A stretch of 64,000 nt of DNA, from positions 1 to 64,000 of the forward strand of contig JAIOPN010000014.1 in the NCBI GenBank assembly GCA_021413865.1. Direction: 5' to 3'. The notes below the pieces were generated by a model. That model searched no databases. It was not told the DNA's origin and saw nothing but the letters and a program-made list of their open reading frames with translations. A program made the position numbers and the translations under genes. The stretch is from Planctomycetota bacterium. GTDB taxonomy: Bacteria; Planctomycetota; Phycisphaerae; Phycisphaerales; Phycisphaeraceae. Every line of letters begins with the position of its first letter. Within the stretch, counting starts at the first letter, position 1. This document shows positions 1 to 64,000 of the stretch, piece after piece.

Positions 1-105
1 CACGAGTTCAACCCGTTCGACATTCCACGGGGTGTTGATGCCCAAAATCTGCTGATAAAGTTCGGTGTCGCGCAAGGCGCTGCTCCGGGGGAGCAGGCGT
101 TGTAG
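1..105 (+). CDS. C-terminal end of an unidentified protein (partial)
   Basis: An open frame runs from the first base to a TAG at 103-105 and encodes 34 residues ending GAAPGEQAL. The start lies outside the window. I recognise no motif, and the reading is supported only by the absence of stops and the high GC, so it could be chance. No clear terminator follows; the T-rich stretch near 142-150 is followed by a short inverted GACCC/GGGTC pair rather than preceded by a stem. Confidence 0.3.
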   Translation, partial: HEFNPFDIPRGVDAQNLLIKFGVAQGAAPGEQAL

Positions 106-213
106 CTGCTGAAATCACCCATGCAAATCCCGGGAGGACCCTTTTTTTAAAGCGGGTCTTCTCTATGTAGGGTGGAGTTGAGTTGAGTCCGCTCAACCTG
201 TTACGTTACCGTC

Positions 214-591
214 ATGGCGCATCGCCTGTTCCCCATTGCTGATGGCGCGTACCTTGAACCGAAGGAAATCGTCCGGCGTTTGAAGGCCGAGTTCCAATTT
301 GTAGAAGCGGACGCCAGCGCAGGCACTGAGGTAGTTGCTGACATGATCAAACAGTTTGAGAAGATGAAAGCGCCGCAAGCGATCATTGATGTAAATCGCA
401 AGATGTTGGGCAAGGCAATTCGCGTCGTTGTTTCAGATCGCTCAAATTTTATAAACGATTACATCTGCTTTACCGCGATGCCCGGTGGTGCTCCTTTCAT
501 TGGGTATTCGTCTAAGCAACATGAAGAGGCTGCCGCCCCATTGGTTGAACGTGTGTGCATGATTCTTCATTACAAGTCGGTGCTCGTGTAG
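214..591 (+). CDS. Hypothetical protein, 125 aa
   Basis: A soluble 125-residue protein that I do not recognise. The start MAHRLFPIADGAYL has no Shine-Dalgarno sequence. Residues 10-60 look helical (EPKEIVRRLKAEFQFVEADASAG), and the C-terminal half ends in KSVLV. GC content is visibly lower than in the neighbouring genes, which hints at a transferred or poorly conserved gene. No partner genes are apparent; the next gene starts 113 bases downstream. The intervening 592-704 holds a short hairpin (600-618) and no other feature I can support. Confidence 0.55.
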   Translation: MAHRLFPIADGAYLEPKEIVRRLKAEFQFVEADASAGTEVVADMIKQFEKMKAPQAIIDVNRKMLGKAIRVVVSDRSNFINDYICFTAMPGGAPFIGYSSKQHEEAAAPLVERVCMILHYKSVLV

Positions 592-704
592 CGGCTTCCC
601 GACGGCGCTATACCGTCGTCGCCTCAATACCCGGAAATTATTGGCCCACGATTCCTCTGCCACGTCTTAACCGGCCCGTAAAACAGGCCGATTATCGTCG
701 GTAG

Positions 705-1748
705 ATGCCCGACGCCGCGCCACCACGTCTGCTGCTTGTTGAAGACGACGCCGACACCGCCAGCCTCATCATGGAGACGCTGGGCGACTCGTTCGGCGCG
801 GGCTGTGTCACGCGCCTGGTGAACGTCGCCGACGTGGCGGCCATCGACTTTACGCGGATCGACCTGGTGCTCTCGGACATGAACCTGCCCGACGGCTCGG
901 GGCTGGACGTGCTCGCGGCCGTGCTGGCGCGCCGCGCGGACACGCCGGTCATCATCGTCACCGGCGAGGGCATCATCGAGAACGCGGTGCGCGCCATCCG
1001 CCAGGGCGCCTACGACTACATCGTCAAGGCCGGCGACTACCTCTTCGCACTCCCGCTCATGGTCGAGAAGAACCTGGCCATCTGGCGGACCAAGCAGGAA
1101 AACCTGCACCTGCAGGAGCAGCTCACGCGCACGCTCGAGGAGGTGCGGGTCAAGAACCAGCAATTGCAGGTGGCGGTCGAGCGCCTGGAGACGATGGCCG
1201 CGACCGACCCGCTCACGGGGCTGGCCAACCGCCGGGCGTTCGGCCAGGCGATGCTGCGCTGCCTCTCCGACGCGCGGCGCTACCGGCACGACCTCTCCTG
1301 CATCATGATCGACCTGGACGGCTTCAAGGCGCTCAACGACACGCTGGGCCACCAGCGCGGCGACGAGCTGCTGGTGCGCGTGGCACGCGTGCTGGAGGCC
1401 AACCTGCGCCGCAGCGACATCGCCGGGCGGTTCGGCGGGGACGAGTTCATCCTCATCCTCCCCCAGGCGGACGAGAGCACCGCCCGCGTGGTCGCCCAGC
1501 GCATCAATGACGAGTTCGCGGTCGTGTCTGCGGCGCTCTTCAAGGACACCGCCCTCACGGGCCGGGTCTCGATGAGCATGGGCCTGACCTGCCTGCACCC
1601 GGACCACCCGGCGGACGCCGAGCAACTCATCGCCCAGGCGGACAACGCCCTCTACCGCGCCAAGCAGTCGGGGCGCAACCGCCTCATCTCCTACACCACC
1701 CCCCTGCCCGACCCCACGCCCAAGCCGATCTCGACGCGCACGGCGTGA
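705..1748 (+). CDS. Response regulator with diguanylate cyclase (REC-GGDEF) domain
   Basis: A two-component output protein that should make cyclic di-GMP from two GTP when phosphorylated. Residues 7-125 are a receiver domain: acidic pocket D14-D15, phosphoacceptor D58 in LVLSDMNLP, T86 and K108. Residues 128-163 form a coiled-coil linker. Residues 165-330 are a GGDEF domain with an intact GGDEF motif at 244-248 and an RxxD inhibitory site at R235-D238, five residues upstream, so product feedback inhibition is expected. There is no EAL domain. The cognate kinase is not adjacent, but a c-di-GMP-binding PilZ protein lies at 15013. Confidence 0.93.
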   Translation: MPDAAPPRLLLVEDDADTASLIMETLGDSFGAGCVTRLVNVADVAAIDFTRIDLVLSDMNLPDGSGLDVLAAVLARRADTPVIIVTGEGIIENAVRAIRQGAYDYIVKAGDYLFALPLMVEKNLAIWRTKQENLHLQEQLTRTLEEVRVKNQQLQVAVERLETMAATDPLTGLANRRAFGQAMLRCLSDARRYRHDLSCIMIDLDGFKALNDTLGHQRGDELLVRVARVLEANLRRSDIAGRFGGDEFILILPQADESTARVVAQRINDEFAVVSAALFKDTALTGRVSMSMGLTCLHPDHPADAEQLIAQADNALYRAKQSGRNRLISYTTPLPDPTPKPISTRTA

Positions 1749-1759
1749 GACTTTATCCA

Positions 1760-1830
1760 GTGGGGCAGGCGTCCCGCCTGCCACCGCTTCTCGGTCATCT
1801 CCCAAGCGACAGGCGGGACGCCTGCCCCAC
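1760..1830. repeat. Palindromic intergenic repeat, family A
   Basis: Two 21-bp arms, 1760-1780 and 1810-1830, are perfect inverted complements (core GGCAGGCGTCCCGCCTG) around a 29-base loop. The same arms occur at 25457-25561 and 29612-29692, and a single half-unit occurs at 41504-41525. The element lies between two convergent genes and could also act as a transcript end. Confidence 0.85.
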
Positions 1831-1869
1831 CAGATCACTACCCCCCCGGTCACGCACCCGGCACTGGTT

Positions 1870-2250
1870 CTACTTCTTTTTGACTTCCCGGAACGCCGGC
1901 GGTTCGCTCAGCGTGAAGAGCACGAGCTCCTCGCCGGTGACCGTGCTGATGTCGTGGTGCAAGCTCACGACTTTCACGCCGGTGATCTCCGCGATCATCG
2001 CCTCCAACACCGGCCGGGCGGTCTCCATCAACTGCGTCCGCACCTGCTTGAGCAGATCACGGCCTTTCTCGGAGTGGAGCGTTTTCACAAGCTGCTGCTC
2101 GGCCGCCGTCAAGACCCCCTGCAACCGGATCACCAGCAAGTCGCCGATGAGGTGCGTGTGGATGACCTTGGGCCCCCGCCCCATGTACTCCTGCTGGAAG
2201 CGGCCCATCCCCTCGCCGACGGCCGCCTCGATTTCGCCCTGGGTCTTCAT
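1870..2250 (-). CDS. MpsC / DUF2294 family protein
   Basis: A 126-residue protein of the DUF2294 family, renamed MpsC-like after the Staphylococcus aureus membrane-potential-generating system. Family features seen are GEIEAAVGEGMGRFQQEYMGRGP at the N-terminus, HLIGDLLVIRLQGVLTAAEQ at about 33-52, and a C-terminal LHHDISTVTGEELVLFTL. It is soluble with no membrane segment. It is divergent from a second, more diverged family member at 2618, with a promoter and structured RNA between them. The molecular role is not established; the assignment rests on family motifs. Confidence 0.85.
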   Translation of the reverse strand: MKTQGEIEAAVGEGMGRFQQEYMGRGPKVIHTHLIGDLLVIRLQGVLTAAEQQLVKTLHSEKGRDLLKQVRTQLMETARPVLEAMIAEITGVKVVSLHHDISTVTGEELVLFTLSEPPAFREVKKK

Positions 2251-2394
2251 GGTTGAGTCTCAAATTGGTCACAAATCGCTGGTTCAACACCAGCAGAGCC
2301 ATTTGGAGGCCCATTGGGATTGAAATGACGGGCTGCGAAGCCCGTTATTCGGCGATCACTATAGACGATATTGAGGGCAATCACCATATTGTCA

Positions 2395-2422
2395 TTGCTA
2401 TCCGGGCCGGCCGCCCTATAGT
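2395..2422 (+). promoter_or_regulatory. Sigma-70-like promoter for the 2.43-2.57 kb RNA
   Basis: TTGCTA at 2395-2400 and TATAGT at 2417-2422 are separated by 16 bp, a near-consensus -35/-10 pair. The predicted start, about 2428-2429, coincides with the first base of the outer stem of the structured RNA. Confidence 0.5.
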
Positions 2423-2428
2423 GCAATT

Positions 2429-2570
2429 GTCAACCGGGCGCGAAGCAGGATCGGCCCCGTTGTTTGGATGACTGGTTAAAGGGCAGCCCGAGCGAACGGG
2501 AGGCCTGTTGACGAGTAAGCCGATTTGGTTCAGCACTTTTGTGGTGCCGAACCAAGTCGGCTTTTTTTTT
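2429..2570 (+). ncRNA. Candidate structured leader RNA or small RNA
   Basis: About 142 nt between a promoter and a strong terminator with no open reading frame. Visible pairings are an outer stem GTCAAC (2429-2434) with GTTGAC (2507-2512), stem-loop 1 (2431-2439 with 2454-2462, one mismatch) and stem-loop 2 CCCG-AGCGAA-CGGG (2487-2500). Stem-loop 1 and the outer stem overlap at 2431-2434, so they exclude each other, as expected for a switch. The RNA ends 48 nt before the MpsC-like gene at 2618. I do not recognise a known riboswitch class; an independent small RNA is equally possible. Confidence 0.4.
2517..2570 (+). terminator. Strong intrinsic terminator
   Basis: Arms 2517-2536 and 2544-2563 form a 20-bp stem with one GU pair and one mismatch around a 7-nt loop. 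Nine T's follow at 2562-2570. No upstream protein gene on this strand uses it, so it ends the candidate RNA or attenuates the gene at 2618. Confidence 0.85.
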
Positions 2571-2617
2571 GGTCCCGAGGCGACGCGGGATTCCCGCAAC
2601 GATCAAGGGTGTATGCC

Positions 2618-3133
2618 ATGGCATCGACAACTAAATCCAAGCCGGCACCGAAAAAAACGATGGCCCAGCAGGTCGCCGAGGCGGCCTGCGCCCTCCAGTT
2701 GCAGCGGACCGGCCACGCGCCCAACGCGGTGACCGTCATCCTCAGCGACGACACGCTGGTGATCACGCTGCACGGCGCGCTGACGCCGGCCGAGCAGGCG
2801 ATGGCGACGAACCCGACCGGCGCCGCGAAGGTGCAGGAGTTCCACCGCCAGCTCTTCGCCAACGCCTCGGACGAGCTGCGGCAGGCGATCAAGAAGATCA
2901 CCGGCGTGCGCGTCCGTGAAGCGGCCGCCGAGGTTGAGCCGACGACCGGCGCCGTGATACACGCCTTCACCCGCGGCACGATGGTCCAGGTGTTCCAACT
3001 GGCGCGGAACGTGCCGGGGGAAACGTGGTCCACCTCCTGCGCAACCCAGAAGAAACCCGCACGCGTCGGTCTCAACGGCGCGAAAAAGACCCGAGCACAT
3101 TCAAAGAAATCTGCCGGGAAATCCCGCGCGTGA
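2618..3133 (+). CDS. Diverged MpsC / DUF2294-like protein with basic tail
   Basis: A 171-residue protein. The middle part (about residues 15-120: MAQQVAEAACALQLQRTGHAP, DDTLVITLHGALTPAEQAM, ELRQAIKKITGVRV) matches the DUF2294/MpsC pattern seen in the gene at 1870. A lysine- and arginine-rich tail (residues 140-171) has no counterpart there. The start at 2618 was chosen because AAGGG lies 8 nt upstream; an in-frame extension back to 2525 would read through the terminator hairpin. It is the first gene of a cluster of small stress-type genes running to 5033. Confidence 0.75.
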   Translation: MASTTKSKPAPKKTMAQQVAEAACALQLQRTGHAPNAVTVILSDDTLVITLHGALTPAEQAMATNPTGAAKVQEFHRQLFANASDELRQAIKKITGVRVREAAAEVEPTTGAVIHAFTRGTMVQVFQLARNVPGETWSTSCATQKKPARVGLNGAKKTRAHSKKSAGKSRA

Positions 3134-3171
3134 GCCATGACGCCCACGCCTCTACCCGAAAGGCACATCCC

Positions 3172-3462
3172 ATGAACAACACCGCAACCCAACCCCGACG
3201 AACCGCGAGCACCGCCGCCACGCGCGACCAGATCGCCGCCAGGGCGTATGCCATCTACATCGAGACGGGCTTGCAACCCGGCCGTTCCACGCAGAACTGG
3301 CGGCAGGCGGAGCGCGAGCTGGGGTTCCAAGGCCGGACGTGGGACACCGCGCCGGCAACCCGGATCAAACGGCCCGTCGTGCGCACGGTCGCCCAGACCG
3401 TCGTGAGGGCCATCCTCGGCGACCCGACCGCCATGTGGAGCGGCATCCGTCTGAATGCCTAG
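3172..3462 (+). CDS. DUF2934 domain protein
   Basis: A 96-residue protein whose residues 22-58 (RDQIAARAYAIYIETG...NWRQAERELG) match the DUF2934 signature, a short helical motif common in soil bacteria and of unknown function. The N-terminus is Thr/Ala/Arg-rich and the rest is basic. The start is set at 3172, where AAAGG lies about 9 nt upstream; the longer frame from 3025 overlaps the previous gene. It belongs to the 2618-5033 cluster in which each gene has its own ribosome-binding site. Confidence 0.75.
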   Translation: MNNTATQPRRTASTAATRDQIAARAYAIYIETGLQPGRSTQNWRQAERELGFQGRTWDTAPATRIKRPVVRTVAQTVVRAILGDPTAMWSGIRLNA

Positions 3463-3515
3463 TACAACGTCCATCCCCGTCCCGCACGGAAATATTCTCA
3501 CCATTGGAGCTTGCC

Positions 3516-3731
3516 ATGAACTCTCAACGCCTCGCCGGGATCGTCCTCCTGGTCGTCGGCATTATCGTGCTGACCATCGGCCTCAACGCGTCGCACTCCG
3601 CCGCCGATCGCTGGACCAACTTCTTCACCGGTCACTTCACCGACTCCACCGTCTGGTACATCGTCGGCGGTGTCGTCCTGGGCCTCGTGGGCCTCTCCAT
3701 GTTCGCATTCAACGGCAAGGCCAGGCTGTAG
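3516..3731 (+). CDS. DUF3185 small membrane protein
   Basis: A 71-residue protein with two membrane helices (about 6-22 and 46-64) linked by a loop containing FFTGHFTDSTVWY. This pattern fits DUF3185, small inner-membrane proteins of unknown function often found with other stress-induced genes. The start at 3516 has GGAG 6 nt upstream; the longer frame from 3339 overlaps the preceding gene. Confidence 0.8.
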   Translation: MNSQRLAGIVLLVVGIIVLTIGLNASHSAADRWTNFFTGHFTDSTVWYIVGGVVLGLVGLSMFAFNGKARL

Positions 3732-3824
3732 CCGAACCTGCCTCTTGATAGCAACCGCCCCCATATGTTTGGTGCGGCGGTCACGGGATCACCCCGATAC
3801 ACACTGCTCGAAAGGAGCACGCTC

Positions 3825-4130
3825 ATGAAGCATCGCATCCGTCTGTTCTCCGCCACCGCAGCCACTCTGGCGCTGCCGTTCCTCCTGGTCGCCTGCGACA
3901 AAGAGGTCTCGCACACCAGCAGCACCAGCGTCAACAGCGACGGCTCCTCGAAGACCAAGGAGAAGGTCGTCACCCAGTCTGACAACGGCACCGTGACCAA
4001 GGAAGAGGTCAAGAAGACCGTCACCGACGAGGGCGCCACCAAGACCGAGGAAAAAACCACCGTCAAATCGCCGGACGGCACTGTGACCAAGGAAGAATCC
4101 AAGACGGCCACGCCCCCGACCATGCCGTGA
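3825..4130 (+). CDS. Small Thr/Lys/Glu-rich lipoprotein
   Basis: A 101-residue protein with a lipoprotein signal: MKHRIRL, a hydrophobic segment, and lipobox LLVAC with the modified Cys at about residue 24. The mature part is low-complexity and made of near-repeats of a unit like T-x-D/E-G-x-x-K-T-x-E-x-x-V (for example NGTVTKEEVKK and DGTVTKEESK). AAAGGAG lies 9 nt before ATG 3825. It probably sits in the outer membrane as a charged, unfolded tail; no function can be named. Confidence 0.75.
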   Translation: MKHRIRLFSATAATLALPFLLVACDKEVSHTSSTSVNSDGSSKTKEKVVTQSDNGTVTKEEVKKTVTDEGATKTEEKTTVKSPDGTVTKEESKTATPPTMP

Positions 4131-4235
4131 CGCATGCCGGGCGCTGGTCCGATCAGCGGGGCTCACCACCAAGACGTGGTGTCGCCCCACATTACCGACG
4201 GGCATTCCGCCCGTCCCAAGCCAAGGAACCACGCC

Positions 4236-4391
4236 ATGCTTTATACAGTCGTCATCGTTCTCCTCGTCCTTCTACTCCTGGGCGCGCTCCCCGCCTGGCC
4301 GCACAGCAAAGGCTGGGGCTACTACCCCACCGGCGGCCTGGGCCTCGTGCTGCTCATCTTTGTCGTCCTTCTTCTCATGGGACGGATATGA
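4236..4391 (+). CDS. DUF3309 small membrane protein
   Basis: A 51-residue protein with two hydrophobic segments around a conserved ALPAWPHSKGWGYYPTGGLG loop, which is the DUF3309 signature. The family is of unknown function and usually about 50 residues long. ATG 4236 has AAGGA upstream. The 100 bases before it contain two short hairpins (near 4160-4190 and 4198-4216) that may influence expression. Confidence 0.82.
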   Translation: MLYTVVIVLLVLLLLGALPAWPHSKGWGYYPTGGLGLVLLIFVVLLLMGRI

Positions 4392-4487
4392 CCCGGAAAT
4401 ATAAAGTCAGAAACAGTCCCCCCGCGTTGCTCCTGTTCCGCATCAAGCGTTTGATATCAAATATCGTCAATCCCAAGGAAACCTCCC

Positions 4488-5033
4488 ATGAACCGATTCC
4501 TATCCCTGTGCCTCGCAACGACCCTCTCCCTGCTCACCCTGGCCGCCTGCACGACCGCGCCTAAGTCCTCCGAAGGCAAGAGCGACATCGAGAACGAGGC
4601 GGTCCTGGCCCTTGCCAAGGCCAAGTCCACTGACCCGACCCTCATTCCATTCATCAGTTCCGCCGCCGGCTACGCCGTGTTTCCCTCCGTCGGCAAGGGC
4701 GCCGTGGGCGTGGGCGGCGCGTACGGCAAAGGCGTCCTCTACCAAAACGGTCGTATCGTCGGTTACTGCGACGTAAGCCAGGCCTCGATCGGCGTGGCGC
4801 TCGGCGGGCAGGCGTACACCGAGATCCTCTGCTTCGAATCCCGTGAGGCCGTCGAGACCTTCAAGCAGGGCCACTTCCGCTTCGACGCCCAGGCCACCGC
4901 CGTCGCCCTCAAATCCGGCGAAGGCGCCAACGCCAAGTACGTCAACGGCGTCGAGGTCTTCACGATGGACGAGGCCGGCCTGATGTACGAAGCCTCCATC
5001 GGCGGGCAGAAGTTCAGCTATCAGTCCAAGTAA
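4488..5033 (+). CDS. YSC84/SYLF-domain lipoprotein
   Basis: A 181-residue protein with a lipoprotein signal (MNRFLSLCLATTLSLLTLAAC, lipid-attachment Cys at about 21). A YSC84 (SYLF) lipid-binding domain covers about residues 50-180, recognisable from AGYAVFPSVGKGAVGVGGAYGKGVLY, QASIGVALGGQAYTEILCF and the C-terminal YEASIGGQKFSY. Proteins of this family bind phospholipid and are periplasmic or outer-membrane associated. AAGGA precedes the ATG. It closes the stress-gene cluster and is followed by a strong terminator. Confidence 0.88.
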   Translation: MNRFLSLCLATTLSLLTLAACTTAPKSSEGKSDIENEAVLALAKAKSTDPTLIPFISSAAGYAVFPSVGKGAVGVGGAYGKGVLYQNGRIVGYCDVSQASIGVALGGQAYTEILCFESREAVETFKQGHFRFDAQATAVALKSGEGANAKYVNGVEVFTMDEAGLMYEASIGGQKFSYQSK

Positions 5034-5084
5034 GAATCGGTCCGGGGACTCGACCCCATCCCTCCCCAGATTTCCCGGAACGAC

Positions 5085-5116
5085 CAAAAGACGCCGCGGC
5101 AACGCGGCGTCTTTTG
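5085..5116 (+). terminator. Intrinsic terminator after the YSC84 gene
   Basis: A perfect 14-bp stem (5085-5098 with 5103-5116) with a GCAA loop, ending in CTTTTG. The stem begins and ends in A4/T4, so it could work in both directions. Confidence 0.85.
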
Positions 5117-5122
5117 CGTTAA

Positions 5123-5770
5123 ATGAGGCTGCATCGGCGCACTACACTACCCCCTGTGTCCACCGACCCCCCTTGCCCGTTCGTCTCACGCGGCGGGCTA
5201 AAACTCGCCGCGGCGCTCGACGCCTTTGGCATCGACCCCACCGGACTGACCTGCGCCGACCTGGGGTGCAACGTCGGCGGTTTCACCGACTGCCTCCTCC
5301 AACGCGGGGCCGGGCACGTCTATTCCGTGGACACCGGCTACGGCACGTTCGCGTGGAAACTCCGCAACGACCCGCGCGTCACCGTGCTGGAACGCTCCAA
5401 CGCCCTGCACCTGGACCCGTGGGCAAACCCCGGGTTCGCCGGTGTGGAACTGGTCGCCATCGACCTGGGGTGGACGCGCCAACTCCACGCCATCCCCGCG
5501 GCGCTGCGCTGGCTGCGGCGCAGCAGCAACAAGGGGCGGATCGTCACGCTGATCAAACCGCACTACGAGGCGGACCGCGGCTCGCTCTCGCGTAGCGACC
5601 GCGGCGTGCTCACAGCCGAGGACGCGAAGCGGATCAGCACCGAGACGCTCGACGCGCTGCCGGTGCTGGGCGTGACCGTGCTGGGCTGCATCGAATCCCC
5701 CCTGCGCGGCGGCGCGGGCAAGGGGCGCGAGGGGAACATCGAGTATTTAGCGCTGCTGGCGAAGGCGTGA
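5123..5770 (+). CDS. FtsJ/TlyA-like rRNA 2'-O-methyltransferase without S4 domain
   Basis: A 215-residue class I SAM methyltransferase of the TlyA/FtsJ group. It has the family opening FVSRGGLKLAAALDAFGI, the SAM-binding DLGCNVGGFTDCLLQRGA, YSVDTGYG, and LIKPHYEA near the catalytic lysine. TlyA proteins normally begin with an S4 RNA-binding domain of about 60 residues; it is absent here and no upstream frame supplies it. A GTG at 5156 just before the conserved region is an alternative start; neither start has a clear ribosome-binding site. The target is probably ribosomal RNA, by family. Confidence 0.75.
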   Translation: MRLHRRTTLPPVSTDPPCPFVSRGGLKLAAALDAFGIDPTGLTCADLGCNVGGFTDCLLQRGAGHVYSVDTGYGTFAWKLRNDPRVTVLERSNALHLDPWANPGFAGVELVAIDLGWTRQLHAIPAALRWLRRSSNKGRIVTLIKPHYEADRGSLSRSDRGVLTAEDAKRISTETLDALPVLGVTVLGCIESPLRGGAGKGREGNIEYLALLAKA

Positions 5771-6541
5771 TCAGGCGGCCGGTACCGGCACAAGGTTGTG
5801 CTCCGCCGCGTAGCGCTCGATCACGTCCTCCGCGCCGACGGGGCAGGGCACCCTTTGCGCCGGGGGCGGGCCGCCGATCTGCGGGTTGGCCGAGGCGTAG
5901 TAGCAGGCGATGAAATTCCGGCGGTGGCGGTCCGAGGTGTTCTGGCCCGAGGCGTGCAGCGTGTTGCAGTGGAAGAAGAGCGCCGCGCCCGGGGGCATGA
6001 CGGCGGGCACCTCCTCGAAAAACGGCATCATCTTCGTGAGGCGTTCCATGTCCGCGCCGGTCTGGTTGGCGATCCGGCCGTGGGTCATACGGCCCATGAG
6101 GTGCGAGCCGCGCAGCACGCGCAGGCATCCGTTGGCCTCGTCGTTCGCGTCCAGCGCGACCGAGACGCTCATCATGCGCGGGAAGATGTAGCCCTGGTCG
6201 TACCAGTAGCCGAAGTCCTGGTGCCACTCCCACGCCCCGCCGGTGCCGGCCTCTTTGAGCGTCACCTTGCCGTGGAAGAACGTCACCTCCTCGCCGGTGA
6301 GGATGCGGATGGCGTTGATGATGCGCGGGCAGGTCGAGGCGGCGCCCCAGATCGTCGAGTGCGTGTCGCCCCAGAACGAGAGGCGCGAGGTCTTGCCCGA
6401 GGCGTCGGTGAACCCGGAGGCCGGGTCCGCGATGTTCACCTGGGCGCGGAGCAGCTCGACCTCGCGCGGGGTGAGCACGTTTTCAACGATGAGGTACCCG
6501 TCACGGTGGTAGCGGGCGACCTGGCCTTGGGTGAGCGGCAC
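5771..6541 (-). CDS. Phytanoyl-CoA dioxygenase (PhyH) family protein
   Basis: A 256-residue Fe(II)/2-oxoglutarate-dependent oxygenase of the PhyH family. The iron-binding HxD is H107-Q-D109 in WEWHQDFGYW; the distal His and the 2-oxoglutarate Arg fall in LFFHCNTLHASGQNTSDRHRRNF. It probably hydroxylates a small substrate in the cytoplasm, which cannot be named. I chose the GTG at 6541 because GGAGG lies 7 nt upstream and the family start (LTQGQVARYHRDGYLIVENVL) follows at once; an ATG 42 codons upstream lacks this support. It converges, abutting, on the methyltransferase gene. Confidence 0.87.
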   Translation of the reverse strand: MPLTQGQVARYHRDGYLIVENVLTPREVELLRAQVNIADPASGFTDASGKTSRLSFWGDTHSTIWGAASTCPRIINAIRILTGEEVTFFHGKVTLKEAGTGGAWEWHQDFGYWYDQGYIFPRMMSVSVALDANDEANGCLRVLRGSHLMGRMTHGRIANQTGADMERLTKMMPFFEEVPAVMPPGAALFFHCNTLHASGQNTSDRHRRNFIACYYASANPQIGGPPPAQRVPCPVGAEDVIERYAAEHNLVPVPAA

Positions 6542-6701
6542 GGGGGAACCTCCTGCGTGACGGGGGCCGGGAATCGCGAAAAACGTGGAACACGACATTA
6601 TATCTGTGCGTCTATGAGGATGGCGGGGGAGACCCCGTTTACGCCTCCCCTGTCCGCAACGCTTCATTTACACGATCCCGCCCGACCACTATGATCTGCT
6701 T

Positions 6702-6902
6702 GTGACGATGATGCGAAACCTTGTCAGGACGTTGCCGCTTGCCGCCGCCTGGCTCTGGGCCTCGCCCGCCTGGGCGCAAGAGGCCAGCGTGGACCCGGCG
6801 CCCAACAACAACGCATGGCTGGGCCCCGTGCTGGCGATCGCCCTGGCCATGGCCATTGCCCTCGTCAGTTTCATGAAAAGCCGTCGTGAATACCGCAACT
6901 GA
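6702..6902 (+). CDS. Small secreted or membrane protein, 66 aa
   Basis: A 66-residue protein with a signal peptide (residues 1-25, cleavage after AWA in SPAWAQEA), a short Pro/Asn-rich stretch and one membrane helix at about 42-58, then a basic tail KSRREYRN. The first gene of a three-gene run of small envelope proteins (6702, 6928, 7253). A TATGAT hexamer lies just upstream. I do not recognise it. Confidence 0.5.
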   Translation: MTMMRNLVRTLPLAAAWLWASPAWAQEASVDPAPNNNAWLGPVLAIALAMAIALVSFMKSRREYRN

Positions 6903-6927
6903 TCCGTCCCCCGAAAAGGAGAGTGCC

Positions 6928-7209
6928 ATGAACCGTCAATCGTTGGGCGCCCTGGTCGCGCTGAACATCGTGCTGCTCGCCGCGCTGTTGGTCGTCGCCC
7001 TGACCCCCAGCCGCGCCCAGGCCCAGGCCTTCAACCGGCCGCAGTACCTCATGGTCACCGGCGACGTCACCGGGCGCGTGAACGAGTCGATCGTTTACGT
7101 CATCGACCTCACCAGCGCCCGCATCGGCGCGATCATCTTCAGCTCCGCCAACAACAACATCGAGGTCGTCACCCGCCCCGCGTACGAGATGACCGGCGAC
7201 CTCCGCTGA
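6928..7209 (+). CDS. Hypothetical exported protein, 93 aa
   Basis: A 93-residue protein with an N-terminal hydrophobic segment (residues 8-24) that acts as a signal or anchor, then a beta-rich domain containing YLMVTGDVTGRVNESIVYVIDLTSARIGAIIFS. AAAAGGAG lies 7 nt before ATG 6928, which decides the start over an in-frame ATG at 6886. The next gene has the same plan (anchor, then a short domain with a VIYTLNLTKRRLEL strand), so the two may be distant paralogues that work together. No known family recognised. Confidence 0.6.
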   Translation: MNRQSLGALVALNIVLLAALLVVALTPSRAQAQAFNRPQYLMVTGDVTGRVNESIVYVIDLTSARIGAIIFSSANNNIEVVTRPAYEMTGDLR

Positions 7210-7252
7210 TCGCGTCCCGCCGCACACGCACCCCGCACACAGGACCCTCGCC

Positions 7253-7591
7253 ATGAACCGCATCCAACTCGCCTGCTACGGCCTGACCGCGTCGGCGTTC
7301 GTGCTCGCCGGCCTGCTCCTCTCCGCCATCCCCGGCCGCTTCGAGGAGACCGCCAACGCCGTCCCCATGGTCGTCAACCGCGACAACATCACCGCCATGA
7401 CCGCCCGCGCACGCGTCAACGAGGACGCCCTCTTCCTCATCGAGAACAACAGCCAGAAGCTCGTCATCTACACCCTCAACCTGACCAAGCGCCGGCTCGA
7501 ACTGGCCGCCAAGATCGACCTGAACCAGATGTTCGGCGCGCCGCGCTCGGGCGGCGGCGAGGGCCCCGGCGGCGGCCGTGTCCCCCGCTAA
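7253..7591 (+). CDS. Hypothetical exported protein, 112 aa
   Basis: A 112-residue protein with an N-terminal membrane segment (residues 7-27), a domain with DALFLIENNSQKLVIYTLNLTKRRLELAAKIDL, and a Gly-rich tail (SGGGEGPGGG). AGGA precedes the ATG. It shares its layout with the gene at 6928 and precedes bioB by 48 bases. Family and function unknown. Confidence 0.6.
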   Translation: MNRIQLACYGLTASAFVLAGLLLSAIPGRFEETANAVPMVVNRDNITAMTARARVNEDALFLIENNSQKLVIYTLNLTKRRLELAAKIDLNQMFGAPRSGGGEGPGGGRVPR

Positions 7592-7639
7592 ACAGCCGCG
7601 ACCCGTCCCAACTGCTCCCCGTTTGACGGCCAAACCGCC

Positions 7640-8716
7640 ATGATCCAAACCCGACCGCACGACCTGTCCGACCGTATCGCGCAGCTCGGACGCGCCGCCC
7701 TCGACGGCCACCTCATCACCCACGACGAGGCCCACGAGCTCGCCTCCGCGCGCGGCGACGAGCTCTATGACCTCTTCTACTGGGCCAACAAAATCCGCAT
7801 CAAGTTCGTCGGCCACCAGGTCAAGTTCTGCTCCATCGTCGCCGCCAAGGTCGGCAACTGCTCCGAGGATTGCGGCTACTGCTCCCAGTCCAAGAGCCAC
7901 CAGACCCACGTCGCCCCCGGCAGGCTCACCGCCGACGAGATGACCTCCGCCATGGAGCAGGCGCTCTCCCACGGCGCCAGTTCGTTCGGCATCGTCAACT
8001 CCGGCCGCGGACCGACCAGCGCCGAGCTCGACTGGCTCGAGCCGTTCTACAAAAACGCGGTCGAGAACGGCAAGATCCGCCCCTGCGCCACGCTGGGCGA
8101 GCTGACCGACGAGTCCGCCGCACGGCTCAAGGCCATGGGTGTCCTCCGCATCAACCACAACCTCGAAACCTCGCGCAACAACTTCCCCAAGATCACCACC
8201 ACCCACACCTACGAGGACCGCGTCCGCACCATCCGCATCGCCAAGAAGCACGGCCTCTCCGTCTGCTCCGGCGGCATCTTCGGCATGGGCGAGCAGTGGC
8301 ACGACCGCATCGACATGGCGCTGGCCCTCCGCGAGCTGGGCGCCGACGTCGTCCCCATCAACTTCCTCAACCAGATCGCCGGCACGCCGCTCTACGGCAA
8401 GTTCCCCGACCTCACGCCGATGGAAGCGCTGCACATCATCGCCCTCTACCGCTTCATCCTCCCCGACCGTGAACTGAAGATCGCCGGCGGCCGGGAGAAA
8501 ATCCTCCGCGACATGCAGTCGTGGATCTTCTTCGCCGGCGGGTCGAGCTTCCTGATCGGCAACTACCTCACGACCTTCGGCCGCCCGGCGCAGCAGGACC
8601 ATCAGATGCTCAAGGACCTGGGCCTGCCCTACACCACCTTCGACGAGGTCGAGCACGAGGCCCAGCCCGCCGCCCCGATCGCGAGCCGGGGCCTGGCGCT
8701 GCCGGTGGTGAGCTGA
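7640..8716 (+). CDS. bioB: Biotin synthase
   Basis: A 358-residue radical-SAM enzyme that inserts sulfur into dethiobiotin, the last step of biotin synthesis. The [4Fe-4S]/SAM cysteines C74, C78 and C81 sit in GNCSEDCGYCSQS. Also present are KFCSIVAAK, the NHNLETS motif (residues about 173-179), VCSGGIFGMGE and PINFLNQIAGTPL. Length is normal for the family. No other bio genes are in the window. The C-terminal 30 residues (AQPAAPIASRG...) are low-complexity. Confidence 0.97.
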   Translation: MIQTRPHDLSDRIAQLGRAALDGHLITHDEAHELASARGDELYDLFYWANKIRIKFVGHQVKFCSIVAAKVGNCSEDCGYCSQSKSHQTHVAPGRLTADEMTSAMEQALSHGASSFGIVNSGRGPTSAELDWLEPFYKNAVENGKIRPCATLGELTDESAARLKAMGVLRINHNLETSRNNFPKITTTHTYEDRVRTIRIAKKHGLSVCSGGIFGMGEQWHDRIDMALALRELGADVVPINFLNQIAGTPLYGKFPDLTPMEALHIIALYRFILPDRELKIAGGREKILRDMQSWIFFAGGSSFLIGNYLTTFGRPAQQDHQMLKDLGLPYTTFDEVEHEAQPAAPIASRGLALPVVS

Positions 8717-8725
8717 CTCTTCAGC

Positions 8726-8757
8726 TGCTCGCGGCTTAGCGTCCCCTCCTTCCTCTT
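8726..8757 (+). repeat. Half-unit of repeat family G
   Basis: GCTCGCGGCTTAGCGTCCC followed by a CT-rich stretch. It recurs directly before valS at 21749-21780 in the same orientation, reversed at 49753-49790, and as a short piece near 9676-9692. At 8726 and at 21749 it ends within a few bases of a start codon. Confidence 0.7.
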
Positions 8758-8759
8758 AT

Positions 8760-9479
8760 ATGTCTCTTCTCCAACAACTAACGCGCGACGGCTACGCCCT
8801 CCTCCCGGAGACCATCGACGCCGCCACGATCGCACGCCTCGCCGCCGCCCTCGAAACCGCACCGTGTAAAACCTCGCGCCGCCGCGACGGCACGGATTAC
8901 GCCGCGCGCAACCTGCTCGCGGATGTTCCCGCGATAACCGAATCGCTCACCGCACCGCGTTTACTCGACGCCATCACGTCGATCCTCGGGCTCGGCGCAT
9001 TCGCAGTGCGCGCGATCCTGTTCGACAAGGTGCAAGGCGCGAACTGGCTTGTCGGGTGGCACCAGGACCGCGCGATCGCGGTGCGGGAGAAGCGGGACAC
9101 ACCGGGGTTCGGCCCCTGGTCCGTCAAGGCCGGCGTGCCCCACGTGCAACCGCCGGCCGACGTGATGGAGCGAATGCTCACTGTCCGGCTGCACCTGGAC
9201 GACACCCCGCCCGACAACGGCCCGCTCCGCGTCTCACCCGGCACGCACCGTCTTGGTTCTATTGATGGCGGCGACATCTCCGATATCGTCGCACGCCACG
9301 GCGAAAAGACGCTCGCCGTCCCTGCCGGCGGTGCGGTGCTGATGCGCCCGCTCCTCCTGCACGCCTCGTCGCCGGCGACCGACCCCAGTCACCGGCGCGT
9401 CATCCACGTCGAACTCGCCGCCTTCGACCTGCCCGGTGATTTAGCATGGCACGACCGCGTCGCGATCACAGCGGGTTGA
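8760..9479 (+). CDS. Phytanoyl-CoA dioxygenase (PhyH) family protein
   Basis: A 239-residue Fe(II)/2-oxoglutarate oxygenase. HxD is H101-Q-D103 in LVGWHQDRAIAV; the distal metal histidine is in RPLLLHASSPATDPSHRRVIHVELA, followed by the 2-oxoglutarate-binding Arg. LTVRLHLDDTPPDNGPLRVSPGTHR is a typical PhyH core strand. It is only distantly similar to the PhyH protein at 5771. The substrate is unknown. No Shine-Dalgarno sequence; repeat family G ends 2 nt before the ATG. Confidence 0.87.
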   Translation: MSLLQQLTRDGYALLPETIDAATIARLAAALETAPCKTSRRRDGTDYAARNLLADVPAITESLTAPRLLDAITSILGLGAFAVRAILFDKVQGANWLVGWHQDRAIAVREKRDTPGFGPWSVKAGVPHVQPPADVMERMLTVRLHLDDTPPDNGPLRVSPGTHRLGSIDGGDISDIVARHGEKTLAVPAGGAVLMRPLLLHASSPATDPSHRRVIHVELAAFDLPGDLAWHDRVAITAG

Positions 9480-9509
9480 TCAGGGCGCGCATGCGGCGAT
9501 AATCCTGTT

Positions 9510-9662
9510 ATGAACTCCACCGCTGAAGAAGCCGACGACGAGACATGGAACACCCGGTTCAACAAGGCCGGTGAATCACGCCGATTCCGCGAAGTAACGG
9601 AAAAGGCCCGGCGAGACGCCCAAACGGACGCCGCCGCTCCTCTCCAATTTGACCAGCCGTGA
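9510..9662 (+). CDS. Small charged hypothetical protein, 50 aa
   Basis: An ORF too short for most gene callers, starting MNSTAEEADDETWNTRF and ending LQFDQP. It is rich in E, D and R and probably helical. Support comes from its position between convergent genes and from a GATAAT hexamer at 9498-9503, six nt before the ATG, the arrangement seen for other putative leaderless genes here. No family recognised. Confidence 0.4.
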   Translation: MNSTAEEADDETWNTRFNKAGESRRFREVTEKARRDAQTDAAAPLQFDQP

Positions 9663-9692
9663 ATTGACGGCAACCGCTAAGCCGCGAGCGGC

Positions 9693-11111
9693 TCACGCAA
9701 AACGGATCGAATATAGATCGGCGTCGCGCATCACGAAACGCAGCCGCACCGGCCGGCCGGCGAGCGCGGAGACATCCGTCCCCGTCTTCCACGCGGCGTG
9801 CTTCTCGATCATGTCACCGACGAGTTCCGCCGCATCCTCCAGCGCGAAACCGGGGATCGGCTTGCCCTGCGCGTCCTGGATTTCCAGCTTCACCGACCCC
9901 GCGGCGGAGGTCGCCATGTTGAGCAGCAGGCTTGAACCGGTGAACGTCATCGCTTTCGTCAGCAGCTCGCCCCCCTTGTACGGCGCGTTCACGGAGACGA
10001 ACCCGTCGGTGCGGAGCGAGAAGCGATATGCGTGACACGACGGCTGCGCGTAATCGCGGTGGGCGAACATCGACATCTCCCCCTCGCCGGTGGGGATGAC
10101 GCCCAGGGCCGGGTAGTTGGTGCGCGACACCCAGTTGCGCAGGCCCGGGCCGGGGCGGAGGAAGCTCTCCAGAAACGTGCGGTCGTAGCGGTTGCCGCCG
10201 CGGCTGCTCATGAGCACGCCGTCGGAGCAGTCGTTGAAGTAGGCCTTCTCGACCTTGTACTCGGCGGCCTCGGCGTCGCTGATGACCTTCTTCCCCTGCC
10301 AGAACCGCGCCGCCAGCGCGATGTAAATATGCGGGGCGCGGAAATAGGGGTGCGTCTGCTGCGTGTAGAGCTCCTCGTCCGGCGCGTCGCCGCAGTCCAT
10401 CTGCTGCCACGCGGACCAGTTCACGAAGTCGTCGGACGTCGCCCGGCTGACCCAGCGGTAGCCGTACTCCTTCCAGTTCTTAAAGCCCTTCCACGTGCGG
10501 AAGTAGGCGACGTAGCACCCCTCGCTCTGCGACCAGAAGGCAACGTTCTGTGAGTCGAAGACGATGCTGTCGTTGGCGCTCTTGGGGCCGGTGAGGACGG
10601 GGTGCTCGACTTTTTTCTTCCAGTGGATGCCGTCGGGCGAGACATAGGCGTGGATGCCCGGCTTGTCGGTGCCGGCGATCGCCTTGTACCGCTCGGCCTC
10701 GGGCACGCCCGGCCGCGTGTCGAGGAAGGGGCTGAAATTGTGCGAGTCCGGCTTGGCGTGGGCGAGTATGATGTTCGTCTCGGCGTGGTCCTTGAACGGG
10801 AAAAGCTTCAGGCGCGGCTTGGCCCAGTGGATGCCGTCCACGCTGATGGCGGTGCAGGTGGACTCGTAATCCGATCCGTCGCCGGCGCTGGCGTCGGGCA
10901 GGCCGCGGTAGAACATGCGGTAGAGGTCGCCGTCCTTGATGACGGTGATGCAGCCGGAAAAGTGCAGCTCCCACGGCGCGTCGAACCTCAGCGCCATCCC
11001 CGCCGGCCGCGGCTCGTGCATCCGCAGCGCCGCGCCGGTGAGCGTATCGATGAGGAAGCGGTCCACGAAGAGTTCGAGACGTGAGCCCAGGGCGATCGGT
11101 GCGGTGGACAT
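9693..11111 (-). CDS. Five-bladed beta-propeller glycosidase-like protein (GH43/GH32 type)
   Basis: A 472-residue cytoplasmic protein with the repeating features of five-bladed beta-propeller glycosidases: SGCITVIKDGDLYRMFYRG, TCTAISVDGIHWAKPRL, HAYVSPDGIHWKKKVEHPVL, NVAFWSQSEGCYVAYFRTW, SRATSDDFVNWSAW. A C-terminal beta-sandwich (about 360-472) follows, as in GH32/GH43 relatives. There is no signal peptide. Catalytic carboxylates cannot be assigned with confidence. AAGGGG lies upstream of the ATG at 11111. It probably acts on carbohydrates, but the substrate is unknown. Confidence 0.75.
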   Translation of the reverse strand: MSTAPIALGSRLELFVDRFLIDTLTGAALRMHEPRPAGMALRFDAPWELHFSGCITVIKDGDLYRMFYRGLPDASAGDGSDYESTCTAISVDGIHWAKPRLKLFPFKDHAETNIILAHAKPDSHNFSPFLDTRPGVPEAERYKAIAGTDKPGIHAYVSPDGIHWKKKVEHPVLTGPKSANDSIVFDSQNVAFWSQSEGCYVAYFRTWKGFKNWKEYGYRWVSRATSDDFVNWSAWQQMDCGDAPDEELYTQQTHPYFRAPHIYIALAARFWQGKKVISDAEAAEYKVEKAYFNDCSDGVLMSSRGGNRYDRTFLESFLRPGPGLRNWVSRTNYPALGVIPTGEGEMSMFAHRDYAQPSCHAYRFSLRTDGFVSVNAPYKGGELLTKAMTFTGSSLLLNMATSAAGSVKLEIQDAQGKPIPGFALEDAAELVGDMIEKHAAWKTGTDVSALAGRPVRLRFVMRDADLYSIRFA

Positions 11112-11193
11112 GGTGGGGAACCCCTTGAAATGGAGGGGCGGAGTATAACGCGACGATCGGGCGGGCGATAAAAGACTGTTTCACAACTCTGGT

Positions 11194-11216
11194 CCCCTCT
11201 CCCGGAGGAAGAGGGG
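11194..11216. repeat. Half-unit of repeat family F
   Basis: A short palindrome of the form CCCCTCTCCCGGAGGAAGAG, matching the terminal hairpin of the 138-bp repeat at 39914-40051. Confidence 0.6.
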
Positions 11217-11259
11217 GCGAAGAAACGGCCGCTGAGCGGAGCATCTACAATGTGCGGCC

Positions 11260-11919
11260 ATGAGCACCGCCGCGCCCAACCTTCCCGCTGAATTTGCGGG
11301 CCTTCCCCTCGTCACCAGTGCCGACTGCCTGCGCAGCGGCGGCGACGCCAAGTCGCGCACCCCGCCGGGGCAGACTCTCACGAAGAAATGGCCCGTGCTC
11401 CACTACGGCTCCGTGCCGACGCTTAAAAAAGAGGAGTGGCGGCTGCGCATCTGGGGCCTCGTCGAGCGCGAGATCACGCTCAACTGGGAGCAATTCAACG
11501 CCCTCCCGAAAATCAACGTCCGCTGCGACATCCACTGCGTCACGCACTGGTCGCGGCTGGATAACGTATTTACCGGCGTCGCGACGCGCACCCTGCTGGA
11601 CCTCGCCAGGCCCCTGCCCGCCGCGCGCTTCGTGATGGAGCACGCCTGGAGCGACCCCAACCGCGACTTCACCACAAACGTCCCGCTGGCCGAGTTCCTC
11701 GGCGAGGACTGCCTCGTCGCCACGCACCACGACGGCCAGCCGATCTCCGCCGACCACGGCGCCCCGGCGCGCGGCATCGTCCCCCGCCTCTACTTCTGGA
11801 AGGGGGCCAAGTGGATCACCGGCATCGAGCTGCGCGAGAAAGACGCCCCGGGTTTCTGGGAGGTCAACGGCTACCACATGCACGGCGATCCGTGGACGGA
11901 AGAGCGCTTTGGCTGGTGA
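11260..11919 (+). CDS. Sulfite oxidase-like molybdopterin-dependent oxidoreductase
   Basis: A 219-residue protein of the sulfite-oxidase superfamily, the small bacterial type with only the molybdopterin domain. The molybdenum-ligating cysteine is C93 in [11 protein letters not shown]. Further motifs are [10 protein letters not shown] (entry strand), [23 protein letters not shown] and [20 protein letters not shown] at the end. No Tat signal, so it is cytoplasmic unless exported with a partner. A TACAAT lies 8 nt before ATG 11260 with no ribosome-binding site. The gene for dtd follows after 13 bases, probably co-transcribed. Confidence 0.9.
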
Positions 11920-11932
11920 ACGGAGGTTCCGC

Positions 11933-12379
11933 ATGCGTGCCCTGTTGCAACGGGTGAGCCGTGGATCGGTGAGCGTGGACGGCCAAGTCGTCGGCCGTGT
12001 GGAGAAGGGCTACGTCGTCCTGCTGGGGGTCGGCGGAGGCGACACGCAAGCACAGGCGGACCGACTGGCGGAGAAGATCGCGGGGCTGCGCGTCTTCACC
12101 GACGAGCAGGGGAAGTTCAACCTCTCGCTGCTGGACGTCGGGGGCGGGGCGCTGGTGGTGTCGCAGTTCACGCTCTACGCCGACGCACGCAAGGGGCGCC
12201 GACCGAGCTTCACCGACGCGGCCCGGCCGGAGGTCGCCGCGCCGCTGGTGGATTATTTCTGCACGAAGCTGCGCGGCCTGGGGGTGCGCGAGGTGCAGAC
12301 GGGCGTGTTCGGCGCGCACATGGAGGTGGAGGTGCACAACGACGGCCCGGTGACGCTCTGGCTGGACACGGCCGACTAG
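11933..12379 (+). CDS. dtd: D-aminoacyl-tRNA deacylase
   Basis: A 148-residue enzyme that hydrolyses D-amino acids from tRNA. Both active-site signatures are present: SQFTLYAD (77-84) and NDGPVT (136-141, with the cross-subunit Gly-Pro). [13 protein letters not shown] is the standard N-terminus. CGGAGG 7 nt before ATG 11933 sets the start. It follows the sulfite-oxidase-like gene by 13 bases and ends at a terminator. Confidence 0.97.
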
Positions 12380-12403
12380 ACGGCCGTCCCGTGACATTTC
12401 AAA

Positions 12404-12433
12404 AAAGCCCAGGTATGGCTATGCCTGGGCTTT
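12404..12433. terminator. Bidirectional terminator between dtd and the GH-like gene
   Basis: AAAGCCCAGG (12404-12413) pairs with CCTGGGCTTT (12424-12433), with A's before and T's after. It serves the convergent genes on both sides and overlaps the last codons of the minus-strand gene. A related hairpin ends panD at 38127. Confidence 0.75.
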
Positions 12434-14710
12434 GGGCTTGATCTCGATCACCGGCTGCCCGTCCTTGCCGTTGACCATGATGCGCGGGAGCACGCCCGTA
12501 GTCTCGTTCACCACAACAACCTCGCGCGGGGCGAGTGCGAACGAGTCCAGTTCAATCCCCCCGCCATTATTCCCCGACACCCGGCCGTTCAGCGCCTCGA
12601 CGCCGCCGTCGGCGCGCAGCCGCAGGTACGTCTGTTTGTAGAACGAGTCGTGCAGCGTGAGGAAGACCGAGTGCGACTCCCCCGCCACGCGCACCTCGTC
12701 CGGCACGGCGACGTATTCCTCGCCGGCGTGCTGCGTTCCCAATCCGAAATAATCACGCCAGCTCGGGTCCACCACGATCCCCATGTGGAACCGCCCCGTG
12801 TCCGGGTCGGCGCTCTGCAGGCAGTTCGTCACCGTCGCGTAGGCGTCGATCAGGCAATCCCACCGGCCGCTGGCCATGAAGAGCGCGTGGGCGAGCGAGG
12901 CGCTCCACGCCCCCCACCCGTGGCCCGCGAGCATCGCCTGGCCCAGACCCATCGCCCAATACAGCTCCCAATGCCGCAGCGTCCCGCCGAAAAAACGGCT
13001 GTCGGGCAGGCGCGACTTGAGCATCTTCCGCTTGGCGTAGATGTCGAACGCCGTCGCCAGGTCTTCCGGCTTGCGCCCGAAGTGCGGCCAGAGCGAGGCG
13101 ATCTGGTAAGCGCTGCAGGCGGTCATGCCGTCCTCGAAATGCTCCGAGCCCTCGGTCTGCGTGTCGTCCCCGGCACGGGCGATGCAGCGGTACGCACGCT
13201 CCGCCGCCGCGCGGGCGCGGTCGGCGTCGGCGGCGAAACCGAGCTTCCGCAAATGCTCACTCCAGTCGAACAGGCTCTTCACCGGGTGAATCACGTTGTT
13301 GTAGATGACGTGGTGGCGGTAGAAGTTCCCGTCGTCACGCTGGAGCGAGAGCAGTTGCCCGGTGGATTTACGCAGCGGGTCGATCTCGTCGGTGACGCCC
13401 AGGCAGTCGTGGTAGATGCGCGCCGCGTCGAGCAGCGATCCGTAGTTCTGCAGCCGGTGGTGGGCGGTCTTGTGGAGGCCGGTCGCGGGGTCGTAGTGGA
13501 CCTGATACGCACGGCGGAGCGTCTGTGCCGCGACCTCCCTGCACCGCTCATCGCCGAGATACGCGGCGGCCTGTGAAACGGTGATGAGGGCGAGCATGGA
13601 CTCGGCGTTGTACCCGCTGGGGGGCTTGGACTCGGCGGCGAAACGCGCGGCGATCTGGAGCGACTCGCGCCAATCGACCTGCTGCCAGATGCGGGCCTCG
13701 GTGGTTTTACCACCGCCCGCGTCCAGCTCGATCACGCGCCGACCGGCGGTCCCTTCGAGGAGGATCGAGAGTTTACCGCCGTTGCTGGATTCCACCGTGC
13801 TCAGTGGCGCGCCGGTCTGCTCATCCGAGATGTGTGCCCGCACCGGGCGGCGCAGGTTTGACGGCGCGATCACGTCGAACTCGAGAGATTCGCCGGTGAA
13901 GCCCGTGTAGCGCGGGCCGGCGAGGAAGGCGACGCCGAGCGTGTCGGCCGCGCGCCGCCAGAGGTGCTCGATGCTCTCGAACCGGCCGATGTAGAACGTG
14001 CCGGTGTATTTTGGATTCGACCGGCCCAGCCGCACCTCCTGGTGCTTCCACCGCGCGGGGTGGGCGTCCATCGAGTTGATGAAGTCGATCGTGCAGGAGC
14101 GCACGCGCTGGTCGCCGGTGCTCTCGTAGAGCGTGCTCCAGCCGTCGGTCTTGGTGGCGGTGAACCAGCCGATCACGTCGTTGGACATGGAGGTGGCCGC
14201 GCCCCAGAAGAAGTCGCGCTCCACGCGCAGGCTCGTGGGGTAGGGGCGATGCTTCCAGTCGGAGGAGTAATCGGTCCACGAGTTCACGCCGGTCTGGTAG
14301 CGCAGCCGGCCGATCGGCGCGGCCGCGGTGACCTCGCCATCGGCGGTCTCGGCCCGCGATTCACCGCCGGGCGACCAGTTCTGCAGCGTGAAGTCGCAGC
14401 GGAGCAGGTCGCCGTCGAGTTGATAGACGCGCGAGAGGTCCAGGCCCCACCAGTCGCCCGGGCCGCGGAACACCGAGGTGAGCGTGAGTTTGCCCGCGGC
14501 GTAATCGAACCCGCGCCGCGTCGTCTCGGGGTCGAACAGGATGTCGCGTGCCCCGCAGTTGACGCTCCAATACCCCTCGCGGCACGGCCCCTGCAAATGG
14601 AAAGGCGAGGGGCGATCCTTGATGTGGTCCGGGTGCCCCAGGTGGGTGAGGTGGCCCAGCGAATCGAAGCGGGCCTGCGTGGAGCCTTGGGTGAGTCGGT
14701 AGGCGGTCAC
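12419..14710 (-). CDS. Six-hairpin-type carbohydrate-active protein, unassigned
   Basis: A 763-residue protein without a signal peptide. The first 300 residues look beta-rich (GLDLSRVYQLDGDLLRCDFTLQNWSP, WFTATKTDGWSTLYEST), the middle 350-640 helical with repeated aromatic and acidic turns (DWRESLQIAARFAAESKPPSGYNAESM, GDDTQTEGSEHFEDGMTACSAYQIASLWPHFG), and the end a beta-sandwich. This layout fits the (alpha/alpha)6 glycosidases and polysaccharide lyases, but I cannot assign a family. The start is GTG at 14710 with GGAGG 9 nt upstream. It neighbours another glycosidase-like gene at 9693. Confidence 0.65.
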   Translation of the reverse strand: MTAYRLTQGSTQARFDSLGHLTHLGHPDHIKDRPSPFHLQGPCREGYWSVNCGARDILFDPETTRRGFDYAAGKLTLTSVFRGPGDWWGLDLSRVYQLDGDLLRCDFTLQNWSPGGESRAETADGEVTAAAPIGRLRYQTGVNSWTDYSSDWKHRPYPTSLRVERDFFWGAATSMSNDVIGWFTATKTDGWSTLYESTGDQRVRSCTIDFINSMDAHPARWKHQEVRLGRSNPKYTGTFYIGRFESIEHLWRRAADTLGVAFLAGPRYTGFTGESLEFDVIAPSNLRRPVRAHISDEQTGAPLSTVESSNGGKLSILLEGTAGRRVIELDAGGGKTTEARIWQQVDWRESLQIAARFAAESKPPSGYNAESMLALITVSQAAAYLGDERCREVAAQTLRRAYQVHYDPATGLHKTAHHRLQNYGSLLDAARIYHDCLGVTDEIDPLRKSTGQLLSLQRDDGNFYRHHVIYNNVIHPVKSLFDWSEHLRKLGFAADADRARAAAERAYRCIARAGDDTQTEGSEHFEDGMTACSAYQIASLWPHFGRKPEDLATAFDIYAKRKMLKSRLPDSRFFGGTLRHWELYWAMGLGQAMLAGHGWGAWSASLAHALFMASGRWDCLIDAYATVTNCLQSADPDTGRFHMGIVVDPSWRDYFGLGTQHAGEEYVAVPDEVRVAGESHSVFLTLHDSFYKQTYLRLRADGGVEALNGRVSGNNGGGIELDSFALAPREVVVVNETTGVLPRIMVNGKDGQPVIEIKPKAQA

Positions 14711-14738
14711 GGGTCACATCCTCCGGCGATGAAACTTT

Positions 14739-14824
14739 TCTGGACGAGCCGCGACCGTGAGGGAGCGGTCTTCTTTGGACGCCGCCAAGTAAGAACCGCT
14801 CCCTCACGGTCGCGGCTCGTCCGG
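14739..14824. repeat. REPIN-like element, family B (RAYT-linked)
   Basis: Two inverted REP arms, 14739-14772 and 14790-14824 (core GACGAGCCGCGACCGT plus GAGGGAGCGGT), around a 17-base spacer. The arms match the ends of the transposase insertion in valS (23061, 23723) and REPINs at 28631 and 48167. The rest of the 302-base gap 14711-15012 shows no gene or other structure I can support. Confidence 0.9.
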
Positions 14825-15012
14825 ATAGACCATCATGCACACGGGATTGCGCGGGGGCAATGCGGAAAACTTGGGCGGACTATGTCCACACTTGGTCGGC
14901 GGATGCAAGCCTCGACGCAAATGCGTGATGCGCTAATTCCGGTGCATGGGATCACCGATGTGTGTTGAAGATCAGGTTCTCTTATTACCCGTGACTCCCC
15001 GGCTACGAGTCT

Positions 15013-15438
15013 ATGGCAATCGACAGCAAGACGGTCAACACCAAATCGCTCTCCGCGAAGGCGTACGAAAGCCTGCTGGAAACGCTCGACGCCCAGAAGA
15101 AGGCGCCGTCGCGCAAGGTCCAGCGGAGTGAAGAGCGCGTCAGGCTCGGCCTGGGCGTGACCGTGCTCTGCAAGATGAACCCGGAAACCACGCCGACGCA
15201 TTTCGCCGTCAAGTCCCGCAACATCAGCAGCGGCGGCATCGGGTTTTTCCACGACGCGTTCGTCGCCATGGGCACGCCGTGCGAGGTCGTGCTGATCGCC
15301 CCGGACCGCAAGAGCGGCCTGCGGGTGTACGGCAAGGTGGCGCAGTGCCACCACGTCCGGGCGTTCATCCACGAGGTGGGCATCCAGTTCGACGAGACGT
15401 GCGACGTGCGGCTCATGGCGGAGCGCGGCGCCGCGTGA
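15013..15438 (+). CDS. PilZ-domain c-di-GMP-binding protein
   Basis: A 141-residue protein with a PilZ domain over residues 37-135. The c-di-GMP contact motifs are present: RxxxR as R38-SEE-R42 and NxSxxG as N70-I-S72-S-G-G75. Residues 1-35 are a helical lead-in. It is a likely receptor for the c-di-GMP made by proteins such as the one at 705, acting on motility, adhesion or pili; a pseudopilin gene follows 187 bases later but with its own start region. Confidence 0.9.
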   Translation: MAIDSKTVNTKSLSAKAYESLLETLDAQKKAPSRKVQRSEERVRLGLGVTVLCKMNPETTPTHFAVKSRNISSGGIGFFHDAFVAMGTPCEVVLIAPDRKSGLRVYGKVAQCHHVRAFIHEVGIQFDETCDVRLMAERGAA

Positions 15439-15625
15439 ATGCGGGTCCCGGTTCAGGGCCGTTTATGACTTTTGTCACATCCGCTCCGCCGTGGCCTGGG
15501 GCCGGATCCCCACGTTTCCGGTAACGCCGGTCCGCCGCCTCGCCGATTAGAAATGGCGGCAACGGGAGAGACATCGGCCTCCCCCGCCACGCCCACACCC
15601 GCGATTGATTGAGGAACGTCACACC

Positions 15626-16096
15626 ATGAAGCGCCACGCCAAGGCTTTCACCCTCGTCGAGCTCCTGCTGGTCGTCTCCATCCTCGGCATCCTCGCCGCG
15701 CTGGTCATCCCGACCCTCACCAACGCCTCCGACGGCGCGAAGGTCAGCAACGCCGCCACCTCGCTCGCCAACGCCCGCAAGGCGCTGCAGCGCTACGCCC
15801 TGGAGCACGGCAACACCTACCCGGCCACCGCGCACCTCTGGGAGGCCCTGAGCGCGAAGACCACCGCCACCGGCGACATCGACGCTGCGGGCCAGTTTGG
15901 CCCCTACCTGCTGAGCACGCCGAGCAACCCCTGGAATCAGCTCGGCACCATCCACGAGGTCGCCGGCCTGGCCGCCGCCGCCGCCGCGACCTACGCCTCC
16001 GAATCCGGGACGTACGGCTGGCTCTACGACCCGGCCAAGGGCGTCATCGCCATGCCCGGCTTCGACGACGCGGCGCAGGAATACTCCGGGAACTGA
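15626..16096 (+). CDS. Type II secretion/type IV pilin-like pseudopilin
   Basis: A 156-residue prepilin. The N-terminus MKRHAKAFTLVELLLVV is a class III signal cleaved by prepilin peptidase before FTLVE; the -1 residue is Ala where Gly is usual. E5 of the mature form is present, then a long hydrophobic helix. The C-terminal domain (WEALSAKTTATGDIDAAGQFGPYLLSTPSNPWN ... YGWLYDPAKGVI) is that of GspG-like pseudopilins. GAGGA precedes the ATG. No other secretion genes are adjacent. A hairpin (16141-16168) follows the gene but lacks a T-run. Confidence 0.88.
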   Translation: MKRHAKAFTLVELLLVVSILGILAALVIPTLTNASDGAKVSNAATSLANARKALQRYALEHGNTYPATAHLWEALSAKTTATGDIDAAGQFGPYLLSTPSNPWNQLGTIHEVAGLAAAAAATYASESGTYGWLYDPAKGVIAMPGFDDAAQEYSGN

Positions 16097-16224
16097 CCGC
16101 CGCGCGGACACGGATGTAAATGGCGTTTTCTGATCGCGCGGAGCCCCGTCATGCCAATGCGGGGCTTCCGGGTGCAACGGCGTGTGGGCTTTGTAGGTAA
16201 ACTGAGAAAATCGCGGCATCTCGT

Positions 16225-16851
16225 TCACTCAACAGAAAATATTGATCCGTTTTCCTTTTCAAAATACAGCGTACCGCGTGAATCGCGCCATATCGCACGG
16301 GCCACGTCGGCATAGACTGTGTTATTTATTTTCTTATGAATTCTGGATGCAAAAATATTAATCTCGACAACTGGATGCCCAACGTATATCTCTTTATCAA
16401 CCCCTTTCTCCATAATTTCCGAGTCCGTTACTGATATCCATAAGTGGATGACTACATTTTGGGGGCCCTCGGATAGTTCATATACAAAAGCTAGTGGGCT
16501 TTCGCCTCTAGAAAATGGCAGGCGTCCTACGTTCTCCCGATGCCCGTTCCGCCGGCCACCCCAGCGCTCGAGCATTTCTGACGCTGTGCTAACACTGATG
16601 CCGTTGGCAATTCTTTCCGTCACAGGCCCGTAACCGCGATGTAGGTCGCCACAGGACCGCCATACGCCATATGTAACGACAGCTATCGCACACGACAGCA
16701 CAATCCAAACGCTGATTCGACGATACAAGGGTGGCTTTGAACTCGGAGGAACTTCTGAGAGCGAAGGGTCCACGGGAATACTGTACCACTTGGGGAAGGA
16801 GCGGTTGGAGAATTTCTGTACAAACAAGCGGTACAGGAGTCGATGATCCAC
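16225..16851 (-). CDS. Hypothetical membrane-anchored protein, 208 aa
   Basis: A 208-residue protein with one membrane helix (about 46-66: ISVWIVLSCAIAVVTYGVW) after a cytoplasmic N-terminus, then an extracytoplasmic domain of about 140 residues (SEMLERWGGRRNGHRENVGRLPFSRGES, NVVIHLWISVTDSEIM). GC content is far lower than in the flanking genes, suggesting recent acquisition. The start is a GTG without clear support; a start nearer the membrane helix is possible. No family recognised. Confidence 0.5.
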   Translation of the reverse strand: MDHRLLYRLFVQKFSNRSFPKWYSIPVDPSLSEVPPSSKPPLYRRISVWIVLSCAIAVVTYGVWRSCGDLHRGYGPVTERIANGISVSTASEMLERWGGRRNGHRENVGRLPFSRGESPLAFVYELSEGPQNVVIHLWISVTDSEIMEKGVDKEIYVGHPVVEINIFASRIHKKINNTVYADVARAIWRDSRGTLYFEKENGSIFSVE

Positions 16852-16902
16852 CCCTCACCTGGCTCGCGTATTCGCCACCTTTTCCCCTCCAGGGAGAGAG
16901 GG

Positions 16903-17562
16903 TCAGCGCTGCCGCAGACGGTACACGCGAGCGATGAGCGCCTGCACGTCGGCGGGCGGGTCGTCGGGGGATTCACGCAGCGTCTGGTCGATCCACGCCA
17001 GGGATTGGGCGCGGTTCTCGCCGAGCTGGACGAGCACGTCCAGCGCGTCGCGGGAGAGCGAGCGTGAGCTCGGCGAGAGCGCCGAGGGCGTGGCGGGCGA
17101 CGTGTTGTTGGCGGAACCCGCAGGGGCGGGAGCGGCAAAACGATCGACCTTGCCGTGCAGGGTGGCGACGACGGTCTCCGCGAAGCGCCGGCCGATCTCG
17201 GGGAGGCTCTGAAGCAGGGCCAGGTCGCGGTCGGCGATGGCGGCGGCGATCTGCTCGCTGGCCAGGGTCATGCAGCGCAGCGCCCGGCGGTTGCCGATCC
17301 CCTTCACCGAAGTAAAAAGCTCGAAGAACTCGCGGTCGTTGCGTGTGAGGAAGCCGGCGAGGCGCGGCTGGAAGCTGGCGCCCTGGTTCTGGCTCTCGAG
17401 GTAGTGCAGCGTGTGGAGCGTGACGGTCTGGCCGATCGAGCCGCCGAGCCGAGCACCGGTGTAGGCGGAGACGAGAACCTCATACGTCAGCCCGCCGGGT
17501 GGGCGCACGGTGACGAGCGACCCGTTGATCGATTCCAGGATGCCCTCGATGCGCGCGATCAT
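16903..17562 (-). CDS. ruvA: Holliday junction branch-migration protein RuvA
   Basis: A 219-residue RuvA. The N-terminal OB fold starts MIARIEGILESINGSLVTV. The two helix-hairpin-helix segments are FELFTSVKGIGNRRALRCM (about 80-98) and ALLQSLPEIGRRFAETVVATLHGKV (about 115-139). After a Ser/Ala/Pro linker, the C-terminal domain III (DALDVLVQLGENRAQSLAWIDQTL) is the RuvB contact. It lies 25 bases behind an oxidoreductase gene and is probably co-transcribed with it; ruvB and ruvC are not in the window. Confidence 0.95.
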   Translation of the reverse strand: MIARIEGILESINGSLVTVRPPGGLTYEVLVSAYTGARLGGSIGQTVTLHTLHYLESQNQGASFQPRLAGFLTRNDREFFELFTSVKGIGNRRALRCMTLASEQIAAAIADRDLALLQSLPEIGRRFAETVVATLHGKVDRFAAPAPAGSANNTSPATPSALSPSSRSLSRDALDVLVQLGENRAQSLAWIDQTLRESPDDPPADVQALIARVYRLRQR

Positions 17563-17587
17563 GATTGATTCCTGCTACCGGATTGAA

Positions 17588-18646
17588 TCACGCGATCGGC
17601 ACGGCCGCGCCGGACTCGGAGGAAGCGTAGATGGCGTCGGTGATCTGCTGGATGGCCAGGGCCTGTTCCAGCCCGGTCATCGGCGGGCGGCGCTCCAGGG
17701 TGGCGGCGGCGAAATCGCGCACGGGGCCTTCGTGGATGATGTCCCAGCGCTCGGAGCCTTGCCAGATAACGCGGGAGACGACGCCCTCGGCTTCCACGCC
17801 CTCGTCGTAGGTGATGGTCGCCCCCTCGACCGGGAGCATGTTGAGCCGAAGCCCACCGGCGTCGCCGATGATCTGCCAGGCGTTCTCGCCCTGCGTGGGG
17901 AGGAACTCGCCGCGCTCGATGGTGAGGGTGGCGCCCTCGGCGCAGCGGACGAGCGCGGCGACGTGCGTCTCGGCGTCGGAGCCCGCCGCGGCGCGGGAGG
18001 CGAAGGCGGGGGCGACCTGCCACGTCTGGCCGAGCACGAGCCGGAGCTTGAGCCGCCAGCCGGCGACGCCCAGCACATAGTCCAGGTCGTAACAGCCCCA
18101 GTTGGCCATGATGCCCCCGCCGTTGAGCAATCGGCTGAGCCGCCACGGGGGCGGCGGAGAGCCGGGCGGCTTGCCCATTTCACTGACGGCCCGGACGCGC
18201 ACGACGCGGATCGCGCCGAGCTTGCCGGTGGCGACGAAATCGGTGGCGGCCTTGGCGGAGGCGAGGAAACGGTGGCGCGAGGAGCAGCAGGCGACCACGC
18301 GGTCGCCGCGGCGATTGATGAGGTCGCGCACCTCTCCCGCATTCATGGCGACTGGTTTTTCCAGGAGCACGTGCTTACCCGCCGCCAGCGCCTTGACCGC
18401 CAGCGCGGTGCGGACACCCGTGGGCATCGCGAGCAGGACCGCATCGACCTCGCGGTCGGCGAAGAGCGCGTCGGCATTGGAATAGGTGCGCGGGACCTTG
18501 TGCGTCGCCGCGGTGGATTTGAGGACGTCTTCACGCAGGTCGGCGACGGCGACCACGTCGATCGTCGGCCAACCGACGGCCGCGCGGAGGTGCATCTGAG
18601 CAATCACGCCGCAGCCCACCACACCCAATCGCACACGATCCGCCAT
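17588..18646 (-). CDS. Gfo/Idh/MocA family NAD(P)-dependent oxidoreductase
   Basis: A 352-residue dehydrogenase. The N-terminal Rossmann fold has VVGCGVIAQMHLRA (9-22), VAVADLRED and the EKPVAMN motif (about 96-102) that binds cofactor and substrate. The C-terminal alpha/beta domain carries NGGGIMANWGCYDLDYVLGV, where GxxxDxG-type residues contact the sugar. It probably oxidises or epimerises a sugar or inositol. It stands between an enolase-superfamily gene upstream and ruvA downstream. Confidence 0.9.
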   Translation of the reverse strand: MADRVRLGVVGCGVIAQMHLRAAVGWPTIDVVAVADLREDVLKSTAATHKVPRTYSNADALFADREVDAVLLAMPTGVRTALAVKALAAGKHVLLEKPVAMNAGEVRDLINRRGDRVVACCSSRHRFLASAKAATDFVATGKLGAIRVVRVRAVSEMGKPPGSPPPPWRLSRLLNGGGIMANWGCYDLDYVLGVAGWRLKLRLVLGQTWQVAPAFASRAAAGSDAETHVAALVRCAEGATLTIERGEFLPTQGENAWQIIGDAGGLRLNMLPVEGATITYDEGVEAEGVVSRVIWQGSERWDIIHEGPVRDFAAATLERRPPMTGLEQALAIQQITDAIYASSESGAAVPIA

Positions 18647-18720
18647 CGCTCATCCCTTCGCTGGTTCCGGGCCGTCAGTATCCGGTCGGTTGGAGGCGGG
18701 CACAACTCACGGCCGCGGCG

Positions 18721-18804
18721 GGGTGGCTGGGGCAGAGTCTGCGATGCCCCGGTCTGTTTCGAGCACCGAACTGGGGCTTCGCAAAGCCTCAGCCCCAGCC
18801 ACCC
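18721..18804. repeat. Palindromic intergenic repeat, family C
   Basis: Arms beginning GGGTGGCTGGGGCAGAGTCT and ending in its complement (AGCCCCAGCCACCC), with an inner pair of CCCCGG/CCGGGG-type half-sites. A second copy lies at 26371-26457. It separates two minus-strand genes. Confidence 0.85.
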
Positions 18805-18819
18805 ATTTCACCGACTGAC

Positions 18820-20100
18820 TCAGAGGTCCGAGCCGGTGCCGATGATGGGGCCGGGCGGGAGGCGGTGCCTGCCGTCGCGGGGTTCGAGGAGCGGGGCGAG
18901 GCGCGGGAGCCAGGGGGCGTTGGAGGCGGGGGTGAACTGCGGGGAGTTGAGCTCGATGCCGTTGAGCGTGTCGAGGCGGGAGGCGAAGAGGGCGGAGTGG
19001 ATGGCGGCCAGGCCGGGGTTGGTGAGGTCCTGAATGGCGACAGGGATGCCGCGCCGCTTCGCCCAGGCGGCGGTGACGAGGGAAAAGGAGTGGCCCTTGC
19101 AGGTCTTGAGCGCCAGGCCGGACCAGCCCTGTGCGAGCGCGTCATCCAGCAGGTCGAACGACGTAAGCCCCTCGTCCAGCACGACGGGCTTGAGCGCCGA
19201 GACGGCCCGCCAGTCGAAGCGGTGCACGCGGATGTCGCGCCCGGTCGGCTGTTCGAGGTATTCGACTGCGTCGTAAGCGGCGGAATCGGCGGCCCGGAGG
19301 CGGTGCAGGTAATCCAGCACACTCTGGGCGCTGGGATTGCCCTCGTTGCTGTCGATGGAGAGCCGAGGTTTGCCGACGCCCCACCCCAGCGCGGCGCGGT
19401 AAACCTCGACGGTTCTCGCCACATCGACGGCGTTGTCCTTGCCCGCAACCTTGAACTTGAAGGCGTGATACCCCCGGCCCGTCACCCACGGGCGTATGTC
19501 GCGCTGGAGGTCATCCGCGCGGCCGACGATGAACCACGCGTCCAGCCACGGCAGCCGCGCGGGACGGATCACCGAACGCACCGCCGCGACGGTTCCGCCC
19601 GGCCCGCCGAACATCGCGTCCGCCGATGGGATCGGCGCGTCGTCGTCATAGAGGCCCATCGCATCCTTATTCATCGCCCGCCCCACCGCGTCGTGGATCG
19701 CCGCATCGAAGGGCGCCATCGCCACGCCACGCGCCAGCGGCGGGACGGCCGGGTCGCCGATGTTCGCCCCGTGGCCGACGTTGTGGTGCAGTCGCAGCCC
19801 GAGTTCGAGCGGGTGCGCCACCGTGCCGCGGGTGAGGGATGAAAGATCGCCGGCGATCCGCCCGCACAGGTCGCGCAGCAAGGCGTCGCGCTGCTCGTGC
19901 GTGCGTGTCGGGTCGGGCCAGGCCCACAGGTCGCTCAGGCCGATGCAGCCGCGGCCCGTCGCCTCGCGGCCGTCCACGGCCAGGCGCACCGTCGCCGTCG
20001 CCTCGGTCACGTTGTCGATCATCGCCCCGCTGAGCATGAGCGGCGTGGAGAACCGCTGGGCCTTGAAATCGACGCGGGCTTCGAGGATTCGCGCGAGCAT
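18820..20100 (-). CDS. Enolase-superfamily (mandelate racemase/muconate lactonizing type) enzyme
   Basis: A 426-residue protein. The barrel motifs of the superfamily are visible: KxK in HAFKFKVAGKD (about 212), metal ligands in LSIDSNEGN (about 249-257), EYLEQP (about 280) and VLDEGL (about 308), and the late catalytic Lys in LALKTCKGHS (about 328). An N-terminal capping domain covers about 1-150. Enzymes of this type abstract a proton alpha to a carboxylate, often on acid sugars or dipeptides; the substrate cannot be told. The neighbouring dehydrogenase suggests a sugar-acid role. Confidence 0.82.
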   Translation of the reverse strand: MLARILEARVDFKAQRFSTPLMLSGAMIDNVTEATATVRLAVDGREATGRGCIGLSDLWAWPDPTRTHEQRDALLRDLCGRIAGDLSSLTRGTVAHPLELGLRLHHNVGHGANIGDPAVPPLARGVAMAPFDAAIHDAVGRAMNKDAMGLYDDDAPIPSADAMFGGPGGTVAAVRSVIRPARLPWLDAWFIVGRADDLQRDIRPWVTGRGYHAFKFKVAGKDNAVDVARTVEVYRAALGWGVGKPRLSIDSNEGNPSAQSVLDYLHRLRAADSAAYDAVEYLEQPTGRDIRVHRFDWRAVSALKPVVLDEGLTSFDLLDDALAQGWSGLALKTCKGHSFSLVTAAWAKRRGIPVAIQDLTNPGLAAIHSALFASRLDTLNGIELNSPQFTPASNAPWLPRLAPLLEPRDGRHRLPPGPIIGTGSDL

Positions 20101-20188
20101 GGGGGCGTTCCGCAGGGTGCAATCACCATGGTAACGCCGCCGCGCGGCCGTTTATGACAACCCCCCGCCCGCCCGCTAAACTCCCGCT

Positions 20189-21712
20189 ATGTTTGGCACA
20201 CTCACCGACAAGTTTTCCAACGCCCTGCGCTCGCTCTCGGGCAAGGGGAAGATCTCCGAGACCAACGTGCGCGAGGCCATGGAGCAGGTGCGCCAGGCGC
20301 TGCTCGAGGCGGACGTGCACTACGAGGTCGTGCAGTCCTTCACCGAGCGCGTGCAGACGCAGGCGCTGGGCACAGAGGTGCTGCAGAGCGTCAAGCCCGG
20401 CCAGCAGATGATCAAGATCGTCCATGACGAGCTGATCCGCCTGATGGCGTCGGGCGGTGCGCCGAGCGGGGAGGACGACGAGGCTGCCGGCGACGAGCCG
20501 AGCATCATGTACGTCTCCCCCGGGCCGACCGTCATCATGATGTGCGGCCTGCAGGGCTCGGGGAAGACGACCACCTGCGGCAAGCTGGCGGCCTACCTCA
20601 AGAAACGCGGCAAGAGCGTGATGCTCGCCGCCGCCGACCTGCAGCGCCCCGCGGCCGTGCACCAGTTGAACGTCCTCGCCGACCAGGTCTCCACCGAGAT
20701 GACCGGCGGGGCGCAGGTGCATTTCTATTCCGAGCCGGACAAGGTCGCTGAATACGGCAAGGCGGTCGGCGCGGCCGTCACCGTCTGCCGCAACGCGCTG
20801 GCCGCCGCGAAAGACAAGAAGATCGACGTCCTGATCCTCGACACCGCCGGGCGTCTGCACATCAACGACCAGTTGATGGACGAGCTGCGGCAGGTGAACT
20901 CGGCGGTCGGTCCGCACCAGGTCTTCCTCGTCATCGACGCGATGACCGGGCAGGACGCGGTCAACTCCGCCCGCGCCTTCAACGATCAGCTCGAGCTCGA
21001 CGGCGTGATCATCACCAAGTTCGACTCCGACACGCGCGGCGGCGCGGCGCTCTCGGTCAGGAGCATCACCGGCAAGCCCATCAAGTTCATCGGCACGGGC
21101 GAGAAACTCGACGCCCTGGAGGAGTTCCACCCCGAGCGCGTCGCCTCGCGCATCCTGGGCATGGGCGACGTGGTCAGCCTCGTCGAAAAGGCCCAGGAGC
21201 AGGTCTCCGAGGAGGAGGCCCTCGCCCTCCAGGAGAAGATGGCCAAGGGCAAGATGACCATGGACGACTTCCTCAACCAGCTCCGCATGATCCGGCGGAT
21301 GGGGTCGATGAAGTCACTGCTGGGCATGCTCCCGGGCGTGGGCAACATGCTCAAGGACGTGAACCTCGACGAGAAACAAATCGACCGCACCGAGGCGATC
21401 ATCGGGTCGATGACGAAGGTGGAGCGTGCCAACGCCGACCTGCTCGACAACTCGCGCCGCCGCCGCATCGCACGCGGCTCGGGCACCCAGCAGCAGGACG
21501 TGAGCCAGCTCGTCAAGGGTTTCGAGATGGTCTCGCAGATGAGCAAGCAGATGGCGGGCATGGGCATGCTCTCGAAGGTCAAGGCGATGGCGGGCATGAG
21601 CCCGGCGGACGTCGCCGCGCTGGGCGGCGGCCGCGGCGGCAACCCCTTCGGCGGGGCGAGGCCTGAGCAGAACAAGCCCAAGTTCAAAGAACGCAAAAAG
21701 AAAAGCAGATAA
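20189..21712 (+). CDS. ffh: Signal recognition particle protein Ffh
   Basis: A 507-residue SRP54-type GTPase that targets nascent membrane proteins to FtsY. N domain: MFGTLTDKFSNALRSLSGKG. G domain: P-loop GLQGSGKTTTCGKLA near residue 120, DTAGRLHIND, TKFDSDTRGG and the FIGTGEKLDALEEFHPERVASRILGMGD closing segment. M domain: Met-rich helices from about 350 (KMTMDDFLNQLRMIRRMGSMKSLLGMLPGVG) and a C-terminal GxxxNPF tail. An acidic insert of about 15 residues (PSGEDDEAAGDEPS) precedes the P-loop. A TAAACT six nt before the ATG replaces a ribosome-binding site. Confidence 0.97.
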   Translation: MFGTLTDKFSNALRSLSGKGKISETNVREAMEQVRQALLEADVHYEVVQSFTERVQTQALGTEVLQSVKPGQQMIKIVHDELIRLMASGGAPSGEDDEAAGDEPSIMYVSPGPTVIMMCGLQGSGKTTTCGKLAAYLKKRGKSVMLAAADLQRPAAVHQLNVLADQVSTEMTGGAQVHFYSEPDKVAEYGKAVGAAVTVCRNALAAAKDKKIDVLILDTAGRLHINDQLMDELRQVNSAVGPHQVFLVIDAMTGQDAVNSARAFNDQLELDGVIITKFDSDTRGGAALSVRSITGKPIKFIGTGEKLDALEEFHPERVASRILGMGDVVSLVEKAQEQVSEEEALALQEKMAKGKMTMDDFLNQLRMIRRMGSMKSLLGMLPGVGNMLKDVNLDEKQIDRTEAIIGSMTKVERANADLLDNSRRRRIARGSGTQQQDVSQLVKGFEMVSQMSKQMAGMGMLSKVKAMAGMSPADVAALGGGRGGNPFGGARPEQNKPKFKERKKKSR

Positions 21713-21748
21713 CCCGGCACGGCCCGGCCTTCAAAACAGACGCCCACG

Positions 21749-21780
21749 CCGCTCGCGGCTTAGCGTCCCTCCTCCTCTTT
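21749..21780 (+). repeat. Half-unit of repeat family G before valS
   Basis: Near-identical to 8726-8757, in the same orientation, ending 11 nt before the valS start codon. It may be part of the valS 5' region. Confidence 0.7.
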
Positions 21781-21791
21781 ATTGACCCACC

Positions 21792-24700
21792 ATGCCCACC
21801 GAACTCGCACCCAAATACGACCCCGCCGCCGTCGAGCCCGAGATCGCGCGCCGCTGGACCGACGCCGCCGCCTTCCACGCCGACGCCGCCGACGCCGGTG
21901 ATCCTTATTGCATCGTCATCCCCCCGCCCAACGTCACCGCCGCGCTGCACATGGGCCACGCCCTCACCAACACGCTGCAGGACATCCTCATCCGCTGGCG
22001 CCGCATGGTGGGCGACAACGCCGTCTGGATTCCGGGCACCGACCACGCTGGCATCGCCACGCAGACCGTCGTCGAGAAACGCGTCCTCAAGGAGGAGGGC
22101 AAGAAGCGCACGGATTTCCCGCGCGACGTGTTCGTCCAGAAAATCCAGGCGTGGAAGGACGAGTACGAGCAGACCATCCTCGGCCAGCTCAAGGCGATGG
22201 GCTGCTCCTGCGACTGGGAGCGCACCCGCTTCACGATGGACCCGATCTGCGCCCGGGCCGTGCGCGAGGCGTTCTTCCGCCTCTTCAAGGACGGCCTGAT
22301 CTACCGTGGCAAACGCCTCGTCAACTGGGACCCCGCCACGCAGACCGCCCTGGCGGACGACGAGGTGGACATGAAGGAGGTGGACGGCCACTTCTACTAC
22401 CTGCGTTACCCGCTCACCGCCCCGCTGCCCGACGGGAGCAACTACATCACCGTCGCCACCACCCGCCCCGAGACGATGCTGGGCGACACGGCCGTGGCGA
22501 TCAACCCGAAGGACCCGCGCGCCGCGGCGCTGCGAGGCCGGAAGGTGCTGCTCCCCATCGTCAACCGCGTCATCCCGATCATCGAGGACGACTACGTCGT
22601 GCTGCCCAACCCCGAGAGCGAGGACGCCAAGGCGAAGTTCGCCACCGGCTTCCTCAAGGTGACGCCGGCGCACGACCCCAACGACTACGAGATCGGCCTG
22701 CGGCACAAGCTCCCGGTCATCAACGTGCTCGGACCCGACGGCGCGATCAGCAAAGACCACGGCTGGCCGGAGGTGGAGTGGACACCCGCGTGGCTCGATG
22801 AATCCAACTCCGGCGGGCCCAACGACGCGGGCTCCCTGCTCGGGAAGGACCGGTTCGTGGCGCGGAAACAGATCGTCGCGTTCTTCAGGGAACGTGAGAT
22901 GCTGGAGGCGATGAAGCCGTACAAGCACGCGGTCGGGCATTCGTACCGCTCGCACGTGCCGATCGAGCCGTATCTGAGCGATCAGTGGTACGTGAAGGTG
23001 ACGGACGACAAGATGCGAGGCGCGGCGCTGCGGGCGATGGCGCCGGAGCAGCGATCCGAATCTGGACGAGCCACGACCGTAAGGGAGTGGTCTTCCTCTG
23101 CCTCCTCTTCCACCCATCCTCGCACAGCCTATTTCATCACCTTTGCCTGCTACGGCACATGGCTCCACGGCAACGATCGCGGATCCGTTGATCTCAATCA
23201 CAACATCCCCGGCACCCCACTCTTGCAGGAAGATGATCTGCGTGAGCGCGAAGAGTTCCATCGTCTAAAGCACGCCGCCTTCACCCTCGACGAGGGCAAA
23301 CGTGGCATTGTCGGAAATACGATCGCGGAGGTCTGCGATCACCGTGGCTGGCGATTACTTGAAGGACAGGTCCGAACCAATCACGTTCATGTCGTCGTTG
23401 AAGCCGATGCAACACCCGAACGGGTGATGAATGATTTCAAGACCTACTCCACGCGGCGGTTGCGCGAGGCCTCGCTCGCCGGCCCCGATGATCATGTGTG
23501 GGCGCGGCACGGCAGTACGCGGTATCTCAATGACGAAGTAAGCATTGAATTGGCATGCCAGTATGTTCGCCAGCAAGAAGGCGGCCCACTGAAGAATTCG
23601 GAGATCAAGCCCTCGAATGAGCCGCGTGCGAACGAGCCGCGCGCGTCAGCAAGCGGTTCCGGTCCGACTCAATCCCGGGCAGCGGAGGCAGAACCACTCC
23701 CTCACGGTCGTGGCTCGTCCAGAGTCGCGCCTTCCCTCCGCTTCCACCCCGAGCGCTACGCCAAGACCTTCGAGCAGTGGCACCTCAACATCCGCGACTG
23801 GTGCATCTCCCGCCAGCTCTGGTGGGGGCATCGCATCCCGGTGTGGCATCAACGCATCGCTCTCGATTCCACTAACGCAAATGCCTTCACGTGGGCAGGG
23901 GGCGCTTTGGAACAAGCTGGAATCTGCCAGCGGTTTGTTAGCCCATCAACGGGTGAATCAATCGAAACTTACGCACCCGACGTACGCATGCACGGCCAGG
24001 ACTGGGACGTATACCTCTGCACGCGTAACGCAGATATCCCGTTTGAGAAATGGGAACTCGAACAACGAGGCGGGTGGACCCAGGACCCCGACGTCCTCGA
24101 CACCTGGTTCTCCTCCGCGCTCTGGCCCTTCTCCACGCTCTCGTGGCCGGACAACACGCCCGAGCTCCAGAAATGGAACCCGGGCAACGTCCTCTGCACC
24201 GCACGCGAGATCATCACGCTCTGGGTCTCGCGCATGGTGATGATGAACCTCTACCTCCTCGACCGCCTCCCCTTCACCGACGTGTTCGTGCACGCGATGA
24301 TCCAGGACGGCGAGGGGCGGAAGATGTCGAAATCCCTCGGCAACGGCGTGGACCCGCTGGACATCATCCACTCGCACGGGTCGGACGCGATGCGCTTCAC
24401 CCTCGCGAGCATGACCACCAACACGCAGGACGTCCGCATGCCCGTCATCCGCGACGCGGCCACCGGGCGGAACACCAGCGACAAGTTCGACTACGGCCGG
24501 AACTTCTCCAACAAGCTCTGGAACGCGGTGCGGTTCGCGCTGACGAACCTTCAGACGATGAAGGCGGAGGGGGCGGCGGCGGATGTCGCAACGCCCAGCG
24601 CGGCGCTCACGCTGCCGGACAAGTGGATTCTCTCCCGGCTGGCGCGGGCGGTGAAGGAGGCGGACGCGAACCTGGCTGCGTACGAGTTCGGGGCGTACGC

Positions 24701-25454
24701 CCAGGGGCTGTACGACTTCATCTGGCGCGACCTGTGCGACTGGTACATCGAGGCGGTCAAGCCGAACATCGGCAAGCCCGAGGGTGCGGTGCAGCGGCGC
24801 GTGCTGGCGCTCTGCATCGACGCGGGGCTGCGGCTGCTGCACCCGGCGATGCCGTTCGTCACGGAGAAGTTGTGGGAGAGCCTGAATGATGCGGTGCCGA
24901 TCCGCGAGATCAGCGGCGTGGCGCTGACGCCCAGCTCGCTGCTGATCCATGCGAAGTGGCCGATGGTGAGCGAGACGCTGATCGACACGACGGCGGAGGC
25001 GGAGTTCGAGTTCGTGCAGAAGATCGTCGGGGCGATCCGCGAGGTGCGCACGGCCTACAAGGTCCCGCCGCGGCAGCGCGTCAACTGCTCCGCGAAGTGC
25101 GCCGGCCCGGTCGCCAAGCGGCTGCTGGACGAGACGCACGCAGTCGAGACGTTCGCCAACGTCGAGCTGCACGAGATCGGCCCCAAGGCGGAGAAGCCCG
25201 CCGACGCGGCGGCGACGGTGGTGGGCGACATCGAGCTCTACCTGCACGGCCTGGTGCAGGCGGACGCGGAGAAGGCGCGGCTCACGAAGCGGTCCGAGGA
25301 GCTGTCGCGCAACATCGCGGCGCTCGCGGGGCGGCTGACGAACAAGGCGTACACCGACAAGGCGCCGGCGAACCTGGTGCAGCAGACCCGCGACCAGTTG
25401 TCGGCGGCGGAGCGCGAGCTGGCGACGGTGAACGAGCAGTTGAAGGCGCTGTGA
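21792..25454 (+). CDS. valS: Valyl-tRNA synthetase containing an in-frame RAYT transposase insertion
   Basis: A 1220-codon open frame for the enzyme that charges tRNA-Val. HIGH-type motif HMGH at residues 53-56, the editing (CP1) domain at about 200-390 with TTRPETMLGDTAVAI, the return to the catalytic core at DQWYVKV and DWCISRQLWWGHRIPVW, KMSKS at 844-848, the anticodon-binding domain, and a C-terminal coiled coil (QADAEKARLTKRSEELSRNIAALAG) are all intact. Residues 424-644 do not belong: they are a tyrosine transposase plus REP ends inserted in the variable loop between CP1 and the second core half. Removing them leaves 999 residues, a normal length. The frame has no stop, so a fusion protein is predicted. 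Confidence 0.95.
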   Translation: MPTELAPKYDPAAVEPEIARRWTDAAAFHADAADAGDPYCIVIPPPNVTAALHMGHALTNTLQDILIRWRRMVGDNAVWIPGTDHAGIATQTVVEKRVLKEEGKKRTDFPRDVFVQKIQAWKDEYEQTILGQLKAMGCSCDWERTRFTMDPICARAVREAFFRLFKDGLIYRGKRLVNWDPATQTALADDEVDMKEVDGHFYYLRYPLTAPLPDGSNYITVATTRPETMLGDTAVAINPKDPRAAALRGRKVLLPIVNRVIPIIEDDYVVLPNPESEDAKAKFATGFLKVTPAHDPNDYEIGLRHKLPVINVLGPDGAISKDHGWPEVEWTPAWLDESNSGGPNDAGSLLGKDRFVARKQIVAFFREREMLEAMKPYKHAVGHSYRSHVPIEPYLSDQWYVKVTDDKMRGAALRAMAPEQRSESGRATTVREWSSSASSSTHPRTAYFITFACYGTWLHGNDRGSVDLNHNIPGTPLLQEDDLREREEFHRLKHAAFTLDEGKRGIVGNTIAEVCDHRGWRLLEGQVRTNHVHVVVEADATPERVMNDFKTYSTRRLREASLAGPDDHVWARHGSTRYLNDEVSIELACQYVRQQEGGPLKNSEIKPSNEPRANEPRASASGSGPTQSRAAEAEPLPHGRGSSRVAPSLRFHPERYAKTFEQWHLNIRDWCISRQLWWGHRIPVWHQRIALDSTNANAFTWAGGALEQAGICQRFVSPSTGESIETYAPDVRMHGQDWDVYLCTRNADIPFEKWELEQRGGWTQDPDVLDTWFSSALWPFSTLSWPDNTPELQKWNPGNVLCTAREIITLWVSRMVMMNLYLLDRLPFTDVFVHAMIQDGEGRKMSKSLGNGVDPLDIIHSHGSDAMRFTLASMTTNTQDVRMPVIRDAATGRNTSDKFDYGRNFSNKLWNAVRFALTNLQTMKAEGAAADVATPSAALTLPDKWILSRLARAVKEADANLAAYEFGAYAQGLYDFIWRDLCDWYIEAVKPNIGKPEGAVQRRVLALCIDAGLRLLHPAMPFVTEKLWESLNDAVPIREISGVALTPSSLLIHAKWPMVSETLIDTTAEAEFEFVQKIVGAIREVRTAYKVPPRQRVNCSAKCAGPVAKRLLDETHAVETFANVELHEIGPKAEKPADAAATVVGDIELYLHGLVQADAEKARLTKRSEELSRNIAALAGRLTNKAYTDKAPANLVQQTRDQLSAAERELATVNEQLKAL
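23061..23723 (+). mobile_element. RAYT (REP-associated tyrosine transposase) with flanking REPs, inside valS
   Basis: A 663-bp element (221 codons) bounded by inverted REP arms at 23061-23096 and 23691-23723. It encodes an IS200/IS605-like Y1 transposase: YFITFACYGTWLHGNDRGSVD at the start, the HUH metal motif NHVHVVVEA (H531 and H533 in valS numbering), and the catalytic Tyr helix ACQYVRQQEGG (Y591), followed by a Pro/Ser-rich tail. RAYTs cut and join REP hairpins as single strands. No ATG, GTG or TTG stands in frame between the left REP and the conserved start, so it can be made only as part of ValRS or from a rare codon. No target duplication, as expected for this class. Confidence 0.88.
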
Positions 25455-25456
25455 CA

Positions 25457-25561
25457 GTGGGGCAGGCGTCCCGCCTGTCGCCGGCTTTCCGAGGCCGGGT
25501 CTGGATTCAATAGAGAAGAGAAAAAGCAAAAACCAAGAGGCGGGCGGGACGCCCACCCCAC
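25457..25561. repeat. Palindromic intergenic repeat, family A (long form)
   Basis: Arms 25457-25477 and about 25538-25561 (core GGCAGGCGTCCCGCCTG) enclose a spacer with CCGGC..GCCGG and a TAGAGAAGAG stretch. The spacer is the reverse complement of that in the copy at 29612-29692, so the two copies are inverted relative to each other. It fills the gap between valS and recO. Confidence 0.88.
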
Positions 25562-25571
25562 CGGATTAGAA

Positions 25572-26336
25572 ATGCCGCGCTTCAAAGACGACGCGATCTG
25601 CATCCGGCACCTGGACTGGTCCGAGACCAGCCAGGTCGTCGTGTTGCTCACGCGCGGCCACGGCAAGGTGCGCGGGCTGGCCAAGGGCTCCAAGCGGATG
25701 AGCCCCGGCAGCGTGGCGCGCTACAGCGGCGGGGTCGAGCTGCTCACGCGCGGGCAGATCGTGGGCATCATCAAAACGGGGATGGAACTGGCGACGCTGA
25801 CGGAGTGGGATTTGCAGGAGCCCTACGCGCACCTCCGGAACGACCTGGCGGCGCAGCGGGCCGGGCTTTACGCGGCGGACCTCTGCAACGCGATGCTGGC
25901 TGACCAGGACGAGCACCCCGGGGCGTTCACGGCGATGGATGAGTTTCTTTCCGCACTCGCAGAGCCGGCGAAGCGCGAGCTGTCGCTGCTGGTGTTCCAG
26001 TGGCGGCTGCTGGCGGACGCGGGGTATCGCCCGGAAGTGGAACGTGACGTGGTGACGGCCAAGCCGCTGACCGATCGCGCGTCGTACACCTTCGACGCCC
26101 GCGCGGGCGGGTTGACGGCGACGGTCGAAGGCTCGACGGACGCGGACGACGGCAGCGCGTGGAAGGTGCGGCGCGAAACCGTGGCCGCGCTGCGGGCGGT
26201 GGGTGCGGGGGATGCGGGGGCGATGGGGCATATCACGGATGAATCGGCGCGGCGGGCGAACCGGCTGCTGTGTGTTTATTTGCGGGCGATTTTGGATCGG
26301 GCACTGCCGACGATGGGGCTGGTGTTGGGGGAGTGA
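25572..26336 (+). CDS. recO: DNA repair protein RecO
   Basis: A 254-residue RecO, which anneals single strands and loads RecA with RecF/RecR. The N-terminal OB fold has the family pattern DDAICIRHLDWSETSQVVVLLTRGHGKVRGLAKGSKR, and the helical C-terminal domain follows (LSLLVFQWRLLADAGYRPEVE). The four-cysteine zinc finger found in many RecO proteins is absent: the stretch after GYRPEVERDVVTAKPL has no Cys. It starts 118 bases after valS, across a palindromic repeat. Confidence 0.92.
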   Translation: MPRFKDDAICIRHLDWSETSQVVVLLTRGHGKVRGLAKGSKRMSPGSVARYSGGVELLTRGQIVGIIKTGMELATLTEWDLQEPYAHLRNDLAAQRAGLYAADLCNAMLADQDEHPGAFTAMDEFLSALAEPAKRELSLLVFQWRLLADAGYRPEVERDVVTAKPLTDRASYTFDARAGGLTATVEGSTDADDGSAWKVRRETVAALRAVGAGDAGAMGHITDESARRANRLLCVYLRAILDRALPTMGLVLGE

Positions 26337-26370
26337 GGCGGCACGGTAATGTCCTAGTTTGAAATATTCC

Positions 26371-26457
26371 GGGTGGCTGGGGCAGAGTCTTCGATGCCCC
26401 GGCTCTTCGTGAGTTCCCTCGCCGGGGCTGCGGAAGACCTTAGCCCCAGCCACCCAT
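26371..26457. repeat. Palindromic intergenic repeat, family C
   Basis: The second copy of the GGGTGGCTGGGGCAGAGTCT element. Here the flanks also pair: GTCCTAGTTTGA before it and TCAAATTAGGAC after it (11 of 12), so the whole inverted structure spans about 26350-26471. Confidence 0.85.
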
Positions 26458-26555
26458 GTCAAATTAGGACACCACCGGCGATGCCCGAGCCCGCCCCATT
26501 CGGGGCGGCGCGAAACGGGACGTGCTAATCTATGCGTCTGTCTTAGGAGCCAACC

Positions 26556-26984
26556 ATGAGCGCGACGGCATCGACGGCGGACCCCAATGTTTTGGGCGTG
26601 GTTCAGGAGGCGAAGGAAGGCATGATCGTGCTGGCGCTGCCGGGCACGGACTACAAGATGCACCTGGCGGTCGCCGGCGCGCTGCCCGCGGTGGGCGTGC
26701 GCGTGAGCGGGCGCATCACGGCCCGCGCCAAGCGCGTCGATGTGGTGACGACCGGCGGGCGGTTCATCGACCCGGTGCTCGGCCGGCCTAGGCGGCTGCA
26801 GGGGCGGATCACCGCCACCGACGCGGCGGCGAACACGATCACGGTTTTCTGCGGCGCGCCCTTTACGTGCGAGCTGACGATGGAGAAGAAGGCGGCCGAC
26901 TACCACGTGGGCGACCTCGTGGCGTTCGACGTGGAGCGTGGGGCGAAGCTCACGCTCCGGACCGGCGCGGCGGGGCACCATTGA
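26556..26984 (+). CDS. Hypothetical beta-rich protein, 142 aa
   Basis: A 142-residue soluble protein with two similar beta-rich halves: GVVQEAKEGMIVLALPGTDYKMHLAV...VGVRVSGRITA and RLQGRITATDAAANTITVFCGAPFTCELTM...VGDLVAFDV. This looks like a tandem of OB- or barrel-like folds. AGGAG lies upstream of the ATG. No family recognised; it lies between recO and a nucleotide-sugar gene without an obvious functional link. Confidence 0.65.
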   Translation: MSATASTADPNVLGVVQEAKEGMIVLALPGTDYKMHLAVAGALPAVGVRVSGRITARAKRVDVVTTGGRFIDPVLGRPRRLQGRITATDAAANTITVFCGAPFTCELTMEKKAADYHVGDLVAFDVERGAKLTLRTGAAGHH

Positions 26985-27101
26985 TTGCCCGGTTGGGGTG
27001 AAAGTCGGGGCGCGATTGTGCCGATTTTAGTCGGGTTGTTTTGCGCGCCGCGCGGCCGATAAAAGCCGTCATCTAACCGACCCCGGATAGGATTCCCCTT
27101 C

Positions 27102-28097
<996 letters not shown>

Positions 28098-28144
28098 GCC
28101 TCACGCGTCGCGTGCATCACCTCCGAACAATCGGCCCGTGAAAT

Positions 28145-28627
28145 ATGGAAGCATTCCGGATCATCCAGGTGGTGGTCACGCCGGTGGTGCTGATCTCGGC
28201 CAACGGGCTGATCTGCCTGGCGCTGTACAACCGGCTGGCGGCGGTGGTGACGCGGCTGCGGATATTCCACAAGGAGCGGTTCGACGTGAGCCGCCAGCTC
28301 TCGGCGATGCCGCTGGAGGAGCAGGCCGAGCACCACGCGCACCAGTTGCGGGTGCGGTCGGCGGTGCTGGAGGAGCAGGTGCGCGGCATCATGAGGCGGG
28401 CCGCGCTGCTGCGCAACGCGCTGATCTGCATGATGGCGGCCGTGGTGCTCCTGCTGGGGTGTTCGCTGACGCTGGGGATGGCGGACCTGGGGCCGGCGAT
28501 GCAGGACGTGGCGCTGGGGCTGTTCATCGCGGGCGTGCTGGTGATGATGGCCGGCCCGGTGCTGGCGATCATCGAGCTGATGGGCGCGCTGGACCCGGTG
28601 ACGGCGGAGGGCGAGGAGAGGGTCTGA
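28145..28627 (+). CDS. DUF2721 membrane protein
   Basis: A 160-residue inner-membrane protein with three helices (about 5-28, 88-106 and 117-143) and a long cytoplasmic loop (RLRIFHKERFDVSRQLSAMPLEEQAEHHAHQLRVRSAVLEEQVRGIMRRAALLRNAL). The ISANGLICLALYNRLAAVVTRLR start and RRAALLRNAL are family signatures. Function unknown. A REPIN begins 3 bases after the stop codon. Confidence 0.85.
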   Translation: MEAFRIIQVVVTPVVLISANGLICLALYNRLAAVVTRLRIFHKERFDVSRQLSAMPLEEQAEHHAHQLRVRSAVLEEQVRGIMRRAALLRNALICMMAAVVLLLGCSLTLGMADLGPAMQDVALGLFIAGVLVMMAGPVLAIIELMGALDPVTAEGEERV

Positions 28628-28630
28628 GCC

Positions 28631-28716
28631 CGGACGAGCCGCGACCGTGAGGGAGCGGTCTTCTCCGGAAATCACACCGTCGCGGAACCACTCCCTCACG
28701 GTCGTGGCTCGTCCGG
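28631..28716. repeat. REPIN-like element, family B (RAYT-linked)
   Basis: Inverted REP arms 28631-28664 and 28685-28716. The right arm carries GTCGTGGCTCGTCC, the same variant as in the right end of the valS insertion. It separates the DUF2721 and SDR genes. Confidence 0.9.
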
Positions 28717-28778
28717 ATTGCACCGCGATTCCCCGGGGTTTGCTATGCTACGCCTCCCATTTGCAAGGAGTCGGAGGC

Positions 28779-29597
28779 ATGGCCAGCGGCAACAAGATGT
28801 TTGACCTGACCGGGAAAGTCGCGCTCGTGACGGGCGGGGCGAGCGGTCTGGGTCTGGGGATCGCCAAGGCGTTCGTGCAGAACGGGGCGAAGGTGCTCGT
28901 GGGTTCACGCACGATCGACAAGGTCGAGGGGGCGGTGAAGGAACTGCAGGCCCTGGGCGGCGACGAGAGCGCCGGCGGCGTGGCGCTGGACGTGACCAAC
29001 GACGCCAGCGCCGAGCGCGCGGTGCGCAAGGCGATCGACCTCTACGGCCGGCTGGACATCCTGGTGAACTCCGCCGGCGTGATGCTCCGCAAGCCGACGT
29101 TCGAGCTTAAGGGCGAGGACTTCAACCGCGTGTACGACACGCACGTGACGGGGTCGCTCCGCTGTGCGCAGGCGGCGGGGCATATATTCCGCGAGCAGCA
29201 CTCGGGGTGCATCATCAACCTGGCGTCGATCTCGACGTTCGTGGACCTGATCGAGGTGGCGGCATACGCGGCGGCGAAGAACGCGATCCTGGGGCTGACG
29301 CGCAGCCTCGCCAACGAATGGGCCAAGCACGGCATCCGCACCAACGCGATCGCACCGGGGTTCATCCCGACGGACCTGAACCGGAAGATGATCGAGAACA
29401 CCGACCGCGGCCGGCGCATCCTGGAGCACACCCCGATGGGCCGGTTCGGCAAGGCGGAGGAGATCGCGGGCGGCGCGGTCTTCCTGGCGTCCCCGGCGGC
29501 GGGTTTCATTAATGGCCACACGCTGGTCATCGACGGCGGATATCTGGCGAGCGGCATCGGCGACTCCTTCGCGCCGTGGGCGACGCCGGAGAAGTGA
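28779..29597 (+). CDS. Short-chain dehydrogenase/reductase (gluconate 5-dehydrogenase-like)
   Basis: A 272-residue classical SDR: TGGASGLGLGIAKAF nucleotide loop, NSAGVM, catalytic Ser in INLASISTF and YxxxK as YAAAK, and the C-terminal NAIAPGFIPTDLN and GGAVFLASPAAGFINGHTLVIDGGYLASG. Similarity of layout to IdnO/KduD-type reductases suggests a keto-sugar acid substrate, by inference. Two AGGAG-like sites lie upstream of ATG 28779; the longer frame from 28647 merely reads through the REPIN. Confidence 0.9.
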   Translation: MASGNKMFDLTGKVALVTGGASGLGLGIAKAFVQNGAKVLVGSRTIDKVEGAVKELQALGGDESAGGVALDVTNDASAERAVRKAIDLYGRLDILVNSAGVMLRKPTFELKGEDFNRVYDTHVTGSLRCAQAAGHIFREQHSGCIINLASISTFVDLIEVAAYAAAKNAILGLTRSLANEWAKHGIRTNAIAPGFIPTDLNRKMIENTDRGRRILEHTPMGRFGKAEEIAGGAVFLASPAAGFINGHTLVIDGGYLASGIGDSFAPWATPEK

Positions 29598-29611
29598 TCT
29601 GGTTTTGCCCG

Positions 29612-29692
29612 GTGGGGTGGGCGTCCCGCCCGCCTCTTCCTCTTTAGAATCCGGCCTGGGAAGGCCGGCGGCAGGCGGGACGCCTGCCCCAC
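29612..29692. repeat. Palindromic intergenic repeat, family A (long form)
   Basis: Arms 29612-29634 (GGTGGGCGTCCCGCCC variant) and 29671-29692 (GGCAGGCGGGACGCCTGCC), with the spacer inverted relative to 25457-25561. It lies 14 bases before the nagA-like start codon. Confidence 0.85.
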
Positions 29693-29705
29693 CAGATATC
29701 TACCC

Positions 29706-30626
29706 ATGAACAACCTCATCGACATCCAGATCAACGGCTACGCGGGCATCGACTTCAACGGCGACCTGCTCAACGAGGCGCAGCTCAAGATCGTCGCGGA
29801 CAAGCTCGTCGCCGGCGGGGTGCGGGCGATCCTCGTCACGCTCATCACCGACGACGTGGAGAAGATCGAGGCGCGGCTGCGGAACTTCGTGAAGCTGATC
29901 GACGCGGTGCCGGCGTGGCGGAAGCTGATGCCGGCGTTCCACATCGAGGGGCCCTGCCTCTCACCGGTGGACGGCTACCGTGGGGCGCACCCGCTGGAGA
30001 AGATCGCGCCGGCGGACCCGTCGATCTTCAAGCGGCTGATGGACGCCGCGCCCGGGCGCGTGGCGATGGTCACGCTCGCCCCGGAGGTGGACCCGGGGAT
30101 GAAGACGCTGCGCTGGCTGGTGGAGAACGGCGTGGTCGTCGCGATCGGGCACACCAACGCGTCGATGGATCAACTGAAAGAGGCGGAGTCCGCCGGGGCG
30201 ACGCTCTTCACGCACCTGGGCAACGGCTGCGCCCACCTGGTGGACCGGCACGACAACGTGATCAACCGGGCGCTCTCGCTGGAGAAGCTGAAGTATTCGC
30301 TCATCCCCGACGGGCACCACCTGCCGTGGTTCCTGATCAGGAACTGGATCAAGATCGCGGGGATTGAGCGGCTGGTGTTCACGACGGACTGCATCAGCGC
30401 GGCGGACGCGCCGCCGGGGCGGTACCGGATCGGGCCGTGGGACGTGGAGGTCGGTGCGAACAAGCGGGTGCAGCCGCCGGGCAAGAACCATTTGGCCGGC
30501 AGCGCACTGACGATGCGCGAGGCGTACGAGAACGGCGTGAAGCACTTGGGGCTGACCGCGGCGCAGGCACAGGCTTTGTGCGCGGACCAGCCCGGGGCGT
30601 TGATCCGTCGGTGGCTCAAGGGCTGA
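29706..30626 (+). CDS. N-acetylglucosamine-6-phosphate deacetylase-like amidohydrolase, short form
   Basis: A 306-residue amidohydrolase resembling NagA. Metal-binding motifs: HIEGPCLS (about 79-86), GHTNAS (about 150), THLGNGCAHL (about 170-179), the substrate DGHHLP and catalytic TTDCISAADAP. NagA is normally about 380 residues; this protein starts directly at IDIQINGYAGIDFNGD and lacks the N-terminal beta-sandwich part and its HxH site. It may therefore be a NagA relative with another substrate. No nagB or PTS genes nearby. It converges, abutting, on the next gene. Confidence 0.78.
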   Translation: MNNLIDIQINGYAGIDFNGDLLNEAQLKIVADKLVAGGVRAILVTLITDDVEKIEARLRNFVKLIDAVPAWRKLMPAFHIEGPCLSPVDGYRGAHPLEKIAPADPSIFKRLMDAAPGRVAMVTLAPEVDPGMKTLRWLVENGVVVAIGHTNASMDQLKEAESAGATLFTHLGNGCAHLVDRHDNVINRALSLEKLKYSLIPDGHHLPWFLIRNWIKIAGIERLVFTTDCISAADAPPGRYRIGPWDVEVGANKRVQPPGKNHLAGSALTMREAYENGVKHLGLTAAQAQALCADQPGALIRRWLKG

Positions 30627-32705
30627 TCAGCGCCAGCGGGCCGGTTCTGTGGCGGGCGCGGTCGTGGGCGGCGCCGGGTTCGTCGCGGGCACGGGGGGTT
30701 GGGTAGGCAGTTCGACCGCGTCGATATTTATCTGTGCTTGTTTGGCCAGTTCACTACCGGGGCTCACTTCTATGGCTTTCTTCCACGCGACGATCGCCTC
30801 GCCGCGTTTGCCATGCTCGTTCAACACGGTACCGAGCCGCACATAGATCAACGCGTCGTTGGGTCGGAGCGAGGCGGCCTGTCGGAATAGCTTGGCCGCC
30901 TCGTCAAACTGCTGGAGCATGGAGTAAGCCACGGCTAGGTTGACCATGCCGTCCACATAATGCGGGGCTATCTCGATCGCACGACGGAACTGCACGATTG
31001 CTTCGTCCATGCGGTTGAGCTGCGCGTAAAGGAACCCCAGATTGTTGTACACCATGTAGTTGTCGGGGTCGGTCTCCAGTGCGTTCAGACAAACGGCAAT
31101 GGCGTCGATGGTCTGACCCAGGTTTGACAGGGCGATCACCTTGTTCAGATGGGCCTGTGAGCGGGTTTCCTTGAGCTTGATCGCCGCATCGGCCTCATTG
31201 AGGGCCTCGTAGTTCTTCCCCATCTGGCTGTAGACCAGCGAGAGGTGCGTATGGGGCGACGGGTTGCGGGGGTCTTTGTCACGGGCCTTGATGAACTCCG
31301 CCTCGGCGCGGCGCCACTGCTCCATCGACGCTTCCTGCTGGCCTTCGGCCGCGAGTTGATTGGCTCTGCCTTGATAGATGAAGCCCAAGTTCAGATAGGC
31401 AGCCATCGCCTGGCCGTTGCTATTGGCCGTGGCGCGCCAGAGGGTCTCGGCGTCGGTGTATGTCGCACTCTGCCAGAACGTCAGCACCCCCAGCACGATG
31501 ATCACGCCGACGGCGGCGGCGTACCCGATCATCACCAGGCAGCCCTGTACGCGGCGGAGCAGCGAGCCCAGACCTCCGGCGAAGAGGCAGATGATGCCCA
31601 GGCCGCCGATGTATAGGGACTGGTCCGACACGAATGAATATCTATCCGGGAAAACGGTCACGAACCCGAGCACGGGCAGCAGGGTGCCGCCGAAGAACAG
31701 CACGGCGGTGAGTGGTCCGCGTCCGAACCGCTTTCGGAGCAGGACCAGGCCCGCCAGCAGGAGTACCGCGGCCGCCAGCGGAATCCAGTGCCGCCAGTGG
31801 TGCGCATCCGGCGCCCAGCGCGGATACACGAAGCTAAGGTTCGCGGGCCAGACGAGGGTCCAGGCATAGAACCACAACGCCTGAGCCGCGGCCATGAACC
31901 GCTGGACAATCGTCAGGTACAGCGTGCCGCCGGCCGACGGGGTGGCGTGGTTCCTTTCCACCACCACAACCGCCGCCGCCAGGCAAAGCCCGACCAGCAG
32001 CATCGGCACCGCGGGGAGCACGTCGCGGCCCAGTCCCAGGCGCCCGTGCCGCCACCAGACGAAAAGGAGGATCGCCGCAGGCAACGTGGCGGTGACGACG
32101 TTACACAACATCGCCGCGACGAAAAAGGCAAAGGCCATGAAATAGAAGAAGATCGAACCGCCGGATTCCTCAGCAGGCGCTCCGTCGGGAGCGGAACCGG
32201 CGGCGGGGATTTTTTTGGTGATCGCTTGCGCCGGCGGGACCGCGGGGCTGAACCGCAGGTAGCACGCCAGCGCCAGCATGTAGAACGACCCGGAAAGCAC
32301 GTTGTTGAGCTCACTGATCCACGCGACGGACTCGACGCAGACCGGGTGCAGCGCGAAGACGCACGCCGCCAGCCAAGCGCCGGGGACCATCATCTGCGAG
32401 AGCACTACGCCGACCATTACGGCCACGAAAGCGTGCAGCACGACGTTGACGACGTGGTACCCCAGGGTCTTGTCGCCCCAGAGCTTGTGCTGCACCCAGA
32501 AGGCCGTCTCGGTCAGGGGGGTGTAGTTCTGATCGTCGCGGGGTTCCGTCCACAACCGCTTCAGGCCGTCGGCGCCCCGGTCGGCGGCGGTGGTGATGTG
32601 CGCATCGTCGTTCCAGAGCACCTCCCCCCACAGCGCGGGCCAGTAAGCGATCACAAGCACGCCGGAAAAGAGCAGCCACAGGAGCAGGATGTTGCGTAAT
32701 TTCAA
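30627..32705 (-). CDS. TMTC-like membrane protein with C-terminal TPR repeats
   Basis: A 692-residue protein. Residues 1-420 hold about ten membrane helices with the pattern of TMTC/PMT-like glycosyltransferase-fold proteins: LWNDDAHITT in the first loop (acidic pair as in GT-C enzymes), DQNYTPLTETAFWVQHKLWGDKTLGYHVVNVVLHA. Residues 430-650 are tandem TPRs (TEAEFIKARDKDPRNPSPHTHLSLVYSQMG, ALETDPDNYMVYNNLGFLYAQLNRMDEAI, and following), outside the membrane. The tail is Pro/Thr-rich. A role in O-mannosylation or another glycosyl transfer is an inference from fold. Confidence 0.82.
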   Translation of the reverse strand: MKLRNILLLWLLFSGVLVIAYWPALWGEVLWNDDAHITTAADRGADGLKRLWTEPRDDQNYTPLTETAFWVQHKLWGDKTLGYHVVNVVLHAFVAVMVGVVLSQMMVPGAWLAACVFALHPVCVESVAWISELNNVLSGSFYMLALACYLRFSPAVPPAQAITKKIPAAGSAPDGAPAEESGGSIFFYFMAFAFFVAAMLCNVVTATLPAAILLFVWWRHGRLGLGRDVLPAVPMLLVGLCLAAAVVVVERNHATPSAGGTLYLTIVQRFMAAAQALWFYAWTLVWPANLSFVYPRWAPDAHHWRHWIPLAAAVLLLAGLVLLRKRFGRGPLTAVLFFGGTLLPVLGFVTVFPDRYSFVSDQSLYIGGLGIICLFAGGLGSLLRRVQGCLVMIGYAAAVGVIIVLGVLTFWQSATYTDAETLWRATANSNGQAMAAYLNLGFIYQGRANQLAAEGQQEASMEQWRRAEAEFIKARDKDPRNPSPHTHLSLVYSQMGKNYEALNEADAAIKLKETRSQAHLNKVIALSNLGQTIDAIAVCLNALETDPDNYMVYNNLGFLYAQLNRMDEAIVQFRRAIEIAPHYVDGMVNLAVAYSMLQQFDEAAKLFRQAASLRPNDALIYVRLGTVLNEHGKRGEAIVAWKKAIEVSPGSELAKQAQINIDAVELPTQPPVPATNPAPPTTAPATEPARWR

Positions 32706-32850
32706 GTAGACCTCACGTGGGTCGATGTGCCGGGCGACATACCGGTTGATATTGGCCGAAAAAAGTCCGGCGCTGCGGGAACAGGGGCATCATAAGAGAA
32801 TCGGCGGCGGCGTGCCGGGGCATGGCGTGATCCGTGTCAGCCCATACTGT

Positions 32851-34806
32851 TCACAGGGCGGCCGCCGACGGATGCTCCTTCAACCAGGCCTCCAGCTCAT
32901 TCGCACGCCACTGCAGTACGCCCACGATCATGTACGCGTCCAGCGCCGGGTGCAGGAGCTTCTCGCTCTTCCAGACGTAGTCCAGCGCCTTGTCGAGCAT
33001 GGCGCGGAAGCCCGGGTCGGCACGCAGGTACGACCCCATCGCCGGCAAAAGAAGGTCCATCAGCTTCACGTGCGCATCAAGGTACCGCCACGACCACTTC
33101 ACCGCGCCGTGCGCCCGGCCCATGTTCCGCTTCACCAGCCCGCGCAGCTCCTCCACCCGCTCCGCCAGCCGCGGCAACTGCCGCAGCCCCTGCTCGATCC
33201 GCTTGCGGTCCGCGTCGGGGATGTACGTCGCCTCGAAGAACGGCAGCCAGAACTTCGACATCCCGTCCAGCGCCTCGGCCACCGCCCCGCCATCCTTCCC
33301 GAACGCGTCGGCGAAGGTCTCATCCACGATCTGCTGGAACGTCAGCTTCTTGTTCCAGAGCGTCCGCGCCATCACGTCCATCAGCAGGTTCGTCGGGAAG
33401 CTCATGCGCTGCACCTGGCAACTGTTCAGCCCGTGCAGACCGATCTTCGACAGGCCCTGGATGTCCTTGTGCAGCGTCCGCCCCATCGTGAACATGCTCG
33501 GGTCGTAGTAGCAGGCCCAGATCATGTGGTAGTCGAAGTCGAACCCGTCGCCCTTGTACTGTTCCTGCCAGTCGCGCAGGTATTTCAGGTTGACCGCGGC
33601 GCTCTTGGGCATCGCCAGCTTGTTACGGACGAAGGGCGTGGGCTTTTCATCCGTCGGGTCCGGGTCGGTGAACGAGCGCAGGTAGGTCCGCGTGATCGGG
33701 GCGAACATCAGCACGAAACGGTCGGGGTTCCTGATCGTCGTGCGTGTCGGCGCCCAGAGCGTATCGACGTAGATGAGGAACACGATGCGCGTCGCCAGCC
33801 CCGCGGCGGAGAGTTTTTCATCGAGCGAGTTAAGCATGTCCACGAAGTAGTCGCTGGGCCTGCCATCGAGGCTCTCGGGCCGCTCGTCGTGGTTGTTGGA
33901 GCCGTCGGCGAGCCAGAAGTGCAGCAGGTTCACGTCGGTGTGCTTGCCCGCGTAATCGACGATGGCGTCGGTGACCGCGTCGCGCACGGCGGGGTTGCCG
34001 TAGTTCAGGTTCGTGTTCACCGCCACGCCGCCCCAGAGCTCCTTCCTGCCGTTGACCTGGGCGAGCCACTCCACCTTGTCGGCGGGGACGATCGTGCTCT
34101 CCTCCTTGTCCCACCCCTGCTCGCCAGAGACCCCGATCGCCGCGCAGGTCCAGCCGTGGCCCATGCGCTCGAAGTTCATCCCGCGCAGGCGGAGCGACTC
34201 CTCGATCTTCTCGGCGGTCTTCGCCAGCATCGCCGGCGTCAGTTTTTCAGGCTTGAGGTAGGGCGAGCCTTTGTGGTCGTACCAGCGCTTGAAGAAAACC
34301 GAGCCGTAGTGGAACTGGATGAAGTAGCCGTTCATCGCGTGCTTGGCCTGCCAGTCGATCAGGTCCAGCACATGCTGCTCGGAGCACGCCCCCTCGATGC
34401 AGATCGTCCGGTACTTGTACGACGCCTTCTCATCGACATTAAGCCCGCGCACAATCGGCCCTCGCACCTTGGGCGTCACCACGCCGCGCACGCCCGGTCG
34501 GAGCCAGCGGAACCCCAGTTCATGCAGGTAGCGATAGACCGCGAACAGCACCGAGCGCGGGTTCGAGCCCGTGAGCACATAGCCGCCACCCGCCGGCTTG
34601 ATGCGGACCCAGTCGTTGTCGGCCGTCACGTCGCGTGGCCGGGCAACGCCGACGTCCTCGCAAACGCCCAGGCGGAACGTCGCCGCGGCGGCGTCGCGCG
34701 TGGCGGGCAGGGCCTTTCCCGTGGCCATGCGCAGGTGCCGTGACAACTCACGGGCAGCGAAACGGACGGTGGGGTCGTCGGAGGCGATATGGAGAGTGGT
34801 TTTCAT
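32851..34806 (-). CDS. DUF4838 domain protein (alpha-glucuronidase-like N-terminus)
   Basis: A 651-residue protein. Residues 1-100 form the small alpha/beta domain found at the start of alpha-glucuronidases and related hydrolases (LHIASDDPTVRFAARELSRHLRMATGK). The rest matches the DUF4838 layout, a TIM-barrel-like region (NVDEKASYKYRTICIEGACSEQHVLDLIDWQAKHAMNGYFIQFHYG, LLHFWLADGSNNHDERP) and a helical tail. No signal peptide. ATG 34806 is used rather than an upstream start because a TACAAT (34816-34821 on this strand) lies nine nt before it. The substrate is presumably a polysaccharide fragment. Confidence 0.78.
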   Translation of the reverse strand: MKTTLHIASDDPTVRFAARELSRHLRMATGKALPATRDAAAATFRLGVCEDVGVARPRDVTADNDWVRIKPAGGGYVLTGSNPRSVLFAVYRYLHELGFRWLRPGVRGVVTPKVRGPIVRGLNVDEKASYKYRTICIEGACSEQHVLDLIDWQAKHAMNGYFIQFHYGSVFFKRWYDHKGSPYLKPEKLTPAMLAKTAEKIEESLRLRGMNFERMGHGWTCAAIGVSGEQGWDKEESTIVPADKVEWLAQVNGRKELWGGVAVNTNLNYGNPAVRDAVTDAIVDYAGKHTDVNLLHFWLADGSNNHDERPESLDGRPSDYFVDMLNSLDEKLSAAGLATRIVFLIYVDTLWAPTRTTIRNPDRFVLMFAPITRTYLRSFTDPDPTDEKPTPFVRNKLAMPKSAAVNLKYLRDWQEQYKGDGFDFDYHMIWACYYDPSMFTMGRTLHKDIQGLSKIGLHGLNSCQVQRMSFPTNLLMDVMARTLWNKKLTFQQIVDETFADAFGKDGGAVAEALDGMSKFWLPFFEATYIPDADRKRIEQGLRQLPRLAERVEELRGLVKRNMGRAHGAVKWSWRYLDAHVKLMDLLLPAMGSYLRADPGFRAMLDKALDYVWKSEKLLHPALDAYMIVGVLQWRANELEAWLKEHPSAAAL

Positions 34807-34830
34807 GGCGGGGAGATTGTAATGGCATTT

Positions 34831-34971
34831 CCCTCTCCCCCCGGGAGAGGGTGGCGAGTCCGCGAGCCGGGTGAGGGGACCTCCGGCCGAAAAGGTCATA
34901 CGTGATCGCACGAGCCACGCGGCTGATGATCCCCTCACCCGTCGGCGAAGACGCCGACCCCCTCTCCCGGA
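34831..34971. repeat. Repeat family F, left part, interrupted by the IS1595-type element
   Basis: Matches 39914-40051 through the left hairpin CCCTCTCCCCCCGGGAGAGG, the middle GGTGAGGGGACCT, the inverted CCCCTCACCC and the right CCCTCTCCC. The copy is cut at 34971 and resumes at 37632-37650 after the transposon, with CTCCCGGA present on both sides. Confidence 0.85.
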
Positions 34972-35020
34972 GGGTAAGAATATACTTGACTAATCAGGCC
35001 CCGTGCCGTATAGTTCAGGC

Positions 35021-36013
35021 ATGGAAACGAACCTTACCTCCCCGACCACGCTTCTCCAAGCCATCCGCACGTTCGCCGATCAGGACGTGGCGATTGAGTT
35101 TGTCGCAAAGCTCCGCTGGCCGAACGGCGTTGAGTGCCCGACATGCGGCCGCAAGGATGTCCGCTACCTTGAAAACCAGCGCCGGTGGCAGTGCAAGTCT
35201 GTCCACGCCAAGCGGCAATTCTCCGTCAAGGTCGGGACGATCTTCGAGGACAGCCCGCTCGGTCTGGACAAGTGGCTCCCGGCCGTGTGGCTCATCACCA
35301 ACGCGAAGAACGGCATTTCCTCTTACGAGATTCACCGCGCCCTCGGCGTCACCCAAAAGACGGCGTGGTTTATGCTGCACCGAATCCGCCTTGCGATGAA
35401 GACCGGCAGCTTCGAGAAGAAGATGGGCGGCGGCGGCAAAATCGTCGAGGCTGACGAAACCTTCGTCGGCGGCAAAGCCCGGAACATGCACAAGGCCGTC
35501 CGTGACCGCAGGATCGGCACGGGTACGGGTGCGTTCGGCAAGACCGTCGTGGCGGGCCTTCTGGAACGGAACACGGCAGATGGGCACAGCACCGTCCGCA
35601 CGGCCGTCATTCCGGCCGTGCGCCAAGACACGCTTCACCCGCTGGTTCGCGGCAACGTCGAGACCGGCTCGGAGCTTCACACCGACGCGCTCCATGCGTA
35701 CAAGGCGCTGGGCGGTGACTTCATCCACCGGTTCGTCGATCACGCCGAGTGCTACGTCAAGGACAACGTCCATACGAACGGCTTGGAAAACTTCTGGTCT
35801 TTGCTCAAGCGGTCGATCAATGGGACGTATGTTGCGGTTGAGCCGTTCCACTTGCTGAAATATGTCGATGAACAAGCGTTCCGGTTCAACAACCGAAAGA
35901 CGACTGACGGCAACCGGTTTGTGAAGGTCATGGGTGACGTGGCGGGCAGGCGGATGACGTACAAGGCGCTCATCGGCGCATCGGAGGTTCCCCCCTCCGG
36001 GCTCGGCAACTGA
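35021..36013 (+). CDS. IS1595-family (ISXO2-like) transposase
   Basis: A 330-residue transposase. Zinc ribbon at residues 39-62 (C39-x2-C42 ... C58-x3-H62; the last ligand is His where Cys is usual). A helix-turn-helix-like region follows (ISSYEIHRALGVTQKTAWFMLHRIRLAM), then the ISXO2 catalytic domain: first Asp in VEADETFVGGK, second in LHTDALHAYKAL, and the third acidic/Asn position in HTNGLENFWSLLKR. All motifs are intact, so it may be active. TATAGT lies just upstream of ATG 35021. The opposite-strand passengers start beyond its end. Confidence 0.93.
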   Translation: METNLTSPTTLLQAIRTFADQDVAIEFVAKLRWPNGVECPTCGRKDVRYLENQRRWQCKSVHAKRQFSVKVGTIFEDSPLGLDKWLPAVWLITNAKNGISSYEIHRALGVTQKTAWFMLHRIRLAMKTGSFEKKMGGGGKIVEADETFVGGKARNMHKAVRDRRIGTGTGAFGKTVVAGLLERNTADGHSTVRTAVIPAVRQDTLHPLVRGNVETGSELHTDALHAYKALGGDFIHRFVDHAECYVKDNVHTNGLENFWSLLKRSINGTYVAVEPFHLLKYVDEQAFRFNNRKTTDGNRFVKVMGDVAGRRMTYKALIGASEVPPSGLGN

Positions 36014-36053
36014 GAGGTAAAAGAAAGATGCAGGGAAGGGCACGACGCTCGGA

Positions 36054-36251
36054 TTAGGAGCGTGTGATCCCGTCGAAGTTCTTCCAAACTAAATCAAGAA
36101 CCCGCTGTCCAAATTCTGTTGCGACGGTTCCGGTGCCGTCACACGCCGAACAAGACAAAGATCGCTCGCCGATGCGAACCTCGCCGACGCCATCACATTC
36201 AGAGCACGCTTGCTCAAGCTCTGGAGTTTGAATTGTGGTGTTCTCGCCCAT
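36054..36251 (-). CDS. Small DnaJ-type zinc-finger protein, passenger of the IS
   Basis: A 65-residue protein with two CxxCxGxG motifs (CSECDGVG at about 16-23 and CSACDGTG at about 32-39), enough for one zinc site like that of the DnaJ central domain or anti-TRAP. A short helix follows (EFGQRVLDLVWKNFDG). Its ATG lies 2 bases after the stop codon of the HEPN gene, so translation is probably coupled. It could be a regulator or partner of the HEPN protein; this is inferred from position only. Confidence 0.7.
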   Translation of the reverse strand: MGENTTIQTPELEQACSECDGVGEVRIGERSLSCSACDGTGTVATEFGQRVLDLVWKNFDGITRS

Positions 36252-36253
36252 AT

Positions 36254-37291
36254 CTATATTTTAACATCGTCAGGTCGAGAAAGTCTAGCGTCCACTGCGA
36301 GAATAACGGCAAGGCCAATGTCGATCGCAACCGTATTGAACCGTCCAGACAGATGCCCGTTGACGGGAAGCGGGGTTGCCTTTGGGGTGTCGGCAAGCAT
36401 CGAATATACAGAGGATTTTTTTAACTTCCTGATGTGTCGTTCAAACATTTGATCCACGATTCCCGCTTGATGAGCGAGCAGATTTCGTACAACCTCCATC
36501 ATTTGCAAGTCGGCGCATAATTCCGTATCCCCGATCAGGAGGTTGGCGATGTCCGATCCGAACGCGGATTCGTATGCCTTTGCGATATTTCTGAGGCAGG
36601 CAAAATCTACCTTTTTGCGATCTACAAATAGATCACCCATGCGATCTCTTAGATCGAATCCGTAATCCGACAGGCACTGGATTGGGATTGTTTTTTCCTG
36701 TGACTTGTCAGCATCTTGGCCCTGCTCGGGCTTCAATCCACCCGATTTCTCTTGCGCCTTCCATACACCTTTCGCAAGAGATTTCGGACCGTGGTTGACA
36801 GCCTTTACCCAAAGATCAGCAAGCATCGCTTCTAATGCAGTCCAAGCCCCTTGAATCTGCGCCTGAAGAATGGCTTCGATGCCGAGAAACGCACTTTCCC
36901 CACCATGTCTTTTCACTAGATCGACGGCATGGCATGCGTCCAACAATGTCATTCGTCTTTTGTTTTTTTCGTCTTTATCTAACTCTCCTAATTCTTGTCG
37001 TCTTTTGGCTACCGCGGCATCGCTAGGGGCGCTGGATAGTGGCGAATCCCAGTGGCCGTGAACCTCAAAAACCGCCCTCGTAAAACTGAGCTGTAGGGCG
37101 CAGTAATAAGCTATAAGGCTGGGGGGAAACGAGGCCAAAGAATGAACCCGCGACATGTTGAGGGTAAATGTTTTAGCGACACCTTGGAGCGGTGCAAATT
37201 TGATCTTCTCCGACAGCTTCAAGTAGGTATTAGGAATCAAAGCAACTGCTGCGAGATAGTCCATGCTGAATTGATGGGTTTGCTCATCCAA
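36254..37291 (-). CDS. HEPN-domain-like protein, candidate ribonuclease, passenger of the IS
   Basis: A 345-residue protein of unknown family. The helix QIQGAWTALEAMLADLW (146-161) and the motif VVRNLLAHQAGIVD, with R269-N-x3-H274, match the paired helices of HEPN domains, where RNxxxH is the RNase active site. Residues 95-115 are highly charged (KRRQELGELDKDEKNKRR). HEPN proteins often act as toxins or abortive-infection nucleases. The start is TTG 37291 with AGGAG 9 nt upstream; ATG 37264 is an alternative. Low GC relative to the host, and its place inside the transposon, indicate transfer. Confidence 0.65.
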   Translation of the reverse strand: MDEQTHQFSMDYLAAVALIPNTYLKLSEKIKFAPLQGVAKTFTLNMSRVHSLASFPPSLIAYYCALQLSFTRAVFEVHGHWDSPLSSAPSDAAVAKRRQELGELDKDEKNKRRMTLLDACHAVDLVKRHGGESAFLGIEAILQAQIQGAWTALEAMLADLWVKAVNHGPKSLAKGVWKAQEKSGGLKPEQGQDADKSQEKTIPIQCLSDYGFDLRDRMGDLFVDRKKVDFACLRNIAKAYESAFGSDIANLLIGDTELCADLQMMEVVRNLLAHQAGIVDQMFERHIRKLKKSSVYSMLADTPKATPLPVNGHLSGRFNTVAIDIGLAVILAVDARLSRPDDVKI

Positions 37292-37420
37292 GCTGCGCGT
37301 CTCCTGGTCGTTTTGGAATTAAGGACGTGATGGATCGCAACGTCATTAGACCGCGCTGGATTTTGCGGGGCAAACGTCCCCCCGATTGTTTACCGGTGGC
37401 TCGACGGATAGGATGCCTCC

Positions 37421-37570
37421 ATGCCCACAGCCAATCGCCCCCGTCGTGCCCCGATGATCCCCGCGCTATCCCCGAAGCGCAGCTTCACCGACGTGGTAGC
37501 GGCCCTCCTCGCCGTACCCCATGGCGCGGTTGCCGCCAAGCCGAAGCCGAAGAAACGCAAGCGGTCGTAA
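37421..37570 (+). CDS. Small basic protein near the right end of the IS
   Basis: A 49-residue ORF: MPTANRPRRAP, a short hydrophobic helix (FTDVVAALLAV) and a Lys/Arg tail (AAKPKPKKRKRS). The amphipathic helix plus basic tail resembles tiny passenger ORFs seen with ISXO2-like elements, from memory. A longer overlapping frame (37327-37614) has no sensible composition and is less likely. Confidence 0.4.
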   Translation: MPTANRPRRAPMIPALSPKRSFTDVVAALLAVPHGAVAAKPKPKKRKRS

Positions 37571-37717
37571 TCGGCCGTCCCCGATCGCTCCCTCTCATTT
37601 TGCCGCTTGATTAGCCAACTATATTCTTACCCTCCCGGAGGGAGAGGGGGATGCAACACCCCGTTCGACCCGCGCGGATATCAGCGGTAGAATGGTAGGT
37701 TCCCCATAGGTGCCCTC

Positions 37718-38113
37718 ATGCTCCGAAAGATGCTCCGAGCCAAGATCCACCGCGCGGTCGTGACGCAGTGCGACCCGGACTACGTCGGGTCGATCACCAT
37801 CGATGCGGACCTGCTCCGCGCGGTGGACATCCGCCCAAACGAGGCTGTGCACGTCGCCGACATCGACAACGCGGAGCGGTTCGAGACTTACGTCATCCGG
37901 GGCGAGCCGGGCTCGGGGATCATCGGCGTCAACGGCGCCGCCGCCAGCCTCGTCAAGCCGGGCCACCGCCTGATCATCATGTGCTACGGCTTCATGCAGG
38001 AGCGCGAGCTGGACGCCCACGAGTCGCGCATCGTCGTCGCCGGCGCGGGCAACAAGATCGAGCGCGAGCTGCGCTACCCGAGCCTGATCGACGAGCTCGA
38101 ACCGACGCGGTGA
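37718..38113 (+). CDS. panD: Aspartate 1-decarboxylase precursor
   Basis: A 131-residue pyruvoyl enzyme that makes beta-alanine for pantothenate and CoA. The self-cleavage site is G24-S25 in DYVGSITIDADLL; the Ser becomes the pyruvoyl group. MLRKMLRAKIHRAVVT and NGAAASLVKPGHRLIIMCYGFM are typical. Length is normal. It stands alone, just right of the transposon, and ends at its own terminator. Confidence 0.96.
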   Translation: MLRKMLRAKIHRAVVTQCDPDYVGSITIDADLLRAVDIRPNEAVHVADIDNAERFETYVIRGEPGSGIIGVNGAAASLVKPGHRLIIMCYGFMQERELDAHESRIVVAGAGNKIERELRYPSLIDELEPTR

Positions 38114-38126
38114 CTCGGACGCCTCC

Positions 38127-38155
38127 AAAGCCCAGGCATGGCATGCCCGGGCTTT
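38127..38155 (+). terminator. Terminator after panD
   Basis: AAAGCCC-A-GGCAT (38127-38139) pairs with ATGCC-C-GGGCTTT (38143-38155), one mismatch and a three-base loop. It resembles the hairpin at 12404. Confidence 0.7.
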
Positions 38156-38196
38156 CCGCGATCAACGAAGCCTCCCCTCTCCGTTAGAATCCACCC

Positions 38197-39849
38197 GTGG
38201 CTAAATCCGTCCGTGTCAGCCTCGCGAACAAGTGCCTCCTGCTGTTCGGGGCCGCGGTGGTGCTGATCCTCTCCTCCGCCCTGGCGGTGGTGTGGGTGCG
38301 CATGCAGGTCCTGGTCACCGAGGGCCAGGAGGAGACCGCCCGCAAGCTGGCCAACGCCTGGCTCTCCGACATGATCCAGCTCGGCGGGGCGCTCACGCCC
38401 GTGGAGGAGCTGCACGGCAACTCCATGTCCAAGCAGAACAACCTCTCGATGACGCTCATCGAGAAGGACGAGTTCGAGATCGCCGAACGCCGCGAGCCCT
38501 TCCTTGCCGACGCGATCGAGCAGTTCACCTCCCGCAACGACAGGCCCGACGACTACTCCCGCCTTGAAAGCCGCACCGGCGGCGCGGGGCTTTACTGGTA
38601 CGCCCGCGCCATCCGCAAGTCGGACCTCTCACGCATCCGCGGCGGCGCGGCCGGCGGGTTCCTCCCCACCCTCGACACACCCTCCCTGGCGGACCCGCTC
38701 GAAATGGTCCTGGTCATCCGCCTCCGCTCCGACCGCGTGGCGCAGCAGCTCACCCTCAACCGCATCTACATCATCGCCGCCGGCCTGCTCGCCGGGTTCC
38801 TGGCGATCGGCGTCTTCTGGTTCATCACCACACGACTCATCCTCTCGCCCGTCCGCGTCCTCCGCGACACCGCCGAGAAGGTCTCCGAGGGCGACATCAA
38901 CATCCGCGCCGACGTCAACACCGGCGACGAGTTCGAGCAGCTCTCCCACATGTTCAACCACATGCTCGAAACCCTCCAGAGCAACCAGGACCAGCTCCGG
39001 GGCATCAACAAGAGCCTGGACCTCAAGCTCGGCGAGCTGGCGGAGACCAACGTCGCCCTCTACGAGGCCAACAAGATCAAGGGGGAGTTCCTCGCCAACG
39101 TCTCGCACGAGCTGCGCACCCCGCTCAACTCCGTGATCGGTTTCGCGGAGATCCTCGAGGAGACGCTCAAGGACCGCACCGGCCCGGTGGACGAGAAGCG
39201 CAAGCGCTACATCGCCAACATCGTCACCTCCAGCCGACGGCTGCTCGACCTGATCAACGACCTGCTGGACCTGGCCAAGATCGACGCCGGCCGCATGGAC
39301 CTGGTGGTCAACCCCATGAACGTCGCCGACACCGCCGAGGGGCTGATCAACCTCATCCGTCCACAGGCCGAGAAAAGCAAGATCGAGCTGCGCCTCAGGG
39401 TCGATCCCAACATCCCGCTCGTGCAGACCGACGCGGGCAAGTTCCAGCAGATCATCTTCAACTTCCTCTCCAACGCCGTGAAGTTCACGCCCCCCGGCGG
39501 CACCGTCACGCTCACGGGCAGCGTCACGCCCGCCAACGCGCAGACCAACACCCCGGCGCGGCTGCGCGTCGGCGTCGCCGACACCGGCCCGGGCATCGCC
39601 AAGGCGGATCACGAGCGCATCTTCGACAAGTTCACCCAGCTCGACTCCACCGTCACCAAGGAGCACGCGGGCACCGGCCTGGGGCTGACCATCAGCCGCG
39701 AGCTGGCGAGCCTGCTGCAGGGGCGGATCGAACTGGAAAGCGACACCGGCCGCGGCGCGACGTTCACGCTGGTGATCCCGCTCGTGCTTGAGGCGCGCAC
39801 GACGCCGCTCATGCCGAACCCGGCACAGGCGCAGACGATGCGGTCGTGA
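38197..39849 (+). CDS. Membrane sensor histidine kinase (HAMP-HisKA-HATPase)
   Basis: A 550-residue kinase. Membrane helices at about 10-35 and 188-212 bracket a periplasmic sensor domain of about 150 residues. HAMP at about 213-265 (LSPVRVLRDTAEKVSEGDINIRADVNTGDEFEQL), then a coiled coil, HisKA with phosphoacceptor H304 in SHELRTPLN, and the ATPase domain with N (FNFLSNAVKFTP), DTGPGIA, and GTGLGLTI boxes. No receiver domain and no adjacent regulator, so an orphan kinase. The start is GTG 38197, six nt after TAGAAT. Confidence 0.94.
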   Translation: MAKSVRVSLANKCLLLFGAAVVLILSSALAVVWVRMQVLVTEGQEETARKLANAWLSDMIQLGGALTPVEELHGNSMSKQNNLSMTLIEKDEFEIAERREPFLADAIEQFTSRNDRPDDYSRLESRTGGAGLYWYARAIRKSDLSRIRGGAAGGFLPTLDTPSLADPLEMVLVIRLRSDRVAQQLTLNRIYIIAAGLLAGFLAIGVFWFITTRLILSPVRVLRDTAEKVSEGDINIRADVNTGDEFEQLSHMFNHMLETLQSNQDQLRGINKSLDLKLGELAETNVALYEANKIKGEFLANVSHELRTPLNSVIGFAEILEETLKDRTGPVDEKRKRYIANIVTSSRRLLDLINDLLDLAKIDAGRMDLVVNPMNVADTAEGLINLIRPQAEKSKIELRLRVDPNIPLVQTDAGKFQQIIFNFLSNAVKFTPPGGTVTLTGSVTPANAQTNTPARLRVGVADTGPGIAKADHERIFDKFTQLDSTVTKEHAGTGLGLTISRELASLLQGRIELESDTGRGATFTLVIPLVLEARTTPLMPNPAQAQTMRS

Positions 39850-39913
39850 TAAATTTTGATTGTGCTGATGCCGTTTAGCGCCGCCCCCAAACGGGGCGGG
39901 CTTCTGTGTCCGG

Positions 39914-40051
39914 CCCCTCTCCCTCGGGAGAGGGTGGCGGCGTCTTCGCCGACGGGTGAGGGGACCTACGGCCGGAAGGGTCGTGCACAATCACATCGAC
40001 CACGCTGCCGGTGATCCCCTCACCCCTGCCCTCTCCCGGAGGGAGAGGGGG
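39914..40051. repeat. Repeat family F, complete copy (138 bp)
   Basis: Starts with hairpin CCCCTCTCCCTCGGGAGAGG and ends with hairpin CCCTCTCCCGGAGGGAGAGG. Between them GGTGAGGGGACCT and TGATCCCCTCACCC are inverted. It is a nested palindrome with no coding capacity, like a miniature mobile element. The second copy at 34831 is split by a transposon. It lies between convergent genes. Confidence 0.88.
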
Positions 40052-40059
40052 TAAATCGC

Positions 40060-40755
40060 TCAGTTCTTCGCCAGTTCCGTCTCGATCGCTTTGACGACTT
40101 CCGGTGCGTCCGGCGCGGTCTTGGGGCTGAACCGCGCGACGACCTCGCCCTTGCGGTTGAGGAGGAACTTCTCGAAGTTCCAGGTAATGTCGCCGCCCTT
40201 CTTACCGATGGCGTCCTGCTCGGTGAGGTACTTGTAGAGTGGGTGCTTGTCCTCGCCCTTGACGGAGATCTTGGAGAACATGTCGAACTTCACGCCGTAG
40301 TTGGTCGTGCAGAACGTCTTGATCTCCGCCTCGCTGCCGGGCTCCTGGGCGCCGAAGTTGTTGGCGGGGAAGCCCAGGACCTTGAGGCCCTTGGCGCCGA
40401 ACTTTTCGTTGAGCCCCTCGAGGCCCTTGTACTGCGGGGTCAGGCCGCACTTGCTGGCGACGTTGACCATGAGGACGACCTTGCCCTGGTAGTCGGCGAG
40501 GTTGACGGGCTTGCCTTCGATGTTCTTGACGGTGAAGTTGAGTGCTGGGGGCACGGTGTGTTTCTCCTGAGAAGGGGTTTGGGCGGGTTGAGTCTGGGCT
40601 GCCTTGTCCTGCGGAGCTTCGCAACAGCCACATTCGGGCTCGGCGGTATCGGTCTTGGCGGGCTGCGTGGCGGGCGCGTCGGCGAAGAGTACGCCCGTCG
40701 AAAACCCAAGGGTGATCGCGAGTGATGCGGCGGCTATGGTGAATTGTTTTTGCAT
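40060..40755 (-). CDS. Exported glutathione peroxidase-family protein
   Basis: A 231-residue thiol peroxidase with a signal peptide (residues 1-25) and a Cys-containing linker (ECGCCEAPQDK, 41-51). The peroxidase domain covers 70-231, with catalytic Cys C103 (NVASKCGLTPQY), Q137 (FPANNFGAQEPGS) and W192-N193 (WNFEKFLL). It uses Cys, not selenocysteine. It should reduce peroxides in the periplasm, probably with thioredoxin-like partners. The last gene of a four-gene minus-strand run (EVE, SirB1-like, DUF3467, GPx). Confidence 0.93.
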   Translation of the reverse strand: MQKQFTIAAASLAITLGFSTGVLFADAPATQPAKTDTAEPECGCCEAPQDKAAQTQPAQTPSQEKHTVPPALNFTVKNIEGKPVNLADYQGKVVLMVNVASKCGLTPQYKGLEGLNEKFGAKGLKVLGFPANNFGAQEPGSEAEIKTFCTTNYGVKFDMFSKISVKGEDKHPLYKYLTEQDAIGKKGGDITWNFEKFLLNRKGEVVARFSPKTAPDAPEVVKAIETELAKN

Positions 40756-40774
40756 GGTTCGCTCGCGTAGTGGT

Positions 40775-41491
40775 TTATCCGTGCGGCTCGTCGGAGTTGG
40801 GGGTCTGAGGCGGCGGCACGGGCGGGGCGATGTCCTGCGGGGGCGTTTGCCCGGGGGTCTGACCCGGCTGGTTCTGCCGCGCCACGAGCCTGCGCTGGTA
40901 TTCGTTGAAGGTGTGGACCATGGATTCCAGCACGCGGGGGATGTGCGGGGCGGAGAGGAAGACGCGCGACGAGACCGCTGAGCGCGGGAAGAAGCCGGTG
41001 ATGAAGTCGAAACAGAACTCGGCGGGCGTGTGGCCGATCATGACGGCGTTGGCGTAGGAGCCCGAGAGCACGTCGTCGGGGATCTTCAGGTCGTCGTAAA
41101 CCTCCTGGATGCTCGGCCTCCGCTCGTTGTCGGGCTTGGGGAGTTGGGGGATGGGGCCGAACTTCTCGGTGAACTTGTTCGCGTTGTCCCGCAGCGCGCC
41201 GATCATCTGCGGCATGACGGCCGGGGGCACGATGATGCGCGCGGCGACCTGGTAGGGCCGGGACATGCGGCAGAGGAAGTCGAGGACGAACTCGGTCGGG
41301 TTGGTGAGGATGATCAGGCCGGTGCTGAACACGCCGCGCACGACGTTGTCGGGCACGCGGGCGCTGAGCGGCTGGTGCCGGAACTCGCCGCTGATGTAGC
41401 CCGAGTCGAACCCGCCCTTGGGATCGGAACCGAGGGGCATGGATGGATCGCCGGGGTTGGTCATGGTGGGGTGAACCCGAGGAAGAGACAT
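40775..41491 (-). CDS. Protein with two DUF3467 domains
   Basis: A 238-residue protein. Two copies of the DUF3467 pattern are visible: STGLIILTNPTEFVLDFLCRMS...ARIIVPPAVMPQMIGALRDN (about 57-105) and YANAVMIGHTPAEFCFDFITGFFPRSAVSSRVFLSAPHIPRVLESMVHTFNEY (about 145-198). The family is usually a single domain of about 100 residues and of unknown function. A Pro/Gln-rich tail (QTPGQTPPQDIAPPVPPPQTP) follows. ATG 41464 is an alternative start. It is 19 bases from the GPx gene. Confidence 0.8.
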   Translation of the reverse strand: MSLPRVHPTMTNPGDPSMPLGSDPKGGFDSGYISGEFRHQPLSARVPDNVVRGVFSTGLIILTNPTEFVLDFLCRMSRPYQVAARIIVPPAVMPQMIGALRDNANKFTEKFGPIPQLPKPDNERRPSIQEVYDDLKIPDDVLSGSYANAVMIGHTPAEFCFDFITGFFPRSAVSSRVFLSAPHIPRVLESMVHTFNEYQRRLVARQNQPGQTPGQTPPQDIAPPVPPPQTPNSDEPHG

Positions 41492-41503
41492 CGTACCACC
41501 ATC

Positions 41504-41525
41504 TGGTGGGGCGGGCGTCCCGCCA
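41504..41525. repeat. Half-unit of repeat family A
   Basis: A single short palindrome GGGCGGGCGTCCCGCC in the 38-base gap between two minus-strand genes. Confidence 0.6.
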
Positions 41526-41529
41526 CGTC

Positions 41530-42216
41530 TTAGATGTGCCCCTCAAGCACGTAGCGCAGCTCGAGCATCGCCGCGACGTCGCGCTCCTCGCCCTGCTGCT
41601 CGAAGACGCCCTGGAGGTTGCCGAGCATCCTCGCCAGCCACTGCCGGTGCGTGGCGACGGGGAGGAACGACTCATCCATCTTCATCTCGCCGGTGACGCG
41701 CCGGATGCGCTCGAACGCCTCGTCGCGGGAGAGCGACTCGCCCGAGTAGAACGGGTCGATGATCATCCGCTCGTCTTCAAGGTCCACGGCGGCGAGGAAA
41801 TGGCCCGGGGCGTTGAGGCCGTGAACCTTCAGACCAACCTGCTCGGCGACGCACTTGTAGATCAGCGTCAGCGTGATGGGCAGGCCGCGACGGGATTCGA
41901 GCACGGCGGGGATGTAGCTGTTGAACGGGTTGTGGTAGTCCTGTGAGTTCCCGGCGAACTGCTCCTCCTCGAAGAGCACGTCGTGCAGGTGCGCCACCAG
42001 CGCCTGGGGCTGGTTCCCGCGCACCCGGGTGCGCACGCGGTCGGCGAGCCGCGCGACCTTCGTTTCCACCACGGGCGGGTCGATGCCGTCCATCTGGTGC
42101 ATCGACAGGCCGATCGCCGCGCGGAGCAGGCCCCTGGCCGTGTTCACGACCGGCATCTGCGCGGCGAAGTAGGCGTGCGCGTCGGCCTTGCAGTGCTTGG
42201 GTTCGGGGATCGACAT
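41530..42216 (-). CDS. Transglutaminase-like SirB1-family protein
   Basis: A 228-residue protein of the SirB1 N-terminal (transglutaminase-like) family. Typical segments: LVAHLHDVLFEEEQFAGNSQDYHNPFNSYIPAVLESRRGLPITLTLIYKCVAEQVGLKVHGLNAPGHFLAAV and IIDPFYSGESLSRDEA. The catalytic Cys of true transglutaminases is not obvious, as in most members. ATG 42216 has GGAG upstream. It lies 35 bases after the EVE gene, likely in one operon. Confidence 0.88.
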   Translation of the reverse strand: MSIPEPKHCKADAHAYFAAQMPVVNTARGLLRAAIGLSMHQMDGIDPPVVETKVARLADRVRTRVRGNQPQALVAHLHDVLFEEEQFAGNSQDYHNPFNSYIPAVLESRRGLPITLTLIYKCVAEQVGLKVHGLNAPGHFLAAVDLEDERMIIDPFYSGESLSRDEAFERIRRVTGEMKMDESFLPVATHRQWLARMLGNLQGVFEQQGEERDVAAMLELRYVLEGHI

Positions 42217-42251
42217 TCCCGCTCCAGCCGGCTTAATAACCCGCGGCGATT

Positions 42252-42737
42252 CTACCGGACCTTGCCCCGTGTGTTGCCCCGTGCGAGGCCGGTGACGATA
42301 CGGAATTCCTCCTCCGTCACGGGCTGGATCGAGAGCCGCTGCCCGCGCCGCAGCACCTGCATCCCCTCCAGCCCCGGGGTCGTCCGCAGCGTCTCCAGCG
42401 CGACGACCTTGGCAAACTTCTCGACGAACTCGAAATCCACCGCCAGCCAGATCGGGTCCTGCTTGGTGGATTTGGGGTCGTGGTGGTCGTCCTTGGGGTC
42501 CAGCGCCGTCGGATCGGGCCGGGCCGCGCCGCACACCCGCGCGACGCCCACGACGCCCGTCGGTTCGGCGCTGGAGTGGTAAAACAGCGCCGTGTCGCCG
42601 ACCTTCATGCCGTCACGCATGAAGTTCCTCGCCTGGTAGTTCCTCACGCCCGTCCATGCGGTGCGCTTGTCGCGCTTCAGGTCGTCGATTGAGTAGCTCG
42701 TGGGCTCGGTTTTGATCAACCAGTGTTGCTGGGGCAT
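42252..42737 (-). CDS. EVE-domain protein
   Basis: A 161-residue single EVE domain: HWLIKTEPTSYSIDDLKRD at the start, WTGVRNYQARNFMRDGMKVGDTALFYHSSAEPTGVVGVARV, WLAVDFEFVEKF and the closing LSIQPVTEEEFRIV. EVE domains are PUA-like and in several bacteria bind modified bases in nucleic acids. The start at 42737 begins the family consensus MPQQHWLIKTEP. It is divergent from the multi-VanZ gene. Confidence 0.93.
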   Translation of the reverse strand: MPQQHWLIKTEPTSYSIDDLKRDKRTAWTGVRNYQARNFMRDGMKVGDTALFYHSSAEPTGVVGVARVCGAARPDPTALDPKDDHHDPKSTKQDPIWLAVDFEFVEKFAKVVALETLRTTPGLEGMQVLRRGQRLSIQPVTEEEFRIVTGLARGNTRGKVR

Positions 42738-42869
42738 CGGGCTGCTCCGCGCGGGGCCTTGCCGCGCGCTCCGGGGTATCATGTCGCTCCAACGGCGGCG
42801 GCGCGGCACCGGGGAGATTACCACACCCCACTCTGCCGGTCGTCCGCGGTCAACAGGGCGGCGGTATTC

Positions 42870-45800
42870 ATGTCTATTCTCTCGACCCTCTCAATCCACC
42901 CATCGCCCCCGGCGGTGAGCCTTTTCTTCTGCATCGACGAGGCGCAGGTCCTCGTGGCGATGGCGCTGATGGGCGTCACCTGCGGGCTGATCGCGCGCTG
43001 GGGGCCCCAGCGGCAGACGCTCATCCGCTGGGTCGTCCCGGCATTCCTGATGACGACGCTCGTCGCGGCGATGCTGATCGTCAGCGCGCTCGACCCCCTG
43101 TCACGCCGCCTCATCGGCCAGCAGCCCGCCTCGGCGCTGCACATCACGGTGCCCGCCTTCCTGCACCTGGCGGCCATGCTCATGGTCTTCGTTCCGCTGC
43201 TGGCGCTCTGCTGCACGATGGCCGACGGGTTCAAGCTCTACGGCAAGCGCGACACGCTCGCCACGCAGTTGCCACGCATGCTCCTGCCGGTGGCGGGGTG
43301 CGTCCTGCTCGGCTGGCTGGGGATGACGCTGGGCGACCTGAAGGGCCCCGTGAGGGCGTCGGTCGATCGCGCCTCGGGCGTGCTCATCTCCTGGCCGTGG
43401 ATCGCGCTGATGCTGTTGACCGCGCTGCACACGGCCTGGCTGATGCGCGCGATGGCGAACCGGGGGCTGTCGCGCGTGGCGAGCCTGCTCATCCTCATCA
43501 TGCCGACGATCGTGGTCGTGCTTCTGGGTTACGCGCTCTTTGTCCGCGCCGCGGGGGACGGCGAGCAGCGCGGCCAGCCCGCGGCGCACGAGCTGCTCGG
43601 GGCGACCCCGGGGGAGATCATGCCCCAGGGTGTGGTGCTGCTGCGTTGGACGCTCTCGTACATCGCCGCCGTCACCGCGATGGCGGTGGGCGGCGTGGTC
43701 GGCCTGCGCACGGCCCCCAGGCCATCGTCCACCCGCATCTCCCGCATCGTCATCGAGCAGTCGGAGTGGAACGCCCCCACGCCGGCCACGCCCCCCGCGG
43801 CGCAAGCCGACCCGGCGCAGGGGGAGGGAACACCGGCCGGCCAGGACGCCGTGCAGGCCGCGCTCCTGTCTTCGCCGCGCCACCGCCGTGCCACGCCGAC
43901 GGTCGATCCGACGCGCGTCCCGCTCTACATGCGGCCGGGGTTCCACGTCGTCCTCTGGCACGCCCTGGCGGCGTGGATACTGCTCTACCCCTTCAATTTC
44001 CGTGACACGGCGCACGGCGCCTTCCTCGCCGATCCGATGCACGGCGTGCCGAACTTCGCCGGCAACATCCTGCTCTTCCTGCCCTGCGGCGTCGTGGCGG
44101 GGTGGTGGATGCGGGAACGCCGACGCAGCGTCAGCGTCGTGATGCTCTTCGCCCTGGCCCTGGGCGCGGCGGTGAGCCTCTTGGGCGAGGGACTCCAGCT
44201 CTGGCTTCCCGAGCGGCTTAGCTCGTCATTCGACCTGGTCGCCAACGCGGCGGGCTCCGCCATCGGCGCGGCCTTAGCGTGGCGCGGGTGCGAGCGGTGG
44301 GAGCGCAAACGCAGGCGGCTGGTGGCGTGGCTGGACGTGCGCACCGCCTCACGCCACGCGGGCTGGGCCATCATCGCCGTCACGGCGCTCTGGCTGGCGC
44401 CCTTCGACTTCTCCCCCGAGTTGTCCGACCTGCGCCGGGGCTGGGAGCGCGCCCTCAACGCCGGCGCCCCGCTGCATGAGACGATCCATTGGATGCAGAA
44501 CGGCGGGGCCTTCCAGGGTGTTGAGCACGAGTGGGTCTGGCAGGTGTTGCCGTCGGTGGCGATCTTCACGCTCCTGGCGGTCATGCTCGGCCGCGCGATC
44601 CGCGGCAGCTTCGAGCGCCGCGGCGACTGGACGTCCCCGGTCTTCTTCATCCTGATGCTCGGCGGGACGATGGCGGCGGTGCTGGAACTGCTCCAGTGGC
44701 TCGTGCTCAGCCGGACGATGGACGCGACGGGCCTTGTGTCGAGCCTGACGGGTGTGGTGCTCGGCGCCTTGATCGATCTGCTGATGGGGCCGGTCTATCC
44801 GCACGGCTGGTCGCCCTCGCAGGGATATCCGGGGGCGCCGGCAGAACCCACGGAACACCCCCCCGCACCCTCTCGCGCTGACCTTTCCCACACGTCAGAG
44901 CCGCAACCGGCAGAAATACCCGAACGGCCCGCGCAAGAAGAGCCCCCACGCCGCGAGCTGCACGGCGAACCTGCACCCGTAAAAAAAAAAGAACCCCCTC
45001 TGACCGGATCGGGTGACACAACCCAAACGGCGGGTGGCGAGGCCCCCGCGCCCGCGTGGTCGTGGGTGCCGACGCGCTGGGGGGTGGCGGGCTGCGTGCT
45101 GCTGGCGGTGCTCGGGAGCGTGGCCGTGCGGCTGCCGGGCGTGCCGTACAACTGGCCCAAGCTGGTGCGCGGCCCGATGGGCGGCGCGTTCGCCATGCTG
45201 GGGATCACGCTGTCGCTGCTCGTGCTCGGCGGTGCTCCGGCGGCGGCGGCGCGGTGGATGCGATGGAGCGGAGCCGGCGCACGCTGGTGGGGCGCTTGGA
45301 TCACCGGCACGGCGGCGGGCGCGGCGATCATCCTCATCGCCACCACGCCGGACGTGATGGTCGCCAAGATCACCGGCGCGCCGGTCTGGGGGTTGGCGTA
45401 CTACCTCGAATCATTCCTGCGACTGACGGGCCTGCTTCTGGGCCCGGTGGCGGCGCTGACGGCGGCCACCACGCTCTGGGACCGCGCCGTCACCGGCGGG
45501 GATGAAGACGGCCGCCGCCCTTTTGGCCTGGCGCTCTGGACGATCGCCGCGGCACTGGCCTGCCGGACCGTCGTGGTGACGTGGGCCTGCACCGACAACA
45601 TCACCGAACTGCTCGCCGGCGGCGGCGACCCGGCGAACGGGCTGACGGTCGCATGGCCGGGGGAAATGTGGCTCGCGCTCACGATCGCGCTGCTGACGGC
45701 CAACGCGACGCTCGTGGCCGTGCTGGCGGCGCGGCGGCGCATCGGCCCGGTGATCGCCGTTGCCGTAGCGACCCTGCCCGCAGCCGTCGTCGGGTTCCTG

Positions 45801-47336
45801 ATGTTCAACCTCGGCACGGTGCACTCCTTCCACAAATACGACGTGACGTTCTCGGCCGCGCAGTTTCTCCTGGGGGCAAACCGATCCGCCCGGCTGAGCG
45901 ACGCGTCACTGCTCGCGCGGTGGTGCGTGCTGTACTACGGCGTGGTCACGGTGCTGGCCTTCGCCGGCACGCTGGGGTATCGCTCGATCCGCGGCGACAC
46001 AAGGCGCGAGGGCGCGGCGGAAACAACCACGGGCACAGCGGGGTTGGTCGTGTTGGCGGTGGTGTTCAGCGGCCTGCTCATCTACGGCTCGCTCGTGCCG
46101 CTGGCGCTGCGGCCCATGCCGCTCGCCTCGGCGGTCGAAAAATTCAACACCATCATGCAATTCAGCCGGATCGGGGCGAGCGACCGTTACGACTGGGTGA
46201 CCAACGCGCTCCTCTTCGGCGCGGCGGCGTTTCTCTGGATGGCGGCGCTGGCCGGTGAGCGGTGGAGCGCGGCCGGGCTGCTGCTGGCCGGCGCGGCGGC
46301 GTGGACCGGCGTGGTCGTCATGGGCACGCTGCTGGAGTTCATGCAGCTCTTCACCGCCGACCGCATCACCAGCCCCGGTGACGTGGCGGCGCAGGCGGTC
46401 GGCGCGGCGGCTGCGATCGGGCTTTTCGCCCTGTTCGGCCGGTCGTGGACCGCCCCGCTGCGGCGGCTCATCGCACACCAGGCGCGCGACCCGTTGAGCG
46501 ACGTGCTCCTGCTCTATCTGGCCGGTTACGTGCTCTACGCCGTCATGCCGCTCGACCTGGCCGTGAGCGCGACGGAGCTGCGCTCCAAATGGGACGGCGG
46601 GCTGATCGTGCTGCGCCCGTTTGGTTTTCAGTGGAAATCTGCGGGCGAGGCGGCGTGGGTGCTGGGCGGCGACGTGCTGCTGGCCATCCCGGTCGGCGCG
46701 CTGCTGGGGCGCTGGTTCCGCGTCGCGACGGGACGCCCGCTGCTGATCGGTCTGGCGATCCTGGCCGGGATCGAGCTGTCGCATCTGCCGCCGATGTCGC
46801 GCGTGGTGGACGTGACGCACATCCTCATGGGCATGATCGGCGTGGCGCTGGGCGTGGCAGCGGCGAGGAAACGCAAAGAATGGTGGCTCGGCCGGCCGAC
46901 GGGCTGGTACCGCGCGGCGGCGGCGGTGTACGCCCTGGCGCTATGGGTCGGCTACACAGCACCGTGGAACTTCAGCGCGTCGGCCTACTCGGCGGGCAAC
47001 ATCCGCGACCACCTGCTGGTCATCCCCTTCACTGGGCTACACGCCGGCTCCTCGTGGGTGGCACTGGACCAGATTCTCCGCAAGACACTGCTCGGGCTGC
47101 CGCTGGGTCTTTTGATCGCGCAGGCCGACCACAACGCCGGCCGGCGCCGCCGCCTCCAGCCGATCGGCCTCGCGGCCTGCGCCTGCTGGATGTTGCTCAT
47201 CGAATCCGCCCAGCTCGGCATCGCCGACCGCGTCGCTGATTCCACCGACGCCTTCCTGGGCACGCTCGGCGTGGCTGGCGGGATGCTCGTGGCGCGGCTG
47301 GTCAACGACACCGACGCGGCCCGCGACGCCGCGTGA
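42870..47336 (+). CDS. Giant multi-pass membrane protein with about five VanZ-like units
   Basis: A 1488-residue membrane protein. VanZ-like units appear at about residues 370-480 (LYPFNFRD ... NFAGNILLFLPCGVV ... EGLQLWLPERLSSSFDLVANAAGSAIG), 505-640, 1065-1190 (LVPLALRP ... TNALLFGAAAF ... EFMQLFTADRITSPGDVAAQAVGA), 1210-1330 and 1360-1484 (PWNFSASAYSAGNIRDHLL ... ESAQLGIADRVADSTDAFLGTLG). The N-terminal 330 residues and residues 720-1060 hold further helices. A Pro/Glu-rich linker at about 655-720 contains Lys codons on an A10 run (44987-44996). VanZ is linked to teicoplanin resistance, mechanism unknown; five units in one chain is unusual. Confidence 0.85.
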   Translation: MSILSTLSIHPSPPAVSLFFCIDEAQVLVAMALMGVTCGLIARWGPQRQTLIRWVVPAFLMTTLVAAMLIVSALDPLSRRLIGQQPASALHITVPAFLHLAAMLMVFVPLLALCCTMADGFKLYGKRDTLATQLPRMLLPVAGCVLLGWLGMTLGDLKGPVRASVDRASGVLISWPWIALMLLTALHTAWLMRAMANRGLSRVASLLILIMPTIVVVLLGYALFVRAAGDGEQRGQPAAHELLGATPGEIMPQGVVLLRWTLSYIAAVTAMAVGGVVGLRTAPRPSSTRISRIVIEQSEWNAPTPATPPAAQADPAQGEGTPAGQDAVQAALLSSPRHRRATPTVDPTRVPLYMRPGFHVVLWHALAAWILLYPFNFRDTAHGAFLADPMHGVPNFAGNILLFLPCGVVAGWWMRERRRSVSVVMLFALALGAAVSLLGEGLQLWLPERLSSSFDLVANAAGSAIGAALAWRGCERWERKRRRLVAWLDVRTASRHAGWAIIAVTALWLAPFDFSPELSDLRRGWERALNAGAPLHETIHWMQNGGAFQGVEHEWVWQVLPSVAIFTLLAVMLGRAIRGSFERRGDWTSPVFFILMLGGTMAAVLELLQWLVLSRTMDATGLVSSLTGVVLGALIDLLMGPVYPHGWSPSQGYPGAPAEPTEHPPAPSRADLSHTSEPQPAEIPERPAQEEPPRRELHGEPAPVKKKEPPLTGSGDTTQTAGGEAPAPAWSWVPTRWGVAGCVLLAVLGSVAVRLPGVPYNWPKLVRGPMGGAFAMLGITLSLLVLGGAPAAAARWMRWSGAGARWWGAWITGTAAGAAIILIATTPDVMVAKITGAPVWGLAYYLESFLRLTGLLLGPVAALTAATTLWDRAVTGGDEDGRRPFGLALWTIAAALACRTVVVTWACTDNITELLAGGGDPANGLTVAWPGEMWLALTIALLTANATLVAVLAARRRIGPVIAVAVATLPAAVVGFLMFNLGTVHSFHKYDVTFSAAQFLLGANRSARLSDASLLARWCVLYYGVVTVLAFAGTLGYRSIRGDTRREGAAETTTGTAGLVVLAVVFSGLLIYGSLVPLALRPMPLASAVEKFNTIMQFSRIGASDRYDWVTNALLFGAAAFLWMAALAGERWSAAGLLLAGAAAWTGVVVMGTLLEFMQLFTADRITSPGDVAAQAVGAAAAIGLFALFGRSWTAPLRRLIAHQARDPLSDVLLLYLAGYVLYAVMPLDLAVSATELRSKWDGGLIVLRPFGFQWKSAGEAAWVLGGDVLLAIPVGALLGRWFRVATGRPLLIGLAILAGIELSHLPPMSRVVDVTHILMGMIGVALGVAAARKRKEWWLGRPTGWYRAAAAVYALALWVGYTAPWNFSASAYSAGNIRDHLLVIPFTGLHAGSSWVALDQILRKTLLGLPLGLLIAQADHNAGRRRRLQPIGLAACACWMLLIESAQLGIADRVADSTDAFLGTLGVAGGMLVARLVNDTDAARDAA

Positions 47337-47360
47337 GCGGGCCCTCCTTACAATGCCCGC

Positions 47361-48188
47361 ATGACCGCACCCCGCAAGCCCGCCGACAGGCACCCGAAAA
47401 AGCCCCACGCCGCCACCACCGACTGGTCCGCCGTCGCGGCGTGGTACGACAACCTCGTGGGCGAGGAGGGCAGCGAGTACCAGCGCGAGGTCGTGCTGCC
47501 GGGCGTGCTGCGGCTGCTGGCCTGCCGTGCGGGGGAGCGCGTGCTGGACGTCGCCTGCGGGCAGGGCGTGCTCTGCCGGCTGCTGCACGCGGCGGGGGTG
47601 AAGGTCACAGGCGTGGACGCGGCCGAGCCGTTGATCAAGCTGGCCCGCGAGCGCAGCGACAAGGCGGTGCGATATTCCGTCGGCGATGCGCGATCGCTCG
47701 GTGCCCTGCCCGCCCTGACGCCCGGTTTCGATGCCGCCGCCTGCGTGCTGGCGATCCAGAACATCGACCCGATGAAGCCGGTCTTCGAGGGCGTGGCGAA
47801 ACTCCTACGGCCCGGAGGGCGGTTCGTGATGGCGATGATGCACCCCTGCTTCCGCGGGCCCAAGCAGACGCACTGGGGCTGGGACGAGAGCAAGGGTGTG
47901 CAGTACCGCCGCGTGGACCGCTACCTGCTGCCGCGCCGCGAGCCGATCGTCACCCACCCGGGCAAGGACCCGACGGGCTACACCTGGACGTTCCACCGCC
48001 CGGTGCAGTCGTACGCGGCCGCGCTGGGTGAGTCGGGCCTGCTCATCGACCGCATCGAGGAGTGGACGAGCCACAAGGTAAGCACAAGCGGCCCGCGCGC
48101 CGGGGCGGAGAACCGGACGCGGAAAGAGATACCGATGTTCATGGCGATACGGGCGGTGAAGGCGAGTTTGGACGAGCCGCGACCGTAA
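47361..48188 (+). CDS. Class I SAM-dependent methyltransferase
   Basis: A 275-residue methyltransferase with the UbiE/COQ5-type fold: motif I ERVLDVACGQGVLCRLL (about 58-74), VTGVDAAEPLIKLAR, RYSVGDARSL, and RPGGRFVMAMMHPCF. The substrate is unknown. The last six codons, encoding DEPRP and the TAA stop, lie within a REP arm, so the natural C-terminus was replaced by repeat insertion. TACAAT lies six nt before ATG 47361; no ribosome-binding site. Confidence 0.88.
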   Translation: MTAPRKPADRHPKKPHAATTDWSAVAAWYDNLVGEEGSEYQREVVLPGVLRLLACRAGERVLDVACGQGVLCRLLHAAGVKVTGVDAAEPLIKLARERSDKAVRYSVGDARSLGALPALTPGFDAAACVLAIQNIDPMKPVFEGVAKLLRPGGRFVMAMMHPCFRGPKQTHWGWDESKGVQYRRVDRYLLPRREPIVTHPGKDPTGYTWTFHRPVQSYAAALGESGLLIDRIEEWTSHKVSTSGPRAGAENRTRKEIPMFMAIRAVKASLDEPRP

Positions 48189-48255
48189 GGGAGCGGTTCT
48201 GTGACGACCGTAGTTGCCGGAAAGGCCGCTCCCTTACGGTCGCGGCTCGTCCAGA
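48167..48255. repeat. REPIN-like element, family B (RAYT-linked)
   Basis: Arms 48167-48200 and 48222-48255 (core GACGAGCCGCGACCGTAAGG). The T-to-A variant CCGTAAGG is shared with the left end of the valS insertion. The left arm overlaps the 3' end of the methyltransferase gene and supplies its stop codon. Confidence 0.9.
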
Positions 48256-48280
48256 GCTGGTCGCAGATTGCTGGAGAACC

Positions 48281-48796
48281 TCACGCCCGCAGGCGTTCGG
48301 CCATGCGTTCGAAATAGCGTAGCGCGTTGAGTTCACGCCGGATGTCGCGCAGCGCGGCGGCGCGGGTTTCACCGCCCTGCCCCCCCGCTTTGATGAACAG
48401 TTCCCCTACCGCTTTGAGCCTTGCGCCGCGCTCTGCCTCCACCCAGCGCGTCAGCTCATCGACCGCCGCGTGGTCCCCCTCCGCCAGCACCTCGTCCATG
48501 CGCTCGCGGACCTCCATCACCTCAAGCAGGAAGCCCTCCGGGAGCTCCTTGTCGTCACCGATGGCGGGGCCGCCCATCACGGCCAGCAGGGCGTTGGCAC
48601 GCGACTCGGGGTCGCGCAGGGCGCGGTAGGCCTCGTTCACAACCGCCGACCGCTCGGCGGCGTCCGCCTGGTCCAGTGCGTCGGTGTAGCGATCCGGGTG
48701 GTGATCGGAGGAGAGGCGGATGAACCGCTTGTGCAGATCGGCCTCGTCGAGGTCGAACCGCGCAGGGAGGCCGAGGGTTTCAAAGGGATTGCCCAC
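48281..48796 (-). CDS. hscB: Fe-S cluster co-chaperone HscB-like J-domain protein
   Basis: A 171-residue protein. A J domain at residues 1-75 with HPD at H33-P34-D35 (LSSDHHPDRY) is followed by the HscB C-terminal helical domain (PEGFLLEVMEVRERMDEVLAEGDHAAVDEL...LNALRYFERM). HscB delivers the IscU scaffold to HscA during iron-sulfur cluster transfer. No isc genes are adjacent. A short protein of standard length. Confidence 0.9.
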   Translation of the reverse strand: MGNPFETLGLPARFDLDEADLHKRFIRLSSDHHPDRYTDALDQADAAERSAVVNEAYRALRDPESRANALLAVMGGPAIGDDKELPEGFLLEVMEVRERMDEVLAEGDHAAVDELTRWVEAERGARLKAVGELFIKAGGQGGETRAAALRDIRRELNALRYFERMAERLRA

Positions 48797-48859
48797 CGGG
48801 ACATGGTATCGTGGCGTGGCGCCACGAGGCCGGACACATCACGCCACTGGATTCACCCC

Positions 48860-49756
48860 ATGAACACGCTCACCGTCATCGCCGACGACCAGAACCTCTG
48901 CGGCGAGGGCCCGCTCTGGGACCCCGCCGGCCAACGGCTGATCTGGAACGACATGACCCGCACGCTGCTCTACGACTACACCCCGGCGACGCGCGAGAAG
49001 CGTGTCATCGGGCGCGACCTCATGATCGCCGCCGCCGCGCTGAACAAGGGCGGCACGCTCGTCGTTGCCGGGGCTACGGGGCTTTATGTGTGGAAGGGCG
49101 ACAAGGAGCACTCGCTCATCGCCGACAAGCACGGGGGAGAGACGCTCTACTTCAACGACATCCTCGCCGACCCGCGCGGGCGTGTTTACGCGGGCACCGT
49201 CTATTGGGGCGCCAAGGGGATGGAGAAAACCGGCAAGCTCTACCTCTTCGAGCCCGACGGCTCGGCGCGCGTGCTCGACGAGGGTATCGAACTGGCGAAC
49301 GGCCTGGGGCTGTCGCCGGACAACCGCACGCTCTACTTCACCGACTCCGCCGCGCGGCGCGTCTACGCCTACCGCGTTGACCAAAAAACCGGCACGCTCT
49401 CCGACAAACGGGTCTTCGTGCAGGTCCCGCGCGGCGAGGGGCTGCCCGACGGCCTGACCGTAGATGCACAGGGGTATGTATGGTCCGCGCAGTGGTGGGG
49501 CTCGCAGGTTGTGCGCTACAGCCCGGAAGGGAAAGTCGATCGCCGCATCGAGATGCCGGTGCGGCAGGTATCGAGCGTGGCCTTCGGCGGGAAGGAGTAC
49601 GCGGACCTCTATATCACCAGCGCGGCGGAGAATTTCGAGAGCGAGTTGGCCCCGCCGGGGTATGACTACAAGGCGACCAATATCGGCGGCGCGCTCTACC
49701 ACACGGTGCCGGGGGTGAAGGGGAAAGCGGAGTTTGTCGCGGGGTTTGGGAAGTAA
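48860..49756 (+). CDS. SMP-30/gluconolactonase family protein
   Basis: A 298-residue six-bladed beta-propeller lactonase. Metal-site motifs: E16 in GEGPLWDP, the mid-protein Asn of ELANGLGLSPDNRTLYFTDS, and Asp in LPDGLTVDAQGYVWSAQWWG. Members hydrolyse sugar lactones such as gluconolactone. No signal peptide. ATG 48860 starts the family consensus; the longer frame from 48470 overlaps hscB. A strong terminator follows. Confidence 0.92.
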   Translation: MNTLTVIADDQNLCGEGPLWDPAGQRLIWNDMTRTLLYDYTPATREKRVIGRDLMIAAAALNKGGTLVVAGATGLYVWKGDKEHSLIADKHGGETLYFNDILADPRGRVYAGTVYWGAKGMEKTGKLYLFEPDGSARVLDEGIELANGLGLSPDNRTLYFTDSAARRVYAYRVDQKTGTLSDKRVFVQVPRGEGLPDGLTVDAQGYVWSAQWWGSQVVRYSPEGKVDRRIEMPVRQVSSVAFGGKEYADLYITSAAENFESELAPPGYDYKATNIGGALYHTVPGVKGKAEFVAGFGK

Positions 49757-49770
49757 GAAGAGGGAACGAT

Positions 49771-49818
49771 AAGCCGCGAGCGGCCGGCCGCTCGCGGCTT
49801 TGCGATCTTCCTTTTTTT
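49771..49818. terminator. Terminator between the SMP-30 gene and recN (repeat family G palindrome)
   Basis: A perfect 15-bp inverted repeat, 49771-49785 with 49786-49800 (AAGCCGCGAGCGGCC and its complement), then GCGATCTTCC and seven T's. The arms are family G units joined head to head. Confidence 0.75.
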
Positions 49819-49820
49819 GA

Positions 49821-51632
49821 TCACCCCACCGACGCGAGCATTTCCCCGACCTGCTTCCGCGTCGTGGCCGTCACCGACTTGCCCGCGAGCATCTCGGCCA
49901 GCTCCTCGATCCGCGCGTCCCCCTCCAGGAGCGTCACCGTGGTGCGCGTCTGCTTCTCCTTGCCTTTGCCCTCGACGCTCTTGGCGATGCGCAGGTGGCG
50001 ATCGGCGTAGGCGGCGATCTGCGGCAGGTGGGTGATGCAGATGACCTGCTGGCCCGGCGCGGGGGACGCGGCGGTTTTCGTGGATGCACCCCCGTTGGAT
50101 CGCTTGCCCTTCGTGCCGGTTTTTTCGCCCTGCGCCGGCGTGGAGGCGAGGCGTCGCAGCTTGTCGCCGATGACGGTGCCCATCCGGCCGCCGATGTTGG
50201 CGTCGATCTCGTCGAAGACCAGCACGCTGATGCGGTCGCTCTGGGCGAGGATGGATTTGAGGGCGAGCATGATGCGGGACATCTCACCGCCCGAGGCGAT
50301 CTTGCGGAGCGGCCGCGCGGGCTGGCCGGGGTTGGTGCGCACCAGCATCTCGACAGTCTCCAGCCCGGACGCCGACGCGCCGGCCCCCTCCTCCGTGACC
50401 ACCACGGGGACGAACTCGACCTCAAAGCCCGCTTCCGTCATGCCCAGCTCGCGCATCTGCGCCTCAACCAGCGGCCGGAGCTTCGCCGCCGCGGCACGCC
50501 TCGCCTTCGATAATTCCGCGCCGGCCTTTTCCATCTCGGCCCGCGCCGCGGCGATGTCTATCTCAATACGGTCGGAGCTCTCGTCCTCCCCCCGCAACTC
50601 CGCGATCTGCCCGCCCAGCTCGGCGCGGAAGGCGAGCAGCTTGGCGGTCAGGTCGTCGCCGACGGGCAGGTGCGAGGCGTACTTGGAGGCGAGGCGGTTG
50701 AGCGTGTTGAGCCGATCGTTGATCTCGACGAGTTCGGCGGGGTCAAGGTCCACCTTCTCGACGTAACGCCCCAGCTCAAACGCGGCGTCCTGCAACACGG
50801 CGGTGCCGTTTTTCACCTGGTCGCAGATCGCCGCCAGCGCGGGGTCGAGCTCAGCCAACCCGCCGAGGATGTGGACGATCATCTGCAGCCGTTCGACGAC
50901 CGAACCGTCGCTGTCGTAGAGCGCGGTCTGCGCCTGGCCCGCGTCGCGTTTCACCTTCTCCAGGTTCGACAGCAGCGCGTTGCGCTGCCGCAGCTCCTCG
51001 AACTCCCCCTCCACCGGGCGGGCCTCGTCGATCTCGTTGGCCTGGAACTCGTAGAGATCGAGCTGCTGGCGGCGGAGCCGGCTGGAGGATTTGAGTTCGT
51101 CGTGCCGGCGGACCAGGTCGCGCAGCCGGCCGTGGGCGTCGGCGAAGCGCCCGCGCACGTCGGTGCAGCGGGCGAAGGCGTCGAGGATGGAGAGCTGGTT
51201 CGCGGGCTTGAGGAGGTACTGGTGGTCGTGTTGGCCGTGGATGTCGACGAGCAATTCGCCGATGGCGCGGACCATGGGCGAGGTGGCGGGCCGGCCGTTG
51301 ACGTTCACGCTGGACCGTCCGGAGGCGAGGTAGCGGCGGGTGATGAGCAGTTGCTCGCCGGGGGCGAAGGCGTCGTCGAGGATGGCGGCGACGGCGGCCG
51401 CGGCGGCGGGGTCGTGCACCTCGAAGAGGCCGGCGATGCGGGCCTCGTCCGCGCCGGGGCGAATCATGTCCGCCGCCCCGCCGCTCCTGAGGCCCAGCAG
51501 GACTTCAAACGCGCCGAGCACGAGGCTCTTGCCCGCGCCGGTTTGGCCGGTGAAGCAGTTGAGGCCCGGCCCGAGCTCGACGGTGACGTCCTCGATGACG
51601 GCCAGGTTGGAGATGTGCAGTTCGCGGAGCAC
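49821..51632 (-). CDS. recN: DNA repair protein RecN
   Basis: A 603-residue SMC-like ATPase for double-strand break repair. Walker A FTGQTGAGKS (28-37), a coiled coil between about 155 and 370, the ABC signature LRKIASGGEMSRIMLALK (about 442-459), Walker B VLVFDEIDANIGG, and the His switch CITHLPQIAAYADRHLRI. An insert of about 30 residues rich in Lys/Thr/Gly (PAQGEKTGTKGKRSNGGASTK) follows Walker B, longer than in E. coli RecN. The start ATG 51632 gives the family MLRELHISNLAVIEDV. Confidence 0.96.
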   Translation of the reverse strand: MLRELHISNLAVIEDVTVELGPGLNCFTGQTGAGKSLVLGAFEVLLGLRSGGAADMIRPGADEARIAGLFEVHDPAAAAAVAAILDDAFAPGEQLLITRRYLASGRSSVNVNGRPATSPMVRAIGELLVDIHGQHDHQYLLKPANQLSILDAFARCTDVRGRFADAHGRLRDLVRRHDELKSSSRLRRQQLDLYEFQANEIDEARPVEGEFEELRQRNALLSNLEKVKRDAGQAQTALYDSDGSVVERLQMIVHILGGLAELDPALAAICDQVKNGTAVLQDAAFELGRYVEKVDLDPAELVEINDRLNTLNRLASKYASHLPVGDDLTAKLLAFRAELGGQIAELRGEDESSDRIEIDIAAARAEMEKAGAELSKARRAAAAKLRPLVEAQMRELGMTEAGFEVEFVPVVVTEEGAGASASGLETVEMLVRTNPGQPARPLRKIASGGEMSRIMLALKSILAQSDRISVLVFDEIDANIGGRMGTVIGDKLRRLASTPAQGEKTGTKGKRSNGGASTKTAASPAPGQQVICITHLPQIAAYADRHLRIAKSVEGKGKEKQTRTTVTLLEGDARIEELAEMLAGKSVTATTRKQVGEMLASVG

Positions 51633-51779
51633 GGGGAATCTCGGGTCGCGGGGCGTGCGCGTAATCTAACACGAACCGCGGAAGCGCAGAGTTGTATGAC
51701 GCGATTAGCGGGTGCCCCGGAGGGGCCCTCCGGGCCTCCCGCTAAACAGCGGAGGAAATGTTGGACCAAAACCCGCGAA

Positions 51780-51863
51780 TGCCCGGGACAGGAGTCGAAC
51801 CTGCAAGGGTGTGAGCCCACCGCCACCTCAAAGCGGCGCGTCTGCCAATTCCGCCACCCGGGC
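51780..51863 (-). tRNA. tRNA-Leu (anticodon GAG)
   Basis: The complement folds as a type II tRNA: acceptor stem GCCCGGG/CCCGGGC, D arm GCGGAATTGGCAGACGC, anticodon stem CCGCT/GGCGG with loop TTGAGGT (anticodon GAG), a long variable arm (GTGGGCTCACAC), and T arm with GGTTCGACTCC. The discriminator is A; CCA is not encoded. GAG reads CUC and CUU leucine codons. Confidence 0.95.
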
Positions 51864-51881
51864 GAAGAATCGAGCCGGGGA

Positions 51882-52451
51882 TTATACAGGTCTTGCGGCC
51901 CCGTCGCCATCGCGGGGTGCGGAGGCCGTCGGAGGGCCGTCCGAGGGGGTGCCGACGAGTGAGGCAACGGTCACTGTTGCCGGCACCGCGGCCCCGCACT
52001 CGGGGCAGGAGGCCGTGGTGATGGAGCGCAGGTTGTAGCCGCAGGTCGTGCAATGGCCGCGGATTTTTTTCTTCGCCTCGATGCGTCGCCACTCCCAGAA
52101 AAAGAAGGACCCTGCGGCCGGCAGGATGATCGCCCAAAGAGGCACGTCAAAACGCCCGGAACCAAGACCGCTATCAAGGTAAAAGCCCAGAAATTGCGAG
52201 GGCACATGCGGGTCGACGTTTTCACCACTGTAGAGCTTCGGAAACCCCGATCGCATTCCGGAGAAATGCCCCCAGCCGAAACGGATATGTCCCGGTTCGT
52301 TGCTGATGGACATCCAACGATGTGAACCGGTTCCCCAGGAAATGCCTTCGTCATACGAATATCCGCGCCCCCAGAGGATCGTGAACCAGAGGGCGACGAA
52401 GAGCGAGGCCATCGAGGCCGTGCGGCGGAGCCTGATCCCCAGATAGTCCAT
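51882..52451 (-). CDS. Membrane protein with C-terminal zinc ribbon
   Basis: A 189-residue protein with membrane segments at about 13-30 and 103-120. A zinc ribbon follows (HCTTCGYNLRSITTASCPECGAAVP, about 133-157) of the type CxxCGYxLR...CPECG that is common in planctomycetes. The tail is Pro/Ala/Asp-rich. Function unknown. It lies beside the tRNA gene, separated by 18 bases. Confidence 0.75.
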   Translation of the reverse strand: MDYLGIRLRRTASMASLFVALWFTILWGRGYSYDEGISWGTGSHRWMSISNEPGHIRFGWGHFSGMRSGFPKLYSGENVDPHVPSQFLGFYLDSGLGSGRFDVPLWAIILPAAGSFFFWEWRRIEAKKKIRGHCTTCGYNLRSITTASCPECGAAVPATVTVASLVGTPSDGPPTASAPRDGDGAARPV

Positions 52452-52553
52452 GGTGGGGTTCCCGGGCGGGTGGCGTGAGAGGTGATGCCACGGCGGATTC
52501 CAGCTATATTACGCGGCTCGCTCGGCCCGGGTTCACGTTGAGGAGGTCGCCCC

Positions 52554-53885
52554 ATGGGCGTGAAGGTCGCGAAATTCGGCGGAACATCCCTCGCGGACGC
52601 CGCACAGGTCCGCAAGGTCGAAGCCATCATCCGCGCCGACCCGGCGCGGCGGTTCGTCGTCCCCTCCGCCCCCGGCAAGCGCACGAGCGACGACCGCAAG
52701 ATCACCGACCTGCTTTACCTCTGCCACGCCTCGGCGGCGCAGCAGGTGCCCTTCGACGAGACCTGGAAGCTCATCAGCGACCGCTACTTGCAGATCGCCG
52801 CGGACCTGAAGATCAAGCTGGACATGCGGCCGCACCTGGACGAGGTGAAGAAGAAGATCGCCGCCGAGGGCGCGCGGGCCGGGGGGACGGCCGACTACGC
52901 CGCCAGCCGGGGCGAATACCTCAACAGCCTGATCGTCGCCGAGCTGCTCGGCTACGAGTTCATCGACGCGGCGGAGGTGATCTTCTTCGATGCCCGGGGC
53001 CTCTTCGACGCCGAGCGGACGCAGCAGGCGCTCAGCGCCCGGCTGGCGAAATCCACCCGCGCGGTGGTGCCCGGCTTCTACGGCACGGACCACGCGGGGC
53101 GGGTGAAGACCTTCTCACGCGGCGGGTCGGACATCACCGGCGCGATCGTCGCGCGGGCGGCCTTCGCCGAGGTGTACGAGAACTGGACGGACGTGTCCGG
53201 CCTGCTGATGGCGGACCCGCGCATCGTGAAGAACCCCAGGCCCATCGACGTCGTAACCTACCGCGAGCTGCGCGAGCTGGCGTACATGGGCGCGACCGTG
53301 CTGCACGACGAGGCGATCTTCCCCGTCCGCATCGCGGGCATCCCCGTCAACATCCGCAACACCAACCGGCCCGACGACAAGGGCACGATGATCGTCGCCA
53401 ACACCGCGCCGATCGCGCACACCGGCTCGATCACCGGCATCGCGGGGCGGAAGGACTTCACCGTCATCACCGTCGAGAAGGCGCTGATGAACCAGGAGGT
53501 CGGCTTCGGCCGACGAATGCTCAGCGTGCTGGAGGTCAACGGCATCAGCTTCGAGCACATGCCCAGCGGCATCGACACCATGAGCGTGGTGGTCGCCGAC
53601 AAGGCGATCGAGGGCCGGCTGGACAAAGTGCTCGACGAGCTGCGCGCCGAGTGCAAACCCGACGCGATCGACGTCGAGCCGCACATGGCGCTGGTCGCCA
53701 CGGTGGGCCGGGGCATGGCCTCCACCCCCGGCATGGCGGCGCGGCTCTTCGGCGCGCTGGCGGCGGCGCAGGTGAACGTCCGCATGATCGACCAGGGGTC
53801 GAGCGAGATCAACATTATCGTCGGCGTGGGCACGAAGGATTTCGAGAACGCCATGCGTGCGGTCTACGAGGCGTTCGTGAAGTAA
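52554..53885 (+). CDS. lysC: Aspartate kinase
   Basis: A 443-residue monofunctional aspartokinase, the first step to lysine, threonine and methionine. Catalytic domain: KFGGTSLADA (7-16), FYGTDHAGRVKTFSRGGSDITGAIVA, and DVSGLLMADPRIVKNP. Two ACT domains follow (about 300-440: ITVEKALMNQEVGFGRRMLSVLEVNGISFEHMPSGIDTMSVVV and ALVATVGRGMASTPGMAARLFGALAAAQVNVRMIDQGSSEINI), so feedback inhibition is expected. GAGGAGG precedes ATG 52554. A transporter gene follows 36 bases downstream. Confidence 0.96.
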   Translation: MGVKVAKFGGTSLADAAQVRKVEAIIRADPARRFVVPSAPGKRTSDDRKITDLLYLCHASAAQQVPFDETWKLISDRYLQIAADLKIKLDMRPHLDEVKKKIAAEGARAGGTADYAASRGEYLNSLIVAELLGYEFIDAAEVIFFDARGLFDAERTQQALSARLAKSTRAVVPGFYGTDHAGRVKTFSRGGSDITGAIVARAAFAEVYENWTDVSGLLMADPRIVKNPRPIDVVTYRELRELAYMGATVLHDEAIFPVRIAGIPVNIRNTNRPDDKGTMIVANTAPIAHTGSITGIAGRKDFTVITVEKALMNQEVGFGRRMLSVLEVNGISFEHMPSGIDTMSVVVADKAIEGRLDKVLDELRAECKPDAIDVEPHMALVATVGRGMASTPGMAARLFGALAAAQVNVRMIDQGSSEINIIVGVGTKDFENAMRAVYEAFVK

Positions 53886-53921
53886 CGCCGCGCGGGGCAA
53901 CCACGCCCGCGCCGACCCACC

Positions 53922-54899
53922 ATGGACCCCCGCACCGCAAAGTTCCTCGTTTTCACGGCCTTCTGCATCCTCAGCCTCGGGGCCGGCTATCTCTCGCGCA
54001 AGCGCGGCTGGGTCCGCGAAGACCTCTCCAAGCGCATCCACTTCCACACCATCACCTGGTTCTGGACGCTCGGCGGCATCTTCTCGCTCTGGCTCCTGCC
54101 CGTCACCCGCGAGCTGGGCTGGCTGCTGGGGGCGATGACTTTCACCGTGGCGCTGTCGGCGTACGGCATGATCCCGCTCGCCAAATGGATCGGCTGCACC
54201 CGGCCGCAGATCGGTGTCATGGCGATCGGTGCGGGCATCTCCAACAGCGGCGTCACCCTCGGGGCCTACCTCTGCTACTGCATGCTCAAGCCCTCCGAGC
54301 CCGCCCTGGCGTACGGCAACCTCTTCGCCTCCCTCCAGCTCATCCTCGCCGTGCCGCTCATCTACCCCATCGCCGTCCACTTCAGCGAGGAGCCCTCCGA
54401 CCACGAGCGCCCGATCATCCCCTTCATCCTTTCGAGCATCTGGGACATCCGCTCGCTGGGCCTCTTCGCCGGGGCGTTCGGCATCGCGCTCTCGGCGATG
54501 CACGTCCCCTACCCGCACTTCGTCATCGATTACCACATCCTCGACGCCATCGTTTACATCTGCGCCGCGGGCGGGTACTTCGGCATCGGCCTGCGGCTCC
54601 GCCTGGGCGACTCCGGTAAGCACGTCCCCCACCACGCCCTGATGGCCGTCCTCAAGTTCGCCATCCTCCCCCTCATCGGCTACGGCATCGTCCTCCTGCT
54701 CCGCCTCACGCCCGCTCCTTTTCCGCCCCTGCTCGAAAAGGCCTTCCTCATCGAGTCGCTCATCCCCGCGGGCACCTCCGTCGTCATCCTCGCCAACCTC
54801 TATCACCTGGACGCCCGGCTGGCGAGCATCATCTGGGTCGTGAACACCGCGCTCTTCCTGCTCGTTCCGCTGCCGATCATCCTTTATCTCACGATGTGA
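53922..54899 (+). CDS. AEC (auxin efflux carrier)-family transporter
   Basis: A 325-residue inner-membrane protein with about ten helices in two halves. AEC-like features: GAGISNSGVTLGAYLCYCML in helix 4 and the C-terminal KAFLIESLIPAGTSVVILANLYHLDARLASIIWVVNTALFLLVPLPIILYL. Such carriers move small organic anions. Its closeness to lysC suggests amino-acid or keto-acid export, which is an inference only. Confidence 0.85.
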   Translation: MDPRTAKFLVFTAFCILSLGAGYLSRKRGWVREDLSKRIHFHTITWFWTLGGIFSLWLLPVTRELGWLLGAMTFTVALSAYGMIPLAKWIGCTRPQIGVMAIGAGISNSGVTLGAYLCYCMLKPSEPALAYGNLFASLQLILAVPLIYPIAVHFSEEPSDHERPIIPFILSSIWDIRSLGLFAGAFGIALSAMHVPYPHFVIDYHILDAIVYICAAGGYFGIGLRLRLGDSGKHVPHHALMAVLKFAILPLIGYGIVLLLRLTPAPFPPLLEKAFLIESLIPAGTSVVILANLYHLDARLASIIWVVNTALFLLVPLPIILYLTM

Positions 54900-54908
54900 C
54901 GGTTCCGT

Positions 54909-55024
54909 CCCATAGCCCCCGGCTCCGCGGGGGCGGGTTCTTCGTTGGATGTCCGCACGCGCGGAAATTTTGCGGTGTTCGGTGATCGCCCAAGAACCCC
55001 CCCCGCAGAGCCGGGGGCTATGGG
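54909..55024. repeat. Palindromic intergenic repeat, family D
   Basis: Arms CCATAGCCCCCGGCTC.. and its complement end the element; inside, GGGTTCTT pairs with AAGAACCC. A second copy lies at 62011-62126, with the shared central ATTTTGCG/GTTTTGCG segment. Confidence 0.88.
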
Positions 55025-55075
55025 ATGGAGCGGCGTGAACCCATTGCGATGCCCGGATGTGATTACAATCCCCCC

Positions 55076-55786
55076 ATGCCCGCGACGCTCGACGACATCA
55101 TGGAAAACGCCAGCGCGGCGCTGGTGAAGATGGATTACCTCGGCTGCGAATCGCTCTGCCTCGAGGCGCTGGCCCGGGCGCGGAGGGAGCGCGGCTGGGC
55201 CTATTACACACGCATTTTGCTCCCGCTGCAGGAGGCCCGCCGGCAGCGCCGCATGATCGCGGCCGAGGGCGTCATCCGACTGGGTACGGCGACGCTCACC
55301 GGCGCGCCGGCCGACTGGCTCCGCGAGACGCCCAGCGGCGCGACCGTCGTCACCCACCCGCACACGGCCGACACCGCCCGCGCACTGGATGAACTCGCCC
55401 GCGCGCAGCGCCTGCATGTCGAGGTGCTCTTCGCCGACAGCGACGCCGCGGCGACGTGGAGGCTGCGCTCCTTCCGCGGGCCGGCCGTGACCCGTGAGGT
55501 TCCCGCCCCGCCGCCGGAGTGGCGTGACCGCTGGATCAAGCCGGGGAAAACCACGCCGGGCAACGCCCGCACCCCCGCCGACTGGTTCATCGATGCCACC
55601 GAGGCGCTGGGCGATGCCGCGCTGGTGTGCATCGACGGTAAAACCCTCGCCCCCGAGCAACGCCTCGAGGCCCTGGAAGCCTGCCTCGAGGTCGTCACCG
55701 ATCACGAGATCATCCACCAGCGCCTGGGCGACGCAGCCCGATCGCTGAGCCTGGGCACACCCCCCATCCCGGAAAACGGGGCATGA
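55076..55786 (+). CDS. Hypothetical protein, 236 aa
   Basis: A 236-residue soluble protein. The N-terminal 55 residues look like a TPR-type helical pair (LDDIMENASAALVKMDYLGCESLCLEALARARRERGWAYYTRIL). The middle is an alpha/beta region with TVVTHPHTADTARALDELARAQRLHVEVLFAD, the C-terminal part again helical. TTACAAT lies six nt before ATG 55076. The stop overlaps the next start (ATGA), so the two genes are translationally coupled. No family recognised. Confidence 0.7.
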   Translation: MPATLDDIMENASAALVKMDYLGCESLCLEALARARRERGWAYYTRILLPLQEARRQRRMIAAEGVIRLGTATLTGAPADWLRETPSGATVVTHPHTADTARALDELARAQRLHVEVLFADSDAAATWRLRSFRGPAVTREVPAPPPEWRDRWIKPGKTTPGNARTPADWFIDATEALGDAALVCIDGKTLAPEQRLEALEACLEVVTDHEIIHQRLGDAARSLSLGTPPIPENGA

Positions 55787-56547
55787 ACAGCCCCGCGAGC
55801 ACCACGCCCACAAACCCAGCGCCCGCCAAGCGGCGGAGGTTGGGCTGCCAGGTCGCGCTGCTCGTGTTCATCGCACTTCTCCTGGGCGGGGGTATGTGGG
55901 CGTATCATCTCTGGTCTTCCAAGCCGGCCTATTGGTTGGCCAACCAGCAATTCCTCGCCACGCACGACAACGAGACGCTCCTCCTGATGGCGACCGCGCT
56001 GGAGCAGCGCATCCTCGCCACCGTCACCGACCCGAGCAGCACGGGCAGTGAATCCGAGGACCGCGCGGTGGCCATGTCCGCCGATGAAGTGAATGCCTGG
56101 CTCCACATCAAGCTCGGTACATTGCTGGCGAATCAAAATCTCGCCATGCCCAAAGAGGTGAGCGAGCCGATGATCGCCGTCGAGAACGACCGGCTCGTGC
56201 TGGCGTTCCGCTACCAGACGGAGCGCGTGGACCAGGTGGTCAGCGCGATGTTCACCGTGGTGATGCACGAGGATGGCCGTGCCACGGTGAAGCTCGACGC
56301 CGGCCGCGTCGGGCGGCTGCCCGTGCCGGTGGCGATCACCGGCACGGCCCTGGCGCACCCCAAGGGTGATGCGGCGCTCGGCCGCCCCGGCGCGAAGAAC
56401 GTCATGGAATCCCTCTTCGCCGGCTACACCTTCGACCCCGTCACGCCCATCGACCAGACCCGCCAAGTCCGCCTGCGCGGCTACCGCCTGACACCCCAGG
56501 GCATCGAGGCGACCCTCCGCAGCGAGCCACGCCCGCCGAAAAAATGA
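55783..56547 (+). CDS. Hypothetical single-pass membrane protein, 254 aa
   Basis: A 254-residue protein with an N-in anchor (KRRRLGCQVALLVFIALLLGGGMWAYHLW, helix about 22-43) and an extracytoplasmic domain of about 200 residues (MSADEVNAWLHIKLGTLLANQNLAMP, VVMHEDGRATVKLDAGRVGRLPVPVAI). The middle recalls planctomycete proteins that measure lipid-like binding (helix plus long strands), but I cannot assign it. Overlaps the previous gene by 4 bases. Confidence 0.7.
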   Translation: MNSPASTTPTNPAPAKRRRLGCQVALLVFIALLLGGGMWAYHLWSSKPAYWLANQQFLATHDNETLLLMATALEQRILATVTDPSSTGSESEDRAVAMSADEVNAWLHIKLGTLLANQNLAMPKEVSEPMIAVENDRLVLAFRYQTERVDQVVSAMFTVVMHEDGRATVKLDAGRVGRLPVPVAITGTALAHPKGDAALGRPGAKNVMESLFAGYTFDPVTPIDQTRQVRLRGYRLTPQGIEATLRSEPRPPKK

Positions 56548-56581
56548 GTGCTGGGCTGCTTTGAAAAACTTGGCTGAAGTG

Positions 56582-56668
56582 TGGGTGCCACTGGTCGGCC
56601 GTCTTCGGCAGACCAGTGCGGTTTCATGCGTAAGACACTGGTCTCGAAGACGCGACCAGTGGCGCCCC
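56582..56668. repeat. Palindromic intergenic repeat, family E
   Basis: GGGTGCCACTGGTC.. at the left and GACCAGTGGCGCCCC at the right, with inner CAGACCAGTG / CACTGGTCTC and GTCTTCG / CGAAGAC half-sites. Single copy in this window. It has the same nested layout as families B-D. Confidence 0.75.
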
Positions 56669-56740
56669 AATTCATAGCAGCGTGCCCGCCGAAAAACGGC
56701 GGGAAATAAGCCTACAATGCCCCGTCACGGGAAACCCGCC

Positions 56741-57331
56741 ATGAGCAAACGCATCGTCGTCGGCATCACGGGCGCCAGCGGGGCGGTTTATGCCCAGCGG
56801 TTCATCCGCCTGCTCGTCGCCTCCGGCGCGGAGACGCACCTGGTCGTCTCGCCGCTGGGGCAACGGCTGCTGCACGATGAGCTGGGCATGGAGGGCGTCA
56901 ACCTCGACGCGCTCACCGGCGGCAACGCCCCGGCCGTCACGCTCCACAACTACCGCGACGTCGGCGCGCCGATCGCCTCGGGCTCCTTCAGGCACGACGG
57001 CATGGTGGTGATCCCCTGCTCCTCCAACACGCTCTCCGCGGTCGCCACCGGCTCGGCGCAGAACCTCCTGCACCGCGCCGCACATGTCACGCTCAAGGAG
57101 CGCCGCCGGCTTGTGCTTGTGCACCGCGAGTCGCCGCTGACGCTGATCGACATCCGCAACATGGCCGCCGCCACCGAGGCCGGCGCGATCGTCGCCCCCG
57201 CGAACCCCGGGTTCTACATGCTCCCCCGCACGATCGACGATCTGGTGGGTTTCGTCGCCGGCCGCGTGCTGGACCTGGTCGGCGTGGAGCACGACCTGAA
57301 CATCCGGTGGAATCCCGGCGAGAAGGCGTAA
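56741..57331 (+). CDS. ubiX: UbiX/Pad1-family flavin prenyltransferase
   Basis: A 196-residue flavoprotein that prenylates FMN for the UbiD-type decarboxylases. Motifs: VVGITGASGAVYAQRFI, the prenyl/FMN site ASGSFRHDGMVVIPCSSNTLSAVATGSAQNLLHRAAHVTLKERRRLVLVHRESPL, and NPGFYMLPRTIDDLV. ubiA/mqnP follows 40 bases downstream. Either ubiquinone-type or menaquinone (futalosine) biosynthesis is possible; in relatives lacking ubiquinone the latter applies. Confidence 0.93.
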   Translation: MSKRIVVGITGASGAVYAQRFIRLLVASGAETHLVVSPLGQRLLHDELGMEGVNLDALTGGNAPAVTLHNYRDVGAPIASGSFRHDGMVVIPCSSNTLSAVATGSAQNLLHRAAHVTLKERRRLVLVHRESPLTLIDIRNMAAATEAGAIVAPANPGFYMLPRTIDDLVGFVAGRVLDLVGVEHDLNIRWNPGEKA

Positions 57332-57371
57332 CGCCCCACCGCAACCCTGCACGCCCGCTAAACTCCACGCC

Positions 57372-58271
57372 ATGCACTCCACTGCCTCCCCGGTCGTCGC
57401 GCTGGCGCGAGACATCAAGCTCAGCCACAGCATCTTCGCCCTGCCGTTTGCGCTGTTGGCGACGTTCCTCGCCGCGGCGCACGGCGGCGGTCTGCCTGGA
57501 TGGGACTCGGTTGTATTGATCGTGGCCTGCATGGTGCTGGCGCGCACGTTCGCCATGTCGGTCAACCGCTGGGCCGACGCACGCATCGACCGCGAGAACC
57601 CGCGCACCGCCGGGCGTGCCATCCCCGCCGGCCGGGTGAGCGCCTCGTTTGTGCTCACGGCCGCGATCGTCTGCGCGGCGGGCACCGTGGTCGCCGCCTC
57701 CGGGTTCTGGGTCATCCACGACAACCCCTGGCCCGTGATCGCCTCCCCGCTCGTGCTGGGGTGGCTGGCGCTCTATAGCTTCACCAAGCGGTTCACGTGG
57801 TTCTGCCACCTGGTGCTCGGCGTGGCGTTGGCGCTCTCGCCGCTGGCGGCCACGCTCGCGATCACGCCGGAATTTCTCGCCAGCAAAGAGCCCTACCTGC
57901 TCGCGCTGATGGTCGCCTGCTGGGTCGCCGGCTTCGACGTGATCTACGCCCTGCAGGACGTCGAGATGGACCGCAAACAGGGGCTTCACTCGATGCCCTC
58001 GCGGCTCGGTGTCGAGCCGGCGCTCTGGGTCAGCCGTTTGCTGCACGCGGGCAGCCTCGCGGCGCTGGTCGTCCTGGCCCGCACCAGCCCGCACCTGCAC
58101 ATCCTCTTCGCCGTCGGCGTGGGCCTCGTCGCCGCCCTGCTCGTCCTCGAGCACGCCCTGGTTTGGGGCTCGAAGACGCACCGCATCAACATGGCCTTCT
58201 TCACCGTCAACGGCGTCATCAGCCTGCTGCTGGGCGGGCTGGGGATCATCGACGTGATCCGTTCGTTATGA
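57372..58271 (+). CDS. UbiA-family prenyltransferase (MqnP-like)
   Basis: A 299-residue membrane prenyltransferase with about eight helices. The first Asp-rich motif is NRWADARIDRENPRTAGRAIPAG, the second YALQDVEMDRKQGLHSMPSRLG. It attaches an isoprenoid chain to an aromatic acid in quinone biosynthesis, next to ubiX. The N-terminal LARDIKLSHSIFALPFALLATFLAA matches the bacterial group that includes the futalosine-pathway enzyme MqnP; this is inference. TAAACT lies 7 nt before the ATG. Confidence 0.9.
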   Translation: MHSTASPVVALARDIKLSHSIFALPFALLATFLAAAHGGGLPGWDSVVLIVACMVLARTFAMSVNRWADARIDRENPRTAGRAIPAGRVSASFVLTAAIVCAAGTVVAASGFWVIHDNPWPVIASPLVLGWLALYSFTKRFTWFCHLVLGVALALSPLAATLAITPEFLASKEPYLLALMVACWVAGFDVIYALQDVEMDRKQGLHSMPSRLGVEPALWVSRLLHAGSLAALVVLARTSPHLHILFAVGVGLVAALLVLEHALVWGSKTHRINMAFFTVNGVISLLLGGLGIIDVIRSL

Positions 58272-58347
58272 GGGACGAAGACCCCGATCCTTCGCGGACT
58301 CAGGATCGGGCGTGGCCGGAAGCGACGAAAATTGAAAAAGACTCAAC

Positions 58348-59406
58348 TCACCGGCGGGCGCGGCGCGGGGCGATGAGCAGGCCGCCGATCGCCAGCAGGG
58401 CGAGGCTCGCGGGCTCGGGGATGTCGTAGCCGATCACGTCGAAGGCGCGGATGTCCAGGGCGCTGATGGAGAGTAGCTCGCCCGGGGCGGAGGTCGGGTC
58501 CATGATGCCGATGCCCAGGTTGTCTTTCCAATGGCTGTCCTGCCGGCCGTCGCCGTAGAACAGGCCGGTGGAAAACGTGGTGAGCGAGGTCGCCCCGCCG
58601 TTGATGGAGAAAAACTTGGTGCGGGTGTCGGCGGTCCAGTCGAGGGAGGTGTTGGTCACGCTGGCGGCGGAGTAGCGGTAGAGGTCCAGGGGGCTGACGT
58701 AGGTGAAGGCGGAGTCGGTGAAGGGGCCACCGTGAACCCCCTGAGCATACCAGTCAAGGATGTCCACGCCGCTGATGAAGCCCAGGGCGTGACCGATCTC
58801 ATGGGTGGCGACGCCGACGAAGTCGTATTTGCCAGCGTCGATGCCGTTGGAGGGGTCGAAGTCGAAGGAGAAGCCGGTGCTGAAGGTGATAGAGGCATCC
58901 ACCCCCGGCGCGGCGGCAGACAGCAGGCCAAGTGCTTTGGCATTGGCGGTGTTCATGCGGATGGTGGTGTTGTTGGCGTCGCCATCGTTGTCTACAAACG
59001 GCGTGGCGCTGCCTGAGCCGTTGGGGCTGTTGGAGGTGCGGTTGAGGTAGAGGCGCAGGCCCGAGCCAGCCTGTAGGTTGGCCGTCGCCGTCGCGTCATC
59101 GGCACTGGTAGTGTCGCTGATCAGCGCGACGCGTGTGTTCGAGTATGTGTAGGGATTCTGCGAGGGCGTCGTCGAGCCGAGTACGTTCGGGTCCAGCGCC
59201 GAGTAGCCCGCGGTGATGTTCACCGTGATCGGGTCTTTGAGGATGGCCGACCAGCGTGCGCCGGCGGCTGCGAAGGCGGCGTCGGCGGTGGCGTCGCCGG
59301 TCGAAGTGAAATTGAACGTCAATGCGCCTGCGGGGGCGGCGCCGACGACCAGACCAGCGCTAAGGGCCAATCCACCAACAAATCGCGTCCACTGCCTTCG
59401 CGACAT
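58348..59406 (-). CDS. Secreted zinc metalloprotease-like PEP-CTERM protein
   Basis: A 352-residue exported protein. Signal peptide at 1-28 (MSRRQWTRFVGGLALSAG..APAGA). Zinc-binding HEIGHALGF at 192-200 (H192, E193, H196, with D205 the possible third ligand), of the metzincin-like NF038122 group. The C-terminus DIPEPASLALLAIGGLLIAPRRARR is a PEP-CTERM sorting signal, processed by exosortase. AAGGAG before ATG 59406 fixes the start. Another PEP-CTERM protein ends at 63149, so the organism should have an exosortase, not in this window. Confidence 0.92.
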   Translation of the reverse strand: MSRRQWTRFVGGLALSAGLVVGAAPAGALTFNFTSTGDATADAAFAAAGARWSAILKDPITVNITAGYSALDPNVLGSTTPSQNPYTYSNTRVALISDTTSADDATATANLQAGSGLRLYLNRTSNSPNGSGSATPFVDNDGDANNTTIRMNTANAKALGLLSAAAPGVDASITFSTGFSFDFDPSNGIDAGKYDFVGVATHEIGHALGFISGVDILDWYAQGVHGGPFTDSAFTYVSPLDLYRYSAASVTNTSLDWTADTRTKFFSINGGATSLTTFSTGLFYGDGRQDSHWKDNLGIGIMDPTSAPGELLSISALDIRAFDVIGYDIPEPASLALLAIGGLLIAPRRARR

Positions 59407-59603
59407 CTTCCCTCTCCTTGCGATCCGCACTACCGAGACTTGACCCGTAAAATTACCGTCATTCCACCTTTTTCCAAGCACGCAGGGTGGATAATGTGCT
59501 GGGAATCGCGCATCAAAACACGCTTTGATGGGCGGGAATACGCCATCCTGCGAAACCTGGGCAATCTGCGAAAAAAGGGGCGTCCGGGCCATGGCCCCCA
59601 TTC

Positions 59604-60620
59604 TCACACCTCCCGGTCCACCGCGTGGGCGATCCGCTTGAGCGACGCGATCAATTCCTTGAGCGTCTCGGGCGTGATGGATTGGGCGCCGTCGGTCATG
59701 GCGTGCTCGGGGTCGGGGTGGACCTCAATGATCAGGCCATCCGCTCCGGCGGCGACGGCGGCGCGGCACATGTCCGGCACCAGACGGGCGTGACCCGTGC
59801 CCTGTGAGGGATCAATCACCACGGGCAGGTGCGAGCGGTAGTGCAGCTCGGGGATCGCCGAGAGCGAGAGCGTGTTGCGCGTGTGGTCCTCGAAGGTGCG
59901 GATGCCGCGCTCGCAGAGGATGAGGTTCGGGTTGCCCTGCGAGAGAACGTACTCGGAGCCCTGGAGGAACTCGTCGATCGTCATCGACATGCCGCGCTTG
60001 TAGAGCACGGCCTTGCCGGATTTCCCGGCGGCCTCGAGCAGCTTGTAGTTCTGGCTGTTGCGCGTGCCGATCTGCAGGCAGTCGGCGTACTCCGCGACCA
60101 GCTCCACGTCGCTGGGGGTGAGCACCTCGGTGACGACCGTCAGGCCCGTCTCGGCGCGCGCCTTGGCGAGCAGCTTCAGCCCCTCTTCGCCCAGGCCCTG
60201 GAAGGCGTACGGGCTGGTGCGCGGCTTGAACGCCCCGCCGCGCAGCGCGTGCGCCCCCGCGGCCTTCACCTTTTTCGCGGCGTCGATGATCTGCTTCTCG
60301 TTCTCGACGCTGCACGGCCCGGCGATGACGGGCACCTGCTTGCCGCCGAAGACGCAGCCCGCGCCGAGCTTCACCGTCGTGCGTTCCTTCTTGCTCTCCC
60401 GCGCCGCCATCTTGTACGGGGCGAGGATCGGCACCACACGGTCCACGCCCGGTGCCTGCTCAAGAGCGCCCTTGTCCTTCTTGCGGTCGTCGCCGATCAC
60501 GGCCACGACCGACAGGTCCGTGCCGGTGATGACGTGCGGCTTGAGCCCCATCTCCTTTACAACATTGGCCACGTGCTCGATCTCCTTCTTGGTCGCTTCG
60601 GGTCGCATGACGACGATCAT
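59604..60620 (-). CDS. aroF: DAHP synthase, type I-beta (aroF-like)
   Basis: A 338-residue 3-deoxy-D-arabino-heptulosonate 7-phosphate synthase, first step of aromatic biosynthesis. An N-terminal ferredoxin-like regulatory domain ([33 protein letters not shown]) is followed by the barrel: [51 protein letters not shown], and [15 protein letters not shown], with the metal His and Glu in [25 protein letters not shown] precedes ATG 60620. A complete attenuator lies upstream. Divergent from a type I-alpha isozyme. Confidence 0.96.
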
Positions 60621-60654
60621 CGTGTTCGCTCCTGCGGGGGTTTGGGATGGGAAA

Positions 60655-60687
60655 GAAAAAACCCCGGTGCGTCGCCGCATCGGGGTT
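60655..60687 (-). terminator. Attenuator terminator in the aroF leader
   Basis: On the minus strand the arm 60687-60676 (AACCCCGATGCG) pairs with 60671-60660 (CGCACCGGGGTT) around GCGA, then six T's (60661-60656). It ends the leader 35 nt before the aroF start. The first arm can instead pair with 60735-60723 (GCCGCAACGGG region) inside the leader peptide, about 11 of 12 bases, giving the antiterminator. Confidence 0.85.
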
Positions 60688-60713
60688 CGTGTGTCAATCC
60701 ATGTCGTGTGGAG

Positions 60714-60785
60714 TTACATCGAGCCCGTTGCGGCGGTGTGCCGGGTAAACCAGAAATACGCAAAATAAGCGGGACGCGTGCTCAT
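60714..60785 (-). CDS. aroF leader peptide, aromatic-rich, 23 aa
   Basis: A 23-residue ORF starting at ATG 60785 and ending at TAA 60714-60716. Residues 6-13 read AYFAYFWF, so six of seven consecutive residues are Tyr, Phe or Trp. This is the control-codon block of a transcription attenuator. Stalling there would leave the downstream segment (codons 17-21) free to form the antiterminator; translation to the stop would favour the terminator. The ORF has no ribosome-binding site and begins nine nt after the -10 box. Confidence 0.85.
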
Positions 60786-60794
60786 GACAGGCAA

Positions 60795-60823
60795 ACTATT
60801 GCACGCGTTTCGGGGGTTGTCAA
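60795..60823 (-). promoter_or_regulatory. Promoter of the aroF leader
   Basis: On the minus strand, TTGACA (60823-60818), a 17-bp spacer and AATAGT (60800-60795). The start would fall within a few bases of the leader-peptide ATG. Confidence 0.75.
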
Positions 60824-60922
60824 ACAATCCATGCACGAAACGCCGTGAAAATTGGTGCCCGCGTCATTTGCCGCAGCGGCGAAATGGCCGTAAATTGACA
60901 TGTTTCCCCCCGCGGCCACACC

Positions 60923-61987
60923 ATGACACAGATCCAGGACGTCAATGTCCGCAACACCGTTCGCCTGACCTCGCCGAGCGACCTCATGTCACAGTTCCCG
61001 GCGAGCGGGTCGGCGCTGGAGACGGTCGTGCGCGGACGCGAGCTGGTCAAGGCGGTGCTCCGCAATGAGGACCGCCGGCTGATGGTGTTCGTCGGCCCCT
61101 GCTCGATCCACGACCCGGCCGCCGCCGCCGAGTACGCCCGCCGTCTGGCGGGGCTGGCCAAGAAGGTCGAGGAGCGCATCATCGTTTTCATGCGCGTCTA
61201 TTTCGAGAAGCCGCGCACAACCGTCGGCTGGAAGGGGCTGATCAACGACCCGCACCTCAACGACACGTTCGACATCTCCGAGGGCCTGGCGATCGCGCGG
61301 CGGCTGCTCATCGAGATCGCGCAGATGGGCCTGCCCGCGGCGACGGAGATGCTCGAGCCCATCACGCCGCAGTACATCGCCGACCTGATCAGCGTGGCGT
61401 CGATCGGTGCGCGGACGACCGAGTCGCCCACGCACCGCCAGATGGCCAGCGGGCTCTCGATGCCGGTGGGCTACAAGAACGGGACGGACGGCAGCCTGCA
61501 GGTGGCGATCGACGCCATGCACGCGGCGCGGACGCCGCACAGCTTCCTGGGCATCGACTCCGACGGGCAGACCTGTATCGTGAACACCAAGGGCAACCCG
61601 TGGGGCTTCATGATCCTGCGCGGCGGCCGCGCGGGGCCGAACTATTCCGAGGACCAGCTCCGCGCCGCCTCCGACACGCTGCGGGCCGCGAAGGTCTCCC
61701 CGCGCTTCGTCGTCGATTGCAGCCACGGCAACTCGGAGAAGGACCACCGCAAGCAGGCGCAGGTGTGGAACAGCGTCGTCGCGCAGGCCGCCCGCGGCAA
61801 TGACGCGATCGAGGGCCTCATGCTCGAGAGCAATCTCCACGAGGGCGCGCAGAAGCTCACCGCCGACCTCGCAAAACTCAAGCAGGGTGTCTCCATCACC
61901 GACGCCTGCATCGGCTGGGAAGAGACCGAGGAACTGCTGCTCTCGGCCCACCGCACGCTCGAAGGCTCGGTCGCGGCGAAGCGGTAA
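60923..61987 (+). CDS. DAHP synthase, type I-alpha (aroG-like)
   Basis: A 354-residue DAHP synthase of the E. coli AroF/G/H subfamily: FVGPCSIHDP, MRVYFEKPRTTVGWKGLINDPHL, ATEMLEPITPQYIADLISVASIGARTTESPTHRQMASGLSMPVGYKNGTDG, and FVVDCSHGNSEKDH. The effector-binding barrel face residues cannot be read reliably from motif alone. Having both I-alpha and I-beta isozymes side by side and divergent suggests separate regulation. The promoter shows no clear attenuator. Confidence 0.95.
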   Translation: MTQIQDVNVRNTVRLTSPSDLMSQFPASGSALETVVRGRELVKAVLRNEDRRLMVFVGPCSIHDPAAAAEYARRLAGLAKKVEERIIVFMRVYFEKPRTTVGWKGLINDPHLNDTFDISEGLAIARRLLIEIAQMGLPAATEMLEPITPQYIADLISVASIGARTTESPTHRQMASGLSMPVGYKNGTDGSLQVAIDAMHAARTPHSFLGIDSDGQTCIVNTKGNPWGFMILRGGRAGPNYSEDQLRAASDTLRAAKVSPRFVVDCSHGNSEKDHRKQAQVWNSVVAQAARGNDAIEGLMLESNLHEGAQKLTADLAKLKQGVSITDACIGWEETEELLLSAHRTLEGSVAAKR

Positions 61988-62010
61988 ATCATCACCACGA
62001 ACCACGCGCT

Positions 62011-62126
62011 CCCATAGCTAGCCCCCGGCTCCGCCGGGGGGGGTTCGTTGGATCACCACGCGCGCGGGAGTTTTGCGATATCCCATGATCGTACAAGAAC
62101 CCCCCGGCGGAGCCGGGGGCTATGGG
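62011..62126. repeat. Palindromic intergenic repeat, family D
   Basis: Second copy of the element at 54909, with CCATAGCTAGCCCCCGGCTC at the left, a four-base insertion relative to the first copy, and GGAGCCGGGGGCTATGG at the right. It separates convergent genes. Confidence 0.88.
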
Positions 62127-62135
62127 CCAGAGAAA

Positions 62136-63047
62136 TCAATCCGGGTGCGGGTCATCACCGGGGCGCAGTATCCGCCATGTGAGCTTCTGGTCCACATCGG
62201 GGTCGCGATACCACTGCGCGTAGCCCGACGGGTTCGCCCCCGTGACGCTCAGCTTGTAGCGCTGGGTTTCGTGGCGGCCCGAGCCATCGACGAAGACGAT
62301 GTTCGCCCCGCCGTTGTGCCGCAGTCCGATCGTGGCTTCCAGCAGGTGGAAGTGCGACGCCGTGCCGCCGGCCGGGGCGTCCATGGGGTAGAGGTCCTGG
62401 GCCCGGCCGTCGCCCAGGAGGACCGTGCCGCTGGTCTGGAAGATGCGCGTCTCCCTGATCCAGTACACCAGGATTTCGTCGGTCGGGTCGTTGAGGAGCT
62501 TGCCGAAGCGGTAGTTCATCTTGATGGTGCGGTTGTTGGATTGCTTGCAGTCGTAGGTCGTGGCCATGGCGGAGAGCTGGCCGTCGGCGGGTAGCCGCTC
62601 CCACACCGGGTCCTGCTTGTATTTCTCGTAGTGGCGGTTGCCCACCGCCGAAGCGCCGGAGCCCTGGTAGTTGAGCCGGTTCTTGTTGAGGTAGTCATCC
62701 ACAGCGTTGAACCAGATGGCGGAGCCGGCGGCGGCCTGGTTCATCGGGTGGCCGCTGCCAAGCCCCTCGTAACCGCGGGCGCGGATGTCCTCGTCGTACC
62801 CGGGCTGCGGGAAGATGCCCTTGTAATCCTGCGTGTAGGCGGTGACCGCCAGCCCCATCTGCCGCATGTTCGAGAGGCAGATGCTGCTGTTCACCGCCAC
62901 CCGCGCGCTGCCCAGGACCGGCAGCAGCAGCGCGAGCAGGACGGCGATCACGGAGACGGACACGATCAGCTCGACGAGCGTGAAACCCGCCCGCGCGCAG
63001 CCACAGCGCGAATGACAGGCCCCCTGGACGGAACAGAATCCGGACAT
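62136..63047 (-). CDS. Prepilin-type (planctomycete H-X9-DG family) protein
   Basis: A 303-residue protein. A prepilin signal at residues 18-38 (CARAG cleaved before FTLVELIVSVSVIAVL) with E5 of the mature form, then CLSNMRQMGLAVTAYTQDYKGIFPQPG. The C-terminal IGLRHNGGANIVFVDGSGRH (a His-Asn-Gly-x-N ... F-x-D-G motif) is typical of the very large planctomycete family of DUF1559/type II secretion-like proteins. ATG 63047 is the likely start. Function: probably pilus- or secretion-like surface filaments. Confidence 0.9.
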   Translation of the reverse strand: MSGFCSVQGACHSRCGCARAGFTLVELIVSVSVIAVLLALLLPVLGSARVAVNSSICLSNMRQMGLAVTAYTQDYKGIFPQPGYDEDIRARGYEGLGSGHPMNQAAAGSAIWFNAVDDYLNKNRLNYQGSGASAVGNRHYEKYKQDPVWERLPADGQLSAMATTYDCKQSNNRTIKMNYRFGKLLNDPTDEILVYWIRETRIFQTSGTVLLGDGRAQDLYPMDAPAGGTASHFHLLEATIGLRHNGGANIVFVDGSGRHETQRYKLSVTGANPSGYAQWYRDPDVDQKLTWRILRPGDDPHPD

Positions 63048-63148
63048 GATCGGCGGGTCCCGGGCTTGAGAAATGCGCGCCGGGTTACGACCCCCGGCCA
63101 CGGCATTATGCCCGAACGCCGCCATGAAATGCAATGATTTCGTTCCGG

Positions 63149-64000
63149 TCAGCGGCGACGACGACGGGCCAGCAGACCCGCCCCGGCGGTGAGCAGGAGC
63201 AGCGAAGAAGGCTCGGGGATATCGAAGCGGAGCTGCATGACCCGGCCGTTGACCGCGGGGTTGCCTCCGGCGCCGTCGAAGTCGGCGATATCCGCCACCG
63301 TGCGGAGCTTGGGATAGTACGCGTTGGAGAGCGGGGAATACGTGTTGCCGTTGTAGCTGGTGCCGCCGCCCGCGTCCTGCATGTAATACTGGAAGTCGGC
63401 GCCCATGACGAGGGAGAGGAAATCCGTCGGCAGGTCGGTATAGAACCCGCCGCGGAACGTGCTCATGTGCGGGAGCGAAGCGACGTTGAGGTAGATGTTG
63501 ACGGTGTTCCCGCTGCCCAGGGCGACGCCCTCGAAGGGGCCCGAGCCCGAAGTCTCGGTCAGTCGGAGAACGTCGTTGATGCTCGCGGTGGCATTGGTGT
63601 AGTTGGGGCTGCCGGTCGCGGTGAACTCAAAGTTGTAGTCCAGGCCACCCGAGGCGTTGGTGGAGGTGCCGGTCATCACGCCGGGGCTGTTGCCGGGGGA
63701 GATCGATCCACCGCCCACGAGGCGGCCGACCGAACCCGAACCGCCCAGGTCCGCGCCGCTGCTCACCGTGGTGGTGCCGGTGATCGAGCCGTTGACGATG
63801 AGCTTGCCCTGCTGGACGTTGGTGCCGCCGCTGTGGCTGGATGAGCCCGGAAGCGTCAGTGACCCTGAGCCGGACTTATTCACCGTAAGGTTGCCCGTGA
63901 ACGCCCCGGTGAATGCCTGCGCCGAGCTGCTGCTGAGGGTGAAGGCGTGTTGTACCCCGCCGGAGTTGGTCACCGTGCCGCCGCCGCTGATGCCGGAGGC
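63149..64000 (-). CDS. PEP-CTERM protein with autotransporter-type repeats (partial, N-terminus missing)
   Basis: An open frame from the window edge (64000) to a stop near 63149, at least 283 residues. The first part has the autotransporter-associated beta-strand repeat pattern (GNLTVNKSGSGSLTLPGSSSHSGGTNVQQGKLIVNGSITGTTTVSSGADLGGSGSVGRLVGGG), then a beta-rich domain and the PEP-CTERM tail IPEPSSLLLLTAGAGLLARRRRR. It should be exported and anchored or released by exosortase. The upstream part, probably more repeats and a signal peptide, lies outside the window. Confidence 0.88.
   Translation of the reverse strand, partial: ASGISGGGTVTNSGGVQHAFTLSSSSAQAFTGAFTGNLTVNKSGSGSLTLPGSSSHSGGTNVQQGKLIVNGSITGTTTVSSGADLGGSGSVGRLVGGGSISPGNSPGVMTGTSTNASGGLDYNFEFTATGSPNYTNATASINDVLRLTETSGSGPFEGVALGSGNTVNIYLNVASLPHMSTFRGGFYTDLPTDFLSLVMGADFQYYMQDAGGGTSYNGNTYSPLSNAYYPKLRTVADIADFDGAGGNPAVNGRVMQLRFDIPEPSSLLLLTAGAGLLARRRRR

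Follow-up and report, generated by a model that had tools for sequence, protein, structure and literature searches.

A RAYT transposase as an in-frame domain of valine--tRNA ligase and its REPIN family in Phycisphaerae

In the RAYT/REPIN systems of Pseudomonas and enterobacteria, also called REPtrons, an HUH-Y1 transposase lies between REP arms and inverted REP pairs are dispersed over the genome, an arrangement which we also found in a planctomycete contig (JAIOPN010000014.1, of which the stretch of 64,000 nucleotides analysed here is called the window). However, the known RAYTs are free-standing, whereas the RAYT of the window lacks its own start codon and belongs, as a domain, to an essential enzyme, valine--tRNA ligase (ValS). 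Class 3 of the TnpA_Y1 transposases (PMC6006769) shares with it the NHVH, W[TA] and YV...Q signatures, a length of about 155 aa and gene-flanking high-copy hairpins, and the distribution of this class over Planctomycetes, Acidobacteria and Proteobacteria fits as well, but its members were described solely as separate genes. Their 5' CnGA foot is not seen as such at the window hairpins, where the bases read CGAG. The same survey had left unexpectedly long proteins out, taking them for fused genes or for errors of annotation (PMC6006769).

As far as the repeats are concerned, CGTC-tagged REPs (PMC3733652) are alike in their CTCGTC arm ends, in a hairpin with an 8-position stem and a 4-nt loop and in their mostly head-to-head dimers, but they are reportedly without a dedicated transposase and with A-T first stem pairs, whereas the window does have a transposase and a stem rich in G+C. 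Mobile repeats which are in frame in functional proteins, tRNA synthetases included, are known as Rickettsia palindromic elements and intragenic REPs (PMC3733652); these, however, are short repeats (20–80 aa) with no transposase, while the window insert comprises a whole one. Inteins with homing endonucleases are similar in being in-frame selfish DNA enzymes in conserved essential proteins, with recurrent sites and a patchy distribution. They differ from the embedded RAYTs in their splicing domain, which we did not find in the latter, in their enzyme, which is a homing endonuclease and not an HUH transposase, and in their location in active-site motifs instead of variable loops. In the open-access literature searched, we found no account of a tRNA synthetase or a PurH with an in-frame transposase.

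The RAYT inside valS and its REPIN family

A sequence-only reading of the window had described a RAYT insertion with repeats at both ends. The arms do flank the RAYT (Table 1), but this reading had missed that the sole ValS contains the RAYT as a domain in its frame and that the arrangement is recurrent. The ORF contains the Pfam domains tRNA-synt_1, Anticodon_1 and Val_tRNA-synt_C plus Y1_Tnp at aa 507–595, the valS frame runs through the RAYT free of stop codons, and the HIGH-type (HMGH) and KMSKS motifs of the synthetase are both intact. The insert of 220 aa corresponds to a position between residues 363 and 379 of the Thermus thermophilus ValRS (1gax), in a variable loop which follows the editing domain and precedes the catalytic domain's ISRQLWWGH segment. 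We searched the genome for a second ValS and found none, as the next match covers part of the query with 35% identity and probably represents another class I synthetase.

Table 1: Features of the valS locus and of the REPINs in the window.
Feature	Position	Strand	Remark
ValS (valine--tRNA ligase) with in-frame RAYT, single ORF of 1220 aa	21792-25454	+	NCBIfam 1018.9 bits (cut-off 704)
ValS N-terminal part to loop (..KVTDDKMRGAALRAMAPEQRSE)	21792-23060	+	aligns to T. thermophilus ValRS 1gax residues 3-363
Left REP arm, in-frame reading GRATTVREW	23061-23094	+	
RAYT core domain, HUH His531/His533 and Tyr591 (fusion numbering), start codon absent from the 20 codons before it	23106-23582	+	
Right REP arm, + strand in-frame reading LPHGRGSS	23693-23723	-	
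ValS C-terminal part (LRFHPERYAKTF..ISRQLWWGH..KMSKS..anticodon and tRNA-binding arm)	23724-25454	+	aligns to 1gax from residue 379
REPIN	14739-14825	.	intergenic or gene edge
REPIN, one CCGC/GCGG arm and one CCAC/GTGG arm	28630-28717	.	
REPIN at 3' end of methyltransferase ORF	48167-48255	.	supplies stop codon of the ORF

With the Y1_Tnp profile (PF01797) the RAYT scores 36.7 bits against a cut-off of 23, and it possesses the HUH motif and the catalytic tyrosine of the TnpA_Y1/RAYT superfamily. The AlphaFold2 model of the domain (pLDDT 85) gave the TnpA proteins of IS200/IS608/ISDra2 (2f4f, 2vih) and TnpA_REP (4er8) as best PDB matches. Using NCBIfam NF047646 (REP_Tyr_transpos) a score of 26.7 bits was obtained, which is below the equivalog cut-off of 80 that is passed by the canonical ValS RAYTs of two relatives (G040 and G052, 91.6 and 94.2 bits). 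The RAYT of the window matches TnpA_Y1 class 3 in the NHVH, W[TA] and Y....Q motifs and in its length of about 155 aa, this assignment being a motif comparison only. A model of the full-length fusion was poor (pLDDT 63.7 with 15 sequences) and unusable as a guide to the domain arrangement.

The dispersed copies at 14739, 28631 and 48167 had been read as inverted REP pairs matching the RAYT ends, and indeed the arm GACGAGCC[G/A]CGACCGTNAGGGAG[C/T]GG is common to all three REPINs and to both ends around the RAYT, with both of the variant sets named before (GCCGCG and GCCACG) being present. The genome-wide search for the 16-mer which had been suggested was run on 4.37 Mb in 67 contigs and resulted in 89 matches with at most one mismatch versus 3 for the reversed control; the 26-mer arm pattern with at most three mismatches gave 96 matches versus 0. 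By inspection of the match list, 88 of these 96 arms form 44 inverted pairs of a single orientation, namely 43 REPINs with an outer span of mostly about 78–90 bp and one 655-bp pair which encloses the RAYT, and the remaining 8 arms are single. In 94 of 96 arms the variant G/A and C/T positions of the stem covary, giving CCGC/GCGG or CCAC/GTGG, a pattern in favour of a hairpin within each arm. The fold can be written as CCGC-GA-CC-GTNA-GG-GA-GCGG with the freely variable N in the loop, corresponding to a G+C-rich stem of 8 positions and a loop of 4 nt. The arms end in CTCGTC, and the foot before CCGC at the flanking hairpins reads GACGAG. The elements show what is expected of REPINs: two inverted arms that give a long hairpin, multiple copies and arms in common with a RAYT.

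No other close RAYT was found in the window genome. When we compared REP copy numbers in 61 genomes, at least 16 arms were present in all seven genomes with a RAYT in ValS (16–185 arms each) and at least 10 arms in 8 of the 54 others (Fisher p 1.5e-5). The link of the REPINs to this transposase, as its putative non-autonomous partners, is well supported by the shared arms, by the lack of another close RAYT and by this association, but part of the evidence speaks against it: abundant identical REPs in relatives with no such RAYT had been named as the finding that would do so, and four genomes (G011, G012, G052 and G053) do have 66–101 REPs (at most two mismatches) and no detectable RAYT of this type. 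The link is therefore statistical and not exclusive, and REPs may outlast their transposase.

Recurrence and history of embedded RAYTs

A first search in 61 relatives gave seven genomes with a RAYT in frame in ValS, and wider searches showed that at least 18 lineages of Phycisphaerae have RAYTs of the class 3 type in one and the same loop of ValS. An unrelated canonical RAYT with other flanking repeats is present at this loop in G040 and G052, in L228, L229 and L235 further RAYT subgroups lie roughly twelve residues upstream of it, and in L239 a different ValS loop carries the RAYT. Within the genus g37 one and the same loop was found with class-3-type RAYTs (two, 49% identical), with a canonical RAYT (one) and empty (one). 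Nearly all of the class-3-type RAYTs at the common ValS loop have REP-derived peptides on their flanks, for example TSRDREGA and PLPHGRGS, whose frames differ, and the REP arm is open in five of the six reading frames. Related RAYTs are also in frame in AlaS (at least two sites), LeuS and PurH (five genomes, one site) as well as in defence-type DNA methyltransferases (DUF1156, ISP and PglX-like). From the 397 Phycisphaerae genomes 133 have a RAYT match and about 35 have an embedded RAYT, a figure which is a tally of RAYT matches with host-gene checks; about 35 of 133 RAYT-bearing genomes in this class thus compare with 1 of 36 in the rest of the phylum (Fisher p 0.001). The embedding of RAYTs in host genes is real and recurrent.

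We looked for plasmid carriage and found none. Around standalone RAYTs, the long ORFs in G229, G416:C19, G203:C75 and L077 have the look of spurious frames and were discarded. The canonical ValS RAYTs of L182 and L175 are flanked by GTGVSPV- and GRDARAT-type repeat peptides, which represent a REP family other than that of the window. The RAYTs embedded in ValS of L239 (1681-6423) and in PurH of L232 (2017-4581) are bordered by REP-encoded peptides in tandem (PLPHGRGSE, SSEGRG), and a single AlaS ORF (L055:203-5260) has two in-frame RAYTs at different sites.

On the ValS tree the presence of the RAYT requires 14 changes, at least 11 of them forced by well supported branches, and the clustering of presence is no greater than with shuffled labels. 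No correlation was found between the identities of ValS and RAYT (Mantel r -0.06, p 0.66), and the AU test (p 0.0056) rejects a clade of the RAYTs of family f1. Taken together, the presence changes, the uncorrelated identities and the rejected clade point to repeated gain, exchange and loss at a single ValS loop. One ancient and vertically inherited insertion is unsupported by the Mantel test, the AU test and the shuffled-label clustering. In a tree of 97 rows the ValS-resident RAYTs form a single clade with a good support of 97/81 and one standalone copy inside; a smaller tree does not support this clade well (24% of the bootstraps). REP-like remnants were found in the ValS loops of G007 and G057, which are empty.

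How embedded RAYTs may persist

We consider it likely that the RAYT is produced as a domain of the essential ValS, mobilises the REPINs and is shielded from loss, since any loss that breaks the frame kills the host gene. The RAYT would be translated solely as part of the synthetase, its folded domain would bind and nick single-stranded REP hairpins and by this spread the REPINs, and ValS would stay functional despite the insert. The in-frame seat in an essential gene would both supply expression and guard the transposase, because a frameshift, a nonsense mutation or a sloppy deletion would kill the host gene, and the loss of the RAYT would require an in-frame deletion with REP remnants left behind. 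We infer this protection from the distribution of the RAYTs; against it stands that most standalone relatives are located outside genes. A persistence strategy is the best-supported reading of the embedding, although likewise an inference.

With less confidence, but still leaning towards it, we suggest an undescribed lifestyle of HUH enzymes, in which catalytically intact RAYTs would be maintained in frame, as domains that do not splice, in essential enzymes (ValS, AlaS, LeuS and PurH) and in defence methyltransferases. They would fill a niche like that of inteins and would pass from host to host at fixed loops, with host translation driving the spread of the REPINs. If borne out, this would clearly exemplify an essential bacterial enzyme with a transposase as a non-spliced domain, and it offers a testable answer to the long persistence of single-copy RAYTs and REPIN populations. 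The fusions would also be natural examples of 220-aa domain insertions which are tolerated by tRNA synthetases, and they suggest that the length filters of earlier surveys hid such proteins.

Alternatively, the RAYT might be a neutral passenger which inserts anywhere, survives where it is in frame in tolerant loops of essential genes and is slowly lost, with no benefit being involved. The loop does accept REP-only inserts and varies in length among relatives, and the patchy presence with its forced changes on the ValS tree would be in line with such a passenger as well. However, we regard this as unlikely: at about 50% identity the HUH histidines are intact in all 41 embedded RAYTs examined and the catalytic tyrosine in 40 of them (the remaining copy is cut by a contig end), different RAYT lineages repeatedly strike the same few enzymes and loops, and there is a strong enrichment in one class.

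A shade less probable again is a release of the RAYT from ValS during or after translation via protein splicing, proteolysis or an internal start, which would spare the synthetase the 220-aa insert and yield a small free transposase. Neither an intein/Hint splicing domain in Pfam and NCBIfam scans of the fusions nor conserved splice residues at the insert junctions were found, and for this lack an intein or spliced element was rejected. An ATG within 20 codons upstream, as needed for an internal start, is present in 4 of the 41 embedded RAYTs but absent in the other 37, the one in the window among them, compared to 42 with such an ATG out of 56 standalone RAYTs (p 6e-11).

Chimeric contigs or a dead valS might be suspected, as most genome records are MAGs and REP arms are repeats prone to misassembly, but such an artefact is very improbable in view of identical junctions in independent studies, of intact ValS motifs and of the absence of a second ValS in 17 of 17 ValS-fused genomes checked. 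Moreover, the ValS-fused genome G204 is a single contig with 99% completeness (G052 consists of two contigs), and misassembly is therefore unlikely as a general explanation. Finally, the common arms and the RAYT fold would also suit an ordinary RAYT/REPIN system with a fusion incidental to one genome, but hardly anything is left of this idea, as the at least 18 lineages with the same ValS loop occupied and five or more other host gene families refute a one-genome incident.

Further repeats in the window

Besides the REPINs, a second palindromic repeat family (GTGGGGCAGGCGTCCCGCCTGCC) is present at 1754-1843, 25455-25574 and 29609-29705, with one of its copies starting one base past the valS stop codon. 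The element GC[CT]GCTCGCGGCTT[AT]GCG.. occurs in three copies (8724-8767, 21748-21791 and 49787-49830), which may represent a shared leader element since the copy at 21748 ends immediately upstream of the valS start. At 54904-55029 and 62019-62122 a 62-nt repeat is enclosed by the CCCCCGGCTCCGC-type arms of two long hairpins.

Follow-up and report, generated by a model that had tools for sequence, protein, structure and literature searches.

The window, the 64,000-nucleotide stretch of planctomycete DNA that we analysed, contains a gene (42870..47336, + strand) for a 1488-residue membrane protein in which two tandem arrays of VanZ units, one of two and one of three, are each preceded by a membrane region (TMA) and are joined by a linker, in the order (TMA1-D1-D2)-linker-(TMA2-T1-T2-T3). 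The complete set of four active-site residues is confined to the first unit of each array, and the remaining units have lost one or more of them in a fixed order. From sequence comparison we read the protein as probably the product of an unequal internal duplication, (TMA-V-V)-linker-(TMA-V-V-V). The function of VanZ has been an open question since its discovery in glycopeptide resistance, and the subfamily described here offers a built-in test of it: a single competent unit, in an array fused to polysaccharide enzymes.

The reading frame runs uninterrupted for 1488 codons from an ATG at 42870 to a stop that ends at 47336; an alternative GTG start at 42723 would give a longer product of 1537 aa. 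Third-position GC was 0.89-0.96 in 13 of 15 bins (300 bases each) along the gene, the exceptions being the first bin (0.83), which takes in bases 5' of the ATG, and the linker bin starting at 44823 (0.68). The linker itself (44790..45074, +; residues 641-735) parts D2 from the second block and is rich in Pro and Glu, as the initial annotation had described it, containing 22 Pro and 11 Glu among its 95 residues. A tandem-repeat search found no tandem DNA repeats and no promoter-like sites were found; terminator-like sites numbered 5, against 2.7 expected, and we drew no conclusion from them. Gene calls made by script followed a simple GC-frame heuristic, with no gene finder.

Pfam VanZ (PF04892) matched the protein over five stretches with 139.8 bits (cut-off 30.1) and was the sole family reported on the 1488 residues, with no Wzy_C domain. 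The earlier count of about five VanZ-like units is thus borne out, and the match is not confined to the first of them: scored alone, D1 reached 45.4 bits, D2 28.3, T1 33.6, T2 30.9 and T3 43.2, so that four of the five exceed the curated cut-off and D2 falls slightly under it. Boundaries taken from an in-house iterated VanZ profile place D1 at 43950..44285 (residues 361-472), D2 at 44364..44777 (residues 499-636), T1 at 46059..46433 (residues 1064-1188), T2 at 46512..46871 (residues 1215-1334) and T3 at 46923..47300 (residues 1352-1477), all on the + strand. The division into blocks of two and three units, also proposed beforehand, is likewise supported. The motifs by which the units had been recognized fit D1 well and the others loosely. 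ExxQ does recur in D1, D2, T1 and T3, but not in T2, which has ELSH; PFNF and NxLLFLP, said to recur five times with variable conservation, were each found exactly once, in D1, and DxxNxxG is absent, D1 carrying D-x-x-x-N-x-x-G instead.

VanZ-1 lipocones are characterized by an asparagine in H2, an ExxQ motif in H3 and an aspartate motif in H4, according to the accessible text of PMC12419801. At these four sites the window protein has N, E, Q, D in D1; S, E, Q, G in D2; N, E, Q, D in T1; D, E, H, H in T2; and K, E, Q, D in T3. Only D1 and T1 carry the full set, D2 and T2 being degenerate and T3 partly so. Relatives show the same order: in pair arrays the full set was present in D1 of five of five proteins and in D2 of one of five, and in triple arrays it was present in 42 of 43 T1 units (the remaining one is cut by a contig end), 1 of 43 T2 units and 1 of 42 T3 units. 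One search pattern for the 42 relatives ([LVM]EF[AM]Q...) held the T1 E and Q, whose conservation is partly selected as a result; we therefore relied on N, on D and on six loci found by profile. In these six loci the full set was found in five first units (in the sixth, H replaces N), in no second unit and in no third unit, the third units of L119 and L120 being incompletely aligned in this count. The H3 glutamate is kept even in degenerate units (43 of 43 T2, 40 of 42 T3), suggesting that these may not be inert. The DxDDxxxN motif of H4 is incomplete in both D1 and T1. Each carries S at D-3; D1 still has D and N at D+4, where T1 has Q.

Among 31 genomes (the window's own and 30 relatives), six, own included, matched at E ≤ 0.001, and none of the matches was a second genome of the window's genus. 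A Phycisphaeraceae MAG (G004) encodes all five units in a single 793-aa frame without TMA (L024); G012 has the two-unit and three-unit parts as adjacent genes; G018 has the pair and triple parts on two separate contigs; G001 has one VanZ unit near a contig end; and G007 has a TMA1 gene only. A contig scan with the triple returned 42 loci, 10 from Planctomycetota and 32 from Pseudomonadota (L018, L019 and L021 were left out of one locus step as duplicates of L024, L025 and L028). Exactly three units were counted in 39 of the 42; L028 has three, one of them split by the profile, and the exceptions are L024 with five and L035 with two, at a contig end. The generalization that VanZ nearly always occurs as one lone domain therefore fails for this subfamily, in which triple-VanZ proteins occur across Planctomycetota and Pseudomonadota, including Methylotuvimicrobium buryatense 5G, Methylomonas lenta and Chromatocurvus halotolerans, listed under cultured-strain names.

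In a sample of 199 Planctomycetota genomes, the triple profile matched 36, with many matches short and weak; each of the six strongest other genomes had a three-unit array (the third unit of L120 is cut by a contig end). With the TMA2 profile, this sample gave a match in no genome other than the window's. G032, from the same family as the window, encodes a TMA1-like region (17.1 bits) followed by three VanZ units in 858 aa. Of the genomes examined, none but the window's own showed the complete double fusion. Two further triple-VanZ proteins have unusual flanks: L118:3788-8038 (+) in G148 carries long N- and C-terminal extensions with no Pfam match, and L121:7162-11400 (+) in G167 has a long acidic repetitive tail and an exosortase nearby. 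The window's own genome also encodes a pair of VanZ units, the second degenerate, in another protein of 389 residues (contig C9, L074:7638-8804, -), and a VanZ fused to the lipid II flippase MurJ (contig C63, L075:8122-10293, -; 315 bits MurJ, 33.9 VanZ).

The two membrane regions, each of about 300 residues and one before each block, were absent from the initial annotation. TMA1 (42870..43739, +) has about seven hydrophobic segments, and TMA2 (45063..46037, +) is common to L042, L026, L027, L029, L030 and L040; Pfam gave no match on either, which makes TMA a new candidate partner domain of VanZ. TMA1 relatives in L022 (G007) and L072 (G108) are stand-alone genes. A TMA2 relative precedes the triple VanZ in L042 and follows it in the other five chains, all proteobacterial; fusions of TMA with triple VanZ exist in both orders.

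TMA1 and TMA2 are probably related to each other. Initial comparisons were weak (profile-profile E 0.063, probability 0.9%; 12.1 bits), and L022 alone gave no signal against TMA2 (z -0.7; 231 of 300 shuffles equally high). The kinship became convincing because L072 served as a bridge and joined the profile: a TMA2-type profile matched L072 over its full length (27.5 bits, i-E 8e-8), and the profile with L072 added matched residues 1-300 of the window protein at 26.2 bits, compared with 22.3 for the best of 887 controls, although block-of-ten shuffles of a profile training member score 20-24 bits, so that the hydropathy pattern explains part of the signal. Aligned directly, residues 1-300 and 731-1057 scored 148, against 300 within-block-of-ten shuffles that averaged 51 and peaked at 104. 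In the unit tree (129 columns, midpoint rooting, fragments <70 residues excluded), D1 lies beside T1 (support 0.934) and D2 beside T2, the latter weakly (0.66-0.86); duplication of a whole cassette is favoured because of this pairing. A blastp of one half against the other gave E 6e-20 without composition correction, and we discounted that statistic. Several candidate TMA relationships were set aside. The idea that TMA conceals two degenerate VanZ units found no similarity in a comparison of profiles (E 0.51); a G014 match to TMA1 reads as transhydrogenase-like; the N-terminus of L120 resembles TMA by eye but reached just 11-14 bits; and polynucleotide phosphorylase matches in a PDB sequence search (E 0.013-0.019) were judged spurious for a membrane domain.

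The predicted structure of the second half (757 residues) had a mean pLDDT of 71.7, with values of 80-97 over most of the VanZ units and below 60 over most of TMA; the first-half model averaged 63.0. Because confidence is low for TMA in both models (pLDDT mostly under 66), we make no claim about its fold. The VanZ units of the second-half model are helical; a Foldseek search of the PDB, which could have tied them to the four-helix cone fold of lipocones, gave no match at E ≤ 0.001; a PDB sequence search with the triple gave one chance-level match (E 0.66). The H2-H3 loops long enough to count (D2, T1 and T3) contain about 30 K/R per 100 residues, compared with 4-15 K/R per 100 residues in loops on the active-site side. 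By the positive-inside rule, this distribution of charge suggests that the active sites should face the periplasm.

Genes around the VanZ gene include a transglutaminase-like gene, a glutathione peroxidase and a methyltransferase, among others. The last of these, of class I (47361..48188, +), starts 25 bases past the VanZ gene stop and is possibly co-transcribed with it. Eight neighbouring proteins scanned (38197 to 54616) included no exosortase or polysaccharide assembly proteins; the genome's exosortases are on two other contigs (L076:8807-15414 and L077:8531-18739), where each exosortase locus is followed by a protein of about 1480 residues, that of L076 resembling the TPR protein PrsT. Upstream in the window lies a pair of genes for panD and a HAMP histidine kinase (37718..39849, +). 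The five-VanZ gene of G004 and the lone TMA1 gene of G108 adjoin this pair too; G007 has just the kinase beside its TMA1 gene, with panD at another site. The kinase also occurs in G015 and G005, where a hexapeptide acetyltransferase and a PEP-CTERM FemAB protein or glycosyltransferase are nearby. Several genomes of the family conserve the panD-kinase pairing itself (L095, L097, L100 and L102), with kinases that are 57-69% identical; in L097 and L100, polysaccharide genes lie next to the pair. In G018, a DUF2238 protein (L020:2071-2847, -) directly follows the two-VanZ gene; DUF2238 corresponds to the Wok family of lipocones (PMC12419801).

Relatives of the array, in turn, are associated with polysaccharide assembly. 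A Wzy_C (O-antigen ligase) match was present in 18 of 42 relative chains, and the C-terminal extensions of 24 proteobacterial relatives form one similarity group. An exosortase gene was found at L035 and, directly upstream, at L037, L058 and L062; a Wzt-type ABC exporter at L037; the exporter membrane part at L037 and L058; a Wza gene at L034; a separate Wzy_C gene at L050; and EpsI (DUF3485) at L035 and L042. The neighbour list held 139 proteins, of which 87, all proteobacterial, were scanned (planctomycete and some proteobacterial neighbours, the latter mostly short, were omitted, and L032 and L033 were dropped as near copies of L031). These 87 included eight asparagine-synthase-like amidotransferases and three EpsB-type sugar transferases of XrtA systems. 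Some relatives had no glycan genes in view; one of them, L025, has, as we read it, transport-like genes upstream and a succinate-dehydrogenase-like gene downstream.

From the observed architecture, unit order and associations, we infer the substrate, the chemistry and the roles of the degenerate units and TMA. On balance we lean towards competent units that act on polyprenyl-linked glycan head groups, with degenerate units as their partners. In such a mechanism, an inner-membrane protein would consist of two unequal copies of a cassette, a TMA partner and then a tandem VanZ array, and the first VanZ unit of each array would keep the lipocone active site at the periplasmic membrane face. There, D1 and T1 may target the phosphate-linked head group of glycans carried on polyprenyl, by transfer or hydrolysis, whereby chains would be lengthened, released or trimmed. 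The degenerate units and TMA might shape the site, bind the carrier or chain, or hold partners. VanZ has been proposed to act on lipid-carrier head groups, itself an inference of the cited authors, and the accessible part of that source gives no demonstrated enzymatic activity for any VanZ domain (PMC12419801). Also weighing against the enzymatic reading are the setting of the window gene outside any polysaccharide cluster, relatives such as L025, the H3 glutamate kept in degenerate units, the partly selected E and Q of T1 and the Foldseek search that yielded no solved structure. For the present proteins, a lipid-carrier substrate is likely because relatives are fused to O-antigen-ligase-like domains and have exosortase, Wza and Wzt neighbours.

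This last point upholds one part of the initial annotation, which took the chain for a scaffold or a multi-unit carrier-binding protein; the other part, equal binding units or a mere scaffold, sits poorly with a full active site in one unit per block. The units could still bind polyprenyl-phosphate head groups, or hold glycan enzymes, without catalysis, a possibility to which we give a minority share of our confidence. Most units per array are degenerate, the Wzy_C enzyme domain present in many relatives could make VanZ the accessory part of the fusion, and teicoplanin binding is reported to fall when VanZ is expressed, independently of any modification of precursors (PMC7146870, available text). 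Scaffolding alone, however, hardly explains why four polar residues are kept in one unit that is always the first of its array, and because they are kept once per block, catalytic units with degenerate partners fit better than equal binders or a scaffold. We regard as improbable a peptidoglycan-side role like that of classic VanZ, acting on lipid II or on antibiotic access to the surface and unrelated to exopolysaccharide. The VanZ-MurJ fusion in the same genome would suit it, as would the change in lipoglycopeptide binding caused by VanZ proteins (PMC7146870, available text), but in this subfamily exosortase, Wza, Wzt and O-antigen-ligase parts are found in or next to the relatives, and the 25 commonest families in the neighbour scan include no peptidoglycan family.

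The double fusion might instead be an artefact or a lineage accident, in which adjacent genes were joined by assembly error or by recent loss of a stop and their linkage would carry no functional meaning. It is known from one draft genome only, third-position GC drops in the linker bin, and G012 has the pair and triple as neighbouring genes. Against this, the frame is open throughout with coding-like composition on both sides of the linker, G004 has D1-D2-T1-T2-T3 in one frame, and a TMA region is joined to the triple in L042 and G032; we consider such an origin very unlikely. Beyond the mechanism of competent units with degenerate partners, we offer a broader conjecture, rather doubtful in its full extent. 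In a widespread but unnamed terminal step of exosortase-linked polysaccharide assembly, the triple VanZ would serve as catalytic core: a pseudo-trimeric lipocone enzyme, with one competent and two fixed degenerate units, that moves or frees the finished chain from its polyprenyl carrier. Its fusion partner would be an O-antigen-ligase-like domain in Pseudomonadota, and TMA in some Planctomycetota and Pseudomonadota; the window protein would be its covalent two-site version.

Duplicated VanZ with an inactive copy, VanZ-flippase fusions and links to polysaccharides have already been published (PMC12419801). We found no papers on triple VanZ or on VanZ with exosortase in a search that left subscription journals mostly uncovered, and the source tables of PMC12419801, which lie outside its accessible text, may already contain entries for triple VanZ or for VanZ fused to a ligase. 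Each of the five units matches the VanZ family model PF04892, and D1 and T1 keep the N, ExxQ and D of the VanZ-1 clade; the window chain differs from that clade in having five units, three of them degenerate, and two extra membrane regions. A close published arrangement is the betaproteobacterial VanZ-1 duplicate with an inactive VanZ-i (PMC12419801, section 20, accessible text), in which the competent copy likewise comes first. That system, however, has two copies in an operon of four genes that includes ferredoxin, lipase and metallo-beta-lactamase-fold genes, whereas here we find arrays of two and three, TMA regions and, in relatives, a polysaccharide context. VanZ-MurJ fusions, one of them in the window's own genome and the type already in print as VanZ-MviN_MATE (PMC12419801), similarly join VanZ to a lipid-carrier protein, but with a single VanZ unit and MurJ as the partner. 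Among the relatives, L024 of G004 has the five units in the same order as the window protein but lacks TMA1, the linker and TMA2. Triple-VanZ proteins of Pseudomonadota with an O-antigen-ligase-like part (L045, L031) share the array and its order of competent and degenerate units, but have a C-terminal Wzy_C-like region in place of TMA and no two-unit block.
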